64,000 nt of DNA from a virus. The stretch covers positions 1 to 64,000 of IMG/VR virus record IMGVR_UViG_3300022200_000032; one strand, written 5' to 3'. Below are positions 1-64,000 of the stretch, piece after piece (the first letter of the stretch is position 1; the number at the start of each line of letters is the position of its first letter). The notes beneath the pieces are model-generated. The model did no database searches, was not told the origin of the DNA, and worked only from the letters and a program-made list of their open reading frames with translations. The translations under genes and the position numbers were made by a program.

Positions 1-42
1 GCAGTCAAGCATTACATGATAACCCCAATATTCAAACGCCAT
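1..42 (-). CDS. S-adenosylmethionine decarboxylase-like protein, 5' end only
   Basis: Only the first 14 codons are in the window; the gene runs off the left edge. The visible start reads MAFEYWGYHVMLDC. This fits the first strand of bacterial SpeD proteins, where a G-x-H-hydrophobic-D/E-x-C pattern is common. An AAGGAG ribosome binding site lies 7 bases before the ATG. The start overlaps the end of the upstream SpeD-like gene by 11 bases, so the two are probably translationally coupled. The assignment rests on a very short segment and on the neighbour. Confidence 0.45.
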   Translation of the reverse strand, partial: MAFEYWGYHVMLDC

Positions 43-325
43 CGTGTGCTCCTTTTGCTCTGATGAAATCAATATATTTTTGTTCAATACATGAACTTAA
101 TTCCCAGTAGAATTTGTTTTCTTCGGGGAACGTGTGAATCGCAAAATGCGACTCGCTCAAAAGCCATAGTGCTGTCCAGCCAAATGGCTCAAAAGTATGT
201 TCAACATAATTTAGGACATTAAATCCTGATTCATTTAACATACTAGAAAACTCGCTTTCGAGCTGAGAATCAGTTTTGTTATCAATTGTTTCCCAACCTT
301 GAGCGTTCCACATTTTCGCTTCCAT
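32..325 (-). CDS. speD: S-adenosylmethionine decarboxylase-like proenzyme (97 aa)
   Basis: SpeD-family enzymes decarboxylate S-adenosylmethionine to supply the aminopropyl donor for spermidine. They mature by self-cleavage that creates a pyruvoyl serine. The diagnostic segment SESHFAIHTFPE is at residues 57-68. Predicted cleavage is at Glu58-Ser59, with His64 and Cys79 as the other catalytic residues. The Ser to His (5) and Ser to Cys (20) spacings match the Thermotoga enzyme (Ser63, His68, Cys83). The protein is somewhat shorter than usual because its C-terminal part is reduced. The start has an AAGGAT ribosome binding site about 9 bases upstream. A TATAAATA late-type promoter lies about 70 bases further up. 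SpeD is a known auxiliary gene of marine T4-like phages. Whether it makes spermidine precursor here is not shown, as no spermidine synthase is visible. Confidence 0.75.
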   Translation of the reverse strand: MEAKMWNAQGWETIDNKTDSQLESEFSSMLNESGFNVLNYVEHTFEPFGWTALWLLSESHFAIHTFPEENKFYWELSSCIEQKYIDFIRAKGAHDGV

Positions 326-381
326 TGTTTTTACATCCTTATAAGAATAAAAAAATCCACACCCCGATATAAATCAAAGTG

Positions 382-410
382 TAGACAAAAAGTTAATTTA
401 TTTATATAGA
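382..410 (+). promoter_or_regulatory. possible sigma70 promoter facing the 537 gene
   Basis: TAGACA at 382-387 and TATAGA at 405-410 are separated by 17 bases and point toward the gene starting at 537. The match is weaker than the promoters before 916, 3166 and 63663. It overlaps the opposing late-type core, which would make this a divergent control region. The rest of 326-536 is AT-rich with no other clear signal. Confidence 0.35.
399..406 (-). promoter_or_regulatory. possible T4-type late promoter for the speD-like genes
   Basis: TATAAATA on the minus strand is an exact match to the T4 late promoter core. It lies about 74 bases upstream of the speD-like ATG. The region is very AT-rich, so chance occurrence is possible. 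Confidence 0.4.
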
Positions 411-536
411 ATATTAAAAAATCCTAAACTATGTATATTATTATACAAAATAATTTGGTACTTATCAACCCTTTCTGGTCAAATTAAAGTAAATAGCGTT
501 GTTAATATTCTTTTAACCTAGGAGGATCTATTTAAA

Positions 537-767
537 ATGAATTATGATTTTGCCACCGTTTTTAACCGTGGTTGGGATGCCGTCTTGGCAGAAGCCCAGC
601 ATAACAACGAATTTCACGCTGTCAGCCGCGATAAACTTCGTTGTATTATTAAAAACAATACTATTGCTCGCTATCCAATATGGGCAGACTGGGGTGGTAT
701 CAAGCGCGATCTAAAGAAAAACTATGGTGATACAGTAGCAGAAAAACTGCTTTATTCAATGATCTAG
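537..767 (+). CDS. small hypothetical protein (76 aa)
   Basis: No family recognised. The start is well supported by an AGGAGG ribosome binding site about 11 bases upstream. The protein is basic in its second half and has no signal peptide or membrane segment. Residues near 38-45 (IKNNTIARY) faintly recall the IQDNTIGRY segment of the small protein at 4434-4721, but the similarity is too short to claim a family. It is a single-gene unit facing away from the speD-like genes and is followed by a small hairpin at 776-793. Confidence 0.7.
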   Translation: MNYDFATVFNRGWDAVLAEAQHNNEFHAVSRDKLRCIIKNNTIARYPIWADWGGIKRDLKKNYGDTVAEKLLYSMI

Positions 768-775
768 CGCATTAA

Positions 776-793
776 TGTTGTAAAAATACAACA
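776..793 (+). other. small hairpin after the 537-767 gene
   Basis: TGTTGTA, an AAAA loop and TACAACA form a 7-bp stem just after the stop codon. There is no following T-run on the plus strand, so it is a poor intrinsic terminator. It could protect the 3' end or be a weak terminator ahead of the promoter at 814-842. Confidence 0.35.
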
Positions 794-813
794 CTAAAAT
801 CAACAAGAAAGTG

Positions 814-842
814 TTGACGCCGCTCGTCTGTTCCCGTATAAT
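814..842 (+). promoter_or_regulatory. sigma70-type promoter for the MoxR gene
   Basis: TTGACG at 814-819, a 17-base spacer and TATAAT at 837-842 form a near-consensus host RNA polymerase promoter. The start codon of the MoxR gene is 74 bases downstream. The same design appears before the VWA gene (3104-3132). Confidence 0.85.
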
Positions 843-915
843 ACTAGAGTAAGTTAACAAGTACATAGCACTTTCCAGGCACTTACACTTATTACACACA
901 GACAAGGAGTACGAT

Positions 916-1998
916 ATGTCCGAAGGACGCACACTTTCCGCCAAAGAGGTCAAAACCTCCATCATGCATTGCTTCAATAAGAAGCGTCCAGTATTTTTAT
1001 GGGGTCCTCCAGGCATTGGTAAGTCAGAGCTTGTTGAAGAAATTACTGATGAGCTTAATGGCTACATGATTGATATGCGTTTGAGTCAGATGGAACCCAC
1101 TGATTTACGCGGTATCCCATTCTACAATAAAGAAATTAACAAAATGGATTGGGCTGCACCAATTGATCTTCCTACAGAAGAACTAGCCAGTCAATACCCT
1201 GTTATTGTACTATTCCTTGATGAGTGTAACTCGGGTGCACCGAGTGTTATGGCAGCGGCTTACCAGCTTGTACTCAATCGTCGCATTGGCAACTATCGTT
1301 TGCCAGATAATGTTGTGATTGTCGCAGCTGGTAACCGCGAAAGTGACAAGGGCGTAACTTATCGTATGCCTATGCCACTGAGCAATCGTTTTGTACACTT
1401 CGAAATGAAGGTAGATTACGAGTCTTGGTTAGATTGGGCGGTGGAGAACAAAATCCACAAGGACGTTGTCGGTTACATTTCATTTGCTAAACAGGACTTG
1501 TATGACTTTGACTCTAAGTCAAGTTCACGTGCGTTTGCTACTCCACGTTCTTGGACGTTTGTGTCAGAACTGCTTGAAGATGATCCGGACGAAAAGACTA
1601 TGACCAATTTGGTATCTGGCGCAGTTGGTGAAGGACTTGCGCTCAAGTTTATGGCGCATCGCAAAGTAGCAGGAAAACTACCTAAGCCAGAAGACATCCT
1701 TGCTGGTAAGATTAAAGAGCTTGAAACCAAAGAAGTTTCAGCAATGTACTCACTAGTAACTTCTATGTGCTACGAGCTCAAAGATGCTGTAGAAAAGGGT
1801 GTAAACGAGAAAGATTTCCATACTATGGCCGACAACTTCTTTGGTTTTATGATGGACAACTTTGAAGTAGAACTAGTTGTAATGGGTGCTCGTGTGGCAC
1901 TTACTACATATGAGTTGCCTTTTAAGCCCACCAAGCTCAAGAATTTTGACAAATTCCATGAAAAATATGGCAAATACATCCTAAATGCTAATAACTAA
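916..1998 (+). CDS. MoxR-type AAA+ ATPase
   Basis: This 360-residue AAA+ protein belongs to the MoxR/dynein-related group, which usually acts as an ATP-driven chaperone together with a VWA-domain partner. The Walker A motif is GPPGIGKS at residues 30-37. Walker B is LFLDE at 99-103, and sensor 1 ends in the Asn of VAAGN at about 140. Length and motif spacing are complete for the family. AAGGAG lies 7 bases before the ATG, and a near-consensus sigma70 promoter is upstream, which suggests early expression. Its natural partner, a VWA protein, is at 3166-4428. The two are separated by an unrelated glycosyltransferase-like gene that lies between this gene and the partner's own promoter. The MoxR-VWA pair probably remodels a host or phage complex; the target is unknown. 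Confidence 0.88.
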   Translation: MSEGRTLSAKEVKTSIMHCFNKKRPVFLWGPPGIGKSELVEEITDELNGYMIDMRLSQMEPTDLRGIPFYNKEINKMDWAAPIDLPTEELASQYPVIVLFLDECNSGAPSVMAAAYQLVLNRRIGNYRLPDNVVIVAAGNRESDKGVTYRMPMPLSNRFVHFEMKVDYESWLDWAVENKIHKDVVGYISFAKQDLYDFDSKSSSRAFATPRSWTFVSELLEDDPDEKTMTNLVSGAVGEGLALKFMAHRKVAGKLPKPEDILAGKIKELETKEVSAMYSLVTSMCYELKDAVEKGVNEKDFHTMADNFFGFMMDNFEVELVVMGARVALTTYELPFKPTKLKNFDKFHEKYGKYILNANN

Positions 1999-2003
1999 TA
2001 TAA

Positions 2004-3107
2004 ATGGCACTTAGAATAATATTTGACAATACAAAAAGTAATTCATCAGCTATTGATGAATATCTAGACTTTAATAATATTGCATACAGTACACGTTCGT
2101 TTTACGACGATAATTTTAATGAATTTGGTGGTGCTTACATTATACCAGAAGATCTGTTTAACACATCAACTGTGTTAATAATTACAGTCGATGTGTTATT
2201 TTCTTTTATATCATTTGCCCCATCCAGAAAGAATTTTATAGATTTTCTGGAACACGGAAGCACCATTGTTTTTCAAGATATGGATTCGTTTGTTAATTTA
2301 AATTCTGATGAATTTAAAAAAGAAATCATTAAAATCGATGAATATATTAACGCCAATTCTTTGCATATCTTTGTTGACGCTTTGCCATCAGATAGGCACT
2401 GGATCAACAATTTAAAAAATATTTCTATAGAATATTTTAACAGTCAATTTTTTCAGATGTATAGCAGAATCACCAATGCAACTGTTGCAAAATCACCATT
2501 AGCGAAAGATTTTTTAGTCACAACTATACTTAGAAAAACTAGACCGCATAGATATAAGTTATACAAAAAACTTGAATCAAAAGAGTTTTTTGACAATAAA
2601 GGAATTTGTGTTTTCCACAATAATGGGCCTCAAGCTAGAAATAACTGGAACGGGCAAATGCGAGGGGAAAACAATTGGAACGATGGTCATGCCAGCATGG
2701 ATTTATATCTGAATGCAAATATTGAAATTGTACCAGAGACTTGTTATAAAGATGGGTATTTTTTCACAGAAAAGACTATGAAACCAATTATCACAAAAAC
2801 TCCATTCTTGATGGTGTCCAATTGTGGTTTTTTAGAATATCTTAAAAATCTAGGATTTAAAACATTTGATTCTCTTATTAACGAAAAGTACGACAAAGAG
2901 TATAATATCGATAATCGCATAGATTTACTTCTTGAATCTCTTGCTGATATTATCAAAAATGGAACAAGAGAATTTTATCTGGCAGCAGAGGATATATTAG
3001 AACATAATCAAAATCGATTATTTGAAATATCAGGGAAATATCAATATAATTTAGATATACAATTTCATAATGTATTCGAAAAATTAGAGGGATCTGGACC
3101 AAGTTGA
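2004..3107 (+). CDS. glycosyltransferase-like protein with TEKT motif (GT10-like C-terminus)
   Basis: This 367-residue protein shares a C-terminal signature with the products of 11624-12745 and 12732-13940: FFTEKTMKPI near residues 253-262, a hydrophobic strand, then FLEYLKNLGFKTF and an acidic tail (EKYDKEYNID). The TEK motif followed by a proline-containing strand resembles the donor-binding end of family 10 (fucosyltransferase-like) GT-B enzymes; this is inference from pattern only. The N-terminal half is not recognisable. The gene starts 5 bases after the MoxR stop, has no clear ribosome binding site, and is more AT-rich than its flanks. It splits the MoxR-VWA pair and its last bases contain the -35 box of the VWA promoter, which suggests a later insertion. 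Confidence 0.6.
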   Translation: MALRIIFDNTKSNSSAIDEYLDFNNIAYSTRSFYDDNFNEFGGAYIIPEDLFNTSTVLIITVDVLFSFISFAPSRKNFIDFLEHGSTIVFQDMDSFVNLNSDEFKKEIIKIDEYINANSLHIFVDALPSDRHWINNLKNISIEYFNSQFFQMYSRITNATVAKSPLAKDFLVTTILRKTRPHRYKLYKKLESKEFFDNKGICVFHNNGPQARNNWNGQMRGENNWNDGHASMDLYLNANIEIVPETCYKDGYFFTEKTMKPIITKTPFLMVSNCGFLEYLKNLGFKTFDSLINEKYDKEYNIDNRIDLLLESLADIIKNGTREFYLAAEDILEHNQNRLFEISGKYQYNLDIQFHNVFEKLEGSGPS

Positions 3108-3132
3108 CTTCTGTTTCAGATCCAAGTATAAT
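3104..3132 (+). promoter_or_regulatory. sigma70-type promoter for the VWA gene
   Basis: TTGACT at 3104-3109, a 17-base spacer and TATAAT at 3127-3132. The -35 box overlaps the last codons of the preceding glycosyltransferase-like gene. The VWA start is 34 bases further on. Confidence 0.83.
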
Positions 3133-3165
3133 ACCTACATTAGTTAAGCATAAAGGAATTTATCT

Positions 3166-4428
3166 ATGGCCTCTGGTAACACAACGCAAAACAATGAAAG
3201 CAAAAAATTTGATAATTTAATTGGATCTACCGATCCTGCTGTTGATCGTTCCAGCCGTGAAAAACTTATTGGTGCTCGTGTGGGACTACTTCTTAACAGT
3301 CCTTTTTTTGGTAATATGGCGACTCGTTTGCAATTAAAAAATGCAGACGATTGGTGCCCTACTGCCGCCACTGATGGTCGCAATTTTTACTATAACAGTC
3401 GTTTTGTAGAAATGCTCAAACCCAAAGAGCTAGAATTTCTTTTTGGACACGAAGTATTGCATTGTTGCTATGACCACTTTGGTCGCCGTGGCGATCGTGA
3501 TCCGCAACTCTGGAACGTTGCAGACGATTACGCAGTAAATTCAGATTTAATTAAATCTAAGGTTGGTACTCGTATTACTACTGTTCCTTGTTTATACGAT
3601 CCGCAATTTGATGGTATGTGTTCCGAAGAAATTTACGATAAGCTCTACGAAAACGCTGAAAAAATTGATATTAACAAACTGTTAGAGCAAATGATCGACG
3701 AACATCTAGACGGTGATTCTGAAGGCGAAGACGGCAATGGGAAAAGTAAACCCAAGCTGAGCAAAGAAGAACGCGATTTAATTCGCGAAGAACTCAAAGA
3801 AGCAATGTTAAGTGCTGCCGAACAAGCAGGTGCTGGTAATACTCCTGCCGGGGTAAAACGTTTAATTAAATCGTTTACCGAACCAAAAATGAACTGGCGC
3901 GAACTATTACGACAACACATCCAGTCAACTATTAAAACTGATTTTAGTTGGATGCGTCCTGGTCGCAAAACTTGGCATATGGATTCAGTAATGCCAGGCA
4001 TGATTAATGGTGAAACAACCGATGTTGTAGTCGCTATCGACACATCAGGATCCATTTCAGAGACCATGTTGCGTGATTTCCTGTCTGAGATCCGTGGCAT
4101 CATGGAAGAATTTGAACAGTTTCGCTTGCATTTGTTCACATTTGACACCGATGTATACAATCCTGTAACTTACAGTTCAGAAACACTGGATAATGTAGAA
4201 GATTACGATATCCAAGGATACGGTGGCACAGACTTTACTGCTATCTTTAATTACCTAAAGCGAGAAGCTATCGAACCACAACGTCTTGTTGTATTCACAG
4301 ACGGCTATCCTTGGGGTAGTTGGGGAGATCCTGATTACTGCGACACACTTTGGATCGTACACGGCACTCGTGATGTGGAAGCACCATTTGGTATCACGGT
4401 TTATTATGATGATTCAACCAGGCATTAA
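3166..4428 (+). CDS. metallopeptidase-like / VWA-domain protein, MoxR partner
   Basis: This 420-residue protein has two parts. The N-terminal half carries the zinc-peptidase signature HEVLH at residues 95-99, with a downstream NVADDYAVN segment that can supply a third ligand. The C-terminal half is a VWA-like domain with the metal-binding DTSGS motif at about 292-296 and GYGGTDF further on. The two are joined by an acidic and charged linker (about 180-215). This layout matches the putative metallopeptidase/VWA family (DUF2201-like) that usually accompanies MoxR ATPases. AAGGAA lies upstream of the ATG, and the gene has its own sigma70 promoter. I infer that it works with the MoxR protein at 916-1998. 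Whether the HExxH site cleaves anything is unknown. Confidence 0.85.
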   Translation: MASGNTTQNNESKKFDNLIGSTDPAVDRSSREKLIGARVGLLLNSPFFGNMATRLQLKNADDWCPTAATDGRNFYYNSRFVEMLKPKELEFLFGHEVLHCCYDHFGRRGDRDPQLWNVADDYAVNSDLIKSKVGTRITTVPCLYDPQFDGMCSEEIYDKLYENAEKIDINKLLEQMIDEHLDGDSEGEDGNGKSKPKLSKEERDLIREELKEAMLSAAEQAGAGNTPAGVKRLIKSFTEPKMNWRELLRQHIQSTIKTDFSWMRPGRKTWHMDSVMPGMINGETTDVVVAIDTSGSISETMLRDFLSEIRGIMEEFEQFRLHLFTFDTDVYNPVTYSSETLDNVEDYDIQGYGGTDFTAIFNYLKREAIEPQRLVVFTDGYPWGSWGDPDYCDTLWIVHGTRDVEAPFGITVYYDDSTRH

Positions 4429-4433
4429 GTTTA

Positions 4434-4721
4434 ATGAAAATTGATCCGCGAGAATGGTTTGAAACACGCAAGGTGGATTGGATGCCTGTTCATTTTACTC
4501 GTATTAGTATCGATAATATAGATATTTTTATGCACGGTGAAGCCGAACAGTGGATACAAGATAATACCATTGGGAGGTATGCTATTGTTACATGTGCCGT
4601 GAGGCAAGGAAATAAGTTACTGTCCAAAGTATATGCAGGATTTGAAGAATCTGCCGAAGCAACTTACTTCACTTTATCATTCTTATCTAAATACAGAAAT
4701 TATCGTAATGATACCTTTTAA
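4434..4721 (+). CDS. small phage protein (95 aa) with W-x(3)-DN ... ATYF motif
   Basis: No function is recognised. It follows the VWA gene by 5 bases and is probably co-transcribed with it. The C-terminal half reads QWIQDNTIGRY, then EESAEATYFTL. The small protein at 7401-7640 has the same order: QWALDN ... RYSI, then EDSAATYFNL. The two are therefore likely members of one small family. Similar short proteins with an acidic segment and an A-x-x-F-x-L end occur in T4-like marine phages. No membrane segment or signal peptide is visible. Confidence 0.7.
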   Translation: MKIDPREWFETRKVDWMPVHFTRISIDNIDIFMHGEAEQWIQDNTIGRYAIVTCAVRQGNKLLSKVYAGFEESAEATYFTLSFLSKYRNYRNDTF

Positions 4722-4789
4722 AAATTTTATTGGGTTCATATACACTATTAAATACACACACGCTAAAATTAAAACATCAGGAGATATAA

Positions 4790-5050
4790 ATGAGCGAAGA
4801 AAACAATATCGAAACTACCGAAACTACCGAAGCAGCCAACGCAGACGCAGTTGGCTTAAATGTTGGCGATCTAGCTGGACTGCGCCAGATTATCGCCGTT
4901 GCTGCACAACGCGGAGCATTCCGTGCAGAAGAAATGGAAGTAATTGGCCGTGTTTATAACAAGTTGAATACTTTCTTAAACAGCCTTGCGCCACAAGAAG
5001 AAGCAGCAGCAGAAGAAACAACAGAGGAATCAGCTTCCTCAGAGGAATAA
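4790..5050 (+). CDS. conserved small acidic phage protein (86 aa)
   Basis: Both ends are acidic and low in complexity (Glu/Thr/Ala). The middle (residues about 28-66) is a helical core containing LRQIIAVAAQRGAFRAEEM and VYNKLNTFLNSL. I recognise this QRGAFR-type core from T4-like cyanophage small proteins, but know no function for it. A ribosome binding site (AGGAG) precedes the ATG. The gene starts 68 bases after the previous one, in an AT-rich gap without a clear promoter. It is followed after 3 bases by the 5054 gene, so the two form a pair. Confidence 0.75.
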   Translation: MSEENNIETTETTEAANADAVGLNVGDLAGLRQIIAVAAQRGAFRAEEMEVIGRVYNKLNTFLNSLAPQEEAAAEETTEESASSEE

Positions 5051-5053
5051 AAT

Positions 5054-5716
5054 ATGGCATTTGTTAAACACATTGGCAAGCATGGTGATCGTAAGGTTGC
5101 TGTAATTTATCGTAAAGTTCCAGGTGAAGATCATATGGCGTTGGTTACTTATACCGAAAGTATCCCAAGTCATTTTCACGATTCAGTAATTAACTGTATC
5201 GAAAGTGCAAGTGGACAACAGGCAGAAAATCTTGCCGATGCATTAGACAGAGAGATCCTTCCAGACGGCAGAAACACTCTGCATGCCCTTCACAAAGAAG
5301 GCATGATCAAAAAAATTCCTACTAACCAAGTAGTAATTACACCAAACGCTAAAAGTCATATTCGTTTAGATGAACTTAATAGCGTTCTAGATGATCTAGC
5401 AACCGGTGGTGAAGCTGCTGAGAAATTAGCTGAAATGGACCGCAATGCTGGTTTGGTTGACCCAACTGCTAAAAAAGTTGCAGAAACTGTGCAACAAACA
5501 GCGGCAGAAGCAGGCGTAATTACTGATGAAAGTATGGCCAATGATTTGTTACAACAAAGTCAGAAAATGGCTGCCGAAGCAGAAAGTTTGTTAGCTGAAA
5601 GCAAACGGTTAGAAACAGAAGCATACGCAATGAATCCTTCATTAAAACCAAAACGTGCAACTGCAAAAAAGAAGGCCGCGACAAAGAAAAAGGTTGCTGT
5701 TAAAGCGAAAGCATAA
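5054..5716 (+). CDS. conserved phage protein with histone H1-like basic tail (220 aa)
   Basis: The N-terminal 120 residues form a compact domain (RKVAVIYRKVPGEDHMALV, then DGRNTLHALHKEGMIKKIPTN) that I recognise as conserved in marine T4-like phages, without a known role. Residues about 130-195 are Ala/Glu-rich and probably helical or coiled. The last 25 residues are almost only Lys, Ala and Thr (KPKRATAKKKAATKKK), as in histone H1-like bacterial proteins. That suggests nucleic-acid binding, which is inference. It lies 3 bases after the small acidic protein gene. The acidic neighbour and basic tail could interact. Confidence 0.75.
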   Translation: MAFVKHIGKHGDRKVAVIYRKVPGEDHMALVTYTESIPSHFHDSVINCIESASGQQAENLADALDREILPDGRNTLHALHKEGMIKKIPTNQVVITPNAKSHIRLDELNSVLDDLATGGEAAEKLAEMDRNAGLVDPTAKKVAETVQQTAAEAGVITDESMANDLLQQSQKMAAEAESLLAESKRLETEAYAMNPSLKPKRATAKKKAATKKKVAVKAKA

Positions 5717-5720
5717 AAAC

Positions 5721-5769
5721 AGTCCTCACTTAACATGAGAAAAAGAATTAATGTATCTGAGCGAGGACT
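5721..5769 (+). repeat. inverted repeat enclosing the start of the 5751 gene
   Basis: AGTCCTC at 5721-5727 pairs perfectly with GAGGACT at 5763-5769, with the ATG at 5751 in the loop. A smaller CTCA/TGAG stem lies inside the loop, and TTTT follows the right arm. This could fold over the ribosome binding region and control translation, or act as an attenuator. Confidence 0.4.
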
Positions 5770-6062
5770 TTTACGATAGATGGCAACACATAATCGATAA
5801 CATCGATAAAACCAATGTGCCTGTTGAATGTATTGAACGTCTTGTAATTAAACTTTATGGTGATATTGGCCCTAAGCAAAAAACAGTCAATGTTAAAATG
5901 CTTAGAGATAATGGTCTAGATCCAGAAGAAATTGAAACAATTATATCTAGAACACTTACTGAGTGGCAGGATGATATTCGTAAAGTAGATTTTTTCTTGG
6001 ATCTAGACGCCGTTGCTGATATTATTCAACCTGACACTGAACATTTTTTAAAAAATCTATGA
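5751..6062 (+). CDS. conserved hypothetical phage protein (103 aa)
   Basis: This is an acidic, probably all-helical protein (MYLSEDFYDRWQHIID start, with ECIERLVIKLYGDIGP in the middle) with no recognisable domain. It overlaps the DHFR gene by 4 bases (ATGA), so it is coupled to the nucleotide metabolism genes. The ribosome binding site is weak (GAGAAAAAG). The start lies in the loop of an inverted repeat (5721-5769), so its translation may be regulated by RNA folding. Confidence 0.7.
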   Translation: MYLSEDFYDRWQHIIDNIDKTNVPVECIERLVIKLYGDIGPKQKTVNVKMLRDNGLDPEEIETIISRTLTEWQDDIRKVDFFLDLDAVADIIQPDTEHFLKNL

Positions 6063-6523
6063 AAGCAATTTTTGCATGTGATGACAAAGGTGGAATTGGT
6101 AAAGATGGTGCTATGCCGTGGCCAAAAGTTTCCGCGGATCTAAAACGATTCAAAGATCTTACAAAATATGGCGTGGTTATTATGGGCAGAGGCACCTGGG
6201 AAAGCAAGGATATGCCAACCCCACTACCAAGTCGTCGCAATGTTGTTATTAGCAGTAGAGATGATCTGGAATTGCCCAATGATGTGATCCATATGTATGA
6301 CACGTCGATGCTACACGCAACTCCGACTGCATGGATTATTGGCGGAGCAGGATTAATTAATAGCGTTTTTGATGATCTAGATTATATCTTTTTAACCCGT
6401 GTTCCAGGCGACTATGATTGTGATACACACGTTGACTTAGATAAAATTTACGAAAACTTCAAAATTGTTCACGAAGAAAAGTTTGATGATCACACATTTC
6501 AGGTATTAAACAGAAAACAATGA
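6059..6523 (+). CDS. frd: dihydrofolate reductase
   Basis: The enzyme reduces dihydrofolate to tetrahydrofolate with NADPH, regenerating the cofactor consumed by thymidylate synthase. It is 154 residues, a normal length. Family features in order are GGIGKDGAMPWPKVSADL with the catalytic acidic residue Asp27, VVIMGRGTWES (about 39-49), RRNVVISS, and the glycine-rich WIIGGAGLI NADPH site near 92-100. The start overlaps the preceding stop by 4 bases and the end overlaps thymidylate synthase by 4 bases. This gives a tightly coupled frd-td unit like that of T4. Confidence 0.93.
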   Translation: MKAIFACDDKGGIGKDGAMPWPKVSADLKRFKDLTKYGVVIMGRGTWESKDMPTPLPSRRNVVISSRDDLELPNDVIHMYDTSMLHATPTAWIIGGAGLINSVFDDLDYIFLTRVPGDYDCDTHVDLDKIYENFKIVHEEKFDDHTFQVLNRKQ

Positions 6524-7404
6524 AGGAATATAATGACGCTCTTAAAGAAGTTCTCGATCGCGGGCAAGACCGCACTGACCGCACTGGTGTCGGGACTCGC
6601 AGCATATTTGGTCTTCAAACTCGTTATAATATCCGTGGGCATTTCCCTGCTGTCACTACTAAACGGTTAGCATGGAAGGCTGTTGTTTCAGAACTGCTAT
6701 GGTTTATCGAAGGGTCAGGTGATGAACGTAGACTAGCAGAAATTCTACACGGCACACGCGATCCAGAAAAGAAAACTATTTGGACTGCTAACGCAGAAGC
6801 AAACTACTGGGCGCCAAAAGCACAATGCCCAGGCGACTTAGGTCGTGTTTATGGCGTACAGTGGCGGACTTGGCGCAAGTTTAATAATTATTCCAATGAA
6901 TCAGATTTAGAAGTTGGTCATTATCAAGAAATTGATCAACTTCAAAATTTAATTGAAGGTATCAAGCGCGATCCATTTGGACGCAGACATATTTTAACTG
7001 CTTGGAATCCTGGTGAATTAGACCAAATGGCACTTCCGCCATGTCACGTGTTAAGCCAGTTTTATGTAAGTGACGATGGCGAATTAAGTTGCCAAATGTA
7101 TCAGCGTTCAGCAGATATGTTCCTAGGTGTTCCATTTAATATTGCTAGCTATAGTTTGCTCACATACATAATTGCACAGGTATGTGATTTAACACCTGGT
7201 ACATTTGTACATACCATTGGTGACGCTCACATCTATCTCAATCACATAGGTCAAGTTAAAGAACAATTATCTAGAGATCCATTACCTCTGCCAACTTTAT
7301 GGCTTAATCCAGATATTAAACGTATCGACAACTTTGCAATGGATGATATTCAGCTTCAAAATTACGAATCCCATCCGCCTATCAAAGCCCCGATGGCAGT
7401 ATGA
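6520..7404 (+). CDS. td: thymidylate synthase, ThyA type
   Basis: It methylates dUMP to dTMP using methylene-tetrahydrofolate, producing the dihydrofolate that the preceding gene product recycles. It is 294 residues. Diagnostic motifs are DRTGVGT near 20-26, RDPFGRRHI (about 150-158), the catalytic cysteine Cys175 in ALPPCH, and SCQMYQRSADMFLGVPFN with the Asn that reads the base. The folate/dUMP segment HIYLNH is also present. It is the classical ThyA enzyme, not the flavin-dependent ThyX found in many cyanophages. It overlaps both neighbours by 4 bases (ATGA). Confidence 0.95.
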   Translation: MKEYNDALKEVLDRGQDRTDRTGVGTRSIFGLQTRYNIRGHFPAVTTKRLAWKAVVSELLWFIEGSGDERRLAEILHGTRDPEKKTIWTANAEANYWAPKAQCPGDLGRVYGVQWRTWRKFNNYSNESDLEVGHYQEIDQLQNLIEGIKRDPFGRRHILTAWNPGELDQMALPPCHVLSQFYVSDDGELSCQMYQRSADMFLGVPFNIASYSLLTYIIAQVCDLTPGTFVHTIGDAHIYLNHIGQVKEQLSRDPLPLPTLWLNPDIKRIDNFAMDDIQLQNYESHPPIKAPMAV

Positions 7405-7640
7405 CACGCATTAAAATTTTAGAATTTAATGTTGGCGATGTAGATAATCTCGATCTCGTTGCTAGCATGATTGTTGAAAGCAAACTTAAAGGCACAAAGC
7501 AAGGGCAATGGGCTCTTGACAATTCTAAAGATATACGTTATAGTATTTCAGAACAAGCTGAAGTTTTAAACTATATTATTCGCGTAGAAGCAGAAGTAGA
7601 AGATTCTGCTGCGACTTATTTTAATTTGCGTTGGGGATAA
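7401..7640 (+). CDS. small phage protein (79 aa), relative of the 4434 protein
   Basis: No function is recognised. It is coupled to thymidylate synthase by a 4-base overlap and is followed after one base by the epimerase gene. The segment QWALDN ... RYSI and the end EDSAATYFNLRW match in order those of the 95-residue protein at 4434-4721. The two are probably paralogues of a short phage-specific family. Confidence 0.7.
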   Translation: MTRIKILEFNVGDVDNLDLVASMIVESKLKGTKQGQWALDNSKDIRYSISEQAEVLNYIIRVEAEVEDSAATYFNLRWG

Positions 7641-7641
7641 C

Positions 7642-8598
7642 ATGAGAGCAATGGTTGTAGGTGGTGCTGGGTTTATTGGGCACCACGTAGTCAAAGAACT
7701 TCGAGATTTAGATCACGAATGTATCGTCCTAGATAATTGGACTACCTACGGTATCCTAGAACCCAAAGCACATCAAAAGTTAATCGACGAACGCATTGAT
7801 TATATGGGACACCCTACAATGTGTCCGTGGGATATTGCTAGTACCAATCATATTAACTCGAGTTTTGAACGACATAACCCCGACGTTGTTATCCACTTAG
7901 CAAGTTTTCCACGTGCTAAAATTGTGAACACTAATCCATTGATGGCTCGTCATACTATGATTGATGGGCTAGAAAACCTGTTAACTGCGTCAGTTAATAC
8001 AGGTGTTAAGCGTTTTGTGTATATTAGTTCATCTATGGTATATGGCGACTTTGAAGGTGGCGTCACTGAAGATACTCCGTGTAAGCCTGGAAGCATTTAT
8101 GCTGCATACAAACACGCAGGCGAACTATTAACTAAACACTTTGCAGATAAGCACGATATGGATTATGCTGTTGTGCGTCCAAGTGCTGTGTATGGTCCTC
8201 GCGATGTCGAGGATCGCGTAGTAAGCAAGTTCTTTATGAACGCCATTCAGGATAAACCACTTAATGTAAATGGTATAAATGAAAAACTAGACTTCTCATT
8301 TGTAGAAGACGTAGCGCACGGTATTGTACTTGCTGCTACACATCCACTTGCTATGAATGAAACATTTAATATCACACGGGGCGAAGAGGACACTATCCTA
8401 CGTGCTGCTGAACTTGTTCGAGCAATTGTAGGCAAGGGCGATATTAATGTGCGCGAACGTGATATGAGTATGCCATCCCGTGGATACCTGAGTACAGACA
8501 AAGCATACCGGTTATTAAACTACGAACCACGTACTAACATAGATCAAGGATTCCCGCTTTATTATGAGTGGATTCAAAATTCCCTTCTTCGGGCTTGA
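7642..8598 (+). CDS. NAD-dependent sugar epimerase/dehydratase (extended SDR)
   Basis: This is a 318-residue extended short-chain dehydrogenase of the GalE/dTDP-glucose dehydratase type, acting on nucleotide sugars. The NAD-binding motif GGAGFIG is at residues 7-13, the catalytic Ser is in YISSSM (about 128-132), and the Tyr-x3-Lys pair is Tyr153/Lys157. The C-terminal substrate domain is present, with RPSAVYGPRD and DFSFVEDVA. It overlaps the aminotransferase gene by 35 bases. Together they would oxidise or epimerise and then aminate a nucleotide sugar. The exact substrate cannot be told. Confidence 0.88.
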   Translation: MRAMVVGGAGFIGHHVVKELRDLDHECIVLDNWTTYGILEPKAHQKLIDERIDYMGHPTMCPWDIASTNHINSSFERHNPDVVIHLASFPRAKIVNTNPLMARHTMIDGLENLLTASVNTGVKRFVYISSSMVYGDFEGGVTEDTPCKPGSIYAAYKHAGELLTKHFADKHDMDYAVVRPSAVYGPRDVEDRVVSKFFMNAIQDKPLNVNGINEKLDFSFVEDVAHGIVLAATHPLAMNETFNITRGEEDTILRAAELVRAIVGKGDINVRERDMSMPSRGYLSTDKAYRLLNYEPRTNIDQGFPLYYEWIQNSLLRA

Positions 8599-9625
8599 AC
8601 GCCAGCACGCTTATTTAAAAGACGAATTACTAGAAGCAACCGACCGTGTTCTTGCTAGTGGGCAATGGATGGCTGGCGAAAACACAGAACAACTCGAGCA
8701 GTGGCTAGCACATAAAAATCATAGCCAGTACGCAATCACTACACACTCGGGCACTATTGCACTAGAAGCAATCGCAAAATACTACGAACGTTCTAATTAT
8801 ATTCCTGTTAAACGTGTGTTAATTCCTACACTAACATTTCCTGCTACTGCTAATGCATTTATTAATTCAGGATGGGATGTTGAGTTTTTAGATTGTAATC
8901 GTAATGGACAAGTGGAATGGCACAAACATGTGGATGGTAGCACAGAAGGTATTGCTGTTGGAGTTGGGTTATATGGCGAGTCAGTTTGGAATCATCCGCA
9001 TCTACCATTTATTGAGGATGGCGCACAGCATTGGTTAGCAGATGATTGCAGGCATCAAGGGTTAGCAACCACTATTTCATTTGATCCTACTAAAAACTTA
9101 CCTAGCACAGGCAACGGTGGCGCTATTGTTACTAATTCGGAAGTTATGTATGAATGGTTAAAGGGATACTTTAATCACGGAAAACATCACGTTCCATTTG
9201 CAGGCACAAACGCACGCATGAGCGAATTAGAAGCAGCACACTTATTGGTTCGTAAGAACTACTTGTTGGATTGGCAAAATAAGCGTCGGGCTATTGCTAA
9301 ACACTGGATCTATCGCTTTTCAGATACACCAGTTCGTGTTGTTATGAGCGATGTTATGTCGCACGGACTACAGAAATTTGTTATTGAAGTTGATAATAGA
9401 GATTATATACGAGTTCAGCTAGCAAGTGATGGTATCGAAACTCGCATTCATTATGAAAAGCCATTGCACGAACTAAAGCAATATGAAAAGTATAAAGGGC
9501 CAAACATGATGAGTGTTGCTAGTAGTTTAACTAGACGTGTATTAAGTTTGCCGTTTTATCCTGATTTGTCCGGCGACGAAGTAGAGTTTATAGCTGAACG
9601 GGTTCTACATTATACACGGAAATAA
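8564..9625 (+). CDS. DegT/DnrJ/EryC1/StrS-family aminotransferase
   Basis: This 353-residue PLP enzyme family transfers an amino group to keto-sugars or keto-cyclitols. The schiff-base lysine is Lys177 in SFDPTKNLPSTGNGG. The cofactor-binding Asp is in FIEDGAQ (about 149-155), and THSGTIAL (60-67) is the phosphate-binding segment. Length is near the family norm (about 370). It overlaps the epimerase by 35 bases and its 3' end overlaps the convergent 9588 gene by 38 bases. Ribosome binding is weak, suggesting coupling to the epimerase. I infer it makes an aminosugar or aminocyclitol unit used by the island. Confidence 0.88.
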   Translation: MSGFKIPFFGLERQHAYLKDELLEATDRVLASGQWMAGENTEQLEQWLAHKNHSQYAITTHSGTIALEAIAKYYERSNYIPVKRVLIPTLTFPATANAFINSGWDVEFLDCNRNGQVEWHKHVDGSTEGIAVGVGLYGESVWNHPHLPFIEDGAQHWLADDCRHQGLATTISFDPTKNLPSTGNGGAIVTNSEVMYEWLKGYFNHGKHHVPFAGTNARMSELEAAHLLVRKNYLLDWQNKRRAIAKHWIYRFSDTPVRVVMSDVMSHGLQKFVIEVDNRDYIRVQLASDGIETRIHYEKPLHELKQYEKYKGPNMMSVASSLTRRVLSLPFYPDLSGDEVEFIAERVLHYTRK

Positions 9626-11615
9626 AGTACTCGCTTAACCATTTCCATTCGTAAGTTTTGCGAAGTTCATCAAAGTTTCCATCAACATTTTCATAGTAAG
9701 CAACACCATCTGCTGCGCCGCGCTTACTCCATTCTCCAATTGCACCGTCGCCTTTAGTTAACCATTGCTTTAAACGATACTGTGTATCCATTGTGGGGTC
9801 TGAATCCTTCAATTTAATCGCTTCACGGAATGCTGAACGCCATGCCGTCCATGGATCGTCTGCATAGTTAGCAATGCCACTTAACACAGGGACCACTTCG
9901 TGTTCCTGATCTAGTGTAAAGTCAAGACCTTGTGCTTTATTGTGTAGTGTTAAATCTTTGTGGTATGCAATCATTGCCATGTGTCCATATTCCAAACCAT
10001 TGACCGGATTTCGTGCATGAAAGATATAATGCTTATTCTTTTGCATGCGATCTGGTTGCCATGACCAATCAAAGTTTTCATCTACAGTCAGTTTAGCAAA
10101 CACACAAAATGCCCATGGTGTTTCGCTTAAACGCAATGCCGCCTGATATGCTTCCACACGTCCATTGATTCCATCACTGCGTACTACTCTATTGGGTTTG
10201 CCGCGCATTATTTCTTGTAGATGCTTCCAGTTTTTTTCAGCAATTTTTTCTCCATTAGAAATAAACACAACATCTAGTGGTTTGTCGATTAGCGTACTAC
10301 TATATGTTTTGTCAATATAAGGATAATCATACAATTCCCCAAAGATATGCGTTTTTGCGTCTCTAGGCACTACTACTACACTATTTCCTGTAGAAAGAGG
10401 CGTAATAGTGCGTGTTTTTTCTCTCCATAACGGAATAACTGGAGTGTTATCAACGAATCGGTCAGTAAATAATGTTAAAGGTTCCAAAAACGTATGTTCT
10501 TTAACAGCATCAACAATTGAATTACCATCTGTGTGTACTTCAGGAATATGCCAACGGGGAACATCGATATTGTCAACAAAATGGATCGTATCGTACCATT
10601 CAAGCAATTCAGTATTGGTAATGCGAACATTAAACGTTGGTATATTAATTAGAAACGTATCGCCAAACTTTTCGCCATTGCTTGGAAAAACATGTAACAT
10701 GGTTCCTTGCCATAATTCTGGATGCCAGGTGAAATCAAATTTAGAATAGTCACATACGCTTGAACATACCCATACATACTCGTGTTCTTCGCGTGATAAT
10801 ATACGCTGCAATGTGCCTTTATAGCTTGATATAAACCGAGCTATTTTTTTAACTGTCAATCCTTTTGATTCTAGCTGTTGTTTTACCTGTTCTGTTTCTT
10901 TGTTGCCGTGATCAATAAGATACACTTCTTTAGCAATAGAAATGTTTTTAACATTTGCTTGTGTCACGTATTTGGTTGCGCTGGCACCTTTGATTTCATA
11001 TAACGGTCCGCCAGTTTTTTGCCATTGTGTACCAAACTGGTAATTGTATGGTGGCTCTGTATTATCTGGATGCCAGGTATAATCAAATCCTTCGAGCTCA
11101 ACTCCTGCTGGAATCACCCAATTTGGGTCAATTGATATTTTACTTACACGAGGTTCCGTGACATACTTTATAGCGGAAGGATCTGCACCTGAACAAATAT
11201 ACACAGGACCTCCAGTTTTTTGCCACTGTGTACCAAATTTATATATCATTGGTCCTTCTGTTGGATCTGGATGCCATGAATAATCGAAGTCTGTATATGT
11301 TGTATCGTCCCAGTTTAAATAATCTGTTCTGCGAACGGCTATCATGTCATTGTGATAATTTGTGTCTGACCATCCTGCTTTTGGATATAAACCGGTACCA
11401 GAATCTTTCTGGTGTTGGCTGGCAAATACATGTCGCTGGTGTGCTTCCCAGGGTTTAGGTTCCCAAAGAAAATCAAACTCAGAATAGTCACATAAGTAAT
11501 GTATGATCCAGAAATACCTGGTTCTGCTTAACTCTTGTGCTTCTTCTATAGACTTTACTTCACGTTCGTGAGCAAATTGATTTGGTTTTTGTCCTATATA
11601 AAATACGTCAAACAT
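9588..11615 (-). CDS. multi-domain protein with WHPD repeats and degenerate GT-A-like domain (675 aa)
   Basis: The protein contains at least five copies of a short unit of the type FD(Y/F)xWHPD followed by an aromatic (H/K)xF strand. They are near residues 48, 110, 177, 293 and about 525. Two copies are nearly identical over KFGTQWQKTGGP and QFGTQWQKTGGP. Larger units around CDYSEFDFLW and CDYSKFDFTW suggest duplicated domains. The C-terminal 200 residues (LDVVFISNGE, then HYIFHARNPVNGLEYG, then DPWTAWRSAFREAIK) match in order the glycosyltransferase-like protein at 28287-29201. The acidic DGD of that protein is replaced by AK, so this domain may be inactive. Function is unknown; a role in glycan binding or transfer is inference. 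Confidence 0.6.
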   Translation of the reverse strand: MFDVFYIGQKPNQFAHEREVKSIEEAQELSRTRYFWIIHYLCDYSEFDFLWEPKPWEAHQRHVFASQHQKDSGTGLYPKAGWSDTNYHNDMIAVRRTDYLNWDDTTYTDFDYSWHPDPTEGPMIYKFGTQWQKTGGPVYICSGADPSAIKYVTEPRVSKISIDPNWVIPAGVELEGFDYTWHPDNTEPPYNYQFGTQWQKTGGPLYEIKGASATKYVTQANVKNISIAKEVYLIDHGNKETEQVKQQLESKGLTVKKIARFISSYKGTLQRILSREEHEYVWVCSSVCDYSKFDFTWHPELWQGTMLHVFPSNGEKFGDTFLINIPTFNVRITNTELLEWYDTIHFVDNIDVPRWHIPEVHTDGNSIVDAVKEHTFLEPLTLFTDRFVDNTPVIPLWREKTRTITPLSTGNSVVVVPRDAKTHIFGELYDYPYIDKTYSSTLIDKPLDVVFISNGEKIAEKNWKHLQEIMRGKPNRVVRSDGINGRVEAYQAALRLSETPWAFCVFAKLTVDENFDWSWQPDRMQKNKHYIFHARNPVNGLEYGHMAMIAYHKDLTLHNKAQGLDFTLDQEHEVVPVLSGIANYADDPWTAWRSAFREAIKLKDSDPTMDTQYRLKQWLTKGDGAIGEWSKRGAADGVAYYENVDGNFDELRKTYEWKWLSEYFISVYNVEPVQL

Positions 11616-11623
11616 TATAAATT

Positions 11624-12745
11624 ATGATTAGAATTGATGAGTTATATGATAATACATTTTGGCCTTGGATGCAAGAAAATATTCCTGGAGTTAGAATGTT
11701 TTACTGCGATCCTCCGGGACACACCGGTGTTGAAAACTTATTTAACCGCGGTGAAGACTTTATATTAGAAAGTGATTATCTGTTTTTACATGATCAAGAA
11801 CCTGTAAACTTTGAAATATATAAAGATTTGTTTGATGACGTTGTTAGAAGAAATGATGATATTCAGCCGATTCCCGGTAATTGGAAGATAAAAGCACAAG
11901 GTGGTGTACTGGTTAGCGAGCGCGGCGAATATGTTGATCAGTTACGCCAAAGATACGGGTGGAAATCATATTATTATTTCTGGCACGGATGGGCTGCTCT
12001 CGATTGGTACAGAGGATACAACCGATCATTTTTAATCAAACGGGCCGCAGAACGAAAACCAACAAAAACCTTTATGTCTCCTAACCGCATTATTGGAGGT
12101 TATAGAGACCATCGTGTGTTGTTCTTATACGAAATATTCAAACGTGGTTTACAGAACAATCATCTCAGTGCACCACGAACTTGTCCGGTTGAGCATACTG
12201 ATATTACACATATTGCATCAAAATACCAAGATCAGATCCCAGATATCACTCGTGTGTTATCAACCGAAGAATTACCAATAACATTCGCTGGAGAAGATAC
12301 ACAAAAAATGTCCAGTTGTTGGCTAGATAATTTTAATATCGCTGCAGATAGTATGTTTTATGTCCCTACAGAAACCGTATACTTTGGCAAACGATTGCAT
12401 ATTACAGAAAAAACGTTTAAAGCAATAGCATTAGAAATGCCATTTATACTCGTGGCACCAGCACACAGTTTAGAGTATCTGCGTAGTTACGGATTTAAAA
12501 CATTTGGAAGTGTGATAGATGAAAGTTATGACGATGAAGAAGACGATTTGATTCGTTTACAAAAAGTCGGACAACTATTGGAAAACATAGAAAAATTACC
12601 AGAAAAAGAAAGAAAAAGTATCTGGAACCACTGTGTATCAATCGCAACATTTAATTATAATCATTTTTACAAAGGATCATTTGAACACATTCTTTGGAAA
12701 GAATTTGAGCTAATGCTAACTCATCTCAAGCATGATTACACATAA
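11624..12745 (+). CDS. glycosyltransferase-like protein with TEKT motif (373 aa)
   Basis: It has the same C-terminal signature as the 2004 and 12732 proteins: HITEKTFKAI near residue 258, MPFILVAP, HSLEYLRSYGFKTF, then an acidic DESYDDEEDD. The pattern resembles the donor site of GT10-type GT-B enzymes. The N-terminal half contains the acidic DYLFLHDQEP but no family I recognise. It starts only 8 bases from the divergent 9588-11615 gene, so its promoter must lie inside that gene; none is clear. Its last 14 bases overlap the next, related gene, so the two probably act together. Confidence 0.6.
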   Translation: MIRIDELYDNTFWPWMQENIPGVRMFYCDPPGHTGVENLFNRGEDFILESDYLFLHDQEPVNFEIYKDLFDDVVRRNDDIQPIPGNWKIKAQGGVLVSERGEYVDQLRQRYGWKSYYYFWHGWAALDWYRGYNRSFLIKRAAERKPTKTFMSPNRIIGGYRDHRVLFLYEIFKRGLQNNHLSAPRTCPVEHTDITHIASKYQDQIPDITRVLSTEELPITFAGEDTQKMSSCWLDNFNIAADSMFYVPTETVYFGKRLHITEKTFKAIALEMPFILVAPAHSLEYLRSYGFKTFGSVIDESYDDEEDDLIRLQKVGQLLENIEKLPEKERKSIWNHCVSIATFNYNHFYKGSFEHILWKEFELMLTHLKHDYT

Positions 12746-13940
12746 ATTTTATATAGAACGCATGGGAAAAAGCACCATGGGTGCTGCTAAACCTTATCCT
12801 AATCTGGCAAAACATCAGGCACAACCGTATACCGCCGAGTGGAGGCAGTTTAGTGTAAACTGGCCATTTTCAGAACCTGTTATGCTATTTGAGTATATGG
12901 ATTATTGGAATGTTCGCTATGAATTAGTTCAACTTAAAGATACAAACAATAACACATTTTATCCTATTGCGCTTTCATTTTTTGACTTCTCTATAGACTG
13001 GTTTACACTATTTCCTGAAGAAGTTTTAAAGCGTGTACGAAATCAAAAACTGCGAGTCCTATTTTATTATAGCGAAGGCGATAATCCTGAATTAATCAAT
13101 GAACACTTAACTCAACAATGCATTCGCTATAATATTCCTAGAGAGCAAATACTATTTGTAAGCGCAAATTCTGCGTGCAGGGATATTCCATATTTCTATC
13201 ATGTTGTTGACGATGAACTTTTGTATAACTTTCGGAATAGAAAAATTTCCCCAGTACAGTATCACGACATGTACCGTAGTAAAAAGTTTACAGCACTTGT
13301 TAGAATGCACAAATACTGGCGGGCAAATGTCATGGCACGTTTATGGGAGCATGGAAATAATCAGGAAGGATACTTTGGGTATGGTAACAAAATTACCGCA
13401 GGCGAAACAGAGGATGACAACCCTATTGAAGTAGATAGTTTTGGTAATCTACGTGAACTAACTAGATTATTTTTAAAAGAACTCCCATTCAAAGCAGATA
13501 ATTTATCCTCTGCTGAACATAATACACATACTCGCAGCGTAATAGAACATTTCCATGACAGTTATTTAAACATTGTATTAGAATCACACATGGACGTGGA
13601 TCAAAGTTATGGAGCATTCCTAACCGAAAAAACATTTAAACCAATTAAAAACGCACAACCGTTTATTATATTTGGCGGTCCTTCTAGTTTGCGCTTATTA
13701 AGAAGAATGGGTTATAAGACGTTTGAAGGCATCATTGATGCCTCATATGACGATATTGTTGATACCTCAAAGCGTTGGAAAGCTGCAATTAATTTAACCT
13801 TAGACTTAATCAACTTAAATAACAAACAGTTAAACGACTTGTACAGAACATGTCGTAACGATTTAATACACAACCAAAATTTGTTCTTAGAGAACAAACA
13901 AAACAGATTACTAAAATTATTAGAGGATATACATGAGTAG
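12732..13940 (+). CDS. glycosyltransferase-like protein with TEKT motif (402 aa)
   Basis: This is the best fit of the three related proteins to the GT10-type pattern. It has LNIVLESHMD (compare the FENS segment of fucosyltransferases), then AFLTEKTFKPI near residue 297, then AQPFIIFGGP and RRMGYKTF. The tail DASYDD aligns with DESYDD of its neighbour. The N-terminal domain has alternating hydrophobic strands compatible with a Rossmann-like fold. It overlaps the preceding paralogue by 14 bases and the following amidinotransferase by 8, forming a three-gene plus-strand unit. Substrate unknown. Confidence 0.62.
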   Translation: MITHKFYIERMGKSTMGAAKPYPNLAKHQAQPYTAEWRQFSVNWPFSEPVMLFEYMDYWNVRYELVQLKDTNNNTFYPIALSFFDFSIDWFTLFPEEVLKRVRNQKLRVLFYYSEGDNPELINEHLTQQCIRYNIPREQILFVSANSACRDIPYFYHVVDDELLYNFRNRKISPVQYHDMYRSKKFTALVRMHKYWRANVMARLWEHGNNQEGYFGYGNKITAGETEDDNPIEVDSFGNLRELTRLFLKELPFKADNLSSAEHNTHTRSVIEHFHDSYLNIVLESHMDVDQSYGAFLTEKTFKPIKNAQPFIIFGGPSSLRLLRRMGYKTFEGIIDASYDDIVDTSKRWKAAINLTLDLINLNNKQLNDLYRTCRNDLIHNQNLFLENKQNRLLKLLEDIHE

Positions 13941-14985
13941 TCCAATCAACGCTTATACTTCCTGGGATCCATTGGAAGAAGTTATTGTGGGTCGTTGTTA
14001 CCCACCTGAATATTTTGAGTTCATTCAAGATGACCAAGTACGCAATCAATTGCAAAAAGTTCTGTCAGAAACAGAAGAGGATTTAGATAATTTACAAAAG
14101 GTATGTGAAACACACGGGGCTACTGTTCGCAGACCTGAACTTTGTATCACCAAAGACCAATTCTATATCTGGCAAACAAAGAATGGTGGCGCCCCATTAC
14201 CACCATTAACTCCAAGAGATTGGCAAATTACATTAGGCGACAAATTATTGCGTGTACTACAGATGCACGAATTAGATCATATTTGCAACGATTATGAAGC
14301 TCAAGGTGGCAATGTAATTAATCCGCATAAAGCAGCAGGCGGGTATGATGAAAACTGTATTTTAAATGGTGGTTCAGCCTCATGTATTGTGCGTGTGGGT
14401 CGAGATGTGTTTTTTGATAATTCAGAATTTTTAACCGAGGCGCAAAGCGGTTGGATTAAAGAAAACGTACTAAATGACCAAGACTATCGTTTTCATGAAG
14501 CTCGTACAGAAGGTCACGGCGATGCTGTGTTTGCAATTTTAAAGCCTGGAGTTATTCTTAGCACTTATCATGCAGATGACCTTAACTTAGAAGCAGAGTT
14601 TCCTGGTTGGGATTTCTTACGTCTAAACGATAGTTCTATTATTGCTGCACAAATGATCGGACGTGTTAAAGAAGAAAATCGATTAGACGAAGCATGGTAT
14701 CTTCAGGGAGATAAACCAACTGATCAATTCCGTGACTATGTTAACAACTATCTAAGCCATTGGTTAGGATATATTGAAGAAACTGTGTTTGATGTTAACT
14801 GTTTAGTGTTAGATGAACAAAACGTTGTTTTTTCTGCTGAAAATAAAGAAGTATTCAAGTTTTGCGAAAAGCACGGCATTAATCCTATTGTATCTCCGCT
14901 GCGTCATCAGTATTTCTGGGATGGTGGTATTTCTTGTTGCACCCAAGATATTAGACGTCGCGGTGGATTAGAAACTTATCTTTAA
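13933..14985 (+). CDS. amidinotransferase family enzyme (350 aa)
   Basis: Relatives (glycine amidinotransferase, StrB) move the amidino group of arginine onto an amine. Shared features are the N-terminal SWDPLEEVIVGR, EGHGDAVFA with the catalytic His195, the strand FDVNCLVLDEQNVV, and FWDGGISCCTQDIRRRG with the nucleophile Cys335. The last segment is close to the human enzyme's catalytic loop. It is complete in length. A paralogue lies on the minus strand at 27046-28209. The gene ends tail-to-tail with the methyltransferase, their stop codons sharing TTTAAA. It probably guanidinylates an aminosugar or aminocyclitol; that is inference. Confidence 0.85.
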   Translation: MSSPINAYTSWDPLEEVIVGRCYPPEYFEFIQDDQVRNQLQKVLSETEEDLDNLQKVCETHGATVRRPELCITKDQFYIWQTKNGGAPLPPLTPRDWQITLGDKLLRVLQMHELDHICNDYEAQGGNVINPHKAAGGYDENCILNGGSASCIVRVGRDVFFDNSEFLTEAQSGWIKENVLNDQDYRFHEARTEGHGDAVFAILKPGVILSTYHADDLNLEAEFPGWDFLRLNDSSIIAAQMIGRVKEENRLDEAWYLQGDKPTDQFRDYVNNYLSHWLGYIEETVFDVNCLVLDEQNVVFSAENKEVFKFCEKHGINPIVSPLRHQYFWDGGISCCTQDIRRRGGLETYL

Positions 14986-15734
14986 AACGGTTGCATTGAA
15001 AACGGATGTGGGGGCAATTGTTTTCCGGTACAGATTGGATGATCTAGAACATGCAATGCATAAAAGTTAGGGATATTATATATCGAAGACTTTTTGCAGA
15101 TTTTCCTAAATTCATTTTTTTGGTTAAATTCTGTTATGGCCAACTCTTCTCCACAATAATCATTAAACATAAAACTGGTCTCTACGTCATCAAAATATAA
15201 AGGTAGAGCAGGTAGATATTTTGTTGCATCCATTTGAAATAGTGCTAATGCATTTTTTGTACTTGTATATTGATCTAAATCAACACTAACAAACCCCAAC
15301 ACTCTAGAAAAATTCTGGCAGAATTCTGGGATAGTATCATTAACGTCTCCAATCACAAGATTAGCCCGATTGTCAATCTTTTCAAATAATTCGTCAATAT
15401 CAATACGAAAATCTCCAGGTAACCAAAGTTCCGGATGATCTCTATGGTCGACTGGTTTAGGCATTCCACTCCCAACATCAAATCCAGTTATTGTAAAATC
15501 TATATCAAACTCTTTTTTATAGAACTCAGTGTATTCAATTAATGATAACAACCCATTGCCGTTCGCCACTCCTAGCTCGATCACATCTATATGATCTAAA
15601 TCTAGGCACTTTGCTTCCCAGATGCTCATTAACAATCCCAAAGATGTGCTGCGATTTCCGTGAATTCCCAATCCATTTGATCTGATATGACTTGCAATGT
15701 CGCGTATCTTATTCTCAATATTTTTTAGCTGCAT
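14982..15734 (-). CDS. class I SAM-dependent methyltransferase (250 aa)
   Basis: The SAM-binding motif I is IELGVANGNGLLS near residues 52-64, followed by GFDVGSG (motif II region), GDVNDTIP and FVSVDLDQY. This order is typical of a Rossmann-fold O-methyltransferase, possibly near the TylF/CmcI group. The C-terminal PNFYALHVLDHP completes the fold. The start overlaps the carbamoyltransferase end by 10 bases. Substrate unknown; the neighbourhood suggests a sugar. Confidence 0.75.
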   Translation of the reverse strand: MQLKNIENKIRDIASHIRSNGLGIHGNRSTSLGLLMSIWEAKCLDLDHIDVIELGVANGNGLLSLIEYTEFYKKEFDIDFTITGFDVGSGMPKPVDHRDHPELWLPGDFRIDIDELFEKIDNRANLVIGDVNDTIPEFCQNFSRVLGFVSVDLDQYTSTKNALALFQMDATKYLPALPLYFDDVETSFMFNDYCGEELAITEFNQKNEFRKICKKSSIYNIPNFYALHVLDHPICTGKQLPPHPFSMQPF

Positions 15735-17215
15735 ACAGTAACTCCATATTTCTTTTCAAAACGATCAGCATCCTTGCGATCGTTTACCATTGGTTCACCA
15801 CGAATATTTAAACTTGTGTTTAACAACATTGGACAACCTGTTAAATTATACCATGCTTCAAGTAATTTGCGAATACCTGAATTATCTTTAGAAACTGTCT
15901 GCACCCGACTCGTTCCATCAACATGAACAATAGCAGGAAACTCATCTGGACGAGTGCAACGTGCGACTACTTGCATGTAAGGACTATTTTCAAAACCATG
16001 CGGCATATCGAAATATTCATGCACGTATTCTTCTAATATAATAGGAGCAAACGGGCGGAAACGTTGTCTACGCTTAATATCATTTACACGATCTTTAATG
16101 TCTGGGCCTCTTGGATCTGCTAATAAAGATCGTGTACCTAATGCACGAGGGCCAAACTCAGCACGACCGCTTGCTACGCCTACAATTTTGCGAGACAATA
16201 ACTCATCTAACAATTGTTTAACTGGATATTCTCCTGGAATATTGTGTCCTAAAAACGCATCAGTCCAGTTTAACTTTTTACCGTATGCAAGTGCGGCTGT
16301 ACCAAGTGAACTACCGGCGTCACCAGGATTAGGCATAATCCAAATATTATCATAAAAGTTGCCTAAGTTACGATTTGCCAAACAATTAAGTGCAACTCCT
16401 CCCATATATACTAGATTCTTACTAGTACCTAGTTGTCGAGCTTTGCTCATAATATTGTAAATCATTGACTCGGCAATCTCTTGTGTTGAGCAAGCAATGT
16501 TTTCTAAATTAGCACTTTCATCTAAGAATGTACCTGTACCAATGTGCATGTTATGTTTGAATTTTGGTGGATTTATTGTTTCTACAAATTCTTTTAGAAT
16601 TTCGTTTGTGTAATGGGGTTTTCCCCAACCAACCATACCCATTAAAATATATTCTTCGTCCAGTGGGCGCAATCCACAACGTTGTGTAAATGCAGAATAA
16701 AACAGTCCAATACTTTGCGGATAACGCATAGTCCATAGACGTTTATACTTTGCTACACCTTTTTTGTTATATTCTGCGTGCCATATACTAATTGTATCCA
16801 ATTCGCCAATTGCATCAATAACAACTACTGTTGCATCTGTATATGGACTTGTTTGAAATCCCGCTGCTGCATGTGATTTGTGATGTGAGAAATAAGTTAA
16901 ATTGCAATTTAATAAATGGGTGTGTGTTGAAAATTGATCAAGTAATACGTCTCTAATGTTAAAGTGCCATTGTGAAACACGTTCGCCACTGCGGATTTGC
17001 CTTAATTTTTTAAGCCAATGATTTTCATAGTATGCAACAGTGTCAATATCACCATAACTTTCAGCATCATTAAGTATATCGGCACACAGGTTAGCATCGT
17101 GCTTTTGTTTGCTGTAGCGTTCTGAATGGCTAGCGAATAATATATCGCCATTGCGATCAATCACACTTACACCGGCATCATGAAATCCGCAGCTTACACC
17201 TAGTATGTTACCCAT
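15725..17215 (-). CDS. carbamoyltransferase (NodU/CmcH/TobZ family)
   Basis: These enzymes make carbamoyl-adenylate from carbamoyl phosphate and ATP and pass the carbamoyl group to a hydroxyl, often on a sugar. Visible motifs are the N-terminal LGVSCGFHDAGVSVI, the metal-binding SHHKSHAAAGF (His111, His112, His115), VVIDAIGE, and the conserved SGRAEFGPRALGTRSLL in the C-terminal part. Its 496 residues are slightly shorter than many homologues. Carbamoyltransferases of this type are known in marine T4-like phages. It overlaps the methyltransferase and UDP-glucose dehydrogenase-like genes by 10 and 8 bases. Confidence 0.9.
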   Translation of the reverse strand: MGNILGVSCGFHDAGVSVIDRNGDILFASHSERYSKQKHDANLCADILNDAESYGDIDTVAYYENHWLKKLRQIRSGERVSQWHFNIRDVLLDQFSTHTHLLNCNLTYFSHHKSHAAAGFQTSPYTDATVVVIDAIGELDTISIWHAEYNKKGVAKYKRLWTMRYPQSIGLFYSAFTQRCGLRPLDEEYILMGMVGWGKPHYTNEILKEFVETINPPKFKHNMHIGTGTFLDESANLENIACSTQEIAESMIYNIMSKARQLGTSKNLVYMGGVALNCLANRNLGNFYDNIWIMPNPGDAGSSLGTAALAYGKKLNWTDAFLGHNIPGEYPVKQLLDELLSRKIVGVASGRAEFGPRALGTRSLLADPRGPDIKDRVNDIKRRQRFRPFAPIILEEYVHEYFDMPHGFENSPYMQVVARCTRPDEFPAIVHVDGTSRVQTVSKDNSGIRKLLEAWYNLTGCPMLLNTSLNIRGEPMVNDRKDADRFEKKYGVTVCS

Positions 17216-17963
17216 TTCTTACCTTGTTGTTGTATATGCATGCTTGCTCCAACACAGTAAACGGTGCTCCAGCTTCGCGTGCTTGTTTAATCATTGCACG
17301 TGTATCTTTAGGGAAGCAATGTCCTCCCCAGCCACGTTCAGCAGTTACGTGCGAATGATCTGGGCCGATGCGTTCATCTCTACACAAACTATACCGTACA
17401 CTTTCAAAATCTGCACCTACATTTTCACATAGATCATATAGTTGATTAAAGAAACTTACTTTAGTTGCTAAGAAACTATTTTCAGCATATTTAACTAGAC
17501 TTGCTTCAATGTCGGTGATTAAGTGTGCTTCAATATACGGAAATGCTAGTGTCCATATATCAAGCCAAAAATCTTGATTGCCGCCACCTAGAATAACATA
17601 ATCTTGCGTAGCAAAATCTCTGTCTGCTGTTTCAGCGCGAAGAAACTCTGGGCTATATGTGATTTCATGATTGGGAAATTGTTGTTTTAGATCTAGTACG
17701 CCTTTAACATCAACTGCTGATTTAATCACAACCGGAATAGTACTGTCTATGGTTGTTAACACTTGTGCTACATGCGAATAATCGCACGATCCATCAGCAG
17801 CACTTGGTGTGTTAACGCAAATAATAACCCCGTCGACATCGTTATAATCCTCTACGGTTTCTAGTCCAATTTTAGGATCAACAACAATAATGTCCATGTG
17901 CTTGCTAAACTTAGCAGCAACAGCATGCCCAACAAATCCGTATCCTGCGATTGCTATACTCAT
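17208..17963 (-). CDS. UDP-glucose dehydrogenase-like protein, short form (251 aa)
   Basis: This family oxidises UDP-glucose or a similar nucleotide sugar to the uronic acid with two NAD+. The NAD motif GYGFVG is at 7-12, followed by CVNTP, SPEFLRA (104-110), VKYAENSFLATKVSFFN with the catalytic lysine region, and GGHCFPKDT with the catalytic Cys216. Full-length enzymes have about 390-450 residues. Here the protein ends right after the central helix, so the C-terminal UDP-binding domain is missing. It may therefore have relaxed substrate choice or need a partner. It is coupled by ATGA to a 33-codon gene upstream. Confidence 0.82.
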   Translation of the reverse strand: MSIAIAGYGFVGHAVAAKFSKHMDIIVVDPKIGLETVEDYNDVDGVIICVNTPSAADGSCDYSHVAQVLTTIDSTIPVVIKSAVDVKGVLDLKQQFPNHEITYSPEFLRAETADRDFATQDYVILGGGNQDFWLDIWTLAFPYIEAHLITDIEASLVKYAENSFLATKVSFFNQLYDLCENVGADFESVRYSLCRDERIGPDHSHVTAERGWGGHCFPKDTRAMIKQAREAGAPFTVLEQACIYNNKVRNG

Positions 17964-18061
17964 TTGTAGATAAATGGATCGCGCTTACGTAATTCTTTTA
18001 GTTTCTTTCTGTAACGGATTTCGAGTTTAATCTTGTTCCAGAGTCGTTTAAAAATATTCAT
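17960..18061 (-). CDS. very small basic protein (33 aa)
   Basis: A short frame exactly fills the space between two genes. Its ATG at 18061 shares one base with the upstream stop (TAATG) and its stop overlaps the dehydrogenase start (ATGA). The product starts MNIFKRLWNKIKLEIRYRKK and ends LRKRDPFIYK. It is strongly basic, amphipathic and helical. The tight two-sided coupling suggests a real gene, and I have an impression of similar tiny proteins ending RDPFIYK in marine phages. Function unknown. Confidence 0.6.
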   Translation of the reverse strand: MNIFKRLWNKIKLEIRYRKKLKELRKRDPFIYK

Positions 18062-19149
18062 TAATGTTTTCCTATTGCTTCTATCTGTCTTTGCACAAAA
18101 TCTGGATCGCTCCAGTGATAATCATATTCAGCATAAGCATCTGATGTACGAATACTATATACGTCCAAATACTTATAGAGAGTGTTCCAGATATCCTGAT
18201 AATCTGTGCTATTAAAACTTTTTTGTAAATCAACCTGACCGATTTGTGGGTGTCCGATAGTCAGTGTTTTATCATCAGGATCAAATCCATTAACTATTAA
18301 CCACTGTCTAAAATCCTGTAGTTTTTTCTGCATAAATTCGAAATGGCTTGGATCTCTGGCCCATTCAATATCGAAATCACCAGCAGCAAGCGTTTGTCCT
18401 CTGAGGGTGGTTGACACTAGCTCACCAACCCGGGAATCTCTGCCTTCGTCATTAAAAACTTCCCAGTGATGTTTTCCTACTGCCTTGTTGACGCCCACAA
18501 ATACACCACCCAATGGCCTGGAAATGGTATCAATACCAAATAAATCAAAATCATTCTCATCTAGTTCAAATCTGGGTGCATTAATCCAGCACATGAGTTG
18601 ACTGGGACGCATCCATTCAGGCATATGGAATTTTTTGCCGTAACTCAGTGCCCAAGATTCAAATTCATGACATAATAGATTGGTTTGTCTTATATACCAT
18701 CGTTGTTCGTCATTGGCCTTTAACGCATATGGTGATGGTTCTTGTGCAGTTCCCTGAAGTTCTTCAAAATATAAATGCAGTCGATTGAAATGATCGTGAT
18801 CAACCACAATTCTTTCTTTTCCATCATTTTCTGAAATTTCAGTTGTTAGTGAATTGCTTAATGTGAAGTGATCATCAATCTTATATCCAATATTGCTATT
18901 ATTAATATATTCGATTACCTGATTAATTTTGTCAATTAAGAAGTTTCCGTTACGATCACCATCAGCAAACCCAAAAAAGCAATAATTTTTTTCTAAATGT
19001 AGGTTATTGTTCAGTATGTTATTAAATGCATCTAACCATTTACGAGACAGGCTGTTGTCATACACATCAAAAAACACAGAATGGAATTGTCCGGTAGTAT
19101 AATTACGTAATTTTATTTCAACGCTATCTAATATTTTGCCACCACTCAT
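18061..19149 (-). CDS. hypothetical protein (362 aa) next to radical-SAM cluster
   Basis: No family recognised. It is soluble, with no signal peptide or membrane segment. It is rich in aromatic residues and Asp/His (DHDHFNRLHLYFEEL, DFDIEWARDPSHFEF), so metal binding is possible but unproven. It overlaps the radical-SAM gene upstream by 26 bases and the tiny 33-residue gene downstream by 1 base, so it belongs to the island operon. It could be an oxygenase or an adaptor for the radical-SAM enzymes; this is speculation. Confidence 0.6.
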   Translation of the reverse strand: MSGGKILDSVEIKLRNYTTGQFHSVFFDVYDNSLSRKWLDAFNNILNNNLHLEKNYCFFGFADGDRNGNFLIDKINQVIEYINNSNIGYKIDDHFTLSNSLTTEISENDGKERIVVDHDHFNRLHLYFEELQGTAQEPSPYALKANDEQRWYIRQTNLLCHEFESWALSYGKKFHMPEWMRPSQLMCWINAPRFELDENDFDLFGIDTISRPLGGVFVGVNKAVGKHHWEVFNDEGRDSRVGELVSTTLRGQTLAAGDFDIEWARDPSHFEFMQKKLQDFRQWLIVNGFDPDDKTLTIGHPQIGQVDLQKSFNSTDYQDIWNTLYKYLDVYSIRTSDAYAEYDYHWSDPDFVQRQIEAIGKH

Positions 19150-20446
19150 ATATTCTTATATCCTGTTTTAATATTTCGTCCATCGTAATTGGTTGTGATC
19201 TGATGCTTTCCAGAGTTAAAATTCTTTCTTTGCCCTTGCGCATACCATCCGCATATTCATCTATCCACTGCTCTGCAAGTGTGGGCCTATTTAGTAGTTG
19301 TTCTAGAACATCAATCAACGGCTGTTGATGTTTGTCGGCGTGCGGTTTGATCCGTTCTAACACAGAAGAAACATACGGTCCTAATATGTGTCTTGGCAAA
19401 GAGAGAGGACTCATTACAATGTCCGGGCTAAATGCAAAGGTAACCTTTGCAAGTAACTGTGTATTTAATTCCTTAGATAGCCAGAACATATTTTCTAGTT
19501 CAAAAAGTCCTGGCAATGTTAAAGTAAAGTCCAGTCGCATCTGACGGTCATTGGTTTGTATTGCTTGCGCATCTTTGTAATTTTGCAGCCATTGATCCCA
19601 CTTTAGTCCTGTACGAATATATTCTCCAACTTTGCCTGTGCCATCAATACTTGCACAAATTTGCCAATCACGCAAATGTGCCAAAATATCTGTGTATAAG
19701 TTCAGCCCTTTGTAGTCAACTTGAGATAAGTTTGTGTTATAACGTGCATATACACGATGACCTTGGTTTAATTCTACAATGCGTTGCATTACACGCCAAT
19801 GTTCTTCAAACATAAGTGGCTCGCCGCCCACCCAGTATATTTCTTCTACACGGTTTTCTTCAACGGCATCATATAACTCCTGTGCGGCAGTTTCGGTCTG
19901 GAATTGTTGAATTTGTTTTTTGATATCTGGCTTCATCCAGTTGTTTTTGGGGTCATTCCAGTTAATCATATTGTGCTTGCGTTGTTCTGATTCCCAAGAA
20001 CTAGAAAGCATATCTCCACACATACGGCATTTGAAGTTACACAAATTAGATATACGATAGTCCCAGGAAACAGGACGCATTGTGGTGTGACCCGATTCGT
20101 CTGTGGTTTCCCAGATACGATCGTAATGATGAGATGTTAAATGCCAAAAATAACTACGATACACGTCTGTGTTCAATAACTTATGATTGCATACCTGACA
20201 TTCATCAGGTATTTCTCCATTCATCATCTGAACACGCACATCACGTATCTGTTTAGAGTTCCAGTGTTCTTCAAGTGTGCGTGGTTTGTAATCACCAGTG
20301 CCTGATTCAATATCAATATATTGTGTAAAGTTTTGTGCGGGTTCTCTGGATGCACAACAGAGACGGCGCTCTGTTTGTGGCGATAGATATGTGTGCGTCC
20401 AAGGCGCCATACACAGGAATTCTGGTTTTGTATCAGGCTTTCTCAT
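19124..20446 (-). CDS. radical SAM protein with N-terminal twitch domain (440 aa)
   Basis: The radical-SAM cluster motif is C-x3-C-x2-C at Cys136, Cys140 and Cys143 (NLCNFKCRMCG), followed by WVGGEPLM, the SAM-binding glycine motif. An auxiliary Fe-S half-domain lies in front of the core, with Cys12 in LCMAPW, Cys30-Cys31 and Cys83/Cys86. Twitch and SPASM domains usually follow the core, so this is the permuted (N-terminal) arrangement. It is first in homology with 20433, 21635 and 22596. Overlaps of 14 and 26 bases bind it into the operon. Substrate unknown; small-molecule or peptide modification are both possible. Confidence 0.85.
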   Translation of the reverse strand: MRKPDTKPEFLCMAPWTHTYLSPQTERRLCCASREPAQNFTQYIDIESGTGDYKPRTLEEHWNSKQIRDVRVQMMNGEIPDECQVCNHKLLNTDVYRSYFWHLTSHHYDRIWETTDESGHTTMRPVSWDYRISNLCNFKCRMCGDMLSSSWESEQRKHNMINWNDPKNNWMKPDIKKQIQQFQTETAAQELYDAVEENRVEEIYWVGGEPLMFEEHWRVMQRIVELNQGHRVYARYNTNLSQVDYKGLNLYTDILAHLRDWQICASIDGTGKVGEYIRTGLKWDQWLQNYKDAQAIQTNDRQMRLDFTLTLPGLFELENMFWLSKELNTQLLAKVTFAFSPDIVMSPLSLPRHILGPYVSSVLERIKPHADKHQQPLIDVLEQLLNRPTLAEQWIDEYADGMRKGKERILTLESIRSQPITMDEILKQDIRIYEWWQNIR

Positions 20447-21638
20447 ACAAGCAATCTGCTAACTCCGGCAAGTAATCGTGCATAGACTGCCCTCTACGTT
20501 TATCCATACGCAGACTATCTTTGCGCAGAACTTCTGGATCAGTATCCTTGCTATTCATAAAAAACGCAATTTGTTTAAATTCTTTATAGTGACTAGAATT
20601 TACATTGGCACTTAAAAGTCTTTCTGTTGCACGTAGTTTTGCTGTTTTTGGTAGACTTGTAATACAATGCTGCGGTGCGTCATGCAACATGTTCCAATAT
20701 ACAAAGTCAAACCCTTGTATATCAATCCAATTAGCAAGTTCTTCTAAATACATTACATTAAAGACATTAACAGTAGAACAGACTTGTAATGTTATATTGT
20801 CTGAACGCTCACGCAGCTTTTTAAATTGGTCTAAGTTTTTATTAACTGTCTTCCAATCTGCACCATAACGTTGATATTCAAAACGTCTTCCTAGATCATC
20901 GATTGAAAGTGCGATCTCAACATGTTTAAAATGCTTCCAGACTTCGTGCTCTTCTGGAAACAACGTACCATTTGTGTTGTAATGAATTTCAATGTCTTTA
21001 GCATATCCTTCGTCAACTAATCGTTGTAAGTAATCAAAATGAGGTCCGATCATAAATGGTTCGCCGCCAGTGAATTCCAAGTAACGAATATTCTCTGAAT
21101 TGTTGGCAAGACTATCCCAAAATGTTAAACTATTTTTAGGCCAAGCACCTTTGCGATTCATTGTGTAAGCAAAACTTTCTTTGCGTTTTGCCACAGGCAG
21201 TTCTTTTAGTTCTTCGCCAGCGTAAGTTGAAGAACTCCACGATCCGCAAATGCGGCAAGCGATGTTACAAATGTTTCCTAATTTTAAATCTAGAAACTTT
21301 AGAGGTTTAGGATGAGTGGACCACTCTGTTTCTTCTTTAAGTATATCCTTTAATCTGTCTAACGTATGCATACGCTTAGACGTTCTGTTGGCGTCCTCTT
21401 CTGCCCAGCAACGTCGGCATTCTGCAGGCTGTTTACCTTCTAAAAATGCGGTTCGCAATTGATACATATACTCAGAATTTTGTACTTCTGTTAAATTAGT
21501 TTTAGTTAAATCAAACTTAACAGATTGGCTGTCAACTACCTCTCCATCATACATACAACACGGGCGTACAGTTCCAATCGGGCTAGTTTCTAAACTAATC
21601 CAAGGCAATATGCAAAATTTGTTATGTGGTAGATTCAT
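20433..21638 (-). CDS. radical SAM protein with N-terminal twitch domain (401 aa)
   Basis: The radical-SAM motif is Cys124-x3-Cys128-x2-Cys131 (NICNIACRICG) and the SAM motif is EFTGGEPFM. The N-terminal auxiliary cluster cysteines are Cys9 (FCILPW), Cys27-28 and Cys74/Cys77. I chose the ATG at 21638 because it overlaps the previous stop as ATGA and has AGGTG upstream; an ATG at 21674 has no ribosome binding site. It shares a phrase-by-phrase layout with the degenerate protein at 21635-22603, including LDLK before the cysteine motif and VWKHFKHV, and is probably its closest relative. Confidence 0.85.
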   Translation of the reverse strand: MNLPHNKFCILPWISLETSPIGTVRPCCMYDGEVVDSQSVKFDLTKTNLTEVQNSEYMYQLRTAFLEGKQPAECRRCWAEEDANRTSKRMHTLDRLKDILKEETEWSTHPKPLKFLDLKLGNICNIACRICGSWSSSTYAGEELKELPVAKRKESFAYTMNRKGAWPKNSLTFWDSLANNSENIRYLEFTGGEPFMIGPHFDYLQRLVDEGYAKDIEIHYNTNGTLFPEEHEVWKHFKHVEIALSIDDLGRRFEYQRYGADWKTVNKNLDQFKKLRERSDNITLQVCSTVNVFNVMYLEELANWIDIQGFDFVYWNMLHDAPQHCITSLPKTAKLRATERLLSANVNSSHYKEFKQIAFFMNSKDTDPEVLRKDSLRMDKRRGQSMHDYLPELADCLYEKA

Positions 21639-22603
21639 GGTTTCGCACCTATTATTTCTTTGAAATAAATCCATAGAGATTTTTCTTCATCTGATAGACT
21701 TTCTACTCTATTATAAACAATCTTGACATCAGACGCAATGCCCAATTGAATTATTTTTTTAATAATATCAATATTGCCATGTCCTCTAAATTCGATAACC
21801 CGAACATGATCCAGATGTCCATTCAGATATTCATCCCAGTTAACCTTTTCGTGATATTTTAAATCCAAAATATGCAATTGGTTTTTTTCTTTGGTCCATC
21901 GAGATCCCAATAATATATCTTCATACGTTACTACACTATCCAGAGTATCTGATCGTTTGCTTGGCTTACCATTTTGCTCATCATCCCAACATTTTGAACA
22001 CGCGATCGGTTTTTTGCCTTGTACAAATTGTTGTCTTAAATTCATCATATAATCTGAATCTAAAACTTCATTTAAAGAATGCTCATGTATATTAAAATTC
22101 CCAATGGTATCATTGGATCCGCAGCAAACCTGAAATTTTCCATCCCTGGTGATCACTATACCAATCCAAGGAAAAACGCAAAACGCATCACTGTTAGGGA
22201 AATTGTATTTGTCGTGGCAGTGTAATGTCTTTTTTTGTAAAGGATGGCCCGATACAATCTTGTTATCTTTAAAATAATTCATTGGCGTCGGATCATAACT
22301 AATCACACGTGTAACATCAATAATTTCCTGTGCGATGTTAGCACTGTTGCTTACTATTATCACAAAACAATTACTTATATCTGCTATGTTTAGTGCTTCT
22401 TGTATTCTGGACAAATGATCACCATAATCAGATATTTCATATTTTTCTTCTGGTATGAAAAACACTAACCTGTCGGTAGGACCATAATAATCTTTGCGGC
22501 TTTGTTTAACAATAGAATTCAAACGTCTAATATTTGCATCAACAACACAGGCAAAAACAACATTATAATCTTCGCTGATATGTTTGAGTACGTTATTATT
22601 CAT
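21635..22603 (-). CDS. degenerate radical SAM paralogue lacking the C-x3-C-x2-C motif (322 aa)
   Basis: The N-terminal twitch cysteines are intact: Cys142 in FCVFPW, Cys160-161 and Cys202/Cys205. After LDLK at 247-249, however, the catalytic cysteine segment and about 80 residues are missing, and the sequence resumes as VRVIEFRGHG. Other members have EFTGGEP there. The C-terminal end (SDVKIVYNRVESLSDEEKSLW) still aligns with the 20433 protein. The frame is open throughout, so it is not simply decayed. A preceding domain (about 60-110, with DISNCFVII and ISYDPTP) is shared with the 22596 protein. I infer a non-catalytic scaffold, carrier or regulatory subunit. Confidence 0.75.
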   Translation of the reverse strand: MNNNVLKHISEDYNVVFACVVDANIRRLNSIVKQSRKDYYGPTDRLVFFIPEEKYEISDYGDHLSRIQEALNIADISNCFVIIVSNSANIAQEIIDVTRVISYDPTPMNYFKDNKIVSGHPLQKKTLHCHDKYNFPNSDAFCVFPWIGIVITRDGKFQVCCGSNDTIGNFNIHEHSLNEVLDSDYMMNLRQQFVQGKKPIACSKCWDDEQNGKPSKRSDTLDSVVTYEDILLGSRWTKEKNQLHILDLKYHEKVNWDEYLNGHLDHVRVIEFRGHGNIDIIKKIIQLGIASDVKIVYNRVESLSDEEKSLWIYFKEIIGAKP

Positions 22604-24257
22604 TTAACAATAATGCCTCTAACTCAGGAATATGATCTAAAATATTTTCTTTACGTATGACATCCAGTTGATGTGTTTTATCCCAAAACTTTTGTAACAA
22701 ATAAGTTTTATCACACGATAGCATGTTTATTGCTGACATGAATCCATTGGTTGCCCTACGTAAATGATCATTAGGCTCTAACCATTCCAGATGTGCCACG
22801 AACGATTTTCTTATTTTTTCTTTATATGCAGGAGTAGCAATATCAATTCGGTAGAACAGAGGATCTTGCAAAATGTTAACATTAAAATCTTGTGGCTTAA
22901 TAAATCCTTTTTCTACCCAATTTTTATGAAAATCTGTGATGTGTAATGCATTCATAATGCTTAATGTAGGACTAACATAAAAATCTACATGGGGACACAT
23001 TTCCATCATTAATTGTCTATTCTGTTCTACATCTTGCCACTTTGTTCCTGAACGAATATATTCTGCATGTTTTCCCATTCCATCAAGACTTGCACCGACA
23101 GCAACGTTCGAAAAATGTTGCCATTGTTCAAACGCATGCTTGTCTTTGAGTTTGACTTGTGTGAAATTTGTATTATATATTAACCTAACATCAGTCATAT
23201 TGCGTTTAATAAGTTCGTCAAGTATAATATAATGTTCTTCCATGACCAGAGGCTCGCCTCCCGCAAAATAAATCTGTTCTACGCAATCAATATGTTCTAA
23301 CAATTGTTCGAGCATGTCTGTCTCGTAACGACCAGCATATACTTTTGGTTTATTATTGCTTGCCCATTCTGGACCTGCCAAAAGGGCTTGATCCTTGTAC
23401 CATTGACTACTGAAAATATGACCACAGCTACGGCATTTCAAATTACACAAATTACTAAATCGTATATCCCAATATGCCAGTTCAAATTTCTCGTACGTTC
23501 CATCTGGTTGTGTTTCTAAAACACGTTCGATTAGATGTCCGTGATGCTTATTTGCACTCTGTCTTCCAGAAAAGAAGCCATAACCCTCTTCTTCATAACA
23601 TCTGGAGCAAGCAACACTTTCTTTATCACGTAACATGTTCAAACGTAATTCTTTCATTGCGTTTGAATTCCAAATTTCCTCCAGTGTATTGTCTCTGCAA
23701 TTTCCTACTGTTCCTGCTGGGTCTGCCATACAACATGGCATGGCCTCTCCAGTTGGATAAGCATGTAAATGAATCCAAGGATATATGCAAAATACTTTGC
23801 TATCAGTAAGTAAATATTTTTCTTTATCAGAAATATTTTCAAGTGAAATTTTCAAAGGATTGATTGATCCATATGCGTATGCTTCTTTTTTACTAGATGG
23901 ATGCAGTTGTAAAATTTTTCTTTCAAAATCACCATCTACAATTTTGTAAGAAATTGGCACTGGATCATGACTAATTTGTTGTAATAATGTTAATTCATGT
24001 GCAATATGTGTATTTGTTGATTCTATTATGACGAACGCATTGCTGATATCAACTTCGTTAAGAATTGTTTGTATATTACGCAACACTAGTCCAAGATTAG
24101 ACTTTTTAACATACATATCCCCAGTATGTTTCAAAATAATTCTTTCTTCAGGCTGGTATACTTCTTTGTAAATTTCTCGCAATTGTTGTTCAAATTTTTG
24201 CTGGGAACGTTGGTATGTTTCGTTCATCCAATAACTCAACTCAATTTCATAAATCAT
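22596..24257 (-). CDS. radical SAM protein with extra N-terminal domain and twitch (553 aa)
   Basis: Domain order is an N-terminal module of about 105 residues (with DISNAFVII and ISHDPVP) shared only with the 21635 protein. The twitch cysteines follow (Cys157, Cys175-176, Cys217/Cys220). The core then has Cys271-x3-Cys275-x2-Cys278 (NLCNLKCRSCG) and FAGGEPLVM. I start at 24257 (MIYEIELSYW), because GGAG lies 9 bases upstream and the overlap with the preceding gene is 11 bases; the frame extends to a TTG at 24281. The downstream overlap is 8 bases. The shared N-terminal module suggests that it works as a pair with the degenerate paralogue. Confidence 0.83.
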   Translation of the reverse strand: MIYEIELSYWMNETYQRSQQKFEQQLREIYKEVYQPEERIILKHTGDMYVKKSNLGLVLRNIQTILNEVDISNAFVIIESTNTHIAHELTLLQQISHDPVPISYKIVDGDFERKILQLHPSSKKEAYAYGSINPLKISLENISDKEKYLLTDSKVFCIYPWIHLHAYPTGEAMPCCMADPAGTVGNCRDNTLEEIWNSNAMKELRLNMLRDKESVACSRCYEEEGYGFFSGRQSANKHHGHLIERVLETQPDGTYEKFELAYWDIRFSNLCNLKCRSCGHIFSSQWYKDQALLAGPEWASNNKPKVYAGRYETDMLEQLLEHIDCVEQIYFAGGEPLVMEEHYIILDELIKRNMTDVRLIYNTNFTQVKLKDKHAFEQWQHFSNVAVGASLDGMGKHAEYIRSGTKWQDVEQNRQLMMEMCPHVDFYVSPTLSIMNALHITDFHKNWVEKGFIKPQDFNVNILQDPLFYRIDIATPAYKEKIRKSFVAHLEWLEPNDHLRRATNGFMSAINMLSCDKTYLLQKFWDKTHQLDVIRKENILDHIPELEALLLNE

Positions 24258-25605
24258 TATACCATGCTCCAATGTGTGCAAATGTATCAGTTATACTCTT
24301 TCCACGTCGACGATCATACTGTGCATAAAATTTCTTAAAATCGTTGTGTAATGCTGACATATCAAATGTGTCCGAATGCGGTGTCTTAACTACATCCAGA
24401 TAATCAATTAACCGCTGTACTTGGTTAATTTCCATTTCGTGCAACAGTATGTTTTTATATGCGTGTTCTTCTAACCAAGTGTCTAATTTATCTGCATAAT
24501 CCATACGTAGATCTTCTGGCAACACCAACGGTGACTGAAAACTCGGAAAACGTAATATGTTTAATGTGAAAGTTGGATAATTTTTTCCGTATTGCTTTTT
24601 TAATTCTAACATCCAATCCAAAAACTCAGTCAATGATTCTAAACACAACGCATTAATAGTACACATAACATGAAATCCATTTACGCTACCTTCTGTAATA
24701 ACACGATGTACGTTACGCTCCCATTGTTCCCAATTTAACCCATCACGTATATATTCTGCATGAGCACTCATGCTTTCTTGCGACGTGTATAACTGGAAAT
24801 CTTTAATGTTGTGACTTGCTTCAATTAACTTATCAATCTTTTCATCTTCGATTCCAAGATTAGAGTTAAGTGCAAACGACACTTCTGATTCATTATTAAT
24901 ATACCAATCAATGAGTCGCATAGTATGCGGGCTCATCATTGGCTCGCCACCAGTTAATCGTAATTCTTGTAACGTTTTATGTAAGTCCGATTCCCACCAT
25001 TTAAAGAATGCTTCTACGTAGGGATTTTCTTCTTTGGGTTTAAACAACTGTGCTGAATCGTGTGTGTGGGTGAAATGGTTACGCCCATCTGATATTAGAT
25101 CTGTGTAAGGTCCGTTCTTTTTCAAATCCGTTACCCAACTTGTACTGAATGCTGGATTGCAGTATGAACACGAAAATTGACACGTCCTGTCAAATGCAAT
25201 TTCTAATGTTTTTAAGTCAATATCTGTTTCAGGATTTGCTGCCATTGCTGTAACAACATCCCACTCATCGTAGATCACAGTTTTATAAACACGATCTGAA
25301 ATGTTGTCGCGGCCGATATCTTCAATTTTCCAGCAATATTCACAACCCGCCGGACGTTCTGAATGCTGCATCATACGGCGTTCATCTTTCTTTTTGCGTG
25401 TATTGTGTAGCGCCTTCGGATTAGCAGTTACTTCATCAACACTCACATGATGCGGAAGTGGATGATGACAACTCGTGGTCATACCAGATCCTAACCAAAT
25501 GGTAGCATTATACCATTTAGCCGCACAAAAACTTGTACTGAACTCATCTATCCATTTTTTAATTTCAAGATCCGTTTCTCGACCTGGTTTACGCAATTTA
25601 CTCAT
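24247..25605 (-). CDS. radical SAM protein, second twitch subfamily (452 aa)
   Basis: The core motif is Cys142-x3-Cys146-x2-Cys149 (RTCQFSCSYCN) and the SAM motif is RLTGGEPMM. The N-terminal auxiliary cysteines Cys27 (FCAAKW), Cys46 (SCHHP) and Cys88/Cys91 are followed by WKIED. Together with the 25615 protein it forms a distinct subfamily: FCxAKW, a GM-x2-SC-x-HP segment and a single Cys where the others have Cys-Cys. It ends RRGKSITDTF, like RRGQSMHDYL of the 20433 protein. The start is 9 bases after the upstream gene. Confidence 0.85.
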   Translation of the reverse strand: MSKLRKPGRETDLEIKKWIDEFSTSFCAAKWYNATIWLGSGMTTSCHHPLPHHVSVDEVTANPKALHNTRKKKDERRMMQHSERPAGCEYCWKIEDIGRDNISDRVYKTVIYDEWDVVTAMAANPETDIDLKTLEIAFDRTCQFSCSYCNPAFSTSWVTDLKKNGPYTDLISDGRNHFTHTHDSAQLFKPKEENPYVEAFFKWWESDLHKTLQELRLTGGEPMMSPHTMRLIDWYINNESEVSFALNSNLGIEDEKIDKLIEASHNIKDFQLYTSQESMSAHAEYIRDGLNWEQWERNVHRVITEGSVNGFHVMCTINALCLESLTEFLDWMLELKKQYGKNYPTFTLNILRFPSFQSPLVLPEDLRMDYADKLDTWLEEHAYKNILLHEMEINQVQRLIDYLDVVKTPHSDTFDMSALHNDFKKFYAQYDRRRGKSITDTFAHIGAWYNDL

Positions 25606-25614
25606 ATGTTTTAC

Positions 25615-27036
25615 TTAATTAGACTGTGATTGTTGTGCAAAATATTTGCACTCGTTCCACCAGGTAGACATTTCTGGAAAAGTTTTCAAAAAATTAAACT
25701 CGTGTCGTCTGTCGTATTCGTTGAAGAAACGATAAAAATCTGCCTTATTTTGTTCTAGATTTTCAGCAGGCTGGCGCATCCATGCGATATCTCTATCCAT
25801 TCGATTAATTTCGTAATCTTTAAACCCTTTAAACCGTGTATCTGGAGTTTCACAATGCTCGATCATCCAGGTCATCAATTCTTCCAATCTATCTGCATAC
25901 ATATCTGGGAGTAAACGCATACTTTGCCAATTGGGCGTGTGTAATACAGGGGTATCAAACCACACACGCTGATATGTGTCTGAGTAAACCTGCCTTAATC
26001 CGTGTATAGCAGGAATGAGTTTATCCAGACTGGTAATCGATAAGTTATTCATAGTGATGATAAACGTTAGACTACTTCTATACGGTACTTCTGTTAAAAA
26101 TTGATTAACCCGATCCCACATTAAATCAAAATTTAGCCCTGCTCGCATATATTCTGCTTGCTTTCCGAATCCGTCAAGTGACACGTACTGCATAAAATGC
26201 TCAACATTTTCGCCATCATTGCAAATACGCTTAACATAATCTAGATACTTGTTCCATAGTTTCTGTTCTACAGATAAGTTAGATGTCACGTTAATATGCA
26301 AGTCAGGTTTTGGATTTTCTAATACATAATCAAATACGCGATATGTATTTTTATCCATTAAAGGTTCGCCACCAGTCATACGGAAGTGTTTTAGGTCTTT
26401 ATATAATTCTGGCCACCATTCCCAGAATGCTTCTACATACGGGTTATATTCAGAATGCGGAATAGGTCTACGGTCGCCTTGGAAATAAGCAGGATCGTTG
26501 TGCGGTTGGCTTGTAGGATAGGCGCCATATTCTTTTGCTTGACGCATCCACGAGCTGCTAAATTGAGGTGAACAATAACTACACTCTAAATTACAAGCAG
26601 AGTTGAAGTTCACTTCAACATACGCAGGATTAGTGTCTGCCATTGGGTCAGACACAACCTCATCAAACTTTTCAATAGCCCACGGTTCTCCCGAACGGTA
26701 GTGTCTATCAGAAAGTTTTCCGTTGTCTTCCATTGCCCAGCAATAAAAGCACTCCTCGGGTCTCCTCCCCTCCATCATGTGTTTGCGTTGTAGTTTTTTA
26801 TAATCGGTGTTATGCAACTTACTGGGATTTCCAGTAAGTTCATCTACAGGAATTTTATGCAATGGCGGATGATAACATGAGTTATTCATGCCATTAGTTA
26901 GATGTAATGAAACTTGTTTCCATTTAGCCAAACAAAAGCTCGGACTCACAGTATCTAGCTTTTGTTGTGCTATTTCAGCATCAGATAAGAACTTTGATTT
27001 AAAATCCTTGTCTACCTCATCACCTTTGTTTTGCAT
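25615..27036 (-). CDS. radical SAM protein, second twitch subfamily (473 aa)
   Basis: The core motif is Cys148-x3-Cys152-x2-Cys155 (SACNLECSYCS) and the SAM motif is RMTGGEPLM. Twitch cysteines are Cys35 (FCLAKW), Cys54 (SCYHP) and Cys96/Cys99. It is a tandem paralogue of the 24247 protein, with the shared phrases PVDELTGNP and LHNT at matching places. It begins 9 bases after the amidinotransferase stop, with no clear ribosome binding site, so coupled translation is likely. It is the promoter-proximal member of the six-gene radical-SAM array. Confidence 0.85.
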   Translation of the reverse strand: MQNKGDEVDKDFKSKFLSDAEIAQQKLDTVSPSFCLAKWKQVSLHLTNGMNNSCYHPPLHKIPVDELTGNPSKLHNTDYKKLQRKHMMEGRRPEECFYCWAMEDNGKLSDRHYRSGEPWAIEKFDEVVSDPMADTNPAYVEVNFNSACNLECSYCSPQFSSSWMRQAKEYGAYPTSQPHNDPAYFQGDRRPIPHSEYNPYVEAFWEWWPELYKDLKHFRMTGGEPLMDKNTYRVFDYVLENPKPDLHINVTSNLSVEQKLWNKYLDYVKRICNDGENVEHFMQYVSLDGFGKQAEYMRAGLNFDLMWDRVNQFLTEVPYRSSLTFIITMNNLSITSLDKLIPAIHGLRQVYSDTYQRVWFDTPVLHTPNWQSMRLLPDMYADRLEELMTWMIEHCETPDTRFKGFKDYEINRMDRDIAWMRQPAENLEQNKADFYRFFNEYDRRHEFNFLKTFPEMSTWWNECKYFAQQSQSN

Positions 27037-27045
27037 AATGGTATA

Positions 27046-28209
27046 TCAGAGATATTTGTTGGGGCCTGATCCATCACGATGTAAATCATTCGTAATACAG
27101 TGAATACCAGCATCCCAAAAATATTTGTGTCTAAATGGCGATACATGGACCTCAACTCCGTGTCTTGCGCATGCCTCTTCAACTTGGTCATTATGTGCTG
27201 ATACAATTACATTCTTTTGATCTATCACTAGCATGTTTACATCAAATACAGTTTCATGTACTTCCCCAACCCATTCATCAAAATAATGGTCTACCATTGC
27301 TGTCATGTTAGGATCTTTTTCAAAACCTGGAAAGAACCAACGACCTTTATTGCGCTTCATTGAAAATTCAAATTCACGCATATGAGCGTAATTTGAATCT
27401 GGCAAATATACAACTTCCCAATCTGGGAAGGTATCTTTATATGTTGGAATATCATGTAAACTAATAATTAAACCAGGTGTTACTGGACAATATACAGCGT
27501 CACCGTGACCACCTGCATTTACGATCTTATTAGTGGTATTAGGGAAATACTCGTTAACCTGATCGAGCAATGTTTTCTTATCATCATGAAATGTTTGTGT
27601 TGCAAACATCAAGTCTTGTCCCAGTCGGCTAACAAAGCATCCATTGATAAAATCTAGATCAGTATACTCAATAGTATTACTGTTATTTCTTAAATCATCA
27701 AAAATATGATCATAGAATTTTAATTTGGCATCCAGATGATTCTGATCAAATTTTTGAAATTGTTCAAATTTCGCACGGACTTCATCAGCAAATTGTGGCC
27801 AGTCATTATAGAAATCTAATGGACGAACATAATCTGGCCAGTATTCTTGTTTATTTTGTCTGTAAAAAACTGACCAGGCATGACTGCCATTGGGTATTTT
27901 GGGTACCCAAAATTTGTCCCCAATCATGATAAAGTAATCACGAGGTGCGGTCGGTGGCTGCACCCACTTACCATCAATATAAAGTTCATTCATATTTTCT
28001 GGAAATTCTGGACGCACAGTTCGTACACCGAACTTGCCTTCTAGTAATTTAATTAAGTTTTGGTAATCTTCTTCTGTTTCTTCTGCTAATTTTTCAAAAA
28101 TACCCCGTGTTTGGGTATTTTCAATCCAAGAATAAAACTCTGGTGGGTAAGTCTTCCCTACCATGCAATATTTCAAAGGATCCCAGTGTTGATATACTGA
28201 ATATGACAT
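27046..28209 (-). CDS. amidinotransferase family enzyme, second copy (387 aa)
   Basis: It is a paralogue of the 13933 protein with the same landmarks: HWDPLKYCMVGK at the N-terminus, GGHGDAVY with His235, FDVNMLVIDQKNV, and FWDAGIHCITND with the nucleophile Cys371. It keeps the classical His-Cys pair at the active cysteine, where the other copy has Ser-Cys. It also carries an insertion of about 40 residues before the His motif. Its start overlaps the stop of a possible 18-residue gene (TAATG). It leads directly into the radical-SAM array, suggesting that guanidinylation and radical chemistry act on one product. Confidence 0.85.
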   Translation of the reverse strand: MSYSVYQHWDPLKYCMVGKTYPPEFYSWIENTQTRGIFEKLAEETEEDYQNLIKLLEGKFGVRTVRPEFPENMNELYIDGKWVQPPTAPRDYFIMIGDKFWVPKIPNGSHAWSVFYRQNKQEYWPDYVRPLDFYNDWPQFADEVRAKFEQFQKFDQNHLDAKLKFYDHIFDDLRNNSNTIEYTDLDFINGCFVSRLGQDLMFATQTFHDDKKTLLDQVNEYFPNTTNKIVNAGGHGDAVYCPVTPGLIISLHDIPTYKDTFPDWEVVYLPDSNYAHMREFEFSMKRNKGRWFFPGFEKDPNMTAMVDHYFDEWVGEVHETVFDVNMLVIDQKNVIVSAHNDQVEEACARHGVEVHVSPFRHKYFWDAGIHCITNDLHRDGSGPNKYL

Positions 28210-28265
28210 TAAAGTTTTCTCATTTTATATGTTTCGATGTAATTAGTCAATTGTTGTAGGAGCAT
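28209..28265 (-). CDS. possible very small protein (18 aa)
   Basis: A short frame (MLLQQLTNYIETYKMRKL) ends with TAATG, sharing one base with the amidinotransferase start. This junction resembles that of the 33-residue gene at 17960-18061. AGGAAA lies about 12 bases upstream of its ATG. The rest of 28210-28286 holds nothing else recognisable. It may be only a leader that couples translation. Confidence 0.3.
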   Translation of the reverse strand: MLLQQLTNYIETYKMRKL

Positions 28266-28286
28266 AATAATTTTTATTTCCTGTCA

Positions 28287-29201
28287 TCAATGGATAACAT
28301 CTATTTCGCGCACAGTGGCGCCCATGTTGTACCAGTTACTACGATAATGGTGTTTGAAGAATTTACTTGTTGTTTCGTCCATATACATAACAGGCAAGTC
28401 TAAACGTTCTTGCAATGCATGTCCATAATATTCGCTTTGTTCTGCAATTTGATCTGTGTGTACTTGTTCGTCGAAAATACGCTCTAAATTGTCAAACCAC
28501 TGTACTTCAGTATGATCCCAATCCGAAAGCATAGTCATGCACGTTCCCATTCTTGCGCCAAGAATGGCATATTCGCCAAACTCTACATCACGACCAACGT
28601 TCTGCCATACCGTTAAATGATCCATGTTACGCTTGTGAACAGCATCTTTAAATTCTGTTTCTGTTGGTTTGCGTCCGCGGTCTAAACACATTTTAACACC
28701 TTCTCTAAAGCCTGCTCTCCAAGCATGAAATGCTGATCCATTTGGGTATGTTGTAGAATAACAGTCGTGCATTGGCCAATACAATGGATCAAAACAAAAC
28801 TCAACATTTGTATCAGCAGAACCGTCAGATGCTTCGTGAGTTTTCATATTCATAATAAACTCACGTGTCCAGCAACTTAGTCCACCGTTACCGTACATGA
28901 GTCCATTAATATGATTAACTGCCCTCCAACGAAATACAGCTTTCTCATATTCAGGTGTTTTCATTTCCAATTGCAGATTGAAAAATTCTGGGTTTGGCAA
29001 ATTGTCACCATCAATAAGCACAAAACGTTCTGTTGTGCTTGCTTCTGCTGCTGCTTTGTGTGCTGCATCTGATCCTTTTACTCCGTCAACACGAACTGCC
29101 CAGGGCACCATGTTTTTAATTTTTACCCAAAATTCTTCTTTCTGTGGCTCGTCATAGCTCAGGTATACGACGTCCAAATCGGCGATATCAATCAAGTTCA
29201 T
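28287..29201 (-). CDS. GT-A-like glycosyltransferase candidate (304 aa)
   Basis: The N-terminal part (LDVVYLSYDEP, RVDGVKGSDAAHKAA, RFVLIDGDNLPN) has the strand order of nucleotide-sugar transferases, with DGD at 64-66 as the likely metal-binding DxD. The segment VNHINGLMYGNGGLSCW and HAWRAGFREG match those of the 9588 protein. I start at 29201 because it is an ATG overlapping the upstream gene by 14 bases; the frame extends to a TTG at 29246. It is a probable catalytic counterpart of the degenerate C-terminal domain in the 9588 gene product. Confidence 0.65.
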   Translation of the reverse strand: MNLIDIADLDVVYLSYDEPQKEEFWVKIKNMVPWAVRVDGVKGSDAAHKAAAEASTTERFVLIDGDNLPNPEFFNLQLEMKTPEYEKAVFRWRAVNHINGLMYGNGGLSCWTREFIMNMKTHEASDGSADTNVEFCFDPLYWPMHDCYSTTYPNGSAFHAWRAGFREGVKMCLDRGRKPTETEFKDAVHKRNMDHLTVWQNVGRDVEFGEYAILGARMGTCMTMLSDWDHTEVQWFDNLERIFDEQVHTDQIAEQSEYYGHALQERLDLPVMYMDETTSKFFKHHYRSNWYNMGATVREIDVIH

Positions 29202-29526
29202 ATGTTTTGTTCTTCCAGTATATTGATTTAGTTGTGTTTGATACAATGGTCACATCTTTGGGATGTGTTGGAAAACCACTGTCTCCAGGAACCAGTTTTC
29301 CAATCGATTCGTGTCTGATATACACAATCTTGTTATTTTTTATGCAGATGTCATATCGAGATTCATTATATGTTTTTTTATCAATCACAATGTACACTCC
29401 CGGTTCGTCTTGTGTAGTATAAAATAAAGGAGTCCCAGATTGATCATCATAATACAAGCGATATTCTAATTCAATCAGCTTCTGATTTTGATCAACCTGA
29501 TCGAGTGCTTCCCAAAAGTGTGTCAT
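29188..29526 (-). CDS. conserved hypothetical phage protein (112 aa)
   Basis: This is a beta-rich small protein (ELEYRLYYDDQSGTPLFY, EPGVYIVIDKKTYN, KNNKIVYI). I recognise the pattern from T4-like marine phages, without a known role. There is no signal peptide or membrane segment. It overlaps the upstream glycosyltransferase-like gene by 35 bases and the downstream one by 14, so it is part of the same operon. Confidence 0.7.
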   Translation of the reverse strand: MTHFWEALDQVDQNQKLIELEYRLYYDDQSGTPLFYTTQDEPGVYIVIDKKTYNESRYDICIKNNKIVYIRHESIGKLVPGDSGFPTHPKDVTIVSNTTKSIYWKNKTYELD

Positions 29527-30328
29527 AATGTTTGTTTACTATTTTACTAAATTCTTTAATATTATAATGGAACGGATATTCTTGGTCAACTGTGTTAATT
29601 CTGATATTGGAACCATCTAATTCCCAAATTAATTCTCGTGTCCAATCTTCTTGTAGTAATCCATTAATTTTTCCCTTCATGTGAATTAAACTTGGGTAAC
29701 TGACTGATGGTGGTAATGTTACATTTTCCACACCAATAATTTGCGCAGCAAGTGCATATACAACATCGGTTGTTCCTGGATCATCACTTCCACCTTTGAT
29801 TGTTGCTTGAAAAGCTGGCCAATTTTCAAAAATATTTCTGACTAAATTAAAGAACTGTTGTGCTGTTCTACTTAGGCGCCAATAAGTAATGGCGTTATAA
29901 ACATCAGGTAAACCATTTAAATCAAATATTTTACGATAATGTCGCATATTTGACCGCTGATTCAAATAATTGCGTGCGCCTGTTGTTAATACAACGTCTT
30001 TGTGCTCAAACATTGTCCACCAGTGCCAGATACTATGCGGAATAATCATATCTGCTTCCAGCTTAATTGTTTGCCTAAATGGACTCGCCGTAAAAATTTG
30101 CCAATCATTTTTAAGTTTCCACTGGCTATCTGATGCCTGATCTCCATATGGCAATGGCTTTACAAAGTCAAATACTGGATCAGTAACTTCAGATGAAGTT
30201 ACCAAGCACACTTTTGCTTGCGGAGTATGATACTTTAGAGAACGTGCCAGAGCGCGAGCGCAGTCAATATAATCAACTTCGCTTGTATTTTCTGCCACAA
30301 TCAAATAGCCGCGTTCTGCTTCAACCAT
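29492..30328 (-). CDS. GT-A/GT8-like glycosyltransferase candidate (278 aa)
   Basis: It starts with GYLIVAENTSEVDYIDCARALARSL, like the first strand and helix of GT8-type enzymes. RQTIKLEADMIIP follows, whose EAD (91-93) is at the place of the metal-binding DxD. Its downstream HYRKIFDLNGLPDVYNA and YWRLSRTAQQFF match the layout of the next gene upstream (ATVIFFRKTEFAKTIF). The two are therefore probable paralogues. GGAG lies about 10 bases upstream of the ATG. Donor and acceptor unknown. Confidence 0.65.
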   Translation of the reverse strand: MVEAERGYLIVAENTSEVDYIDCARALARSLKYHTPQAKVCLVTSSEVTDPVFDFVKPLPYGDQASDSQWKLKNDWQIFTASPFRQTIKLEADMIIPHSIWHWWTMFEHKDVVLTTGARNYLNQRSNMRHYRKIFDLNGLPDVYNAITYWRLSRTAQQFFNLVRNIFENWPAFQATIKGGSDDPGTTDVVYALAAQIIGVENVTLPPSVSYPSLIHMKGKINGLLQEDWTRELIWELDGSNIRINTVDQEYPFHYNIKEFSKIVNKHYDTLLGSTRSG

Positions 30329-31142
30329 TTATCATCTTCTCCAGTGAAAACTTGTTTAAAAAATGTATATCATGATCATCAACTACGATGCGCACAGGAC
30401 GTTCGATATGATTTTTATACTTAACATATTCTATCTCAAACTTACGAGCATCTAACTGGTTAATCTCTGCATTATCACTAATCATTGGCATATTCCAGGG
30501 AATTTCGGGAATAGCATTGATGCGGTGTCCGTAAACAATGCCTAATGCAATGCTTACAACATAGTCATTTCTAAACGGACTTGACCTAAACTTGTAGATA
30601 CGTGAATAATGTGCATAATTCTCACGTATCATTTTAATTGTATCAAATATTGTTTTAGCGAACTCTGTTTTTCTAAAGAAGATAACGGTTGCCCAGTAAT
30701 GTGGGAAATAATATTTAGGTAAAAAGTCGTATGGTTGGAAACTTTTTCTATCTGTAATATCGTATGGTTTACGATGTACTAAAAAATCTTCAGGAGATTC
30801 AAATAGAGCAAGTAGCTGTTCGCTATTAACAATATAATCTGAATCGATAACAACAGTTTCGTCATATGGAGTCAAGTCAAATGCTTGGAAACGATTAACA
30901 TTCTTCCATTCAGCAACGTTTCCATCTTTGTGTATATTAAAATTACGTTGATGTCCTGCTAGTGCTTCTGTTAAAATTAAATTGTGTTTGACGTTTTCTT
31001 TTGTGCTAGCACTTGCTTCATCGGTAACAATACTTGTTGGCAATTTTAAGATAGATTCAATGCGGTCAGCAATCCACAAAGCATGTCCTAAATAATCAAT
31101 CACTTCATTGTTAAACGCAAATATTAAAAAACCACGAGTCAT
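30321..31142 (-). CDS. GT-A/GT8-like glycosyltransferase candidate (273 aa)
   Basis: RGFLIFAFNNEVIDYLGHALW opens the protein, and ETVVIDSDYIV supplies a canonical DSD metal-binding motif at residues 100-102. This resembles GT8-like or related nucleotide-sugar transferases and the 29492 protein. It overlaps its upstream neighbour by 4 bases (ATGA) and its downstream one by 8. The intact DxD makes it the better candidate of the pair for catalysis. Confidence 0.7.
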   Translation of the reverse strand: MTRGFLIFAFNNEVIDYLGHALWIADRIESILKLPTSIVTDEASASTKENVKHNLILTEALAGHQRNFNIHKDGNVAEWKNVNRFQAFDLTPYDETVVIDSDYIVNSEQLLALFESPEDFLVHRKPYDITDRKSFQPYDFLPKYYFPHYWATVIFFRKTEFAKTIFDTIKMIRENYAHYSRIYKFRSSPFRNDYVVSIALGIVYGHRINAIPEIPWNMPMISDNAEINQLDARKFEIEYVKYKNHIERPVRIVVDDHDIHFLNKFSLEKMING

Positions 31143-31321
31143 TTAATTTCTAACGCCTTGCCAATCGTAGAATCAAGATCTTTCATTGTAGTCTGTAGAT
31201 CTTGTTGAATTTCTAGTACACGACGTTTTGGGTTTAAGTTAAGTTTAGATGTAAACCAGATGTTGACACGATCTGCAACATCAACTAAAAACCTAAACAA
31301 TTTACGTTTATTAATTTTCAA
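31139..31321 (-). CDS. small basic hypothetical protein (60 aa)
   Basis: A short, basic, helical protein (MKINKRKLFRFLVDVADRVN start; the C-terminal half has a heptad-like QDLQTTMKDLDS). It is coupled at both ends by ATGA overlaps, to the gp4-like gene upstream and to the glycosyltransferase gene downstream, which supports translation. No family recognised. Confidence 0.65.
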   Translation of the reverse strand: MKINKRKLFRFLVDVADRVNIWFTSKLNLNPKRRVLEIQQDLQTTMKDLDSTIGKALEIK

Positions 31322-31707
31322 AATAACTCCCGTTCAGTTAATACTTGAAATTCCATATTGTTATTAACACAATATTCTTCTGCTGCTGCCCATTTTGCCT
31401 TATTAACATGCCACTTCATTTGATAGCGTGGTTTGATCTCAATTAGTTTTTTACGTGGATTGCCATATTTGTCAATGTAATCTACATAAAAGTCTGGATA
31501 ATAATTACGCATACGCTTTTCTTTAGGATGCATATATGGAATATGAAAACTTTCCGAGTCCCAGAATTTAATAGCTTCAGACCGATCGCAATACATCATA
31601 AATCTACGTTCCCATAGGCTACGATAAATTGGATCTTTCTTTCCTAAAAATTTATTTTTATTATTTGGAGTAAACTTACCTTTGACGGCCGAGTTCTTGA
31701 AATTCAT
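31318..31707 (-). CDS. 4: head completion protein, T4 gp4-like
   Basis: This 129-residue protein matches the T4 gp4 family needed to finish filled heads. Features in order are GKFTPNNKNKFLGKKDPIYRS, WERRFMMYCD, FWDSESFHIPY, YYPDFYVDY and LIEIKPRYQ. The PDF and EIK elements with the upstream acidic residue look like a restriction-endonuclease-type (TnsA-like) active site. T4 gp4 has 150 residues, so it is near full length. It overlaps the preceding gene by 32 bases and is the only clear head gene in the window. Confidence 0.82.
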   Translation of the reverse strand: MNFKNSAVKGKFTPNNKNKFLGKKDPIYRSLWERRFMMYCDRSEAIKFWDSESFHIPYMHPKEKRMRNYYPDFYVDYIDKYGNPRKKLIEIKPRYQMKWHVNKAKWAAAEEYCVNNNMEFQVLTERELF

Positions 31708-31981
31708 TTAGCCACCCATTCATCTGTTCTTGCCAACGCTGTTGTGCTAATAGCTCTAAATCTCTAACATTTACTTTTACAGGATTACCGTATTCATCTA
31801 ATAATACACATTCCTCTTCGAAGCAAATATCTAATGTTTTTAGTAGTTCTGGACCTGCTCGCCACATTCCGCCAGCATGCGCAAAAAGCATCTTTGCTTC
31901 GTACTTTTCTTTAAGCACACGTTTGGCAGCATCGTGATCAAAACGACGGCGAACTGTTTCTACAAGTTGTTCAGTATTCAT
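31676..31981 (-). CDS. conserved hypothetical phage protein (101 aa)
   Basis: A helical protein with HAGGMWRAGPELLKTLD, VLLDEYGNPVKV and RWQEQMNGWLNEF. The layout is one I know from T4-like marine phages, without a described function. It is the first gene after the terminator at 32015-32040 and overlaps the gp4-like gene, so it probably belongs with virion assembly. A sigma70-like promoter ends only a few bases before its ATG, giving a very short leader. Confidence 0.72.
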   Translation of the reverse strand: MNTEQLVETVRRRFDHDAAKRVLKEKYEAKMLFAHAGGMWRAGPELLKTLDICFEEECVLLDEYGNPVKVNVRDLELLAQQRWQEQMNGWLNEFQELGRQR

Positions 31982-31991
31982 AGTGTTACTT

Positions 31992-32020
31992 ATTATACAG
32001 GAAGTTGAGTCAAAAGTAAA
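31992..32020 (-). promoter_or_regulatory. possible sigma70 promoter overlapping a terminator
   Basis: On the minus strand, TTTACT (32015-32020), a 17-base spacer and TATAAT (31992-31997). The -35 box is part of the downstream arm of the terminator stem. The expected start site lies only about 5 bases before the ATG at 31981, so the transcript would be almost leaderless. Confidence 0.45.
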
Positions 32021-32040
32021 GGGCCGTTAAGCCCTTTACT
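32015..32040 (-). terminator. intrinsic terminator of the structural operon
   Basis: AGTAAAGGGC and GCCCTTTACT form a perfect 10-bp stem with a 6-base loop. On the minus strand it is followed by TTTTG. It lies 25 bases after the stop of the last fibre-like gene (32065) and separates the structural genes from the gp4-like genes and island. Confidence 0.85.
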
Positions 32041-32064
32041 AATTTCAATGCAACGCTTGAATTA

Positions 32065-33054
32065 TTAACTACCTGACCATGCAGTTGAACTCATAGTTGG
32101 AGTTCCCCATGTGTTTGAAATATACGTAGTTGCAGGTGGTTTAATAGTCATTGTGGCTGTTAAGGTGCCATCAACGTTATCTAATGCCGATGCTGAACCA
32201 TCCGGGAAGGTAGTTGTGTCTGTTGCTGCGTCTACTAACGTAATTCTATAGTAAATATTTGCTGCTGATTTGTATGCTTCAACAGTTACATAGTTTGTGG
32301 TATATAGATATGTCGAGTCATATTTCTGCCAAAGTGTAACATACGTTCCGGTGTAATCACGCCATCCTGTGTTTTCTAAATAAGTGGTAGGGGTTCCCGA
32401 ACCACCAACACGTGTTGTGCCTGAATATATTGCGCTGCCAGCAATGCTAACATTCGATGTACCACCGCCCCCAGTAAAATATAATGTACCGCACGATGTT
32501 AATAGGTTTGACCATCCGGTATTTTTGTCATTGGTTGTACCACCTGAACGACTTAGTGTTAACGCAATACGTCCGCCTGCATTAAAGAAATAACGTGCTG
32601 CTGTTTCACTAGTAAATGTAACAGTATATGTTGTTTGTTGCTGCGTATACCAGGTATTGGTGCCAGAACGTGTGCCGCCTGTTGTGATATCAGTACCACT
32701 TGCTGCACAATTTAATCTGTTATTAAAAATACTGGTAATGTTACCACTTAGTGCTGTATATGCGCTAATAGTATCACCAGTAGTAGGGTTAGTGATTGCT
32801 GTAATTGAAGTGCCTTGGTGATTGGCAATTGTGCTTACTCGATTAAGTAAGTTTACCCATTGTGTTGCAGTAATTGTTGAACCCGTACTTACTGTGGAAA
32901 GGTTGCCAGATTGTCCATAACCTTTATCACCAGTCGCAACTGTTCCCCATACGGTGTTTACGTTTGCAACATTATGATCTACTGCACTAGCGCCACCTTG
33001 TACAAAAGTGTTGTAGTGATCATCTAAAATTGTATCGCCTGCTGTATATGCCAT
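32065..33054 (-). CDS. virion structural protein, probably fibre or tail-associated (329 aa)
   Basis: It is rich in Thr, Ser, Gly and Asn and beta-strand in character, with almost no charged clusters, as in phage fibres and decoration proteins. The start (MAYTAGDTILDDHYNTFVQG) and the TYTVTFTSETAARYFFNAGG segment are patterns I know from structural proteins of marine T4-like phages. An AAGGGA ribosome binding site precedes the ATG. It is the last gene of the late block, just before the terminator. The exact place in the particle is not known. Confidence 0.72.
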   Translation of the reverse strand: MAYTAGDTILDDHYNTFVQGGASAVDHNVANVNTVWGTVATGDKGYGQSGNLSTVSTGSTITATQWVNLLNRVSTIANHQGTSITAITNPTTGDTISAYTALSGNITSIFNNRLNCAASGTDITTGGTRSGTNTWYTQQQTTYTVTFTSETAARYFFNAGGRIALTLSRSGGTTNDKNTGWSNLLTSCGTLYFTGGGGTSNVSIAGSAIYSGTTRVGGSGTPTTYLENTGWRDYTGTYVTLWQKYDSTYLYTTNYVTVEAYKSAANIYYRITLVDAATDTTTFPDGSASALDNVDGTLTATMTIKPPATTYISNTWGTPTMSSTAWSGS

Positions 33055-33195
33055 GTTATATTATTCCCTTTGTATTAGTTGATTTAACAACGCTATAATG
33101 TGCGGCGTTCTGCTTTTGCAGTAAAGTACTATACTTTTATTGTATTTCTACAAGCGTCACAACAATTTATTATAGCTGGGTATGTAAATCTTCTT
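33055..33195. other. intergenic region with small hairpins
   Basis: This 141-base gap lies between two structural genes. It holds several short stems on the minus strand: TTGTA-GAAA-TACAA with a GNRA-type loop, AAAGTA-TAG-TACTTT, and CTGC-AAAA-GCAG. No late promoter core or good sigma70 promoter was found. The stems may be RNA processing or stability elements. Confidence 0.35.
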
Positions 33196-34677
33196 TTAAA
33201 AATTAATTTTAACGACTGCTTCAACTGTGCCTTCGCCGGTTGTCTCTTTATTATTTAACGCACGACCAATAATATTACGTGCTGTTGCTTCACCGTCTTG
33301 TGCTGCACGGGCAAAGCCATTGCCTGCAGAAACTAAGCGATCGCCTTTATTCACAGTTCCAATAACTTTAACCGGCACACGTCCATTCATAGCGATTGGT
33401 GGGTGTGTAGCATCTGTACCTGCTTTTGCGTTCATTAAGTACGCCGCACGGTCTGAGATAACGCCAAAAACGTTTTCTGATAATTCTTCTACAGCTTTAG
33501 TAATTTCAGCAATACCGCCTAATTCTACAACAGTACCTGCTTCGTATTCAGCATCAGCTTCGAAGCGTTCTGCCAAGTCAGCGTATTCTGCTGTTGTTGC
33601 TGTACCATTAAATTCTGTGGCATAAATGGTAGCAAATTTAGCACCACCACTACCAAAATTTCGAGTACCGTCACCATCTGGCACAATATTGCCAGAAATT
33701 GTATTTGTACCATCACGATATAATAGATCGCCTACTGTACTTGTGGCAGCGTCTACATATTGTTTTGTGGCAGCACCCAACGCCGTTGTTGGATCTCCGG
33801 CTAAAATAACACGACTAGTTGCACCATCAAGTGTCATAACGGTTGTTACTACGCTATTATCGTTTACACGGAAAATAATATCACCATCTAGCGTGGCATT
33901 TTGTACTGTTACGTCCGATCCGCTAACACTAACACGGAGGTCTTGATCTTGACCAACACGGAATCCAGTGTCGTTTAACACATATAATGATCCGGTTGTG
34001 CTATCGTTACCAATTGCGCTTAAGAAATCAGTGCTATTTAAATTATCAAGTGTGTCTGCATTTGTTGCAGTACCTTGGAAATATGAATTTGAAATAGCTG
34101 TACTTAACTGGATACCTGGTTTAATGCTTTGTAAATTCCAATCTCCCCCAACAGCACTGCCAGGAGTAAATGTTGGATCTTTACTTACCATTGCTACGAT
34201 CTTATCTTCAACCCAAAGTTGGACCACAACATGGTCTGCACTTCCGTCATTAATAGTATCAACAATTGCACCTGATGTGTCTGTGCCACTAGTAAACGCA
34301 GGTCCTACTAGAATAAAACTTGATCCGTCGTATACTTTTAGTTGGCTGTTAGTCGAATCAAACCACAAATCACCAGCAACATTGCTGCTAGGTGCGCTAG
34401 CACTTGATGTGGCTGCACCTAAATTTTTCCAGGTAGTGCCGTTATAAACTTTTAACAAACCATTGCCAGTATCAAACCACATTTGACCACGCAGTGGTGC
34501 ACTTGGTGCTGTACTATTTGCACTATTTTCCAATAGTTTAATAAAGTTTTCACCTAAAAACTCACCATAACCAGCATAGTTTTTACCAATAATAGTCATG
34601 CTTGATGATGTGTTTACTGTACCGTCAGCTACCGAAGCAAAAACTGTACCGTCTGTTTTGTTTATAGTATAAGCCAT
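33196..34677 (-). CDS. tail fibre-like structural protein (493 aa)
   Basis: The N-terminal half has two short repeats of the type GDLWFDSTNSQLKVYDGSSF and GQMWFDTGNGLLKVYNG, common in phage fibres. The middle is a beta-rich shaft region. The C-terminal 130 residues (YADLAERFEADAEYEAGTVV, VFGVISDRAAYLMNA, AMNGRVPVKVIGTVNKGD) look like the end domain seen in many marine phage fibres and resemble self-cleaving G2-type fibre domains; I cannot confirm cleavage. It has its own late promoter (GATAAATA) and TTGGAG ribosome binding site. Confidence 0.72.
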   Translation of the reverse strand: MAYTINKTDGTVFASVADGTVNTSSSMTIIGKNYAGYGEFLGENFIKLLENSANSTAPSAPLRGQMWFDTGNGLLKVYNGTTWKNLGAATSSASAPSSNVAGDLWFDSTNSQLKVYDGSSFILVGPAFTSGTDTSGAIVDTINDGSADHVVVQLWVEDKIVAMVSKDPTFTPGSAVGGDWNLQSIKPGIQLSTAISNSYFQGTATNADTLDNLNSTDFLSAIGNDSTTGSLYVLNDTGFRVGQDQDLRVSVSGSDVTVQNATLDGDIIFRVNDNSVVTTVMTLDGATSRVILAGDPTTALGAATKQYVDAATSTVGDLLYRDGTNTISGNIVPDGDGTRNFGSGGAKFATIYATEFNGTATTAEYADLAERFEADAEYEAGTVVELGGIAEITKAVEELSENVFGVISDRAAYLMNAKAGTDATHPPIAMNGRVPVKVIGTVNKGDRLVSAGNGFARAAQDGEATARNIIGRALNNKETTGEGTVEAVVKINF

Positions 34678-34704
34678 TTTTGACTAACTCCAATTCTTTA
34701 AACT

Positions 34705-34712
34705 TATTTATC
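34705..34712 (-). promoter_or_regulatory. T4-type late promoter for the 33196-34677 gene
   Basis: GATAAATA on the minus strand, 27 bases upstream of the ATG. A TTGGAG ribosome binding site lies between the expected start of transcription and the ATG. It differs from the T4 core only in the first base. Confidence 0.6.
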
Positions 34713-34732
34713 AATTATTCAATCTACGCATA

Positions 34733-35359
34733 TTATGTTGCGCTTAAATTCGTTAATGTCTGGATACGAACTGTATAATCAATTTGTATCTGTCTGTTCA
34801 ATGATTTTTGAACAGGGTGGAAGATAACATGAGTGATTAATTTCAAATCACTTGCTGAACCATTCCACGATTTTAATCCTAATTCATCAAATACAAACTC
34901 GCCATCTAGGTTGGTGCTATTATCAAACGCCTGTTGACCACTTGGTTCGCCATAATCTAGCAAACAACTTACAAGAATATCTGTATATACACGTCCTGAT
35001 GTGTGCAGTACAGTTAAGTTATTGCGACTGGTATCTGTGTTTGTTGATGAGTTATCGTCAACCACCTTGCTATAAGTCTCGTTATATAGATCTGCATTTT
35101 GTCCGGTTGTGTTGGCTGGCAAGTAAGTGATGACTCCAGTTGGATCAACACTAGTGCCGCCGTTTCCAAAACTCATTTGATAAATGTATCCTAAGTTTTT
35201 GTTAGCAAGACTTTGTGCTAACGCTTCACTCATGTTTTCATAATGAATAGCGTTACGCTTGTCAATAAACACTTCGTTGGTATTAGGATCAAAAATCTTA
35301 ATGTGTCCTTGAATAGTTACCGTTCCTGATTCGTTAGGTTTTGTCTCTTTGCTATCCAT
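34733..35359 (-). CDS. virion structural protein (208 aa)
   Basis: A beta-rich protein of the late block (VTIQGHIKIFDPNTNEVF, YIYQMSFGNGGTSVDPTG, VIFHPVQKSLNRQIQIDYTVRI) similar to structural proteins I know from marine T4-like phages. I start at the ATG at 35359. The ATG at 35392 lies at the expected first transcribed base of the CATAAATA promoter, so it would be leaderless; 35359 has an AAGAAAAG purine run just upstream. It follows the giant gene and is probably a fibre or baseplate-fringe component. Confidence 0.7.
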   Translation of the reverse strand: MDSKETKPNESGTVTIQGHIKIFDPNTNEVFIDKRNAIHYENMSEALAQSLANKNLGYIYQMSFGNGGTSVDPTGVITYLPANTTGQNADLYNETYSKVVDDNSSTNTDTSRNNLTVLHTSGRVYTDILVSCLLDYGEPSGQQAFDNSTNLDGEFVFDELGLKSWNGSASDLKLITHVIFHPVQKSLNRQIQIDYTVRIQTLTNLSAT

Positions 35360-35398
35360 TTTCTTTTCTTGTTGTGCGTTTGTTTTTTGCATTTTTAT

Positions 35399-35406
35399 TA
35401 TTTATG
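35399..35406 (-). promoter_or_regulatory. T4-type late promoter for the 34733-35359 gene
   Basis: CATAAATA on the minus strand, in the 3' flank of the giant gene. It is the same core as at 53994 and 63564. The expected transcription start falls at about 35393, which helps to decide the downstream start codon. Confidence 0.6.
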
Positions 35407-35415
35407 CAACCGGTT

Positions 35416-38400
35416 TCATAGGCCTTTCAGGAATTTAGCCGCAATGGTTGTTTGCTGTTGCAATGCAATTCCATCACTTGCGGTTGTTGCACCTTGAGCG
35501 TACCAGATCTCATTGTACGGTGTTTGCAATAACTGTCCGCGACTTAGATCAGTTACTACAGATCCTGCTGAATGCTCTCGATGCATACCTGTTCCGGCTG
35601 TTCCTCTGCGTAATCCGCTTACTGTATTGTTGTCTAAGTCAACATCGCGATACGTAATTCGTTCACCATTTATTTCCAAAATACCAAAAATAGCAGCATC
35701 TAGATTAGGTGTACCCAATTTACTTGCATCATCGACATAGATAACATCATCTGTCCATTTTAGTGTACGTGTTAAGAATGTCTGACTACCGGTATTATTT
35801 CTATAAACTGCTACATTATCACGCATATCCTTGAATATGCGGAATCCTACTGCATCTGGGACAACGCTGTCGGTAAACGTTGTGATCGCAATTACATCAG
35901 TGTCGCTTATTGAACCGCCAGCAATAACTAATGTGGTTCCTTCATTTGTAACACTATAATCTGATCCTGGAAGCAGTCTACGTCCATTTAATGTCACCCA
36001 CATTCTATCAGTATTCTCAACTACAGTTTCTAAGTCAAACACGTTAATTGTTGCATAGGCACCGGTAGATCTATCAAATAAATCCATGTCAAACCCATAT
36101 GTATCGAATAATTCTCGAGTCGCTTCTAGAACCGTAACTGGACCTTTGAAAATCTGTGTGAACACATCTTGTTCTCTCACATCTCTCCAGGCAGTTACAG
36201 CAAGCGTGTCTCCAGCGTTTAAATCAATTCCATATCCAGTCGCAATCACCAGTGTTTCTGAACTATCACCGCCCAATTCATATCCAGCGTGTGTGCCTTG
36301 TTGAATACCATCAATAATTTCGCCTTCAGTCTTGGTAACATAAATGTCAATTATATCATACGGGCCCGGAACTTCTGCTAAGAAACTAATAGTACGATAA
36401 CTACTTCCGTCTGCTGGATCTAATTGATAATCAATTCCGCTCACTTGTCTAACTTGATTAACGTATACCACAACTTCATCGTCATCTACTTCGCTCATAT
36501 CGATACCAGTAGACATGCCATCTGGTAATTCGTATGTTGTAATACTAGAGCCGTCACCAACATGACGTTTAGCTGTTGGTGGCTGCAATCTGCGGCCATT
36601 TAACTCAACAATTAAATTTTCTCGATTCTTATTATCAACGTCAATGCTCAATGTAAACGTATTTGTTGATCCATCACAAGTGAAAATTTCAGTTTCTGGA
36701 TAACTGTATTCCAGATCAGTTATAGTTGATCCGTCTTCTGCAGGATTAGCACCAAATACTGTGATGTTAATATAGTTGCTGTCTGTGTATGCATTGTCAA
36801 ATTCAATTATAGTTTGGCTGACAAAAGAACCTTCTGCATAACTGTAGGACAAGATTTCATCACCATCAACCAAAACCAGCACACTTTCGATACTATCATA
36901 GTTAATTGGAAGCACCAGAGTATTGCCTACAATTTCACCGCCCAAGTAAGAATTGCGATATAATTGATTTCCGCCGCCGATCCCATACACAAAAATCTTA
37001 ACTTCATCAAGAATACCCAACCCACTATTTAACTGCACAGTTTTGTCTGCCCAGTTGACTGTATAATTAATACCTTCGTACAATCTTGTTCCGGTCGTTG
37101 CATTATATACGATTAATTCTGCTGGGTGCTGTACCAGATTACGATTTTCCAACGCAGACGTTGGTGCACATCTTGCATCAAGACCACCCCAGGCTACTAT
37201 ATTTCCTGCACCCGGATTAGCATAAACTATGCTCTTAACTTCGAATCCGTGACCGTTACCAAGGTAATCATAACCTGGAAGTGTATGGACTTTTAAGTCA
37301 AGTGTGTCAAAAATTGCTCCAGGAATTAATTCTTCTGGTGCATGTGAATTATATACATCAATGAATTCACCACCAACAATATCAGCATCAGGATCAATAT
37401 CACTTGGTGGACCAATTGTAACAGTTGGAGTTCGTAAGTATCCAAAACCTGGATCAGTAATAGTGATGCCAATAACGGATCCACCAACAATAACAGGAAC
37501 ACCGGTTGCAGGTTGTGTCGTGCGGGTGGGCGCACTAATAGTAATGGTTGGTGCTAGATCATATCCGGTGCCTGGATTAGTGATTGTGATACCAGTGACT
37601 TGTTCATTAACAACAATCGCAGTCGCAGTTGCTCCGGTTCCATGACTCGCCGTACCCGTTGGATCACTAAATGTTACACTCGGTGCGGTTGCATAATTTG
37701 CCCCTGCATTTGTGATTGTAACACTATACACATTACCGTTTGTCATTACCGCTGTGCCTGTGGCAATATCATTAGATACGCTTGGATCTACTGCAATTGT
37801 TAGTGTTGGTACTGTTAAATAACCAGCACCTGCTGTGTCAATTGTCAATGATGTTACTGCGTCGCCAGTTAAGTTTGCTGTAAATGCGGCTGTTACCGGT
37901 GTGACATCTGGTGCTGCAATAGTGATACTTGGAGTTTCTAAATACCCCCAACCGTTATCTGTAATTGTAAATCCTGTAACAACACCGCCACTTACGATCG
38001 AATCAACTGTTGCTGTGGTAACAGTTGTTGGAGGATCAATAGAGATTGTTGGAGCAATATCATAATAACTACCACCATTACTAACAGCAATACTAATAAC
38101 CGCGGTATCATCTAATGTTGCAGTAGCGGTTGCACCAGTACCATGATTAATATTTGAATCTGGAGCAGCAATGCTTACTGTAGGCGCAGTTGTATATCCT
38201 GAACCAGGTTCAGTAACTGTAATACTTGTAACCCTTCCTTGTCCAGCATATAACGGTGCAGTTTCGCCGCTTACTGTTGCAGATGCCGTTGCTTGTGTGC
38301 CTCCACTAATGTCTGGGGCACTAATGGTAACTACAGGAGCAGATGTATACCCATCACCTTCAACAAGAATAGTAAACGTTCCAATTCCGCCTTCAGTATC

Positions 38401-41400
38401 AAAAGCAACAGCATCAAATCCGTCACCGTCACCATCTACCCCATCAAAACCAACTGTAGTTGTATCTAATGCTACTGTTGCCGCAGCATTGGTACCAGCC
38501 GTTGGCGATGCCGGGGTAATAGTTACTGATGGTGCAGTTTGATACATATAACCCGGTTGATCTACACTGATACTTTGTACCTGATTGCCCCCAATTGTTG
38601 CTGATGCTGTTGCTTGAGCAGCAATTGCAGTTGGTGCCGCTACTGTTACAGTCGGGGCTGAACTATAATAATTACCAGCCACATCTAAAGTAACTGTGCT
38701 TAATTCATATCCGGCAATCGCAGCGGTTGCGGTTGCTGTTACACTTGCAGGCGGAGGAGTAACGGTTACTGCTGGAGCACTTGTATAACTGTTTCCTCCG
38801 TTCGTAATTGTAGTTGCTGTTACCCCACCAGTGCTACTCAGTGTAGTTACTGACGCTCTTGCACGTGATGTTACAATGCTTGGCGGATCTGAGAATGTAA
38901 CTGTCGGTGGACCTGTGTATCCGGATCCATTATTTGATAACGTTACTCCGGTTACGCTGCCGGCTGATATTAATGCGTATCCTGTGGCCGTTTCACCTGG
39001 CGAATTTGGTTGAGCCGTGATGGTCACAGTCGGAGTCGTAATATATCCGAATCCACTGCTTGTAACCGCAATATCATCTACTGTTAGTGTGGCAAAATCA
39101 ATAGTTGCAAGTGCTGTTGCTGTGATATTGTCGCGAGGTGCGCTAATAGTTACACTTGGTGGTACATCTGCCGAATAACCTTTGCCTATTTCTGTGATTG
39201 TGATTTCAGAAATTTCAGTAGTGCTAGTATTAACAGTTGCGGTCGCTAATGATTGTACTGCGTCAATGCCAGATAAATCAACGCCCACATACGACCCGGT
39301 AAACGATGTAAATATTTCGTTATCAAGAATGCTTTCACTGTATGTTGGTAATCCTTCTGGTCCATAATCCAAATTATCAAATAAGTTGATATCATAATTG
39401 CCAACATCAAATCCAGTATTTGCGCCGAATCCTGGGCCCATTAATTGTACCCCTGGATAGTCTAATCCATCGATCAACAACGCTAAATCTAGGCCCGGAT
39501 TGTTCACATCAGAAACATAAAATCCTGTTGTACGATCAATGCCCGAAAGTGTATCAGCAGCCACAATTTGATATTCGGCCGGATCAAATGTGGAATCACT
39601 TGCTGTAGATCCATCTGCATTGATTGCCCTGTATACACGATCATTAAATCTAACTAATTGGTTTTCATCATAAACTGTATTTGCTTCCCAATTAACAATT
39701 TGTGATGTGTATTCATATCTGTCGTATTTGATTGTGGTGTTTAATGAACGCACAACAGAAGGTTTCATATATGCAGTCGCAGTTGCGCCTGTACCATTTC
39801 CGCCTGTGATAGTGATTGTTGGTGTTGTTCTGTATTCCCCATAACTACTACCAACGATATTAACAGCAGATACCTCGCCATCTTCGTTAATAATAGCAAC
39901 CGCAGTTGTTAAAATTTCAGAATCTCCAACGATCTCAACTTGCGGAGCAACAGTATATCCTGATCCGCCATTGGTTACCACAATATTATCAATTATTAAT
40001 AATCTGTTGTCGTACCATTGGTTCCAAGGAACTGTACTCCAAACAGTATCCTCAGTTTTTCTGTTGCTGATGTCTGTTTCTAATATTGCAATACCGTCGT
40101 CGAGTACCGGGCTTACAAATTTACTATATGTGGTATCATAAGCGGCTGGAACATCAAAGTCCATAACAGTACCATCGATCGTGTCAATGCCTTCGTAACG
40201 TAATAGGAATTCTTTAATTTTTACGTGATATGGTTTTGATTCGTTGATATAATCAAGTACAAAATCTTGATTATCCTTACGATATATTGCATATTCTTCA
40301 AGATTTCTAACCTTGTGGTTTACATCGATTAGTGAAGTTTTGTACAGCCAATCAACACGACCTTGTTCAGCCAGAATGTAATTAAACACACTAATTAACA
40401 ATTGATTGCGATGGTCTAAGAAGTCACCCGTTAAGAATTCTTCATTGATTGAACGAATAATATTACGCAATTCAAGAACTGGTTCTTGATCAAAATATTG
40501 TGCATCATAAACTTCACTGTCAAACCCATATCGATCAATAGTGTAATCGTATAAAGAATTCTTAAATTGAATTGTGCCATCTTGTAATCCAACACGGACC
40601 CAAGATCCACTCAAATATGCATATAATTCCCATTTGCCGTTACTGTTGGTATTAACTTTTATAACTGTTCCTTCATCAGGAAAGTTAGTCAATAATTCAC
40701 TATACGTGTTAACAATCTTGGACGGTTTCGTTAGGTTATCATAATTTGTGGCGTACCAGTTTGTATATTCCCAATATCTGTTGGTATCATAGCTTTGTAC
40801 TCTGACTAGATCTAAACCTAAGCTATTGTTAACTTCATAAATTGTCCACAGCCCATTGTTGTTTTCATCAACCTCGACTAGGTAACGATAACCCACTCCT
40901 GCAACTGCTAAATTTTGATACCCTAACTCAACCAAATCTGCAACAGTCGCATTCCATGCTCCTGAAGATGCTGTTGGAATTGATTCTTGTGCTGTCAGAA
41001 GGCTAAATGTTCTTAATTCGCTAAATGGGTGATCTTTAATTAATAAATTTGATTTGTCAATATACGTTTTGAGGGCCGCAAAGTTATTACGGAATAAACT
41101 CTTGCGAGGACGGAATTCAACACCGTATTTGTCCGTTGGACTTAAATTAAAATCAGGAACTTTATTTCCAAGTGTGTCTACCCCGCATAAGCTATCTTGC
41201 AATTTGCGATATAGCAAATCTGGTAAGAAATCATTGGAGTAATTTTCGCGAATTAAATCATACTCAACAAAAACATTATTATCTGTTAATGTACGATTAT
41301 ATTCAATATGCAAGATGCTATCATAATTGTCTGCAATGTACTCATCGGAATTATATAACGCAACAACATTCTTGCGAATCAATGCTGCATATGGTATTCC

Positions 41401-44400
41401 GGATGCTTGTGGATTTTCAATATAGCTAGCAATTGCACGTGCGCTTAATGTTTTGTTCGCAGCTTTGTTTGTTATTGATCTGTTTTTAACCCAGAAGTAA
41501 TAACGAGTGGTTACTGTGCGTGATGCATCAAGTCCACTAACTGCTGAAAATTCAGTACTATTTCGAACTGTACCTGTGCCGGTATATTGATTTGGTGGAA
41601 CCGAACTTTCAATCCATTCATAAACATCAACAGAGCTACCCGGGAACAACTGTCCCCAATTTTTAGAACTATAAACAATGTCTTCTTGATTATAATTTAG
41701 ATAACGTACCTGTGTTGTGTCCCACCATAAATTTCCCACGTGATCTTGAGCCCAATAAATTCCTGATCCTGCTCTGCCAGCATTATATACAGCTGGATTA
41801 ACCGCACCGATATAATCTAAATTTTGCTTGACTGGGCCTAGTAATTTTCCGTTAATTGGATCGATAAAATCTAAATAGACAGAAACCAGATCAGTATCTT
41901 TGTTGTAAATATACAGATAGTTTGTTAAACGACTATCGACTACGGTGGGTTCTGATTGTATTTCTTGCCAAGCCTGTACTCTGGTTGGGTTTTCAAATAC
42001 AACTAACCGACCAATATTTTCAACTGTCGCATCATATCCTGGACTTGTTACTACTAGCAGATTGTCAGTAAAGTTTACTGCTGTGCCGAATTGATCAAGC
42101 TCATTAATATCAGAATCATAAATTTGTTGTCCAAATACAAATTTGCCTGGTGTCTGGTAATTTGAACTTGGTAATAAATCAAACGTATATGCTGTGCCAC
42201 CTTCAATAATTGGATCAACAAACCGTGTCGTATCTGAATCATAAACTGTTTCAGTTAAGTTCTTGTTAAATGTTGTTGGAATACGTGCAATGGCACGATT
42301 AGCGCCAACAACTAGATTTGTCGAAGAATAATCAACATGGATGCTACTACCAAAGTGATCATATTCATTTGGTGCTGGGCTAACAATTGTTTGAACATTT
42401 TCAAATGGCACTAGGCCCAAGTCATCAAACGCTGTACCAACACCAGGCATGACTGTTAATTTGCTTAATATCGGTGCTTCGTCTTGATTAACGACACTAA
42501 TAACAAGTTGCCCATCACTGTTTACATTTGCTTGCACATTTGGAATAATAGCGGCGTTGATATCTTGCGCTACTTGCTCTACAGTGGTATTAGTAAAGAA
42601 CACATCCTTGTTGTCGATTCGAATTGAATCGCCAACTGATATGGTTGGATTTGATACTGTTCCTGTAATTGTACCAAATACACGACTTCTATTTAAATAT
42701 CGTGTCACTGACCCTGCTTCTGGTAGTGCCCAATTATCTCTTGGTGCGCTAACATATATTGAACAATCTGTTCTACAAATAGTTTGCGCTTCACCAAAAT
42801 GTGCCCCTTGATTGTTGTTGGTTAATGATAGTGTTTGGACAAGTTGAAACGTATTGATATCAATATCAATCTCGTCACCAACGTGCAACGTAACACCATT
42901 TGAAAAAGTCACAGTGTTCAAAGTTTCATTAATTGTATATGTTTGCGTACCCACATTATTGATTGAATTTAACTGATGGACGTTATTAAGGTGTACAGAG
43001 TTTGTATCAGAGACGGATCTGTAGGTTTCATATGTTTTTACTGATGCGTTAGTTACTACAAATCGCTCAACTGTTCTTTCGTAAACGTATACCTTGCCTG
43101 AATTTAGTAATGCACCGTTTGTGGCAGTTGGAGCGCCTACCACAAGTTGCTGTCCATCACTAGTGGTGCCAACAGTTTGACCAAATCCTTCGCTAACAGA
43201 TCCTGATATGGTATCTGTGTATCTGTAATAATCTTGTGCTCTGAACACAATTGACGCATCTTCGGCTGGCGCTGTTGCAAAATCGATTGCAACCGTACTA
43301 TCAATGTTAAAACTATAATCATAATATGGGCGTTGTAGTACACCATCGACGTATACCTGAACCGCTTCTTCATCAATTGCGGTATATAATTCCGTGACTT
43401 CTGCAAAAGTAGTAGTACTGCCATCGCCGATGGCACTCACTAGTTTTTTGCGAGAAACCTCAACCACGAGTCCAGCGGCCGGAACGTCATTAATAGTTAA
43501 TATGTTTGATGTGAGATTATATTCACTGGCAGTTAATGTTTCACCATTTAGAGTTACTGTTATCTGCGTTTTGTTATCAACTTCGATGTAATTTGTAATA
43601 TCATAACTAGCAGTGTTACCATTGGTTATAAATGATGCGGTCTGATCTTGATAATCATTGCGGTTGTATGCGTATACTTTCCCAATGCCTGCGGCTGAAA
43701 TATATATCCACTTCTCGTCTTCGGAAATCACTACATCGTAACCAAATAATGCACCTTCTGTGCCTATATCGGCATCAGGAAGGGTTAACACTTGATATTC
43801 TTGGAATAAATTAAGAGCTGGATCTTTGTGTATTACAACAGCGATACCCTGGTTATTTTCGGTTTGTTTGGCACCAGCAATGAACCAATCAGATGCCATG
43901 GACACCGAATTGCCCAGATATGCGATATCTTTAACATCCTTCAGTACATTGCTAAATGTATATCCAGAATTAGTTTTATTGTAGCAATACAATCCTCCAT
44001 TTCCACCCAGGTGTCCAGGAGCGCCAACAATACACCCAGTACCGTTCAATCCTTGGGCAACGCTGGTACCAAATCCAATATCAGACGATGCACCGGTAGG
44101 AGTCTGACTCTGACTTAACGAAAATGGTACTTTCTTTTCATAAACTTTCCATTTTCCATTAACATCACTGTTTACCCAAATTTTGTCGCCTTCAAACAAA
44201 CGTGTATTGAATTCACTATCTGCTGCGTCACTTGCTTGATCCAATCTTGCAGTAACTAATTTAAACGCAATACCTAGTCCAGTTAACGTTGACTCGTTTC
44301 CGGAAATATTCCCATTAATAATAACTGAAGTTGCATCGTTAATTTTTCTAATACGGTGTGCACCGTTGATGGTTTCGTTGAATTGTTTGATTATGATAAT

Positions 44401-47400
44401 ATCATTGGCAGCTAAACCAGTTGGTTCATTAAAAATTAGAGTTAATGTACCATTCAGATTATCAATTACCGTGGTAACATCTGGAGAAATGCTATCACAA
44501 CGGTATACATTCCAATCATATACGTTAGAACGTGCGACCCAAATATTTGTTCCGTCTCGCACGTCTTCTAATTGTGTGTTTATGGATGTTAAATCTGAAA
44601 GATCAAAAAGTGTGATGTCAACATCATCAGAATTAACAAAACCTGCGGTTGGAAGACCAATGTCTGTTAAACTTTCTGTTAACTCGGGTAAGATATTTGT
44701 TGTTGTATTCTTAATGCTTTGTTTATAGATGTCATTTACAAAGATAAATTGATCTGCATCTGATTCTGCGTCAAGTAATCCAATTTCGATTGTACTTGGA
44801 TTCGAACGCAGAGATTCATTATCAAGAGCAACCTCTACAAAACGTTTATTGTCATTCGCACCATATGTCGCACGTTTAATAGCCCAGTTTTCGTAAATGT
44901 CATATTCAGCTTGCTCTTTGTCAAATTCAACGCCTTGGAATAGTTTGGCATTTGCTGGTGTTCCTTTTTGTCTGATCAGGTTTCCGTATACCTGTACCTG
45001 ACTTATATCATCTAAATTTAGAGATTCTAAATAATCTCTTGTACGGAAACCTGTCAGTCCTAATCCAAGTAAATCAGCATCAGATTCTAAATTAGCAACC
45101 GAATTATTATAATAATTGCGCATCTGATCTGATTTATTACTAATGTTTGGTAATAATCCTTTACTAAAGCTATCATAGTCTACTTTAGTCCATTCATCAA
45201 AATCAAACTCCTCGCTTGGTTGAATTTTAATGGCTGCTGTCCAGTATGCATTCTTATATTTGACAATGTCACCTTTATTGTAATTTTGGTTTGCATTCCA
45301 TGTTGCCACATTATCTTGGTTAAGAATAAAACCTTGTGCATCAAGCTGACCAGTCCATTCAAATGTTTTATAACCGTCAATACGCAAACGCTGTTGACGT
45401 AACCCTGTTACTGGTTGGTACATTAAATCATTGAAAATGCTAACATTATCAAAAACCAATAAATGTTCGTAAGCAGTAGCACGTATGCGCAAATAGCTGA
45501 TTCCTTTATCGGCCGCAAGAGAAGTTATTTTAAAATTATTATCCAGGCGTGTAATTGCATAATCTTTTTTCAGCAGTGGTTGGCGATTTTGATCTAATGG
45601 TTGTTCATTAATTGCTAAATTTCCCAAATCATCAACAACAGCGCGAGCACGTTGATATTGTAATTGATTGGCAGCCGGATTTAAGTTTATTAAACTGCCT
45701 GTACCCCAGCTTTGGTTCGCCCAATACAAGAATTCATTAGACATCTGACCCCAATCAAGAGTGTAATTATTTTCAATATCTTCAAATACCAACCCAGAAC
45801 TCTTTAAAAACTCTCCATAACTTGCAAGAAAGTCAATGACACTATTAATATTGGTGAATGTATACCCATAAGGAACACGAACTACACGATTGGTGAAACT
45901 ACGAGGTAATCTGTATCTGTTGGATCCAAAATTGATTGTTTCGTAATCTCCACCAGTGTTACTTTGTAAGATTCTAAAGTATGCTTCAGTTTGGCTATTA
46001 CCATACACAGCATATCCACCATCTGTTTTTTGAACCATTACACCCGAGTATTGTAGATCACCAAATGGTTGGTTTTTGTATAATAAAACACTATAACTTT
46101 CATCTGGAATCAGTAAGCTAGTGTTAGAACTATCTGGACTAGATTTGTCTGTGAAAACTTTTAAATATTTTTTATCAGTAAAACCAGCTACACGATAACA
46201 CAAACGAACATCAATATTAGATAGATAATTGCCTAATGCTACTGATGTTTCAATTCCGATATTTCTATTATGTTCCACAATCCAATTAATATAACTATGC
46301 TTTGGATTCGCCTCATCAAAAATCTCCACGGTACGTGTATCTAACCGTTGACGGCGATCATAAACATACTGTAAAACAGAATCACTATATTTGTATCTGT
46401 CGCAGTCAATCATTAACGAGAAATATTCTGCTGGTTTAGTCAATGCAAGTAATTTTTGTACAGCAAACGGCCAATTGCTCGAGCGTCTCCATGCTGATTC
46501 GACTGGGCCAATGTCACCAGCAATCCAACTTTTTCTTAAATCGGTTTGATTAAAATTCGCTACCAGTGTTTCCATTGGATGCTGAAGATTACCTTCAGAA
46601 TCAACTGGAATAATAGTGGTTAAACCAGGACGCACAAATCGTGAATCGTATCGTTGATTGCCAGGTTCATTAATAAATCCAGCTTCTAGATCTTCCCACA
46701 TTACCAGGTTACCAGAAGTCCATGGTGCCGGACCATAACGATCTTCCCACCAAGTGGGTTCATCTGTTATACCCAACATTTCCCAAGGATGAGTATGAGG
46801 ACGATCTGTATCGTAATAATGCTTATAAATTCCTCGCCATCCACCTTTCAGTAGGCTACCATCTAATCGGCTGGTTGCAGTGCTGTAATTCCAAGTAAAT
46901 TCATTTGTGGCATCATAACTTTGTGTCTTATAATCAAGTTTGTGCCAGCCTACCCAATTTAGTAGACTTTCCGAAAGTATTTCTGTTATTTCCGTATCTG
47001 TGTAGTCAGTTTCACGGAATTTACCTGGAATAACATCACTAACTGTTAGCGGGACATCTCCGCTGTCTAAACTTTTGAGGTTATTATAAATTCTACGTTC
47101 AAATTCTAACAGAACATCATCTCGAACATCACCAAATGCAATCGTAATAGATCCATCATGACCTTGAATTACATTACGAGGAGTCACATAAGTGTCATCC
47201 TCATAAATTTCTGGATCAAAGCGAGGGAACAAACCCAATTTAGTTGGTGTTTCCGGAACATAGCTACCATAAGTGGATGCATATTCTCTGATCGTAATTG
47301 TATCACCAATTGACGGCGTTATTAATAATGTAATACGTGGCCCATCAGTTGCAACAGTATAATCAGTGTCTTTGAGCAGAATGGTATCATTGTGATATAC

Positions 47401-50400
47401 CAACAATCCAAAACTATTAGCGTTTGAAAAATCATAAACATTGTTAATTGAATAGTTTTCAGTGCTAATAACGGACACCGTGTACTCAATCTCAGTATAA
47501 TCGCCCCCAAACGGTAGCATATCGCTCCAATAGTAGGCACTATTGCTTGATTTACCATGATTAATGGCCGCTAGTGCTGCATCAAGAATTTGATGCGTAG
47601 TTAACCCATAAGTATCATTTTGTTCTATCCAGTTAAGAATCTGATTCTTAAACTTTTCATACTGTTTTGCATTATAATCAAGTGCATTGAAGAAGTCATA
47701 CTCTGACTTACGTAGAAAGAACGCTGCTGGCGCAACAGGTGCAGAATGTTGTACAATCACATCACCATATGCTGGTACATTTCCTTTGTCACGTAGATTG
47801 TTTGCACCATTGATTTCCCCAATAAACCCATCAATGTTTTCAACTAAACGATTAAAGTGATTTCTAACAGTACCAAGTGTAAACGTTGCTGGATTTTCAT
47901 TAAAGATATTGCTTTCCAAGTTACTAGGAACTTCGTAATAAGCCACTGTGCTTGCTGACTCACTTATAATTTTTACCTGTATCAGATCACCAACACTGAC
48001 AGTATTATCATTGAATACAACAAATGTTTGATTGTTGTAAATGTTTGTGTTATATGAAGTTGGATTTACAAACTTATTATTAACATAGATCTTGATAGCA
48101 GGTATTGATAAATCTGTTCTAGGCAGAACATCCAAAGATAGTGGTGATCCGTTATACTCATAAGTAAAGACCTGTCTAGACCAGTTTCTCTCAGCACTTG
48201 GCGTCCATCCGATCTCATTGGTGTATGCAGTTCGTGTTGTGTATTTTCTTGCAAAGCCGTTCTTGGTTTCTCCATTAACACTAGCTGAATCAATTACGTA
48301 AACAAAACTATCAGTATATTGGTTATTATCAAACACAATGTCACCAATATTATCAATGTTTAGATAGGATAAACTAAATCCCAGAACTGTATCTACAGTG
48401 GAACTAGATCCAGGTTTATATGAAAACAACTTTGATCCTGTAAATGTAGTGCTTGGGTATACTGATGTATCACCATAACTATATCCATTGCTATCAAAAA
48501 TATCAAACAATGGTGCTTGGTTTACTGATGTCTTTTCTTGCGATGCTGACCAACCAGATCCGTCAAATGTAAAATGTTTTCCGATTTGTGTATTTCCACT
48601 GGAACAGAAAACAACTTGATCTGCAAGTATTTGTGCATCATCCGCTGGATAGAGATTTATAATTTCTCCATATGCTGTAGAATCATCATCTGGATCAACA
48701 ATCTGTACAGTATAAATTTTATTTTTTACTTCTGGGTCAGTGTCAGCCGCAAAAATAACTCTTGAACCGTTGGTCAATGTATATCCATCAACTGAATAAC
48801 CTGAACTACCATGTACATTTGATAGTGCATCAGTTTCTGTGAAATCAATGACATTGATTGGTGCAGTTGATTCTGTACCAAAATTGTATAATCTTGTACC
48901 AGCATTAAACTCAATAATAGGACGTTTTGCTCTATAGGCATTGTCTAAACTAACAACGGTATTATTATACTCAGCAGTTGCATTAATGACATCAATATGA
49001 AACCAACGATTGCTTCGTGTCCATGGATTCAAATCTGAGCTGGAACGGTTAATTGTTAGATAATCTAAATCTTGTGGTGCATTATTTTCACCAGAAACAT
49101 TATTAACATATAAGTCTGGTGTTACTAAATCGGTAACAGGAACTAAAACAATAGAACTGCCAACCCCATCAACATAGTATTCGTTTCCGCTATATGTTGA
49201 TGGGTCAGTTGTTCCCTGAAACTTAACTCTTAATCCATTTGTAAATATAACACCATTCGGTGACGTATACTCTGTTTTTCCTATAATATCATCATCAACG
49301 TACAGTTGTTCTGATCCTTCCTGATCAACAAGTTTAATGACACCAAATTTGTTTGCTGTAGTGCCGTCTTGGTAATATAAAACATCATTGGCTGCGGTTA
49401 ATAATGGTACTTCTTCAAAAAATCCACTAGAATTCTTAAAAAATGTTCTATTACTATATGTTGCACCATAACGAATAGTAAACTTTTCTTGAATAGATGT
49501 AATGTCGTCAATTTTTACCAGATTTATAAATGCACCGTCATCAGTACTGCCATCTGGTCTTACATATTGAATTCTGTAAAGACTGTAACGATCGCCACGG
49601 CTATCAATTGTGGTTTCAATCCCAAATTCTGGAGAAATTGGATCAAACATTGCTTCACGCACCCATCCAAGATCCTCGCTATCACCTTCTTGTGTGTTTA
49701 GAAATACTAGAGTACGTCCTTCGAGATCACTGATACCATCAATTGTGACGTTTTCAACAAGTTGTCTATCAATCGAATTAAATTTAGCCATTGTTGCTAA
49801 ATCAACATCTGATCGGTCAGTTAAATCATAATAAAATTGTTGCGCATCTGCATTAGGCACATTAAAGATAACTGCACCCACGTCCTCGCCATTATTAACA
49901 ACACCCAACACACTGCGGCTGCTGATGTTTGGAGAATAGTTTAATGTTCCGTCTACACCAGCCTCGCTTTGAATCCAAAAACTTGATTCTTGATTTACAT
50001 TAAAGGTATACGTGCCTCCGCGAACTAATGTTAATGTTGGGTTATCACCAGCAATATCGCTTAGATTATATGAACCGTCGACTGTAGTGACATCAAAATC
50101 GTCAACCACAGCTATTGTGGTTGCACGCACATCAACGGCATCCGGGCCTTCTGGTAACCAATAATATTGCCCATAATTGATAAATTTATCAAAATCAATT
50201 AGTGGATCCCACGAGTATGTTTCACTAGAAAACAATCTGTCATGTCTTGTTACATTTGCACCTTTAACTGCAAGTGAATCGATGATACCAGGGTATGTGA
50301 TTGCATCTGTAACTTTGTTATCATCATCAGTAAAAACAACACCTGGTTCAAGTTGATAATTGGAACGTATGGTAGATGATTCTAATAGATATCCATTTCC

Positions 50401-50559
50401 TGACGTTACTCCTGGGCCAAAACGACGACCGATATAACCCTGAGTTCTTTTCAGTTTAGGTTGTTGTGTCAACTGATCTAGAGTTGCGCTTAAGAACTCA
50501 CGATTGACGTCTGTTCTAAAAATTTCAGGTAAAAAATCAACTGAACGAATACGTGCCAT
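35416..50559 (-). CDS. giant virion structural protein (5047 aa), gp7 position of baseplate block
   Basis: One open frame of 15.1 kb follows gp6 by 3 bases, the place of gp7 in T4. The N-terminus (MARIRSVDFLPEIFRTDVNR, then QLEPGVVFTD and FINYGQYYWLPEGPD) resembles large structural proteins of marine T4-like phages. Residues about 2150-2860 hold six FG-GAP-like repeats, suggesting a beta-propeller. Residues about 3530-4390 hold 16 copies of a repeat of the type NxGxGYxxAPxVTIxxP. The C-terminus (ILEINGERITYRD, GLRRGTAGT) is a common end module in such proteins. GGAG lies 11 bases before the ATG. It probably forms a baseplate wedge arm or long fibre; T4 gp7 is only about 1030 residues. Confidence 0.8.
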   Translation of the reverse strand: MARIRSVDFLPEIFRTDVNREFLSATLDQLTQQPKLKRTQGYIGRRFGPGVTSGNGYLLESSTIRSNYQLEPGVVFTDDDNKVTDAITYPGIIDSLAVKGANVTRHDRLFSSETYSWDPLIDFDKFINYGQYYWLPEGPDAVDVRATTIAVVDDFDVTTVDGSYNLSDIAGDNPTLTLVRGGTYTFNVNQESSFWIQSEAGVDGTLNYSPNISSRSVLGVVNNGEDVGAVIFNVPNADAQQFYYDLTDRSDVDLATMAKFNSIDRQLVENVTIDGISDLEGRTLVFLNTQEGDSEDLGWVREAMFDPISPEFGIETTIDSRGDRYSLYRIQYVRPDGSTDDGAFINLVKIDDITSIQEKFTIRYGATYSNRTFFKNSSGFFEEVPLLTAANDVLYYQDGTTANKFGVIKLVDQEGSEQLYVDDDIIGKTEYTSPNGVIFTNGLRVKFQGTTDPSTYSGNEYYVDGVGSSIVLVPVTDLVTPDLYVNNVSGENNAPQDLDYLTINRSSSDLNPWTRSNRWFHIDVINATAEYNNTVVSLDNAYRAKRPIIEFNAGTRLYNFGTESTAPINVIDFTETDALSNVHGSSGYSVDGYTLTNGSRVIFAADTDPEVKNKIYTVQIVDPDDDSTAYGEIINLYPADDAQILADQVVFCSSGNTQIGKHFTFDGSGWSASQEKTSVNQAPLFDIFDSNGYSYGDTSVYPSTTFTGSKLFSYKPGSSSTVDTVLGFSLSYLNIDNIGDIVFDNNQYTDSFVYVIDSASVNGETKNGFARKYTTRTAYTNEIGWTPSAERNWSRQVFTYEYNGSPLSLDVLPRTDLSIPAIKIYVNNKFVNPTSYNTNIYNNQTFVVFNDNTVSVGDLIQVKIISESASTVAYYEVPSNLESNIFNENPATFTLGTVRNHFNRLVENIDGFIGEINGANNLRDKGNVPAYGDVIVQHSAPVAPAAFFLRKSEYDFFNALDYNAKQYEKFKNQILNWIEQNDTYGLTTHQILDAALAAINHGKSSNSAYYWSDMLPFGGDYTEIEYTVSVISTENYSINNVYDFSNANSFGLLVYHNDTILLKDTDYTVATDGPRITLLITPSIGDTITIREYASTYGSYVPETPTKLGLFPRFDPEIYEDDTYVTPRNVIQGHDGSITIAFGDVRDDVLLEFERRIYNNLKSLDSGDVPLTVSDVIPGKFRETDYTDTEITEILSESLLNWVGWHKLDYKTQSYDATNEFTWNYSTATSRLDGSLLKGGWRGIYKHYYDTDRPHTHPWEMLGITDEPTWWEDRYGPAPWTSGNLVMWEDLEAGFINEPGNQRYDSRFVRPGLTTIIPVDSEGNLQHPMETLVANFNQTDLRKSWIAGDIGPVESAWRRSSNWPFAVQKLLALTKPAEYFSLMIDCDRYKYSDSVLQYVYDRRQRLDTRTVEIFDEANPKHSYINWIVEHNRNIGIETSVALGNYLSNIDVRLCYRVAGFTDKKYLKVFTDKSSPDSSNTSLLIPDESYSVLLYKNQPFGDLQYSGVMVQKTDGGYAVYGNSQTEAYFRILQSNTGGDYETINFGSNRYRLPRSFTNRVVRVPYGYTFTNINSVIDFLASYGEFLKSSGLVFEDIENNYTLDWGQMSNEFLYWANQSWGTGSLINLNPAANQLQYQRARAVVDDLGNLAINEQPLDQNRQPLLKKDYAITRLDNNFKITSLAADKGISYLRIRATAYEHLLVFDNVSIFNDLMYQPVTGLRQQRLRIDGYKTFEWTGQLDAQGFILNQDNVATWNANQNYNKGDIVKYKNAYWTAAIKIQPSEEFDFDEWTKVDYDSFSKGLLPNISNKSDQMRNYYNNSVANLESDADLLGLGLTGFRTRDYLESLNLDDISQVQVYGNLIRQKGTPANAKLFQGVEFDKEQAEYDIYENWAIKRATYGANDNKRFVEVALDNESLRSNPSTIEIGLLDAESDADQFIFVNDIYKQSIKNTTTNILPELTESLTDIGLPTAGFVNSDDVDITLFDLSDLTSINTQLEDVRDGTNIWVARSNVYDWNVYRCDSISPDVTTVIDNLNGTLTLIFNEPTGLAANDIIIIKQFNETINGAHRIRKINDATSVIINGNISGNESTLTGLGIAFKLVTARLDQASDAADSEFNTRLFEGDKIWVNSDVNGKWKVYEKKVPFSLSQSQTPTGASSDIGFGTSVAQGLNGTGCIVGAPGHLGGNGGLYCYNKTNSGYTFSNVLKDVKDIAYLGNSVSMASDWFIAGAKQTENNQGIAVVIHKDPALNLFQEYQVLTLPDADIGTEGALFGYDVVISEDEKWIYISAAGIGKVYAYNRNDYQDQTASFITNGNTASYDITNYIEVDNKTQITVTLNGETLTASEYNLTSNILTINDVPAAGLVVEVSRKKLVSAIGDGSTTTFAEVTELYTAIDEEAVQVYVDGVLQRPYYDYSFNIDSTVAIDFATAPAEDASIVFRAQDYYRYTDTISGSVSEGFGQTVGTTSDGQQLVVGAPTATNGALLNSGKVYVYERTVERFVVTNASVKTYETYRSVSDTNSVHLNNVHQLNSINNVGTQTYTINETLNTVTFSNGVTLHVGDEIDIDINTFQLVQTLSLTNNNQGAHFGEAQTICRTDCSIYVSAPRDNWALPEAGSVTRYLNRSRVFGTITGTVSNPTISVGDSIRIDNKDVFFTNTTVEQVAQDINAAIIPNVQANVNSDGQLVISVVNQDEAPILSKLTVMPGVGTAFDDLGLVPFENVQTIVSPAPNEYDHFGSSIHVDYSSTNLVVGANRAIARIPTTFNKNLTETVYDSDTTRFVDPIIEGGTAYTFDLLPSSNYQTPGKFVFGQQIYDSDINELDQFGTAVNFTDNLLVVTSPGYDATVENIGRLVVFENPTRVQAWQEIQSEPTVVDSRLTNYLYIYNKDTDLVSVYLDFIDPINGKLLGPVKQNLDYIGAVNPAVYNAGRAGSGIYWAQDHVGNLWWDTTQVRYLNYNQEDIVYSSKNWGQLFPGSSVDVYEWIESSVPPNQYTGTGTVRNSTEFSAVSGLDASRTVTTRYYFWVKNRSITNKAANKTLSARAIASYIENPQASGIPYAALIRKNVVALYNSDEYIADNYDSILHIEYNRTLTDNNVFVEYDLIRENYSNDFLPDLLYRKLQDSLCGVDTLGNKVPDFNLSPTDKYGVEFRPRKSLFRNNFAALKTYIDKSNLLIKDHPFSELRTFSLLTAQESIPTASSGAWNATVADLVELGYQNLAVAGVGYRYLVEVDENNNGLWTIYEVNNSLGLDLVRVQSYDTNRYWEYTNWYATNYDNLTKPSKIVNTYSELLTNFPDEGTVIKVNTNSNGKWELYAYLSGSWVRVGLQDGTIQFKNSLYDYTIDRYGFDSEVYDAQYFDQEPVLELRNIIRSINEEFLTGDFLDHRNQLLISVFNYILAEQGRVDWLYKTSLIDVNHKVRNLEEYAIYRKDNQDFVLDYINESKPYHVKIKEFLLRYEGIDTIDGTVMDFDVPAAYDTTYSKFVSPVLDDGIAILETDISNRKTEDTVWSTVPWNQWYDNRLLIIDNIVVTNGGSGYTVAPQVEIVGDSEILTTAVAIINEDGEVSAVNIVGSSYGEYRTTPTITITGGNGTGATATAYMKPSVVRSLNTTIKYDRYEYTSQIVNWEANTVYDENQLVRFNDRVYRAINADGSTASDSTFDPAEYQIVAADTLSGIDRTTGFYVSDVNNPGLDLALLIDGLDYPGVQLMGPGFGANTGFDVGNYDINLFDNLDYGPEGLPTYSESILDNEIFTSFTGSYVGVDLSGIDAVQSLATATVNTSTTEISEITITEIGKGYSADVPPSVTISAPRDNITATALATIDFATLTVDDIAVTSSGFGYITTPTVTITAQPNSPGETATGYALISAGSVTGVTLSNNGSGYTGPPTVTFSDPPSIVTSRARASVTTLSSTGGVTATTITNGGNSYTSAPAVTVTPPPASVTATATAAIAGYELSTVTLDVAGNYYSSAPTVTVAAPTAIAAQATASATIGGNQVQSISVDQPGYMYQTAPSVTITPASPTAGTNAAATVALDTTTVGFDGVDGDGDGFDAVAFDTEGGIGTFTILVEGDGYTSAPVVTISAPDISGGTQATASATVSGETAPLYAGQGRVTSITVTEPGSGYTTAPTVSIAAPDSNINHGTGATATATLDDTAVISIAVSNGGSYYDIAPTISIDPPTTVTTATVDSIVSGGVVTGFTITDNGWGYLETPSITIAAPDVTPVTAAFTANLTGDAVTSLTIDTAGAGYLTVPTLTIAVDPSVSNDIATGTAVMTNGNVYSVTITNAGANYATAPSVTFSDPTGTASHGTGATATAIVVNEQVTGITITNPGTGYDLAPTITISAPTRTTQPATGVPVIVGGSVIGITITDPGFGYLRTPTVTIGPPSDIDPDADIVGGEFIDVYNSHAPEELIPGAIFDTLDLKVHTLPGYDYLGNGHGFEVKSIVYANPGAGNIVAWGGLDARCAPTSALENRNLVQHPAELIVYNATTGTRLYEGINYTVNWADKTVQLNSGLGILDEVKIFVYGIGGGNQLYRNSYLGGEIVGNTLVLPINYDSIESVLVLVDGDEILSYSYAEGSFVSQTIIEFDNAYTDSNYINITVFGANPAEDGSTITDLEYSYPETEIFTCDGSTNTFTLSIDVDNKNRENLIVELNGRRLQPPTAKRHVGDGSSITTYELPDGMSTGIDMSEVDDDEVVVYVNQVRQVSGIDYQLDPADGSSYRTISFLAEVPGPYDIIDIYVTKTEGEIIDGIQQGTHAGYELGGDSSETLVIATGYGIDLNAGDTLAVTAWRDVREQDVFTQIFKGPVTVLEATRELFDTYGFDMDLFDRSTGAYATINVFDLETVVENTDRMWVTLNGRRLLPGSDYSVTNEGTTLVIAGGSISDTDVIAITTFTDSVVPDAVGFRIFKDMRDNVAVYRNNTGSQTFLTRTLKWTDDVIYVDDASKLGTPNLDAAIFGILEINGERITYRDVDLDNNTVSGLRRGTAGTGMHREHSAGSVVTDLSRGQLLQTPYNEIWYAQGATTASDGIALQQQTTIAAKFLKGL
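37390..39990 (-). repeat. protein-coding tandem repeat array (16 units) in the giant gene
   Basis: Sixteen units share the pattern small-G-x-G-Y-x(3)-P-x-(V/I)-T-(I/V)-x-x-P, for example PGSGYTTAPTVSIAAP and NAGANYATAPSVTFSDP. Units are spaced mostly 40-60 residues apart. The copies differ at the DNA level, so expansion is old. They probably fold as a repetitive beta shaft. Confidence 0.8.
41985..44110 (-). repeat. FG-GAP-like beta-propeller repeats in the giant gene
   Basis: Six units in residues about 2150-2860 carry the FG-x(n)-VVGAP ... GKVYVY pattern, for example GFGTSVAQ with CIVGAPGH, and GFGQTVGT with LVVGAPTA and SGKVYVYER. Weaker units are HFGEAQT with IYVSAP, and QFGTAVNF with LLVVTSP. 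The pattern is that of integrin-type propellers, often used in adhesion. Confidence 0.65.
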
Positions 50560-50562
50560 TTA

Positions 50563-53500
50563 TTATACTACTCCACTAGTGTTTGTTAATCTTAGTTGGC
50601 TTGCTGTTAAACTATCAACAATTTGAATGTCATTTACTGTTGCGGCGCTAACAAAAATTTCGTTAGCATCACAACCAATTTCGTATAAATCGCCAAAACT
50701 CTTACTTGGATCTTTTGGTAATAGGATTACACTACCAATTATTCCACCGAGCTCTTCGTGAATGTAGGCTGCTAACTCCGAAAAATAAAAAGTTTCACCA
50801 AAGTCCCAATTATCAACATTAAAAAATGTATTAATTGTTTCAATTACACGACTTTTAATTTCTGAATTACTTACCACTGTATTCTCAAGTTTAACTACTT
50901 TGATGTATGCTTGTAACGCTGTTTCTGCTTTGCTACCAAATAGCGGTTTAAATTCAACACTATTAAAAATCATGTTATCACTAACCATTTTATAATTGTT
51001 TAGAGATTCATATAATGTAGTTAATTCGTCTGTGGTTGGTTGTGCAGGTTCTGCAACTGTGGCTGTTGTATCTTGAATATAACGCTGATATGCAGTATAA
51101 TAATCAGCAGTAACCAAATACAAGTCAATAATATTTGTTGATCCAGGATTAATGCGCCTTGTTTCGGGACTGTTATGTTTGTATTGGAATTGAATATCAC
51201 CACGCCCAATCTTAGAAATATAGCCTGTATCTTCTGCAATAGTACGCACATTATTACTAACAGTTAGAACAAAGAATTTATCTTCATTATACGCATAAAA
51301 AACCTGACCACTGCTATATTCTGCCTTAACTAATTCAATTTCGTCCTGCGATCCATAAATTGTATTAACAACTGATGTCGCTAATGGCAGATAACGCTCT
51401 AAATTATCAAAATCAACTGTTTGTTCAAAAAAGACTAGCTTATTGTTGGCATTCACGTCTGGTGCAACCAGTGTGTTGAAAAAATCTGGATCGTCTGGAA
51501 CACCATCATCATCAGTATCCGCAAAGCTAATTTCAACATTGAAATCATTAACAAATCCGTCTGTTTCAACAGTTTGACCGATGATGTCAAGACGCACTTC
51601 TCCAACCAATGGACTATTGCTATCTGGTTGACTGTTAGTTTTTAAAACCATTATATAATCGTTTACGGTTTTGCCAGTCTTAGGATCGTAAATCTTTTGG
51701 TTATTTTCGTAAAAGAAACGTGTTTCTGCTACACTTGAGAAATAGTAGTTCAGTGTACGACTTGTGACTGTGTAAGTCGTGCCAGTGCTAATAAACTTAA
51801 CTAACCAACTGGAATCCAGATTTAAATTTGATGTATCACCTGCGTTAGTCAATGCAAACGCACTAGTTTGATCTAAATTGTTAGCACTAATAATATACCA
51901 TTCACCAGTTGCATTGTTGTAACCTAAACCAAAATCTCTATATAATTCAATTTGTGCTAACAAGCTCTGTTCCAGTGCAGTAGGCAGGTCTGTGTTGAAT
52001 ACTGGAATCACTTCATCAGCAATTGCACCGGTTGGTACATAATTGTTAATTGTCACTGGACCAAGACCGTTAGCATCATTACCGGCACCACTGTTTGTGC
52101 CATCACCTGACAATACTTTAACACTTGCCCACAGATATGTTCTTTGTCCTGGGCCTGTTGGGGTGCCTGTTTGCAATCTGTTATTGCGATCAAAGTATTG
52201 CCCTGTTGGAGCCACAAATTTAATCAAACAATTCTGATCAACAAATTGGCGATCATCGCCAACTGTGCTACCAATGGAAATTGGTGTTTCATCTGCATCA
52301 TAGAAATAACCAGTAGTTTCATTAATTAGGCTTGTACTGCGGTTCCAGTTCATACCAAATATTTCTAAGTTCTTGCGATTATACTGGTTATAATAAAAGT
52401 GAAGCATTTGTCTACCAGCAAGTACTGGTTCTACCTGATTGCGAATAACATTTTCAATATCATTTTTATCAACAAATGTGAATCCAAATGCCGCTTCTGA
52501 AAATTCTTCATAAAATAAACCGTCACCACCAAACGCATTGATGCTGGAATATTTTCCAGTTGGATCAACCAAATCAAGATATCTGCTTGCACCAATGTTA
52601 CTGCGGTTAACTGCTTTTGATTTAATAATAGAACTGAACTGTGTATATGGGAAGTTATTGTAATCTTCTCCATTTACCATTCTATTTTGTGTATAATAAC
52701 GAGCAGGTGCTCTGCGTTTAATATCAGCAATAGTTTCTCTTGCACGACTGTTGCTTATGTTGTTTTGTAACCCAAGTGTAAATGTTGCAGTTTCTAAACG
52801 TCCACGACGACTAACATATGTGACACTAATGTCAATGTTTTGCATTTCGTTAGGATTTATAACATATTCAAGACCGTTAGAGCTTCGGGTGTAACTACGG
52901 AATGTGCCAACTGGAATTTCTGAGAAAACACCATCACCGAAGTTCATAGTAATTTGATCATTGGCACGACTTGATACTGAAAATAACTTTCTGCTCGCAC
53001 CTTCCTCTTGGGAACTGCTGCCATAAATGTTCTCAACTTGTGTCCATTGCTCAGTAATTGCACCAGTTGAACTATTAATTTTGTATAGCCACACATCGTT
53101 GTTATTGGTGCCTTCAATGTTAATATCAACCGTGCGATTAGCGATACGTTCTGGTAAACTAAATTCACGGGTTTCCAAAGAACCTTGTTTAAAATAAAAG
53201 AAGTATCCGGTTTCTGTGCTACCGAAACCTAACCCATCATTACGATATAATAAATTAAAATCACCACCTGGTCTCGGAATTGCTTCATAGATATAGGTTT
53301 TATCAACGCTTGTTCCACTCACTGCCTCAAACGACATGTTAACACCATCAACCTGAGCAGTAAACGGAATAACTGGTAATAAATTTGGTGCCAAGTTGAT
53401 TGTGTATTCGCTAGTGTTTACGCCCAGAATGTTTTGTGCATTGCCTGGATTGCCTACGGTTTGGCTGTCAATTAAAATGGCATTGATAATTGTTTTAAAT

Positions 53501-53964
53501 TGTTCTTGCCAATCTGGGTTAGTGCGATCGTTCCATTTAACAGTAACATTTGCTAGGCTATTACGATTGTAATCTAGCACAGATTCTGTTGTGCTAACTG
53601 CGGTTACTTTCAGATAACCACGAGCTGCTTGGTTACGCTTTGGTGTATATCCAACTAGTTTTGCTAGATTAACAACGCTATCACGGCGCTCTGCTGTGTC
53701 TAGGAAGTTTTCGCGACTATTTAAATCAACACGGAATGAAAGACTCTGGCCCATAAACGCCATTAAGTCAAGCATAGCTACAAATTCTGATGATTCTACA
53801 AAATCATTAAATGATTCTGGATAGTATTGACGCAGATAATCCACAAAACTTTTACGTAATGTTTCAAAGTTATAACTTTGAAAATCTGCTTCTCGATAAG
53901 TCTGATAGATTCTTTTCCAGTCTTCGATACCAAAAATAGTAGTTTGACGTGAAGTTGTGGCCAT
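50563..53964 (-). CDS. 6: baseplate wedge protein, T4 gp6-like
   Basis: This 1133-residue protein starts with the family's typical region: DWKRIYQTYREADFQSYNFE, then ESFNDFVESSEFVAMLDLMAFMGQSLSFRVDLNSREN and RDSVVNLAKLVGYTPKRNQAA. It joins wedges into the baseplate ring and belongs to the baseplate J-like group. It is longer than T4 gp6 (660 residues), with extra beta-rich insertions in the middle. The C-terminal part (ETFYFSELAAYIHEELGGIIGSV) is conserved. It has its own late promoter and sits between gp25 and the giant protein, the expected order. Confidence 0.88.
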   Translation of the reverse strand: MATTSRQTTIFGIEDWKRIYQTYREADFQSYNFETLRKSFVDYLRQYYPESFNDFVESSEFVAMLDLMAFMGQSLSFRVDLNSRENFLDTAERRDSVVNLAKLVGYTPKRNQAARGYLKVTAVSTTESVLDYNRNSLANVTVKWNDRTNPDWQEQFKTIINAILIDSQTVGNPGNAQNILGVNTSEYTINLAPNLLPVIPFTAQVDGVNMSFEAVSGTSVDKTYIYEAIPRPGGDFNLLYRNDGLGFGSTETGYFFYFKQGSLETREFSLPERIANRTVDINIEGTNNNDVWLYKINSSTGAITEQWTQVENIYGSSSQEEGASRKLFSVSSRANDQITMNFGDGVFSEIPVGTFRSYTRSSNGLEYVINPNEMQNIDISVTYVSRRGRLETATFTLGLQNNISNSRARETIADIKRRAPARYYTQNRMVNGEDYNNFPYTQFSSIIKSKAVNRSNIGASRYLDLVDPTGKYSSINAFGGDGLFYEEFSEAAFGFTFVDKNDIENVIRNQVEPVLAGRQMLHFYYNQYNRKNLEIFGMNWNRSTSLINETTGYFYDADETPISIGSTVGDDRQFVDQNCLIKFVAPTGQYFDRNNRLQTGTPTGPGQRTYLWASVKVLSGDGTNSGAGNDANGLGPVTINNYVPTGAIADEVIPVFNTDLPTALEQSLLAQIELYRDFGLGYNNATGEWYIISANNLDQTSAFALTNAGDTSNLNLDSSWLVKFISTGTTYTVTSRTLNYYFSSVAETRFFYENNQKIYDPKTGKTVNDYIMVLKTNSQPDSNSPLVGEVRLDIIGQTVETDGFVNDFNVEISFADTDDDGVPDDPDFFNTLVAPDVNANNKLVFFEQTVDFDNLERYLPLATSVVNTIYGSQDEIELVKAEYSSGQVFYAYNEDKFFVLTVSNNVRTIAEDTGYISKIGRGDIQFQYKHNSPETRRINPGSTNIIDLYLVTADYYTAYQRYIQDTTATVAEPAQPTTDELTTLYESLNNYKMVSDNMIFNSVEFKPLFGSKAETALQAYIKVVKLENTVVSNSEIKSRVIETINTFFNVDNWDFGETFYFSELAAYIHEELGGIIGSVILLPKDPSKSFGDLYEIGCDANEIFVSAATVNDIQIVDSLTASQLRLTNTSGVV

Positions 53965-53993
53965 GGTATAATACTCTTATTTTATAATCGTAT

Positions 53994-54001
53994 TATTTAT
54001 G
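53994..54001 (-). promoter_or_regulatory. T4-type late promoter for gp6
   Basis: CATAAATA on the minus strand, 29 bases before the gp6 ATG. Six bases upstream is the 12-base element TACGCAGTTTAT (54008-54019). The same element at the same distance precedes the promoter at 63564. Confidence 0.7.
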
Positions 54002-54006
54002 GTAGT

Positions 54007-54026
54007 TATAAACTGCGTAGTTTATA
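54007..54026 (-). repeat. palindrome upstream of the gp6 promoter
   Basis: TATAAACT, a GCGT loop and AGTTTATA give a perfect 8-bp inverted repeat overlapping the gp25 stop codon. It contains the 12-base element shared with 63578-63589. It could be a binding site or an RNA hairpin at the end of the gp25 message. Confidence 0.5.
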
Positions 54027-54396
54027 CAAAAGATGCTGTTTGTGATTCTTCGTCAAATTTAATTTGAAGTACTTCTGGATCTAAACCAGAAACGAATGTC
54101 ACTACCAGTTCTAATATCACACCGCTTGGATCAGTAGTAACAATTATATCATCAATGCTGATCCGTGGATCATAATTTGTTGTGCGTTCAAGTTCTGCCG
54201 TTATTTGTCGTACAATATCTGGTGTGTTTGGTTCAAAAATAAAATTCCATAAACGTGTACCAAATGCTGGGCGTCCAGGCAACTCGCCTTCGCGAATCGA
54301 GAGTGCATTAAGTAGGTCTCGTTTAATTAACTCGCTATCAGTTAATGTAAACTTTTTATATTTGTCTATTGTACTAAACCCTTTAAAACGTGCCAT
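54022..54396 (-). CDS. 25: baseplate wedge protein, T4 gp25-like
   Basis: A 124-residue member of the gp25/lysozyme-like baseplate family. The signature is GRPAFGTRLWNFIFEP (the fGt-x-l-x(4)-FEP pattern), followed by NYDPRISIDDIIV. gp25 is the core wedge protein near the sheath. I start at 54396 (MARFKGFSTIDKYKKF), which fits marine phage homologues. An ATG at 54411 would overlap the preceding gene by 10 bases; neither has a clear ribosome binding site. It is immediately followed by the gp6 promoter. Confidence 0.88.
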   Translation of the reverse strand: MARFKGFSTIDKYKKFTLTDSELIKRDLLNALSIREGELPGRPAFGTRLWNFIFEPNTPDIVRQITAELERTTNYDPRISIDDIIVTTDPSGVILELVVTFVSGLDPEVLQIKFDEESQTASFV

Positions 54397-54401
54397 AATG
54401 T

Positions 54402-55877
54402 TTATATCCATGTACCGGAAGCACCGGTTCCTTTATTATTTACTGTATAACAAGTCCATTTACCACCAGCAGCCTCACATTCTGCCTGTGTTGGGCCAAT
54501 TAATGTTGGATCAGAACATGAACAAACTTCAATCGGTTGATCGCTGGCTACCGCATTACTAAATGTATCTGTTATCCCACTTAACGATGGTAACTGGAAG
54601 TTACTTGCTTGCACAATGCCTGTGTAATTTGGTGATGGTACCTTGGGATTGCCAATTAAATTTGTTACTACATTATCAATACCCGATCGTTGAACGGTTT
54701 GTGTTACTGCCGGTGGTGTAATAGTTACAGGTCCGGAACTACCTCCACCAAACAAGCCACCAATTCCACCTAACAGGCTACCAAAAACATTTCCAAGAGC
54801 ACCGCCGATTGCACCACCAACGCCGCCAATTAAATTTCCAGCAACATCACTAATCGCACTGATTCCTCCGATACTTCCTGCCAGATCGCCTAGACTGCCT
54901 GTTAAACTCCCTGTTAAGTCGCCAAAGATTTCGCCGCCAAGATCTGCAAACCCACCTGTAATTTGCCCTAGTAATTCTCCAGCACCCCCAGTAACAAAAC
55001 TACCCAGGTCCGATCCAAACTGCCCTAACGCATTACCAAAACCGCCCGCAAAATCACCAAGACTACCAGTTATGTCACCAAATCCAATATCTCCAAAACT
55101 AACATCACCTAAACCAACTGTATCTGTTAACCCACCAGTAAAATCTCCGATGTCGCCTGCTACGTTTCCTAATACATCTCCGGTACCGCCTACTATTCCA
55201 TTGATACCGTTGCTAACTATGCTGCTGTCTCCAAGGCTTGGCAGTAGTTTAGTATCAACAAAATCAATCGCATATTGTCCACCACGGCCGGTTAAATCCA
55301 TTGCTGCACCTTGCAGTGGTCCTGGCACATTACCTGAAATCCAATCATTAGCAGCACCTACACCAAATTTAGACGCTACGTTTGTAACGCCTGCTACGAT
55401 GTCTGCATCTTCAAATCCTGTAATCGTGCCAGTTGACTTTAACCCAGACAATGAATTACTCATTATATCTGTTTGTACTGTACTTTGCAGTGATCCATTA
55501 CTTAATAGCGTGTCTACCGCGGTAATTCCTTCCTTGCCTGTCCAAACATTTGGGCTATTTAAAACTGTTTCGAGTTGGGCAGGATCATCAAGAAAACGTT
55601 CTACTGTTCCTGGTTTAATATAATTGTTATCTTCAAGCGCCTGTGCTGAAATTCCGTACTTACCTACTCCGGCTCCAAGAACACTTTCTGCTGTGCTTCC
55701 GGTTTGTGAAACAATTCTGTTAGTCATTTCATCAACGGTTAAACTGTTAGCACTTGCAACAGACTTTGATTGTTGGGCCATAACTGTGCCCAACTGATCA
55801 GCAGTTATTGATCCCAGCCCTTCTGTGATTCTGTCTTGTTTTGCTAGATCTGATATTTCAACACCGAGAATTGCCAT
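54402..55877 (-). CDS. glycine-rich virion structural protein (491 aa)
   Basis: The N-terminal 200 residues are helical and resemble a structural protein I know from marine T4-like phages (KEGITAVDTLLSNGSLQ). Residues about 205-385 are a Gly/Asp/Leu-rich repetitive region (GDIGDFTGGLTD, GSLGDLAGSIGG), likely an extended or collagen-like segment. The C-terminal 60 residues hold a Cys-containing motif CSCSDPTLIGPTQAECEAAGG with KWTC. It is coupled to the gp5 gene by TAATG. It may form a linker or spike accessory at the baseplate hub. Confidence 0.7.
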   Translation of the reverse strand: MAILGVEISDLAKQDRITEGLGSITADQLGTVMAQQSKSVASANSLTVDEMTNRIVSQTGSTAESVLGAGVGKYGISAQALEDNNYIKPGTVERFLDDPAQLETVLNSPNVWTGKEGITAVDTLLSNGSLQSTVQTDIMSNSLSGLKSTGTITGFEDADIVAGVTNVASKFGVGAANDWISGNVPGPLQGAAMDLTGRGGQYAIDFVDTKLLPSLGDSSIVSNGINGIVGGTGDVLGNVAGDIGDFTGGLTDTVGLGDVSFGDIGFGDITGSLGDFAGGFGNALGQFGSDLGSFVTGGAGELLGQITGGFADLGGEIFGDLTGSLTGSLGDLAGSIGGISAISDVAGNLIGGVGGAIGGALGNVFGSLLGGIGGLFGGGSSGPVTITPPAVTQTVQRSGIDNVVTNLIGNPKVPSPNYTGIVQASNFQLPSLSGITDTFSNAVASDQPIEVCSCSDPTLIGPTQAECEAAGGKWTCYTVNNKGTGASGTWI

Positions 55878-57403
55878 TATTCATTCCTCACAGGAATATT
55901 ATTACTAAGTGAATTCATTTTATCAACCACCGCTTGATCTGCTGCAACAGATGTTGTGCCTCCAGCATCAAACTCGACATTAGTTGCTACACCTTTATTA
56001 TGATGCGGATATGGTTCATGAGTTGGTGCTCTGGTTACGATACTTTCAAGATCACCTTCTGTTGATGTCCATCCCGTGCTACCATGATTTACATCTGGCA
56101 ATGTTGTGCGTGTTCCATAAATTCCCGGACTGGTTGGTAGTGCCGGTCCTGTGTTTAACAATACAAGCGCACCCTTAACGCTGGTTGGTCCCACGGCACT
56201 TAAACTTGCCGCGGTTGTACCAGCGAGTGCTAACATACCATCAGACTTAACATTGATTTTGCTGTTACTGTTAATAGATACCATTTTGTCGCCAATTAAA
56301 CTCAGTACTTCTTCACCTTCGACAAATGTTGCTTTTTTACCATGCAACGCTGCTGTTACACCACCATATAAATTTAAACTCTGATCAGCGTGAATGTTTA
56401 CATCACCCTGTGAACGCAAGTTAATAGAGTTAGCAGCATACATATCAATGGTGCCTTCTTTGCCTAACTCTACCCATGATTGACCATTTGCATGCATTAT
56501 GTGCAAACAGTTACCATCGTCGCTTAGTGTGATTTGATGTCCTTTTGCAGTACGAATGCGTACCAAATTATCATTGCCTGTGATGTCTCCATCGTCCATG
56601 ATAAATGAATGTCCGCCACGACGCCCGACCACTTCCAGATCATCTTGTGTTACACCACCACTTGCGAAACTTTGTCTAATATTGTATTCTGAAATACCTG
56701 ATTTATAAATTGGACGCCCGGGTGTTAAGATGCCAAATACATTACTTGGAGATTCCCTGTAAGCACTTGATCCAATTGGTCCGCGTACTCTATCATTAAT
56801 AACACCTTGTTGATACATTGTTGCTGCGGTCACAGCATGAACTGGTCTGGGAGCAGCAAATGCCTGGTTGTTTTCTCTGATCTGTTTGTTTTCCACATTC
56901 ATTTCTGCAACTGGCAGACGTGTTGCTCCAGCGAATCGTTGTGCTTGTTCTTCATTATCTGTTACGAATGCCGCACTAGCACCTACCGCAGGAACCATGT
57001 GCATTAAGTCTGGATCCGGAATACTACCAAAGTAATAACCTTGATTTGGATCTCCTTGCACAAAAATGCACATTACTTTAATTCCAACATCAGGAACAGT
57101 AAACCACATGCCATATGAGTTAGAATTGCCTTCGCCGTTACCTTTTCCAAACCCATCACTGGTACCAGCATGGGGAGTATTACCAAAAAACGGACTCATA
57201 TAACGCACTGTGCGCCAACTTGACGAATCTTCTCGATCTTGACCGCCAAGCTCTGGAATGTATACCTGTATACGCCCAATGCGTGCTGGGTCCCTGTTAT
57301 TCATTACTTCGCCAATAAAAGGACCAGGATCACTAGGGAATCCACCACGTTCTATTTTGTAGTTACTTGGGCGTCCTCGGGTACGTTGTATATTCTCTGC
57401 CAT
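55877..57403 (-). CDS. 5: baseplate hub / tail spike protein, T4 gp5-like without lysozyme domain
   Basis: The N-terminal part (PGPFIGEVMNNRDPARIGRIQVYIPELGG) is the OB-fold hub domain of gp5/VgrG proteins. GMWFTVPDVGIKVMCIF continues it. The middle and C-terminus show strand repeats typical of the spike beta-helix (RIRTAKGHQITLSDDGN, INLRSQGDVNIHADQSLNLYGG). The T4 lysozyme insert is absent, as in cyanophages. It is 508 residues. It would form the central membrane-piercing spike. Confidence 0.85.
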   Translation of the reverse strand: MAENIQRTRGRPSNYKIERGGFPSDPGPFIGEVMNNRDPARIGRIQVYIPELGGQDREDSSSWRTVRYMSPFFGNTPHAGTSDGFGKGNGEGNSNSYGMWFTVPDVGIKVMCIFVQGDPNQGYYFGSIPDPDLMHMVPAVGASAAFVTDNEEQAQRFAGATRLPVAEMNVENKQIRENNQAFAAPRPVHAVTAATMYQQGVINDRVRGPIGSSAYRESPSNVFGILTPGRPIYKSGISEYNIRQSFASGGVTQDDLEVVGRRGGHSFIMDDGDITGNDNLVRIRTAKGHQITLSDDGNCLHIMHANGQSWVELGKEGTIDMYAANSINLRSQGDVNIHADQSLNLYGGVTAALHGKKATFVEGEEVLSLIGDKMVSINSNSKINVKSDGMLALAGTTAASLSAVGPTSVKGALVLLNTGPALPTSPGIYGTRTTLPDVNHGSTGWTSTEGDLESIVTRAPTHEPYPHHNKGVATNVEFDAGGTTSVAADQAVVDKMNSLSNNIPVRNE

Positions 57404-57413
57404 TGTTTACCTA

Positions 57414-60400
57414 TTATAAATCTAAAAATGGGTCTGGATTGCTCTGACGTTCGTAGGCCTGATTAAAATAATCCATGGTTTGTTTAATTTGTGATGGTAA
57501 TGTTCCTGGATCAAACTCCTTGAGTTTACCATCTTGACCATACACACCAATCACTGTTTGTGTAATATTTCCTGAGTTGTCAATGTCGACTTTCTTACGA
57601 ACTTTAGCGTCATAGTATGGATCGTAATCTTCAATATATCTTGGTTTAAATCCTTTCTTCTCTTGTGCGTATTTAATAGCGCGAATGTTACTGTCGTAAG
57701 CATCTTGGGTGTTGGCATTAAATTCTATACCATTATAATTAAATGTGTTGTTACCAAGTGCCTGTGCGCCGGCAGTATTATTGACCGTTTCAGCACGTGC
57801 GGCCGGTGGAGGAGGCACAGGATTAGAGAACTCAGGTTCTGCTTGTGGTTCTGTCGTGCCATTAACTACAACATCATGTGCTGGATCAGCTGGTGTTGTT
57901 GGTTGTGGTGTAGGCGGATCAGAGGTTGCATCAGGGGTGAGTAATGGAACAGTACTATTTGTCGCTGCTGTATCACCAGTATTGTTAGGTGCTAACATTA
58001 ACTCTTGTTCATCAAATGCTTGCTCAAATTCAACATCAGTGATTTCACCACTTGGTGACGTAATTGGCTGCGTATTGACTACACTTGGTGTATTTAGGTC
58101 AGCCTCATCAATGTCATCACGCTCTTGTGCAGCCATGTCTCTAGCATATTGATATCCAGCATCATATTCTTCATAATCTGTATCTTGTGCTTCTAGGTTA
58201 GTAGCAACAACGGATTGACGATATTTTGCATCAACATCGATAGCAAGTGTTCCATCAGCTAATCGTTCTGCATCTTTGTCATCTCTCCAGGTCATTAATG
58301 TCCCTTTGAGGGTTTGTTTAAATTCACCATTGTGTAATAATGTTGTAATTTCATTTGCACGATATGCCAGGACAACTGTAGCTGTTGCACCAGATATGTC
58401 AACTACACCTTTGTTAGGATTGTTATATCCAATATTTTGTAAGCCGGTATCCTGATAATCCGCTGGTGTATTATATTCAACAGAAAAATATATTTCTGAT
58501 GCATCATAATTTACACTTCCATCTGGCAAGAACGGAGAGTTACCAACTTTCTGTTTGCTTATTTTAGGTGAATAGAAAACTTCGCTTTGTGCAATCCAGT
58601 CTGGGTCTCCAACGATGGTAAGTTCGGCCATTGCCATATCAGCAGGACTATATAACACGCTTGCTGCACTGGATGTTGCTTCGCTAGATTTATTAACACC
58701 ACCAAGATTTGTTTCATTTGACCGAGGCATATAAAAGTTTTTGGTTACATGTATTGTATTAATTTCCACAGGATTAGTTAAACGTTCCGGTCCAAACTGC
58801 TGAAAATACAAATAATTAAAATCTTGCCTGAAATCTATAATTTCAGTATTTTCTCCAGTGAACCAATATGGATAACGTTTGTGTACTCCTCTATAATATG
58901 CACCAGGGAAGTATGGACTTTTGACATCACCAACACCATAACGCTTAATAGTATATTTGATATTATATGCATAATCCATTGTTTGTGGATTAATTTTATC
59001 TGATCTCGGTGTTACTGTTGTTACAACTTTAAACCATTGAAATACCTTGCTGGACCCTTCTTTAACAATGGGTTTACCGGTGCGTTTGTCAACGTCAATG
59101 TTTCGTTGTGCTGTTACAAATTCACTTTCGCGCACCACTAATTCAATTGCCTGAATAATACTTGTGCCTGCTGGTAGACTTTTACGCCCTTGATTTTTGT
59201 CAACGCGATCAGTGTTTGGTGCGGTTGGGTTTGTTTTATCTGAAGGCATAGCAGATTGGTTTTTATCGACATTCTGATCTACAACCACTTTCTTAGTGTC
59301 GATCTCGGACCCTTCTTCTACCTCAATAATATATTTGTTGGCAAACTCTTTTCCATAGGCACGTTCGCTCTCAGCATTTAGTGCATTGGCCAAACCAGTA
59401 TAAATTGAAAGATTTGCCTGGGTTGTAATATCATCTCTTCGCTGATCAAATTCTTCAGGGAAATATTCTTCGCCTGCGCCACCAATACCCAAGATGCTCC
59501 CCACTGTGCCACCTTGCAGTTCAATGTTGAATGGTAACGCACCATGTGTTCCGATCTGTGAGTAAAAGCTCATCGGAGTAGCACACGTGCAGCGATATTC
59601 GATCATTTCTGCCGCCATTGAAAATGTAATTCCAGTAAAAATGAATGGTATAAACTTTTCGCTAAACGCACGAGCATCAGAGGTGGGCTCTGCTTTTGAA
59701 ATTTTTGAACCATCAACTAAATTACCGTATTCGTCATATCCGTAAAAACGAATAACCATCAGATAATTTTGTGCTGCATAATTGATCTTATCTGACGGAA
59801 ACCCTTTGCTTATTTTATAATCTTTAACTGCTTTATGTAAACTATCTAAAAACGTCAGCCCATTAGGTTCTCTGACAGTAAAACTCATCTCAAATGAATT
59901 ATGTACAGATTGGGTTGATGTACCAGATATTAATCCTTTGATCTCAATATTATCAAGATAAAAGTCTAAATGAAAATTAGGATCCCTTAGTGCTCCATAT
60001 GTTCCTGTACCAACACTTGCTGCACCACCACTTTGCATTAATAATGGAAGCCCAGCAACGCTTTTGATGCCTTGATTATAAATTCTATCCATCGCTGGTT
60101 TATCAAGCATGTAAAGGCTGATTGCATATGTCATTGTGGCAAACCCTTTAAATGGGTTTGGTTTTGCCACAATCTTTTCTAAAAATTCTTTTGGAATCGG
60201 ACTTGCGCCATCTGATCCACGTGCAACATTTGGGTCAGAAACAGCATCTTGCTCAGGTGCAATTGGTTCTTCCTTATTTGGCCCATAAACTTCTGGACCA
60301 ACACCAATCGGAAGTGTTCCTGCACCAGTGCCCAACCCATTGCCTGGTAATGCCGCATCTTCAGCTAATGCAAGTTGATCAATATCTGCTGGTTGAGCAT

Positions 60401-61409
60401 TCGTTTCTCCGCCTTGAATTCTGCCATCAGTAATCAATCCATCTGTATCAATATTTGCATCTTCAGGATTACCTAAATATTCTGCAGGTTCTGATTGCAG
60501 TAGTTCTCCGGTACTGACCGACGGTGGGGTAAATGCAGATCCGTCCTGTGTTTCATTCTGTAATACTATTGTATCTGTATTTCCAGCCACATGTGGCATA
60601 AGCGTCGCTGATGACCCAGGTTCCATTACAACTTCTGTGTTTGGTGGTAACACAGCGACGCCACCGGTGGTCACAACATAGTCACCATTTGCTGCTTGTT
60701 GCACTCCGGTACCAAGTTTTACTTCTGTTGCAGTATCTGGTGTAATTTGCAACGTTCCATCAGAGGTCAATCGTACTTGTGATGCTGGTCCAACCTCGAT
60801 GCTACCCGTGGTTGTGTTAAATTCTGTAGCTCGGGTGGGAGCAAACACAGCCTGAGCTGTATCAGGCTGTACTGTAATGTTACCTAAAGCTGGATTAGAG
60901 TCATAATTGGCGTTAATTGCGCTGCCTGGCATTGCGACTGAAACTGGAGTTGAGCCAGTGCTGAAACTTGGTAATGCTGCACTAGCATTGTAACTGGGTG
61001 CAAGCTCTGGTGTAATTGCCTCGGTGGACTCCCCAGTAAACGTATAAGTATTCGCATTTTCAGGAAGCCCTGGCACTGCTGTATTTGGTGTAGGAGGTGG
61101 CAATACACCAGTTGGTCGCGAAATTGTTGTAGGCGGTACATTCACGTTACCGACTGCGTTAGATGATGCAGGTGTAGCACCTGATAGTGGATTGTAATTT
61201 GATCGTGTGAAATTAAACCCGTTTAAATTAACAACAGTTTCTCCTGACGGCCATCGTTTTGCTTCAAGTGGTCGTCCAGCAGTTGTAAAATCTCCTGCTT
61301 TGGTTGGGAGATTTTCAAACAAAACGTTGTAGTAAAGATCACCGTTTGGATCAACGTAAAAGTTCTTGTTATCTACGTTTCCGGCACCTGAAATCGTAAT
61401 ATTTGCCAC
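57414..61409 (-). CDS. large virion structural protein, baseplate-associated (1331 aa)
   Basis: Residues about 70-430 are Pro/Thr/Ala-rich with low complexity. A structured region follows (FKGFATMTYAISLYMLDKP, QNYLMVIRFYGYDEYGNLVDG, EFVTAQRNIDVDKRTGK), of a type I know from T4-like marine phage virions. The C-terminus is acidic and again low in complexity, ending with a short ordered segment. The start codon is GTG at 61409, with AGGG 7 bases upstream and a single base after the gp53 stop. Its place between gp53 and gp5 suggests a hub or hub-wedge connector, possibly serving as gp27; that is inference. Confidence 0.72.
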   Translation of the reverse strand: MANITISGAGNVDNKNFYVDPNGDLYYNVLFENLPTKAGDFTTAGRPLEAKRWPSGETVVNLNGFNFTRSNYNPLSGATPASSNAVGNVNVPPTTISRPTGVLPPPTPNTAVPGLPENANTYTFTGESTEAITPELAPSYNASAALPSFSTGSTPVSVAMPGSAINANYDSNPALGNITVQPDTAQAVFAPTRATEFNTTTGSIEVGPASQVRLTSDGTLQITPDTATEVKLGTGVQQAANGDYVVTTGGVAVLPPNTEVVMEPGSSATLMPHVAGNTDTIVLQNETQDGSAFTPPSVSTGELLQSEPAEYLGNPEDANIDTDGLITDGRIQGGETNAQPADIDQLALAEDAALPGNGLGTGAGTLPIGVGPEVYGPNKEEPIAPEQDAVSDPNVARGSDGASPIPKEFLEKIVAKPNPFKGFATMTYAISLYMLDKPAMDRIYNQGIKSVAGLPLLMQSGGAASVGTGTYGALRDPNFHLDFYLDNIEIKGLISGTSTQSVHNSFEMSFTVREPNGLTFLDSLHKAVKDYKISKGFPSDKINYAAQNYLMVIRFYGYDEYGNLVDGSKISKAEPTSDARAFSEKFIPFIFTGITFSMAAEMIEYRCTCATPMSFYSQIGTHGALPFNIELQGGTVGSILGIGGAGEEYFPEEFDQRRDDITTQANLSIYTGLANALNAESERAYGKEFANKYIIEVEEGSEIDTKKVVVDQNVDKNQSAMPSDKTNPTAPNTDRVDKNQGRKSLPAGTSIIQAIELVVRESEFVTAQRNIDVDKRTGKPIVKEGSSKVFQWFKVVTTVTPRSDKINPQTMDYAYNIKYTIKRYGVGDVKSPYFPGAYYRGVHKRYPYWFTGENTEIIDFRQDFNYLYFQQFGPERLTNPVEINTIHVTKNFYMPRSNETNLGGVNKSSEATSSAASVLYSPADMAMAELTIVGDPDWIAQSEVFYSPKISKQKVGNSPFLPDGSVNYDASEIYFSVEYNTPADYQDTGLQNIGYNNPNKGVVDISGATATVVLAYRANEITTLLHNGEFKQTLKGTLMTWRDDKDAERLADGTLAIDVDAKYRQSVVATNLEAQDTDYEEYDAGYQYARDMAAQERDDIDEADLNTPSVVNTQPITSPSGEITDVEFEQAFDEQELMLAPNNTGDTAATNSTVPLLTPDATSDPPTPQPTTPADPAHDVVVNGTTEPQAEPEFSNPVPPPPAARAETVNNTAGAQALGNNTFNYNGIEFNANTQDAYDSNIRAIKYAQEKKGFKPRYIEDYDPYYDAKVRKKVDIDNSGNITQTVIGVYGQDGKLKEFDPGTLPSQIKQTMDYFNQAYERQSNPDPFLDL

Positions 61410-61410
61410 G

Positions 61411-61710
61411 TTAGAACCCTAATGCTTCTCGTAATGTTTCCAGTGCGGGTAAATAAATTTGTGTGCCAATCCTAAAATCATAAAGTGGATCAACAAGAGT
61501 GTTTGGATTGCGTTGTGCAAATACCCACCATAGTTCACTGTTTCCATACAAATCATGTGCCAATAAATCAGGACGTAAATTATATACCTGATTAATTGTA
61601 AACAGTCGATCATCTGACTTTTTTGGTATCTTTCGATTGACCATTAAATCTAAATAGAACTCATTGTTGCGAGTTTCATAATATGGACTTGTTGCTGTAT
61701 ATGATGCCAT
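61411..61710 (-). CDS. 53: baseplate wedge protein, T4 gp53-like
   Basis: A 99-residue protein with the family core INQVYNLRPDLLAHDLYGNS and ELWWVFAQRNPNTLVDPLYDF, ending in a LysM-like GTQIYLP segment. gp53 joins neighbouring wedges. I start at 61710 (MASYTATSPYY), where TAATG overlaps the preceding stop by one base and AAAGG lies upstream; the frame extends two codons further to a TTG. Confidence 0.88.
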   Translation of the reverse strand: MASYTATSPYYETRNNEFYLDLMVNRKIPKKSDDRLFTINQVYNLRPDLLAHDLYGNSELWWVFAQRNPNTLVDPLYDFRIGTQIYLPALETLREALGF

Positions 61711-63542
61711 TACCAAATACCTTTCTTAATTAAGTTACCGTTAGAAAATTCACGCAGACTGAATTCTTTACTGATTTGTGTGCGTGTATTGATTGGCAAG
61801 AATGTTAGACTAAAATTAATTCTTGTTGGCACATAGGTATCACCACCGGTATTTTTAGTCATTCCGCTAATTGAAGGGTTAATAGGACTCAATGTTTGCG
61901 GACTTCCGAACAGATAGTCTAATCCAGCATTCACTAATCGACTCAACACACTGCTGTTCCCTGAATATCCACCTGAAGTGTTCTTGCTCATAAACTGATT
62001 ACCAGTTGTTGTTGAGTTGGTTGTTTTAATGTAGTCTACGTTGTCTGGCAACGTATACTGGAAAACAGTCAAAGCACACGGATGTTCATTAAATTGATAC
62101 TCACCAAGCCCAGTCATGTATAACAACGGAGGCGGTGTGCCACGCTCTTTGTCTTGCCCGTAAAACATTTTAGTTGCTGATTTGAAAAAATGCATAGTAG
62201 CTAACAAATAATTCGCTTCTGCTGTGTCTTGTGCGGTAAATTCTGCATTTACAACGATATTTGAAACATGACTTCCTGAATAAAAATATCCACGATAATT
62301 GCTGTGTGTTAAATCATAACTTGCATATCTTGCTTCGCTTGATACAGTGATTTGGGGCATGTACGGAAATATAACACCGTCAGTATCACGCAATGGAGAA
62401 AGTATCCCAGGACTGGCGCTATTATACAGATAGTCAGCAAAAGGACTCAGTCTTACACGGAAACGCCAATCACCACGATTAATTGTCTTACGTGCGTCTT
62501 TGATACTACGTTGTTTTGCGTATGCTTGCTCTGCTGCAACGGTTACCGGATCATAGAGTTCTGGAGTGGTACCAATAGGCACACATTCCATTGTTTCATC
62601 ATCATAATATTCTGATCCAATCAAACAGCCATTCTCGTCACGTTCGTCAACCGGCAATGGACTGCCTAAGTAATTTGATGTTTGACCAATTGGTACACAA
62701 ATACCATCAGTATCATCATAAACCTCTAACCCAACTCTACATCCAAATTCATCATATTCTGGTCCACCTTGCGGGTCTGCACCATATTGCCAGTTATCGG
62801 GCATATCTTCCCGTGCTACCCATTCGCCTAAGTCATCATTATAAACAAATTCATTTTGATTACGTGCTTGCCAATCTTCAGGGCGATCATCGCGAGGCAC
62901 ATATTCACCTAAACTATCGTCATACCACAAATTTGGGTCATTCGCAGGACTAAACTCGTCGTCGTATAGTGTAGTACCTTGTCGTTGTGCCAACAATTCA
63001 TCAATACGTGCTTGTTGGTTAGCTGCATAGTCATCAGCAGTAAATTCAGCCAAATCGTCTTCATATCTTTGCTGTATAAATTGATCTGTTTCTTCAGGTT
63101 GTGTATAGTAGTTGTACGTTCCTGGAACATCAAACACATCAAATGCAGAATCTGGAAGTTCTGCAGGTGGCGTTGATAAGTTTTGTTGTGCAGTTGTTGC
63201 AGACGCTGCTGGTTCAACATACGAAGGGACTTGTGCTGGAACAGCACCCGCTTGGAAATTACTACCAGCAGCACCGAACTGACTAGAAACTTGTCTTTCT
63301 ATATCCGGGCCGTTATTATATTGAAGTATGCTTGAATATAAACTAGCTTCGTAACTTTCGGCCTCTCCAATTGCTTCTTCCAAAGCATTATAATCCGGAT
63401 GGTTAAACAACGCTGAACCAGATAGTCCTTTGGCAGACAACTGATCTGCAAGAGCATCTAACTGATTACCTAAACGTATTCTGTTTTCAATTGCTGCTGC
63501 ATATTCGCCTGCTAGATGTTGTGGTACCGGTGCGTTTGCCAT
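61710..63542 (-). CDS. tail structural protein, probable tail-tube cap (gp48-like), 610 aa
   Basis: The C-terminal 270 residues (GDWRFRVRLSPFADYLYNSA, GVIFPYMPQITV, HSNYRGYFYSGSHV, AEFTAQDTAEANYLLATMHFF, CALTVFQYTLPDNVDYI) match a conserved protein next to gp53 in marine T4-like phages, often called baseplate tube cap. The N-terminal half is acidic. It has internal repeats: YDDSLGEYVPRDDRPEDWQ with YNDDLGEWVAREDMPDNWQ, and two copies of GCxxGxExYDDxTxxCVPIGxT. I start at 63542 (MANAPVPQH) because AAGGA lies 9 bases upstream. The ATG at 63563 falls before the expected start of transcription. Confidence 0.7.
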   Translation of the reverse strand: MANAPVPQHLAGEYAAAIENRIRLGNQLDALADQLSAKGLSGSALFNHPDYNALEEAIGEAESYEASLYSSILQYNNGPDIERQVSSQFGAAGSNFQAGAVPAQVPSYVEPAASATTAQQNLSTPPAELPDSAFDVFDVPGTYNYYTQPEETDQFIQQRYEDDLAEFTADDYAANQQARIDELLAQRQGTTLYDDEFSPANDPNLWYDDSLGEYVPRDDRPEDWQARNQNEFVYNDDLGEWVAREDMPDNWQYGADPQGGPEYDEFGCRVGLEVYDDTDGICVPIGQTSNYLGSPLPVDERDENGCLIGSEYYDDETMECVPIGTTPELYDPVTVAAEQAYAKQRSIKDARKTINRGDWRFRVRLSPFADYLYNSASPGILSPLRDTDGVIFPYMPQITVSSEARYASYDLTHSNYRGYFYSGSHVSNIVVNAEFTAQDTAEANYLLATMHFFKSATKMFYGQDKERGTPPPLLYMTGLGEYQFNEHPCALTVFQYTLPDNVDYIKTTNSTTTGNQFMSKNTSGGYSGNSSVLSRLVNAGLDYLFGSPQTLSPINPSISGMTKNTGGDTYVPTRINFSLTFLPINTRTQISKEFSLREFSNGNLIKKGIW

Positions 63543-63563
63543 TCTTACGTTTCCTTGTGTCAT

Positions 63564-63571
63564 TATTTATG
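63564..63571 (-). promoter_or_regulatory. T4-type late promoter at the head of the structural block
   Basis: CATAAATA on the minus strand, with the expected start at about 63558, 16 bases before the chosen ATG. The 12-base element TACGCAGTTTAT lies at 63578-63589, again six bases upstream of the core, as at gp6. Confidence 0.72.
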
Positions 63572-63607
63572 GCACACATAAACTGCGTATATAATGTGCT
63601 GAAAATA

Positions 63608-63637
63608 TTGACATCATACATAAAAATAGTATATAAT
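63608..63637 (+). promoter_or_regulatory. sigma70-type promoter for the 63663 gene
   Basis: TTGACA at 63608-63613, an 18-base spacer and TATAAT at 63632-63637, 25 bases before the ATG. Both boxes are exact consensus. It is divergent from the late promoter at 63564, so this gap separates early and late transcription. Confidence 0.85.
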
Positions 63638-63662
63638 ACGTGTATTGATATAGGAGCCCTTA

Positions 63663-64000
63663 ATGGCACAACCAGGACAAAAGAGAGTAAATTATCTAAA
63701 CAATAAAGATATTTTAGCAGAAATTCACAAAAGTAAGAACACATTTTGCTCTTATAGAGACAAGATTATAGATAGTGATTTTGATTTAATTTTAGAACCA
63801 GACGAGAACGGCAAAACCGGACTTGAAAAGATCAACGTTCGCACCCTAAAAGAAGCACGTGATAATCGTGCTACACGTTTGTCTAAACTTACAGGAGAAA
63901 CTGTTGATCCAAAGTCTATTACTAATGAAGACATTGTTATTCGTGTAATGACCGATGAACATATTCCGCTAGGTCCTAAGAAGCGCACAAAAGCAAGCAC
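63663..64000 (+). CDS. conserved hypothetical phage protein, 5' part
   Basis: At least 112 codons lie in the window and the frame is open at the right edge. The start MAQPGQKRVNYLNNKDILAE and the following HKSKNTFCSYRD are a pattern I recognise from T4-like marine phages, where the protein has no known function. The sequence is charged and helical, without a recognisable enzyme motif. AGGAG lies 6 bases before the ATG and a consensus sigma70 promoter stands upstream, so early expression is likely. Confidence 0.8.
   Translation, partial: MAQPGQKRVNYLNNKDILAEIHKSKNTFCSYRDKIIDSDFDLILEPDENGKTGLEKINVRTLKEARDNRATRLSKLTGETVDPKSITNEDIVIRVMTDEHIPLGPKKRTKAS

Follow-up and report, generated by a model that had tools for sequence, protein, structure and literature searches.

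A conserved, ordered array of five N-terminal twitch radical SAM genes beside glycosyltransferase-like and tail-fibre genes in aquatic phages

Radical SAM proteins in which a twitch domain comes before the catalytic core form a named family, NF033640 (N_Twi_rSAM, NCBIfam; twitch domain-containing radical SAM protein). Its entry deals with single proteins, without a five-gene ordered array, a partner protein or a tail-fibre and glycosyltransferase setting. Polysaccharide-modification clusters have been described in jumbo phages and cyanophages (PMC7824862), while pelagimyophages have a glycosyltransferase-rich host-recognition region and differ, near their tail genes, by radical SAM cassettes (PMC7029224). 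These clusters combine glycosyltransferases, epimerases, nucleotidyltransferases and carbamoyltransferases in variable arrangements, to which our locus with its putative glycosyltransferases is similar; a fixed five-gene array and a partner protein are not described in the passages of these two papers that concern the clusters. In the T4-like virus TARA_ERS488813_N000010, 12 radical SAM genes were counted in the context of iron-sulphur metabolism, and the passage concerned assigns no array, orthology or function to them (PMC5332604). Such an abundance of radical SAM genes in a T4-like virus from the sea has a parallel in our records of 316-328 kb, which have 8-16 matches.

A small relative of the module is found in the cultured Vibrio phages K566 (published isolation host GV1674) and K567, where the island VPK566_0302-0314, with a named glycosyltransferase and lipid A gene, was inferred to replace an ancestral anti-defence island (PMC12028318). 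We found four NF033640-like genes in this island and a fifth nearby, two of them over the family cut-off, interleaved with GT4-like genes and with GT8 genes that in K566 exceed the Pfam cut-off. However, these are distant family members (about 24% identity) on mixed strands and without an orthologous order, and no homologue of our partner protein was found by sequence.

The window analysed here is a stretch of 64,000 nucleotides, part of a 77,855-base virus record (IMGVR_UViG_3300022200_000032). The phage origin proposed in the preliminary description agrees with the viral record and its T4-type baseplate genes. Also as described there, six consecutive minus-strand ORFs lie exactly at positions 19124-27036:

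25615..27036, minus strand: R6, N_Twi radical SAM enzyme, array position 1; NF033640 325 bits; clade UFBoot 100 (22 arrays); motifs CLAKW ... SCYHPP ... CxxC, CNLECSYC, GGEP
24247..25605, minus strand: R5, N_Twi radical SAM enzyme, position 2; NF033640 299.5 bits; clade UFBoot 99; motifs CAAKW ... SCHHPL
22596..24281, minus strand: R4, N_Twi radical SAM enzyme, position 3; NF033640 387.6 bits; clade UFBoot 99; alternative ATG start likely near 24257
21635..22603, minus strand: R3, core-deleted paralogue, extra N-domain and twitch only
20433..21674, minus strand: R2, N_Twi radical SAM enzyme, position 4; NF033640 338.9 bits; clade UFBoot 100; ATG start likely near 21638
19124..20446, minus strand: R1, N_Twi radical SAM enzyme, position 5; NF033640 290.6 bits; clade UFBoot 100; motifs CMAPWT ... 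CCASRE

All six had been called radical SAM genes. They do all match NF033640, and R1, R2, R4, R5 and R6 match it near full length and above the curated cut-off of 170 bits (290.6-387.6 bits). R3 covers profile positions 1-118 only and stays below the cut-off with 83.2 bits. It has neither C-x3-C-x2-C nor GGEP, both present in the other five as first noted, because its catalytic core is deleted. Its nearest relatives are R2-type proteins carrying the extra N-domain. By its NF033640 match R3 is a twitch fragment and not a functional family member, and with its core missing it was rejected as a sixth enzyme. The best count for the array is five complete enzymes and one core-deleted paralogue. 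R4 carries about 160 aa more at its N-terminus, a domain present in only some orthologues, and its AlphaFold2 model has a mean pLDDT of 94.0.

The shared N-terminal cysteine motif of the preliminary description was recovered: four N-terminal cysteines are common to all six proteins, and C12, W16, C31, C83 and C86 of R1 are among the columns that do not vary in the six-way alignment. No stretch of this alignment was conserved enough to serve as a scan pattern, and R1 as the sole query against genome contigs found no relative. In a set of 247 non-redundant homologues neither the four twitch cysteines nor the three of the SAM cluster vary, except in one truncated and one divergent row, and GGEP shows a few D-for-E or S-for-P changes. 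This invariance rules out chance as the origin of the motifs. The Pfam Radical SAM profile (PF04055) scores over its gathering score in R1, R2 and R5 and just below it in R4 and R6. Pfam SPASM passes its cut-off in R1, R2, R3 and R4 and not in R5 and R6; the twitch cysteines are conserved in all position groups. A viperin-like antiviral enzyme was rejected, the best NF038283 score being 35.7 bits (R2) against a cut-off of 180.

Over about 73 residues (E = 1e-6) the N-terminal domain can be aligned with the twitch that BtrN (2-deoxy-scyllo-inosamine dehydrogenase, which acts on an aminocyclitol) has at its C-terminus, with cysteines in matching places. At the second ligand position R4, R2 and R1 have C-C, while R5 and R6 have S-C, one residue after the BtrN cysteine in the ungapped alignment. 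This supports a predicted twitch-type auxiliary cluster domain at the N-terminus of the array proteins. The domain precedes the core, contrary to the canonical SPASM/twitch order, in which it is C-terminal, as in BtrN. The placement of the Fe-S half-domain was therefore read correctly at the outset. We dropped it as a novelty, since an N-terminal twitch followed by the radical SAM core is the defining trait of NF033640 and the reversed order is already known.

Trees were built from 22 non-redundant complete arrays, all from T4-like and jumbo phages that are aquatic and uncultivated. All five array positions were monophyletic (UFBoot 99-100), and the order R6-R5-R4-R2-R1 was constant in all 22 arrays, across distant phages. 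Position-specific motifs such as SCYHPP and CCASRE were found in 22/22 arrays. Orthologues had a median identity of about 49-63%; for the paralogues of the window identity was 19-33%. The two subfamilies distinguished earlier (FCxxPW with CC, FCxAKW with SC-x-HP) separated with UFBoot 100 into R6 and R5 (C-x2-KW, SC-x-HP) and R4, R2 and R1 (C-x2-PW, CC). Median dN/dS was 0.055-0.098 in all five position groups, which means strong purifying selection. Because every position has its own clade, the order is fixed and purifying selection is strong, the five genes, which stand in one compact run, are ancient specialised enzymes, each its own orthologous group, and not recent duplicates. The separate clades rule out recent tandem duplication. 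They also speak against unrelated recent acquisitions, the phylogenetic outcome that the preliminary description had named as counting against its reading. The array itself, as a fixed ordered five, is new to us; the family is not.

The lost core of R3, together with the frequent gene insertions and losses in the array region among relatives, could suggest a decaying or selfish island without a single function that hitch-hikes within a lineage. The selection data argue strongly against this: dN/dS is low in every one of the five groups, and the catalytic residues hardly vary among 247 proteins. We regard it as very improbable.

Next to the array we annotated the following genes, with counts from 58 loci; reverse searches with single neighbours gave about 80 loci each:

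15725-17215, minus strand: NodU-type carbamoyltransferase (Pfam PF16861/PF02543); family in 13/58 loci
17208-17963, minus strand: UDP-glucose/GDP-mannose dehydrogenase (Pfam PF00984/PF03721); like the carbamoyltransferase, a downstream sugar gene
18061..19149, minus strand: partner protein, 362 aa; overlaps the R1 end by 26 bp and closes the array
28287..29246, minus strand: glycosyltransferase family 2-like gene (Pfam Glyco_tranf_2_3, weak, E 0.009); family in 43/58 loci
29188..29526, minus strand: small protein of 112 aa, conserved, encoded among the glycosyltransferase-like genes; 32/58 loci
29492-30328 and 30321-31142, minus strand: two paralogous GT8-like genes with profile likeness to K566 GT8 proteins; family in 43/58 loci, 86 copies, usually paired
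32065-33054, 33196-34677 and 34733-35392, minus strand: virion/tail-fibre region genes upstream of the array; 44, 41 and 36 of 58 loci

Sugar partners near homologues were looked for, as suggested at the outset: glycosyltransferase-like genes precede R6 in most loci, although the calls on the window proteins are weak. The family 2-like gene lies directly upstream of R6 in most relatives, and when it was used as the query, 72/79 loci found held radical SAM genes. The GT8-like proteins of the window match the K566 GT8 proteins with hhalign E 0.0003 at a probability of only 41%, and glycosyltransferase profile searches of the window proteins against the PDB gave nothing significant. Another group of phages also has glycosyltransferase-like genes ahead of R6, but they are a different set. 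Genes inserted in the relatives' loci encode a sugar epimerase, a cytidylyltransferase and SGNH-like proteins. MetK (SAM synthetase) lies in or beside the array in 2/58 loci and an MTAN-type nucleosidase (phosphorylase superfamily) in 5/58, as expected if SAM needs supply and 5'-deoxyadenosine needs clearing. The amidinotransferase at 27046-28209 beside R6 was set aside as a passenger (11/80 relatives near radical SAM genes). Common descent in a single phage lineage may account for part of the synteny with tail-fibre genes. In bacterial chromosomes NF033640 genes are often alone or in other surroundings, e.g. beside acyl-carrier-like and ketosynthase-like genes in Paenibacillus, so membership does not itself imply sugar chemistry.

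The 33196-34677 product matches a PHROG tail fibre family, and the 33196 and 34733 genes are homologous to Atu_ph07 genes beside the giant structural gene of that Agrobacterium phage. The homologous slot in Atu_ph07 holds a different radical-SAM/SPASM system with CHxSCHxSCHxSRGRR-tailed proteins, to which AUZ94952 and AUZ94953 belong.

The signs of a glycan-modification cluster are uneven, with weak glycosyltransferase calls in the window, clear GT8 genes in K566 and sugar enzymes in relatives. In our leading interpretation, on which we are evenly divided, the five enzymes form a conserved multi-step radical tailoring cassette in a phage glycosylation module that would decorate fibres or the host surface. 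Each enzyme would reduce SAM at its C-x3-C-x2-C [4Fe-4S] cluster to generate the 5'-deoxyadenosyl radical, which would abstract one hydrogen from the substrate, while the putative twitch cluster would bind the substrate or take up an electron, as in BtrN. The substrate would most likely be a sugar on which the adjacent glycosyltransferases and sugar enzymes also act, linked to a nucleotide or lipid or already on its acceptor. The steps of R6/R5 would differ from those of R4/R2/R1, candidates being dehydrogenation, epimerisation, deoxygenation and C-C/C-S bond formation. The resulting decoration would sit on the tail fibres of the phage itself or on the surface polysaccharide of the infected host and might alter adsorption, superinfection or host recognition. 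We lean towards successive or complementary steps over parallel substrate specificities, because the order is fixed, the genes are retained jointly and they share one glycosylation/tail-fibre setting.

The same neighbourhood could be read as making a diffusible small molecule (aminoglycoside-like, a modified nucleotide or another metabolite) that acts in the host, e.g. in anti-defence or as an antimicrobial. Secondary-metabolite gene sets are similar to the carbamoyltransferase, DegT aminotransferase and UDP-sugar genes of the window. For jumbo cyanophages a cluster that contains a carbamoyltransferase and would make a metabolite or a decoration has been proposed (PMC7824862), and the K566 island is reported to have replaced an anti-defence island (PMC12028318). 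However, the tightest association is with glycosyltransferase-like and fibre genes and not with the carbamoyltransferase (13/58) or the amidinotransferase (11/80), and the viperin-type matches are far below cut-off. We consider this reading quite improbable.

Glycosyltransferases that act on modified DNA bases are known from phages, and a thymidylate synthase-like gene lies in the window at 6520-7404; the glycosyltransferases and radical enzymes might decorate modified bases of the phage genome. The 6520-7404 protein, however, has the PFNI motif, which is expected in dUMP enzymes, and not that of a dCMP hydroxymethylase. Since the array also sits with tail genes and not with replication genes, there is little room for this explanation.

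Direct adjacency to tail-fibre genes would also suit protein maturases, which would introduce radical modifications (thioether, C-C, epimerised residues) into the adjacent fibre proteins while the glycosyltransferases glycosylate the same proteins. The Foldseek matches of R4 include the peptide-modifying anSME, sactisynthase and SuiB, and in the homologous slot of Atu_ph07 three radical SAM/SPASM enzymes lie beside a protein with a CHSSCHASCHNSRSRR tail. A search for small peptide partners, also suggested at the outset, came out against this: in the N_Twi phages neither the fibre proteins nor the small conserved genes showed a precursor or a Cys-rich or repeated Cys/His tail, and the CHxxCHxxCH pattern was absent from five N_Twi phage records. 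Moreover, by sequence the auxiliary domain matches BtrN, a small-molecule enzyme. We hold the maturase explanation to be unlikely.

The partner protein was closely tied to the array. A search with it alone found 80 loci, of which 79 hold N_Twi radical SAM genes, and in 77/80 it directly follows or overlaps one. Its model (pLDDT 90.3) had no PDB fold match at E<=0.001. It had no Pfam or NCBIfam family match, only insignificant PHROG matches, no PDB sequence match and no tblastn match in phages. The fold matches solely uncharacterised phage proteins, among them A0A2L0UZJ4 of Atu_ph07. The comparison of A0A2L0UZJ4 with AUZ94948 (both 300 aa), which adjoins a radical SAM gene, gave hhalign E 0.09, too weak to link the two.

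A bolder form of the tailoring cassette, which we find possible though somewhat doubtful, is a multi-step radical-SAM assembly line of aquatic jumbo phages in which five non-interchangeable N-twitch enzymes and a new-fold partner would build a fibre or host-surface decoration without chemical precedent. The slot downstream of the fibre genes would then be a repeated home of at least two kinds of radical-SAM systems, the N_Twi arrays and the CHxS-tail/SPASM system of Atu_ph07. Radical SAM enzymes are expensive to make, sensitive to oxygen and heavy consumers of SAM. What five to sixteen of them produce must therefore be of great benefit to a virus that maintains them under strong purifying selection. 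Should this be a glycan or protein modification of the virion or host surface, it would add a new layer to phage-host chemistry and supply new radical enzymes. Through its fixed order the array offers a ready set of orthologous enzymes for reconstitution, and related systems are carried by the cultured phages K566 (Vibrio) and Atu_ph07 (Agrobacterium C58).

A preliminary description had placed six genes of one radical SAM family, R6, R5, R4, R3, R2 and R1, at 19124-27036, and all six open reading frames were found there on the minus strand. They form a single tightly packed, co-directional run. Gaps of 9 bp separate the upstream gene from R6 and R6 from R5, followed by overlaps, as called, of 35 bp (R5/R4), 8 bp (R4/R3), 40 bp (R3/R2), 14 bp (R2/R1) and 26 bp (R1/18061). 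Judging from in-frame ATGs, the true starts of R4 and R2 are likely slightly downstream of those of the longest ORFs. Family membership held for five genes: R1, R2, R4, R5 and R6 scored 290-388 bits against NCBIfam NF033640 (N_Twi_rSAM; cut-off 170 bits), while the R3 match was confined to profile positions 1-118. None of the 14 control genomes had a match over the cut-off.

The Fe-S domain does precede the core, as had been claimed. Since this order already defines NF033640, it is a known feature. A profile built from 52 relatives aligned the N-terminal domain to BtrN's C-terminal twitch (E = 1e-6) and the core to viperin, SkfB and anSME. For R4, the AlphaFold2 model (mean pLDDT 94.0) gave matches to GDGT-MAS, anSME, viperin and BlsE among the radical SAM structures. 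The TM-scores were low, probably because an in-order alignment can cover no more than part of this permuted protein.

With R6 as the query we retrieved 80 viral loci, which together with an earlier locus set and the window gave 376 family ORFs. A first tree, of 247 representatives, placed the genes of the window in separate groups, two of them with low support, and the complete order R6-R5-R4-R2-R1 recurred. We then made a fresh alignment and a fresh tree of 110 proteins from 22 non-redundant complete arrays, labelled by array position alone; these arrays were chosen for full order on the first tree, so their count is a biased frequency. Each of the five positions was monophyletic (UFBoot 100, 99, 99, 100 and 100). 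The proposed two subfamilies were recovered as a split of positions 1 and 2 from positions 3, 4 and 5 (UFBoot 100). Spacing within the first half of the twitch domain was identical in 110/110 proteins, and the residues past the second cysteine differ by position (SCYHPP in 22/22 at position 1, SCHHP at position 2, CCASRE in 22/22 at position 5). Median dN/dS values of 0.055-0.098 indicate strong purifying selection at all five positions, with dS in many pairs about 1 or higher.

Conserved genes lie on both sides of the array. In most loci the upstream order is fibre-region genes, a small protein, two GT8-like glycosyltransferase (GT) genes, a small protein, a GT2-like gene and then R6. The same block recurs in contigs that had been assigned to MAGs of Pelagibacter, Verrucomicrobia and others (L091-L094) but look like phage contigs. 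Directly downstream of the array lies the partner protein (18061-19149). Neighbour-gene searches were seeded by exact peptide words and mostly returned a single lineage: the GT2-like query gave family genes in 72 of 79 loci (most of the other seven end shortly past the GT gene), the control amidinotransferase adjoining R6 in 11 of 80, and the partner protein alone in 79 of 80, abutting or overlapping a family gene in 77. The model of the partner protein is confident (pLDDT 90) and had no fold match in the PDB. The protein's invariant His/Glu residues H125, H161, E162 and E164 suggest a metal or active site.

The enzyme family is already in the literature, as is the finding that marine T4-like phages can carry numerous radical SAM genes (PMC5332604, PMC7029224). 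In the open-licence papers searched, we came across no account of a fixed five-gene array, of its orthology or of the partner protein.

In other phages, an epimerase, a cytidylyltransferase, a B12-binding radical SAM protein, SGNH-like proteins, MetK and an MTAN-type nucleosidase are inserted between the enzymes. MetK would supply SAM and MTAN would clear 5'-deoxyadenosine. Records of 316-328 kb hold 8 to 16 family matches apiece. Among 50,697 phage records, tblastn matched only the cultured Vibrio phages K566 and K567. Of the five NF033640-like genes in K566, two exceed the cut-off; a GT4-like gene and two GT8 genes, the latter over the Pfam cut-off, are interspersed among four of the five. 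The passages of PMC12028318 on the island VPK566_0302-0314 infer that it took the place of an ancestral anti-defence island, and among its genes they name a glycosyltransferase and one for lipid A; the radical SAM genes are not discussed in those passages.

For the array itself we observed catalytic motifs, family, gene order, selection and setting. Its enzymes may perform radical chemistry in vivo and act in sequence on a sugar, with the product directed to the fibre or the host surface. We give this glycan reading an even chance; its support is that GT-like and sugar genes accompany the enzymes in K566 as well as in two phage groups. Modification of a protein seems unlikely to us, though fibre genes adjoin the array and Atu_ph07 offers a parallel. 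This Agrobacterium phage has homologues of the window fibre-region genes 33196 and 34733 and of the giant structural protein. Next to these, in place of the GTs and N_Twi enzymes of the window, come genes for a cupin-like protein, for three radical SAM/SPASM enzymes and for a protein whose C-terminal end is CHSSCHASCHNSRSRR.

Phage loci with a CHxS-tail protein
L419, 26119-27009: CHxS-tail protein of Atu_ph07 (AUZ94952)
L493, L494, L495, L496, L420-L492: other CHxS-tail proteins

These proteins have 172-306 aa, and the CHxSCHxSCHxSR(G/S)RR-type tail is their exact C-terminal end. A radical SAM/SPASM gene adjoins the tail-protein gene in 41/45 loci, usually at 0-16 bp, and a cupin gene is often present too. 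Among cultured phages, those of Agrobacterium, Sinorhizobium, Burkholderia and Pseudomonas provide examples. None of three tail proteins tested matched NCBIfam, and the open-licence literature searched held no description of the system, which looks like a phage protein modified by a radical SAM enzyme.

Eight bacterial genomes tested contained 1-4 NF033640 members over the cut-off each, in varied settings, and the family as a whole is therefore probably not bound to a single substrate. By eye, a chromosomal N_Twi gene of Paenibacillus sp. (L122, ~10004-11296) is flanked by genes of acyl-carrier-like and ketosynthase-like type, a hint that the substrate there is bound to a carrier. Those of Hyphomicrobiales and relatives (L139, L150, L151, L161) lie near apparent PqqD-like and nucleotidyltransferase-like genes, a possible peptide-modifying setting.

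The virus record that contains the window has 77,855 bases. The nearest counterparts of its gp6-like baseplate protein are in very large T4-like phages, e.g. Phosso of Sinorhizobium and Atu_ph07 of Agrobacterium. The giant structural protein (35416-50559; 5,047 aa) is homologous to a T4-like structural protein of Atu_ph07 (CDS 13,350 bp). A paralogous pair encodes amidinotransferase-like proteins (27046-28209 and 13933-14985); the 27046 protein is missed by Pfam, and in the PDB it comes closest to HsvA and inosamine-phosphate amidinotransferase. Relatives are common across aquatic phages, mostly distant from the array. A further SAM-using gene encodes S-adenosylmethionine decarboxylase (32-325; PHROG E 9e-33). 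Beyond the window, at ~67,000-68,700 of the record (G000:C1, locus L007), lies a seventh radical SAM protein of ~584 aa, by eye a core with a SPASM-like Cys region and an apparent short-chain dehydrogenase fusion.

Follow-up and report, generated by a model that had tools for sequence, protein, structure and literature searches.

Gene X, carried on the minus strand of a viral contig, encodes a paralogue of the N-terminal-twitch radical-SAM enzymes that, judged from its residues, has clearly lost catalysis and kept its auxiliary-cluster (twitch) domain. The window, by which we mean the whole 64,000-nt stretch of DNA analysed here, is part of a 77,855-base viral contig with T4-like baseplate genes, and within it X lies between two catalytic relatives, C and D (Table 1). 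A first-pass annotation had called X a selected pseudo-enzyme. The pseudo-enzyme part of that description stands; selection, which we discuss as retention, is favoured by indirect tests and not proven, and no independent orthologue shares the deletion, X being known from a single virus.

Table 1. Features of X and of the array around it, with positions in the window.
Feature	Positions	Strand	Basis
X, core-less N-twitch radical-SAM paralogue, 322 aa	21635..22603	-	open frame; partial NF033640 and SPASM matches; AlphaFold
X N-module (residues 1-125), four-stranded alpha/beta domain	22229..22603	-	structure prediction; trees
X twitch domain (residues 134-217)	21953..22204	-	invariant residues; BtrN profile match
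X radical-SAM core remnant (residues 218-322), four short strands	21638..21952	-	alignments
Overlap of C stop and X start, 8 bases, ATGAATAA	22596..22603	-	sequence
Overlap of X stop and probable D start, ATGA	21635..21638	-	sequence
A, twitch-radical-SAM	25615..27036	-	NF033640, E 5e-97
B, twitch-radical-SAM	24247..25605	-	NF033640, E 4e-89
C, twitch-radical-SAM with its own N-module	22596..24281	-	NF033640, E 7e-116
D, catalytic twitch-radical-SAM paralogue, probable 401-aa form	20433..21638	-	NF033640, E 4e-101
E, twitch-radical-SAM	19124..20446	-	NF033640, E 2e-86
F, conserved cassette protein, 362 aa	18061..19149	-	follows E in most loci
Carbamoyltransferase (NodU/TobZ type), end of cassette	15725..17215	-	Pfam Carbam_trans_N and Carbam_trans_C

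Loss of the core and survival of the twitch domain

The frame of X is open over 322 codons, and its product aligns with that of D, the gene at 20433, at 34% over the shared columns and on both sides of a gap of about 50 residues, all of which bears out the first-pass annotation. X tracks D up to 'LDLK' and re-aligns from 'WDEYL...VIEFRG'. The alignments agree with the same annotation that the missing stretch holds the C-x3-C-x2-C motif, which is deleted near residues 250-256 of X, and that the GGEP of D has become RGHG (residues 273-276); here GGEP aligns with RG------HG, six residues being missing. A further loss was absent from the earlier description: X ends in 'FKEIIGAKP' and lacks the last ~160 residues of D as well, so that loss of the core involved more than one deletion. 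The sequence stops after about the fourth barrel strand and leaves the (beta/alpha)6 barrel incomplete. With neither the cysteines of the SAM cluster nor the GGEP motif that binds SAM, and with the barrel's second half lost, X, on its sequence, is unable to act as a radical-SAM enzyme. A Pfam search found no Radical_SAM (PF04055) match in X, and in the core remnant 8 of the 15 remaining family-invariant residues are altered, with 33 invariant columns deleted.

In the twitch domain, 14 of 18 family-invariant residues are intact, every cysteine among them. The earlier claim that all twitch cysteines remain is correct except in number, since the D family has five such positions rather than four, and X keeps all five (C142, C160, C161, C202 and C205). 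All elements of the N-terminal twitch pattern of NF033640 (N_Twi_rSAM) are present in X, namely C-x2-P-W, C-C and C-x2-C. This family model matches X over positions 1-118 of 398 only (E 2e-23), at 83.2 bits and under the curated full-length cut-off of 170 bits, and Pfam SPASM (PF13186) matches residues 142-206 at 27.3 bits against a cut-off of 21.5.

An AlphaFold2 model of X (26-row alignment) has a mean pLDDT of 85 and a pTM of 0.61. The N-module and twitch blocks are mostly at pLDDT 88-97; the core remnant is predicted as four strands plus helices with blocks at 75-91, and the intact homologues in the alignment may make this remnant look folded. Predicted alone, the N-module reaches pLDDT 88 and pTM 0.84. 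The matching viral structures are radical-SAM proteins from uncultured phages.

Comparison with known systems

X shares with N_Twi_rSAM (NF033640) its N-terminal twitch and its gene array, but has an added N-module and is missing both the C-terminal half and the motifs of the core. In GeoRSP systems, a radical SAM/SPASM protein (TIGR04303) is paired with a neighbouring SPASM domain protein (TIGR04304), much as D stands beside X; the SPASM domain of GeoRSP is C-terminal, whereas X is viral and derived from D. TIGR04347 is a haloarchaeal pseudo-SAM/SPASM family that, like X, is radical-SAM-like and has no catalytic motif. Non-catalytic SPASM/radical-SAM relatives are therefore already named, and X, which gives no match at E ≤ 10 to either TIGR04304 or TIGR04347, is a singleton viral variant among such partners. 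A literature search on pseudo-radical-SAM proteins found nothing relevant.

Dph1-Dph2 (PMC11048331) is a paralogous pair in which each subunit of a single radical-SAM enzyme has Fe-S clusters; in contrast to X, it has an unrelated, atypical radical-SAM fold and both Dph subunits keep their cluster cysteines. BtrN, a solved twitch-domain enzyme, is the best sequence match of the twitch family profile (4m7t, E 4e-4), but in BtrN the catalytic core precedes the twitch domain and X is without the core.

A conserved array and its junctions

X is embedded in a run of genes of which A, B, C, D and E are full-length NF033640 members (E 2e-86 to 7e-116) and F has no family match in Pfam, NCBIfam or PHROG. 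The order A-B-C-D-E-F-carbamoyltransferase is kept in nearly all of ~80 IMG/VR contigs found via D; in the rest, the array is cut by contig ends or interrupted by inserted genes. Radical-SAM cassettes are also held in pelagimyophage host-recognition clusters (PMC7029224), and a T4-like ocean genome has 12 radical-SAM genes (PMC5332604); either may or may not represent the cassette described here.

The first-pass annotation described both ends of X as coupled to its neighbours; X overlaps C by 8 bases and the probable start of D by ATGA. D orthologues begin at the same MNLP, so the listed D start at 21674 is probably an upstream in-frame ATG; the start is most likely at 21638 (MNLPHNKFC), which makes the X-D overlap the 4-base ATGA. 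The C-D junctions of L012 and L013, two related viral loci, have an ATGA overlap as well. From these overlapping stops and starts we infer coupled translation.

Distribution of X

Orthologues with the same deletion were sought among related viruses. The sole other copy of X is in IMGVR_UViG_3300007960_004792, which is 99.99% identical to the window over 14.8 kb and hence the same virus. This virus apart, no relative sharing the deletion was present among ~240 related viral loci, comprising 80 anchored on D, 80 on an X/D/C alignment and 80 on C, with contigs overlapping between scans. Nor did any of the three scans turn up another internal twitch protein that lacks CxxxCxxC while its start region is intact; the remaining few internal matches are C-terminal fragments of split genes. 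Marking an N-module as (N), the C-anchored loci (n = 79) comprise 42 with C-D, 33 with C(N)-D, 3 with C-D(N) and 1 with C(N)-X-D. X was found nowhere else in 16 whole viral records, an annotated phage collection gave no match to it, and GTDB genomes gave distant twitch relatives only (E 1e-18 or weaker).

Probable origin from a D enzyme bearing an N-module

By the trees of its twitch region and N-module, X is a descendant of the D (20433) enzyme. Its twitch region branches next to D (support 99/91) and its N-module groups with that of the L013 D protein, apart from C modules (98/99, or 99/91 in a larger set), both trees carrying long-branch warnings. The first-pass annotation had noted an N-terminal module common to X and the 22596 protein, C; the module is indeed shared (35% over 106 aa), and that of X is closer to the D type. 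D proteins with an N-module in cis occur at L013 (530 aa), L099 (527 aa) and L269 (529 aa). Across the array the module has been gained or lost, being found on C in 33 of the 79 C-anchored loci and on D in 3, and all 3 of the latter, three loci only, have no N-module on C.

That X arose by recent duplication of the D gene beside it gains no support from derived residues: those of the clade of the window, L012 and L013 are not preferentially shared with X (2 against 3). A tree constrained to place X with the D of this clade is itself not rejected (p-AU 0.77), its likelihood being better than that of the free search. L172, in which the N-module sits on a D-like enzyme (29% to D), was rejected as an intact X orthologue: its neighbours are T4-like recombination genes, a gene context unlike that of X, and it has no close relatives. 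The N-module matches nothing in Pfam or NCBIfam, and an attempt to name it by fold (Foldseek, VIA-align) gave generic alpha/beta matches only, with best Z of 6.0-6.8.

Among the window's genes, A (87%), B (90%) and D (77%) have their closest relative in L012 or L013, and C (71%) has its own in L009. This difference in closest relatives places a mosaic boundary near X, indicating recombination inside the cassette.

Retention or decay

The codon-position pattern, a simulation of neutral decay, frame-preserving indels and the confident predicted fold favour retention of X. First, at the three codon positions X and D differ by.53/.38/.63 (186 codons), as functional paralogue pairs do, whereas neutral decay simulated from D gives equal differences at the three positions; this signal may predate the loss of the core. 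X-D divergence is near saturation, and X is known as one haplotype. Of the family-invariant positions, the twitch domain has 4 of 18 altered and the core remnant 8 of 15 (Fisher p 0.08).

Second, in neutral simulations from X, which assume that the changes came after core loss and that the ancestor carried the family residues, an open 322-codon frame combined with 5 or more core-invariant changes has a probability ≤0.003 at divergences of 0.01 to 0.3, and an open frame with at least 8 core changes arose in 0 of 4,000 runs. Third, the indels observed in X all preserve the frame.

These results bear on a rival account, possible though on the unlikely side, in which X is a relic in decay, a D(N) copy that remained at a recombination-prone C-D junction, lost its core recently and has a frame unbroken so far. 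Much about the locus would fit such a history. X is a singleton, missing from all relatives examined; it has evolved fast, on a branch of 2.7-3.5; a seemingly pointless core remnant persists in it; and the breakpoint indicated by the closest relatives of C and the flanking genes lies nearby. Foreign genes are often inserted at the C-D junction in other viruses, and unrelated or extra radical-SAM genes occupy the exact position of X in L019, L049, L062, L064, L065, L076 and L088. However, neutral evolution lasting long enough for the core invariants to change should also have given stops, an outcome captured by the joint probability above, and decay does not readily account for in-frame indels, clean overlaps at both ends and the keeping of every twitch cysteine.

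A candidate role beside D

The reading we prefer, which we judge evenly poised between right and wrong, is that X is a retained non-catalytic protein, made of an N-module and a twitch domain, that works with D. A D enzyme bearing an N-module would have been duplicated, the two copies then dividing the work. X would fold and hold a putative [4Fe-4S] cluster in its twitch domain, as its ligand residues suggest, and its synthesis would keep pace with that of D by way of the overlapping stop and start. It may then be an accessory subunit that associates with D, or with C. The N-module present in cis in the D proteins of L013, L099 and L269 would in this way be provided in trans, possibly along with a second auxiliary cluster. 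The more specific proposal, that duplication split the enzyme into a catalytic D and a core-less X acting in trans, with an extra auxiliary cluster on the non-catalytic chain, we regard as rather doubtful. The weakest point of the in-trans model is that the majority of D enzymes manage without X and without an N-module of their own; X is also missing from the nearest relatives, L012, L013 and L009.

Both roles offered in the first-pass annotation, partner subunit and electron carrier, go beyond the alignments, and we infer the former as part of the preferred reading. The latter, in which X would serve no structural purpose and only relay electrons from its twitch cluster to the SAM cluster in either D or C, is improbable. 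The complete set of twitch ligands and the match of the profile to the twitch domain of BtrN are compatible with it, but relatives manage without X, and the kept N-module and remnant suggest docking rather than a plain carrier. We give similarly little credence to X acting on C or outside the cassette, whether by binding a substrate or leader or by competing with D, with no need of a D complex. The related N-module on C and the separate genomic setting of the D-like L172 enzyme could be read that way; against this, X stands between C and D and overlaps both, and its N-module is of the D type.

If X is retained, it would offer a natural test of the function of a twitch domain parted from its radical-SAM core, and of the way in which an enzyme divides its domains between two genes. 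It also offers one handle on which member of the array, found in many uncultured viruses, needs the N-module. The fixed-order array itself (15725-27036) is possibly of wider interest than X. The contig beyond the window has one more radical-SAM gene, at 67361-67849 of the contig (+ strand), and within the window a single 5,047-codon frame at 35416-50559, beside the baseplate genes, perhaps encodes a giant tail or adhesin protein.
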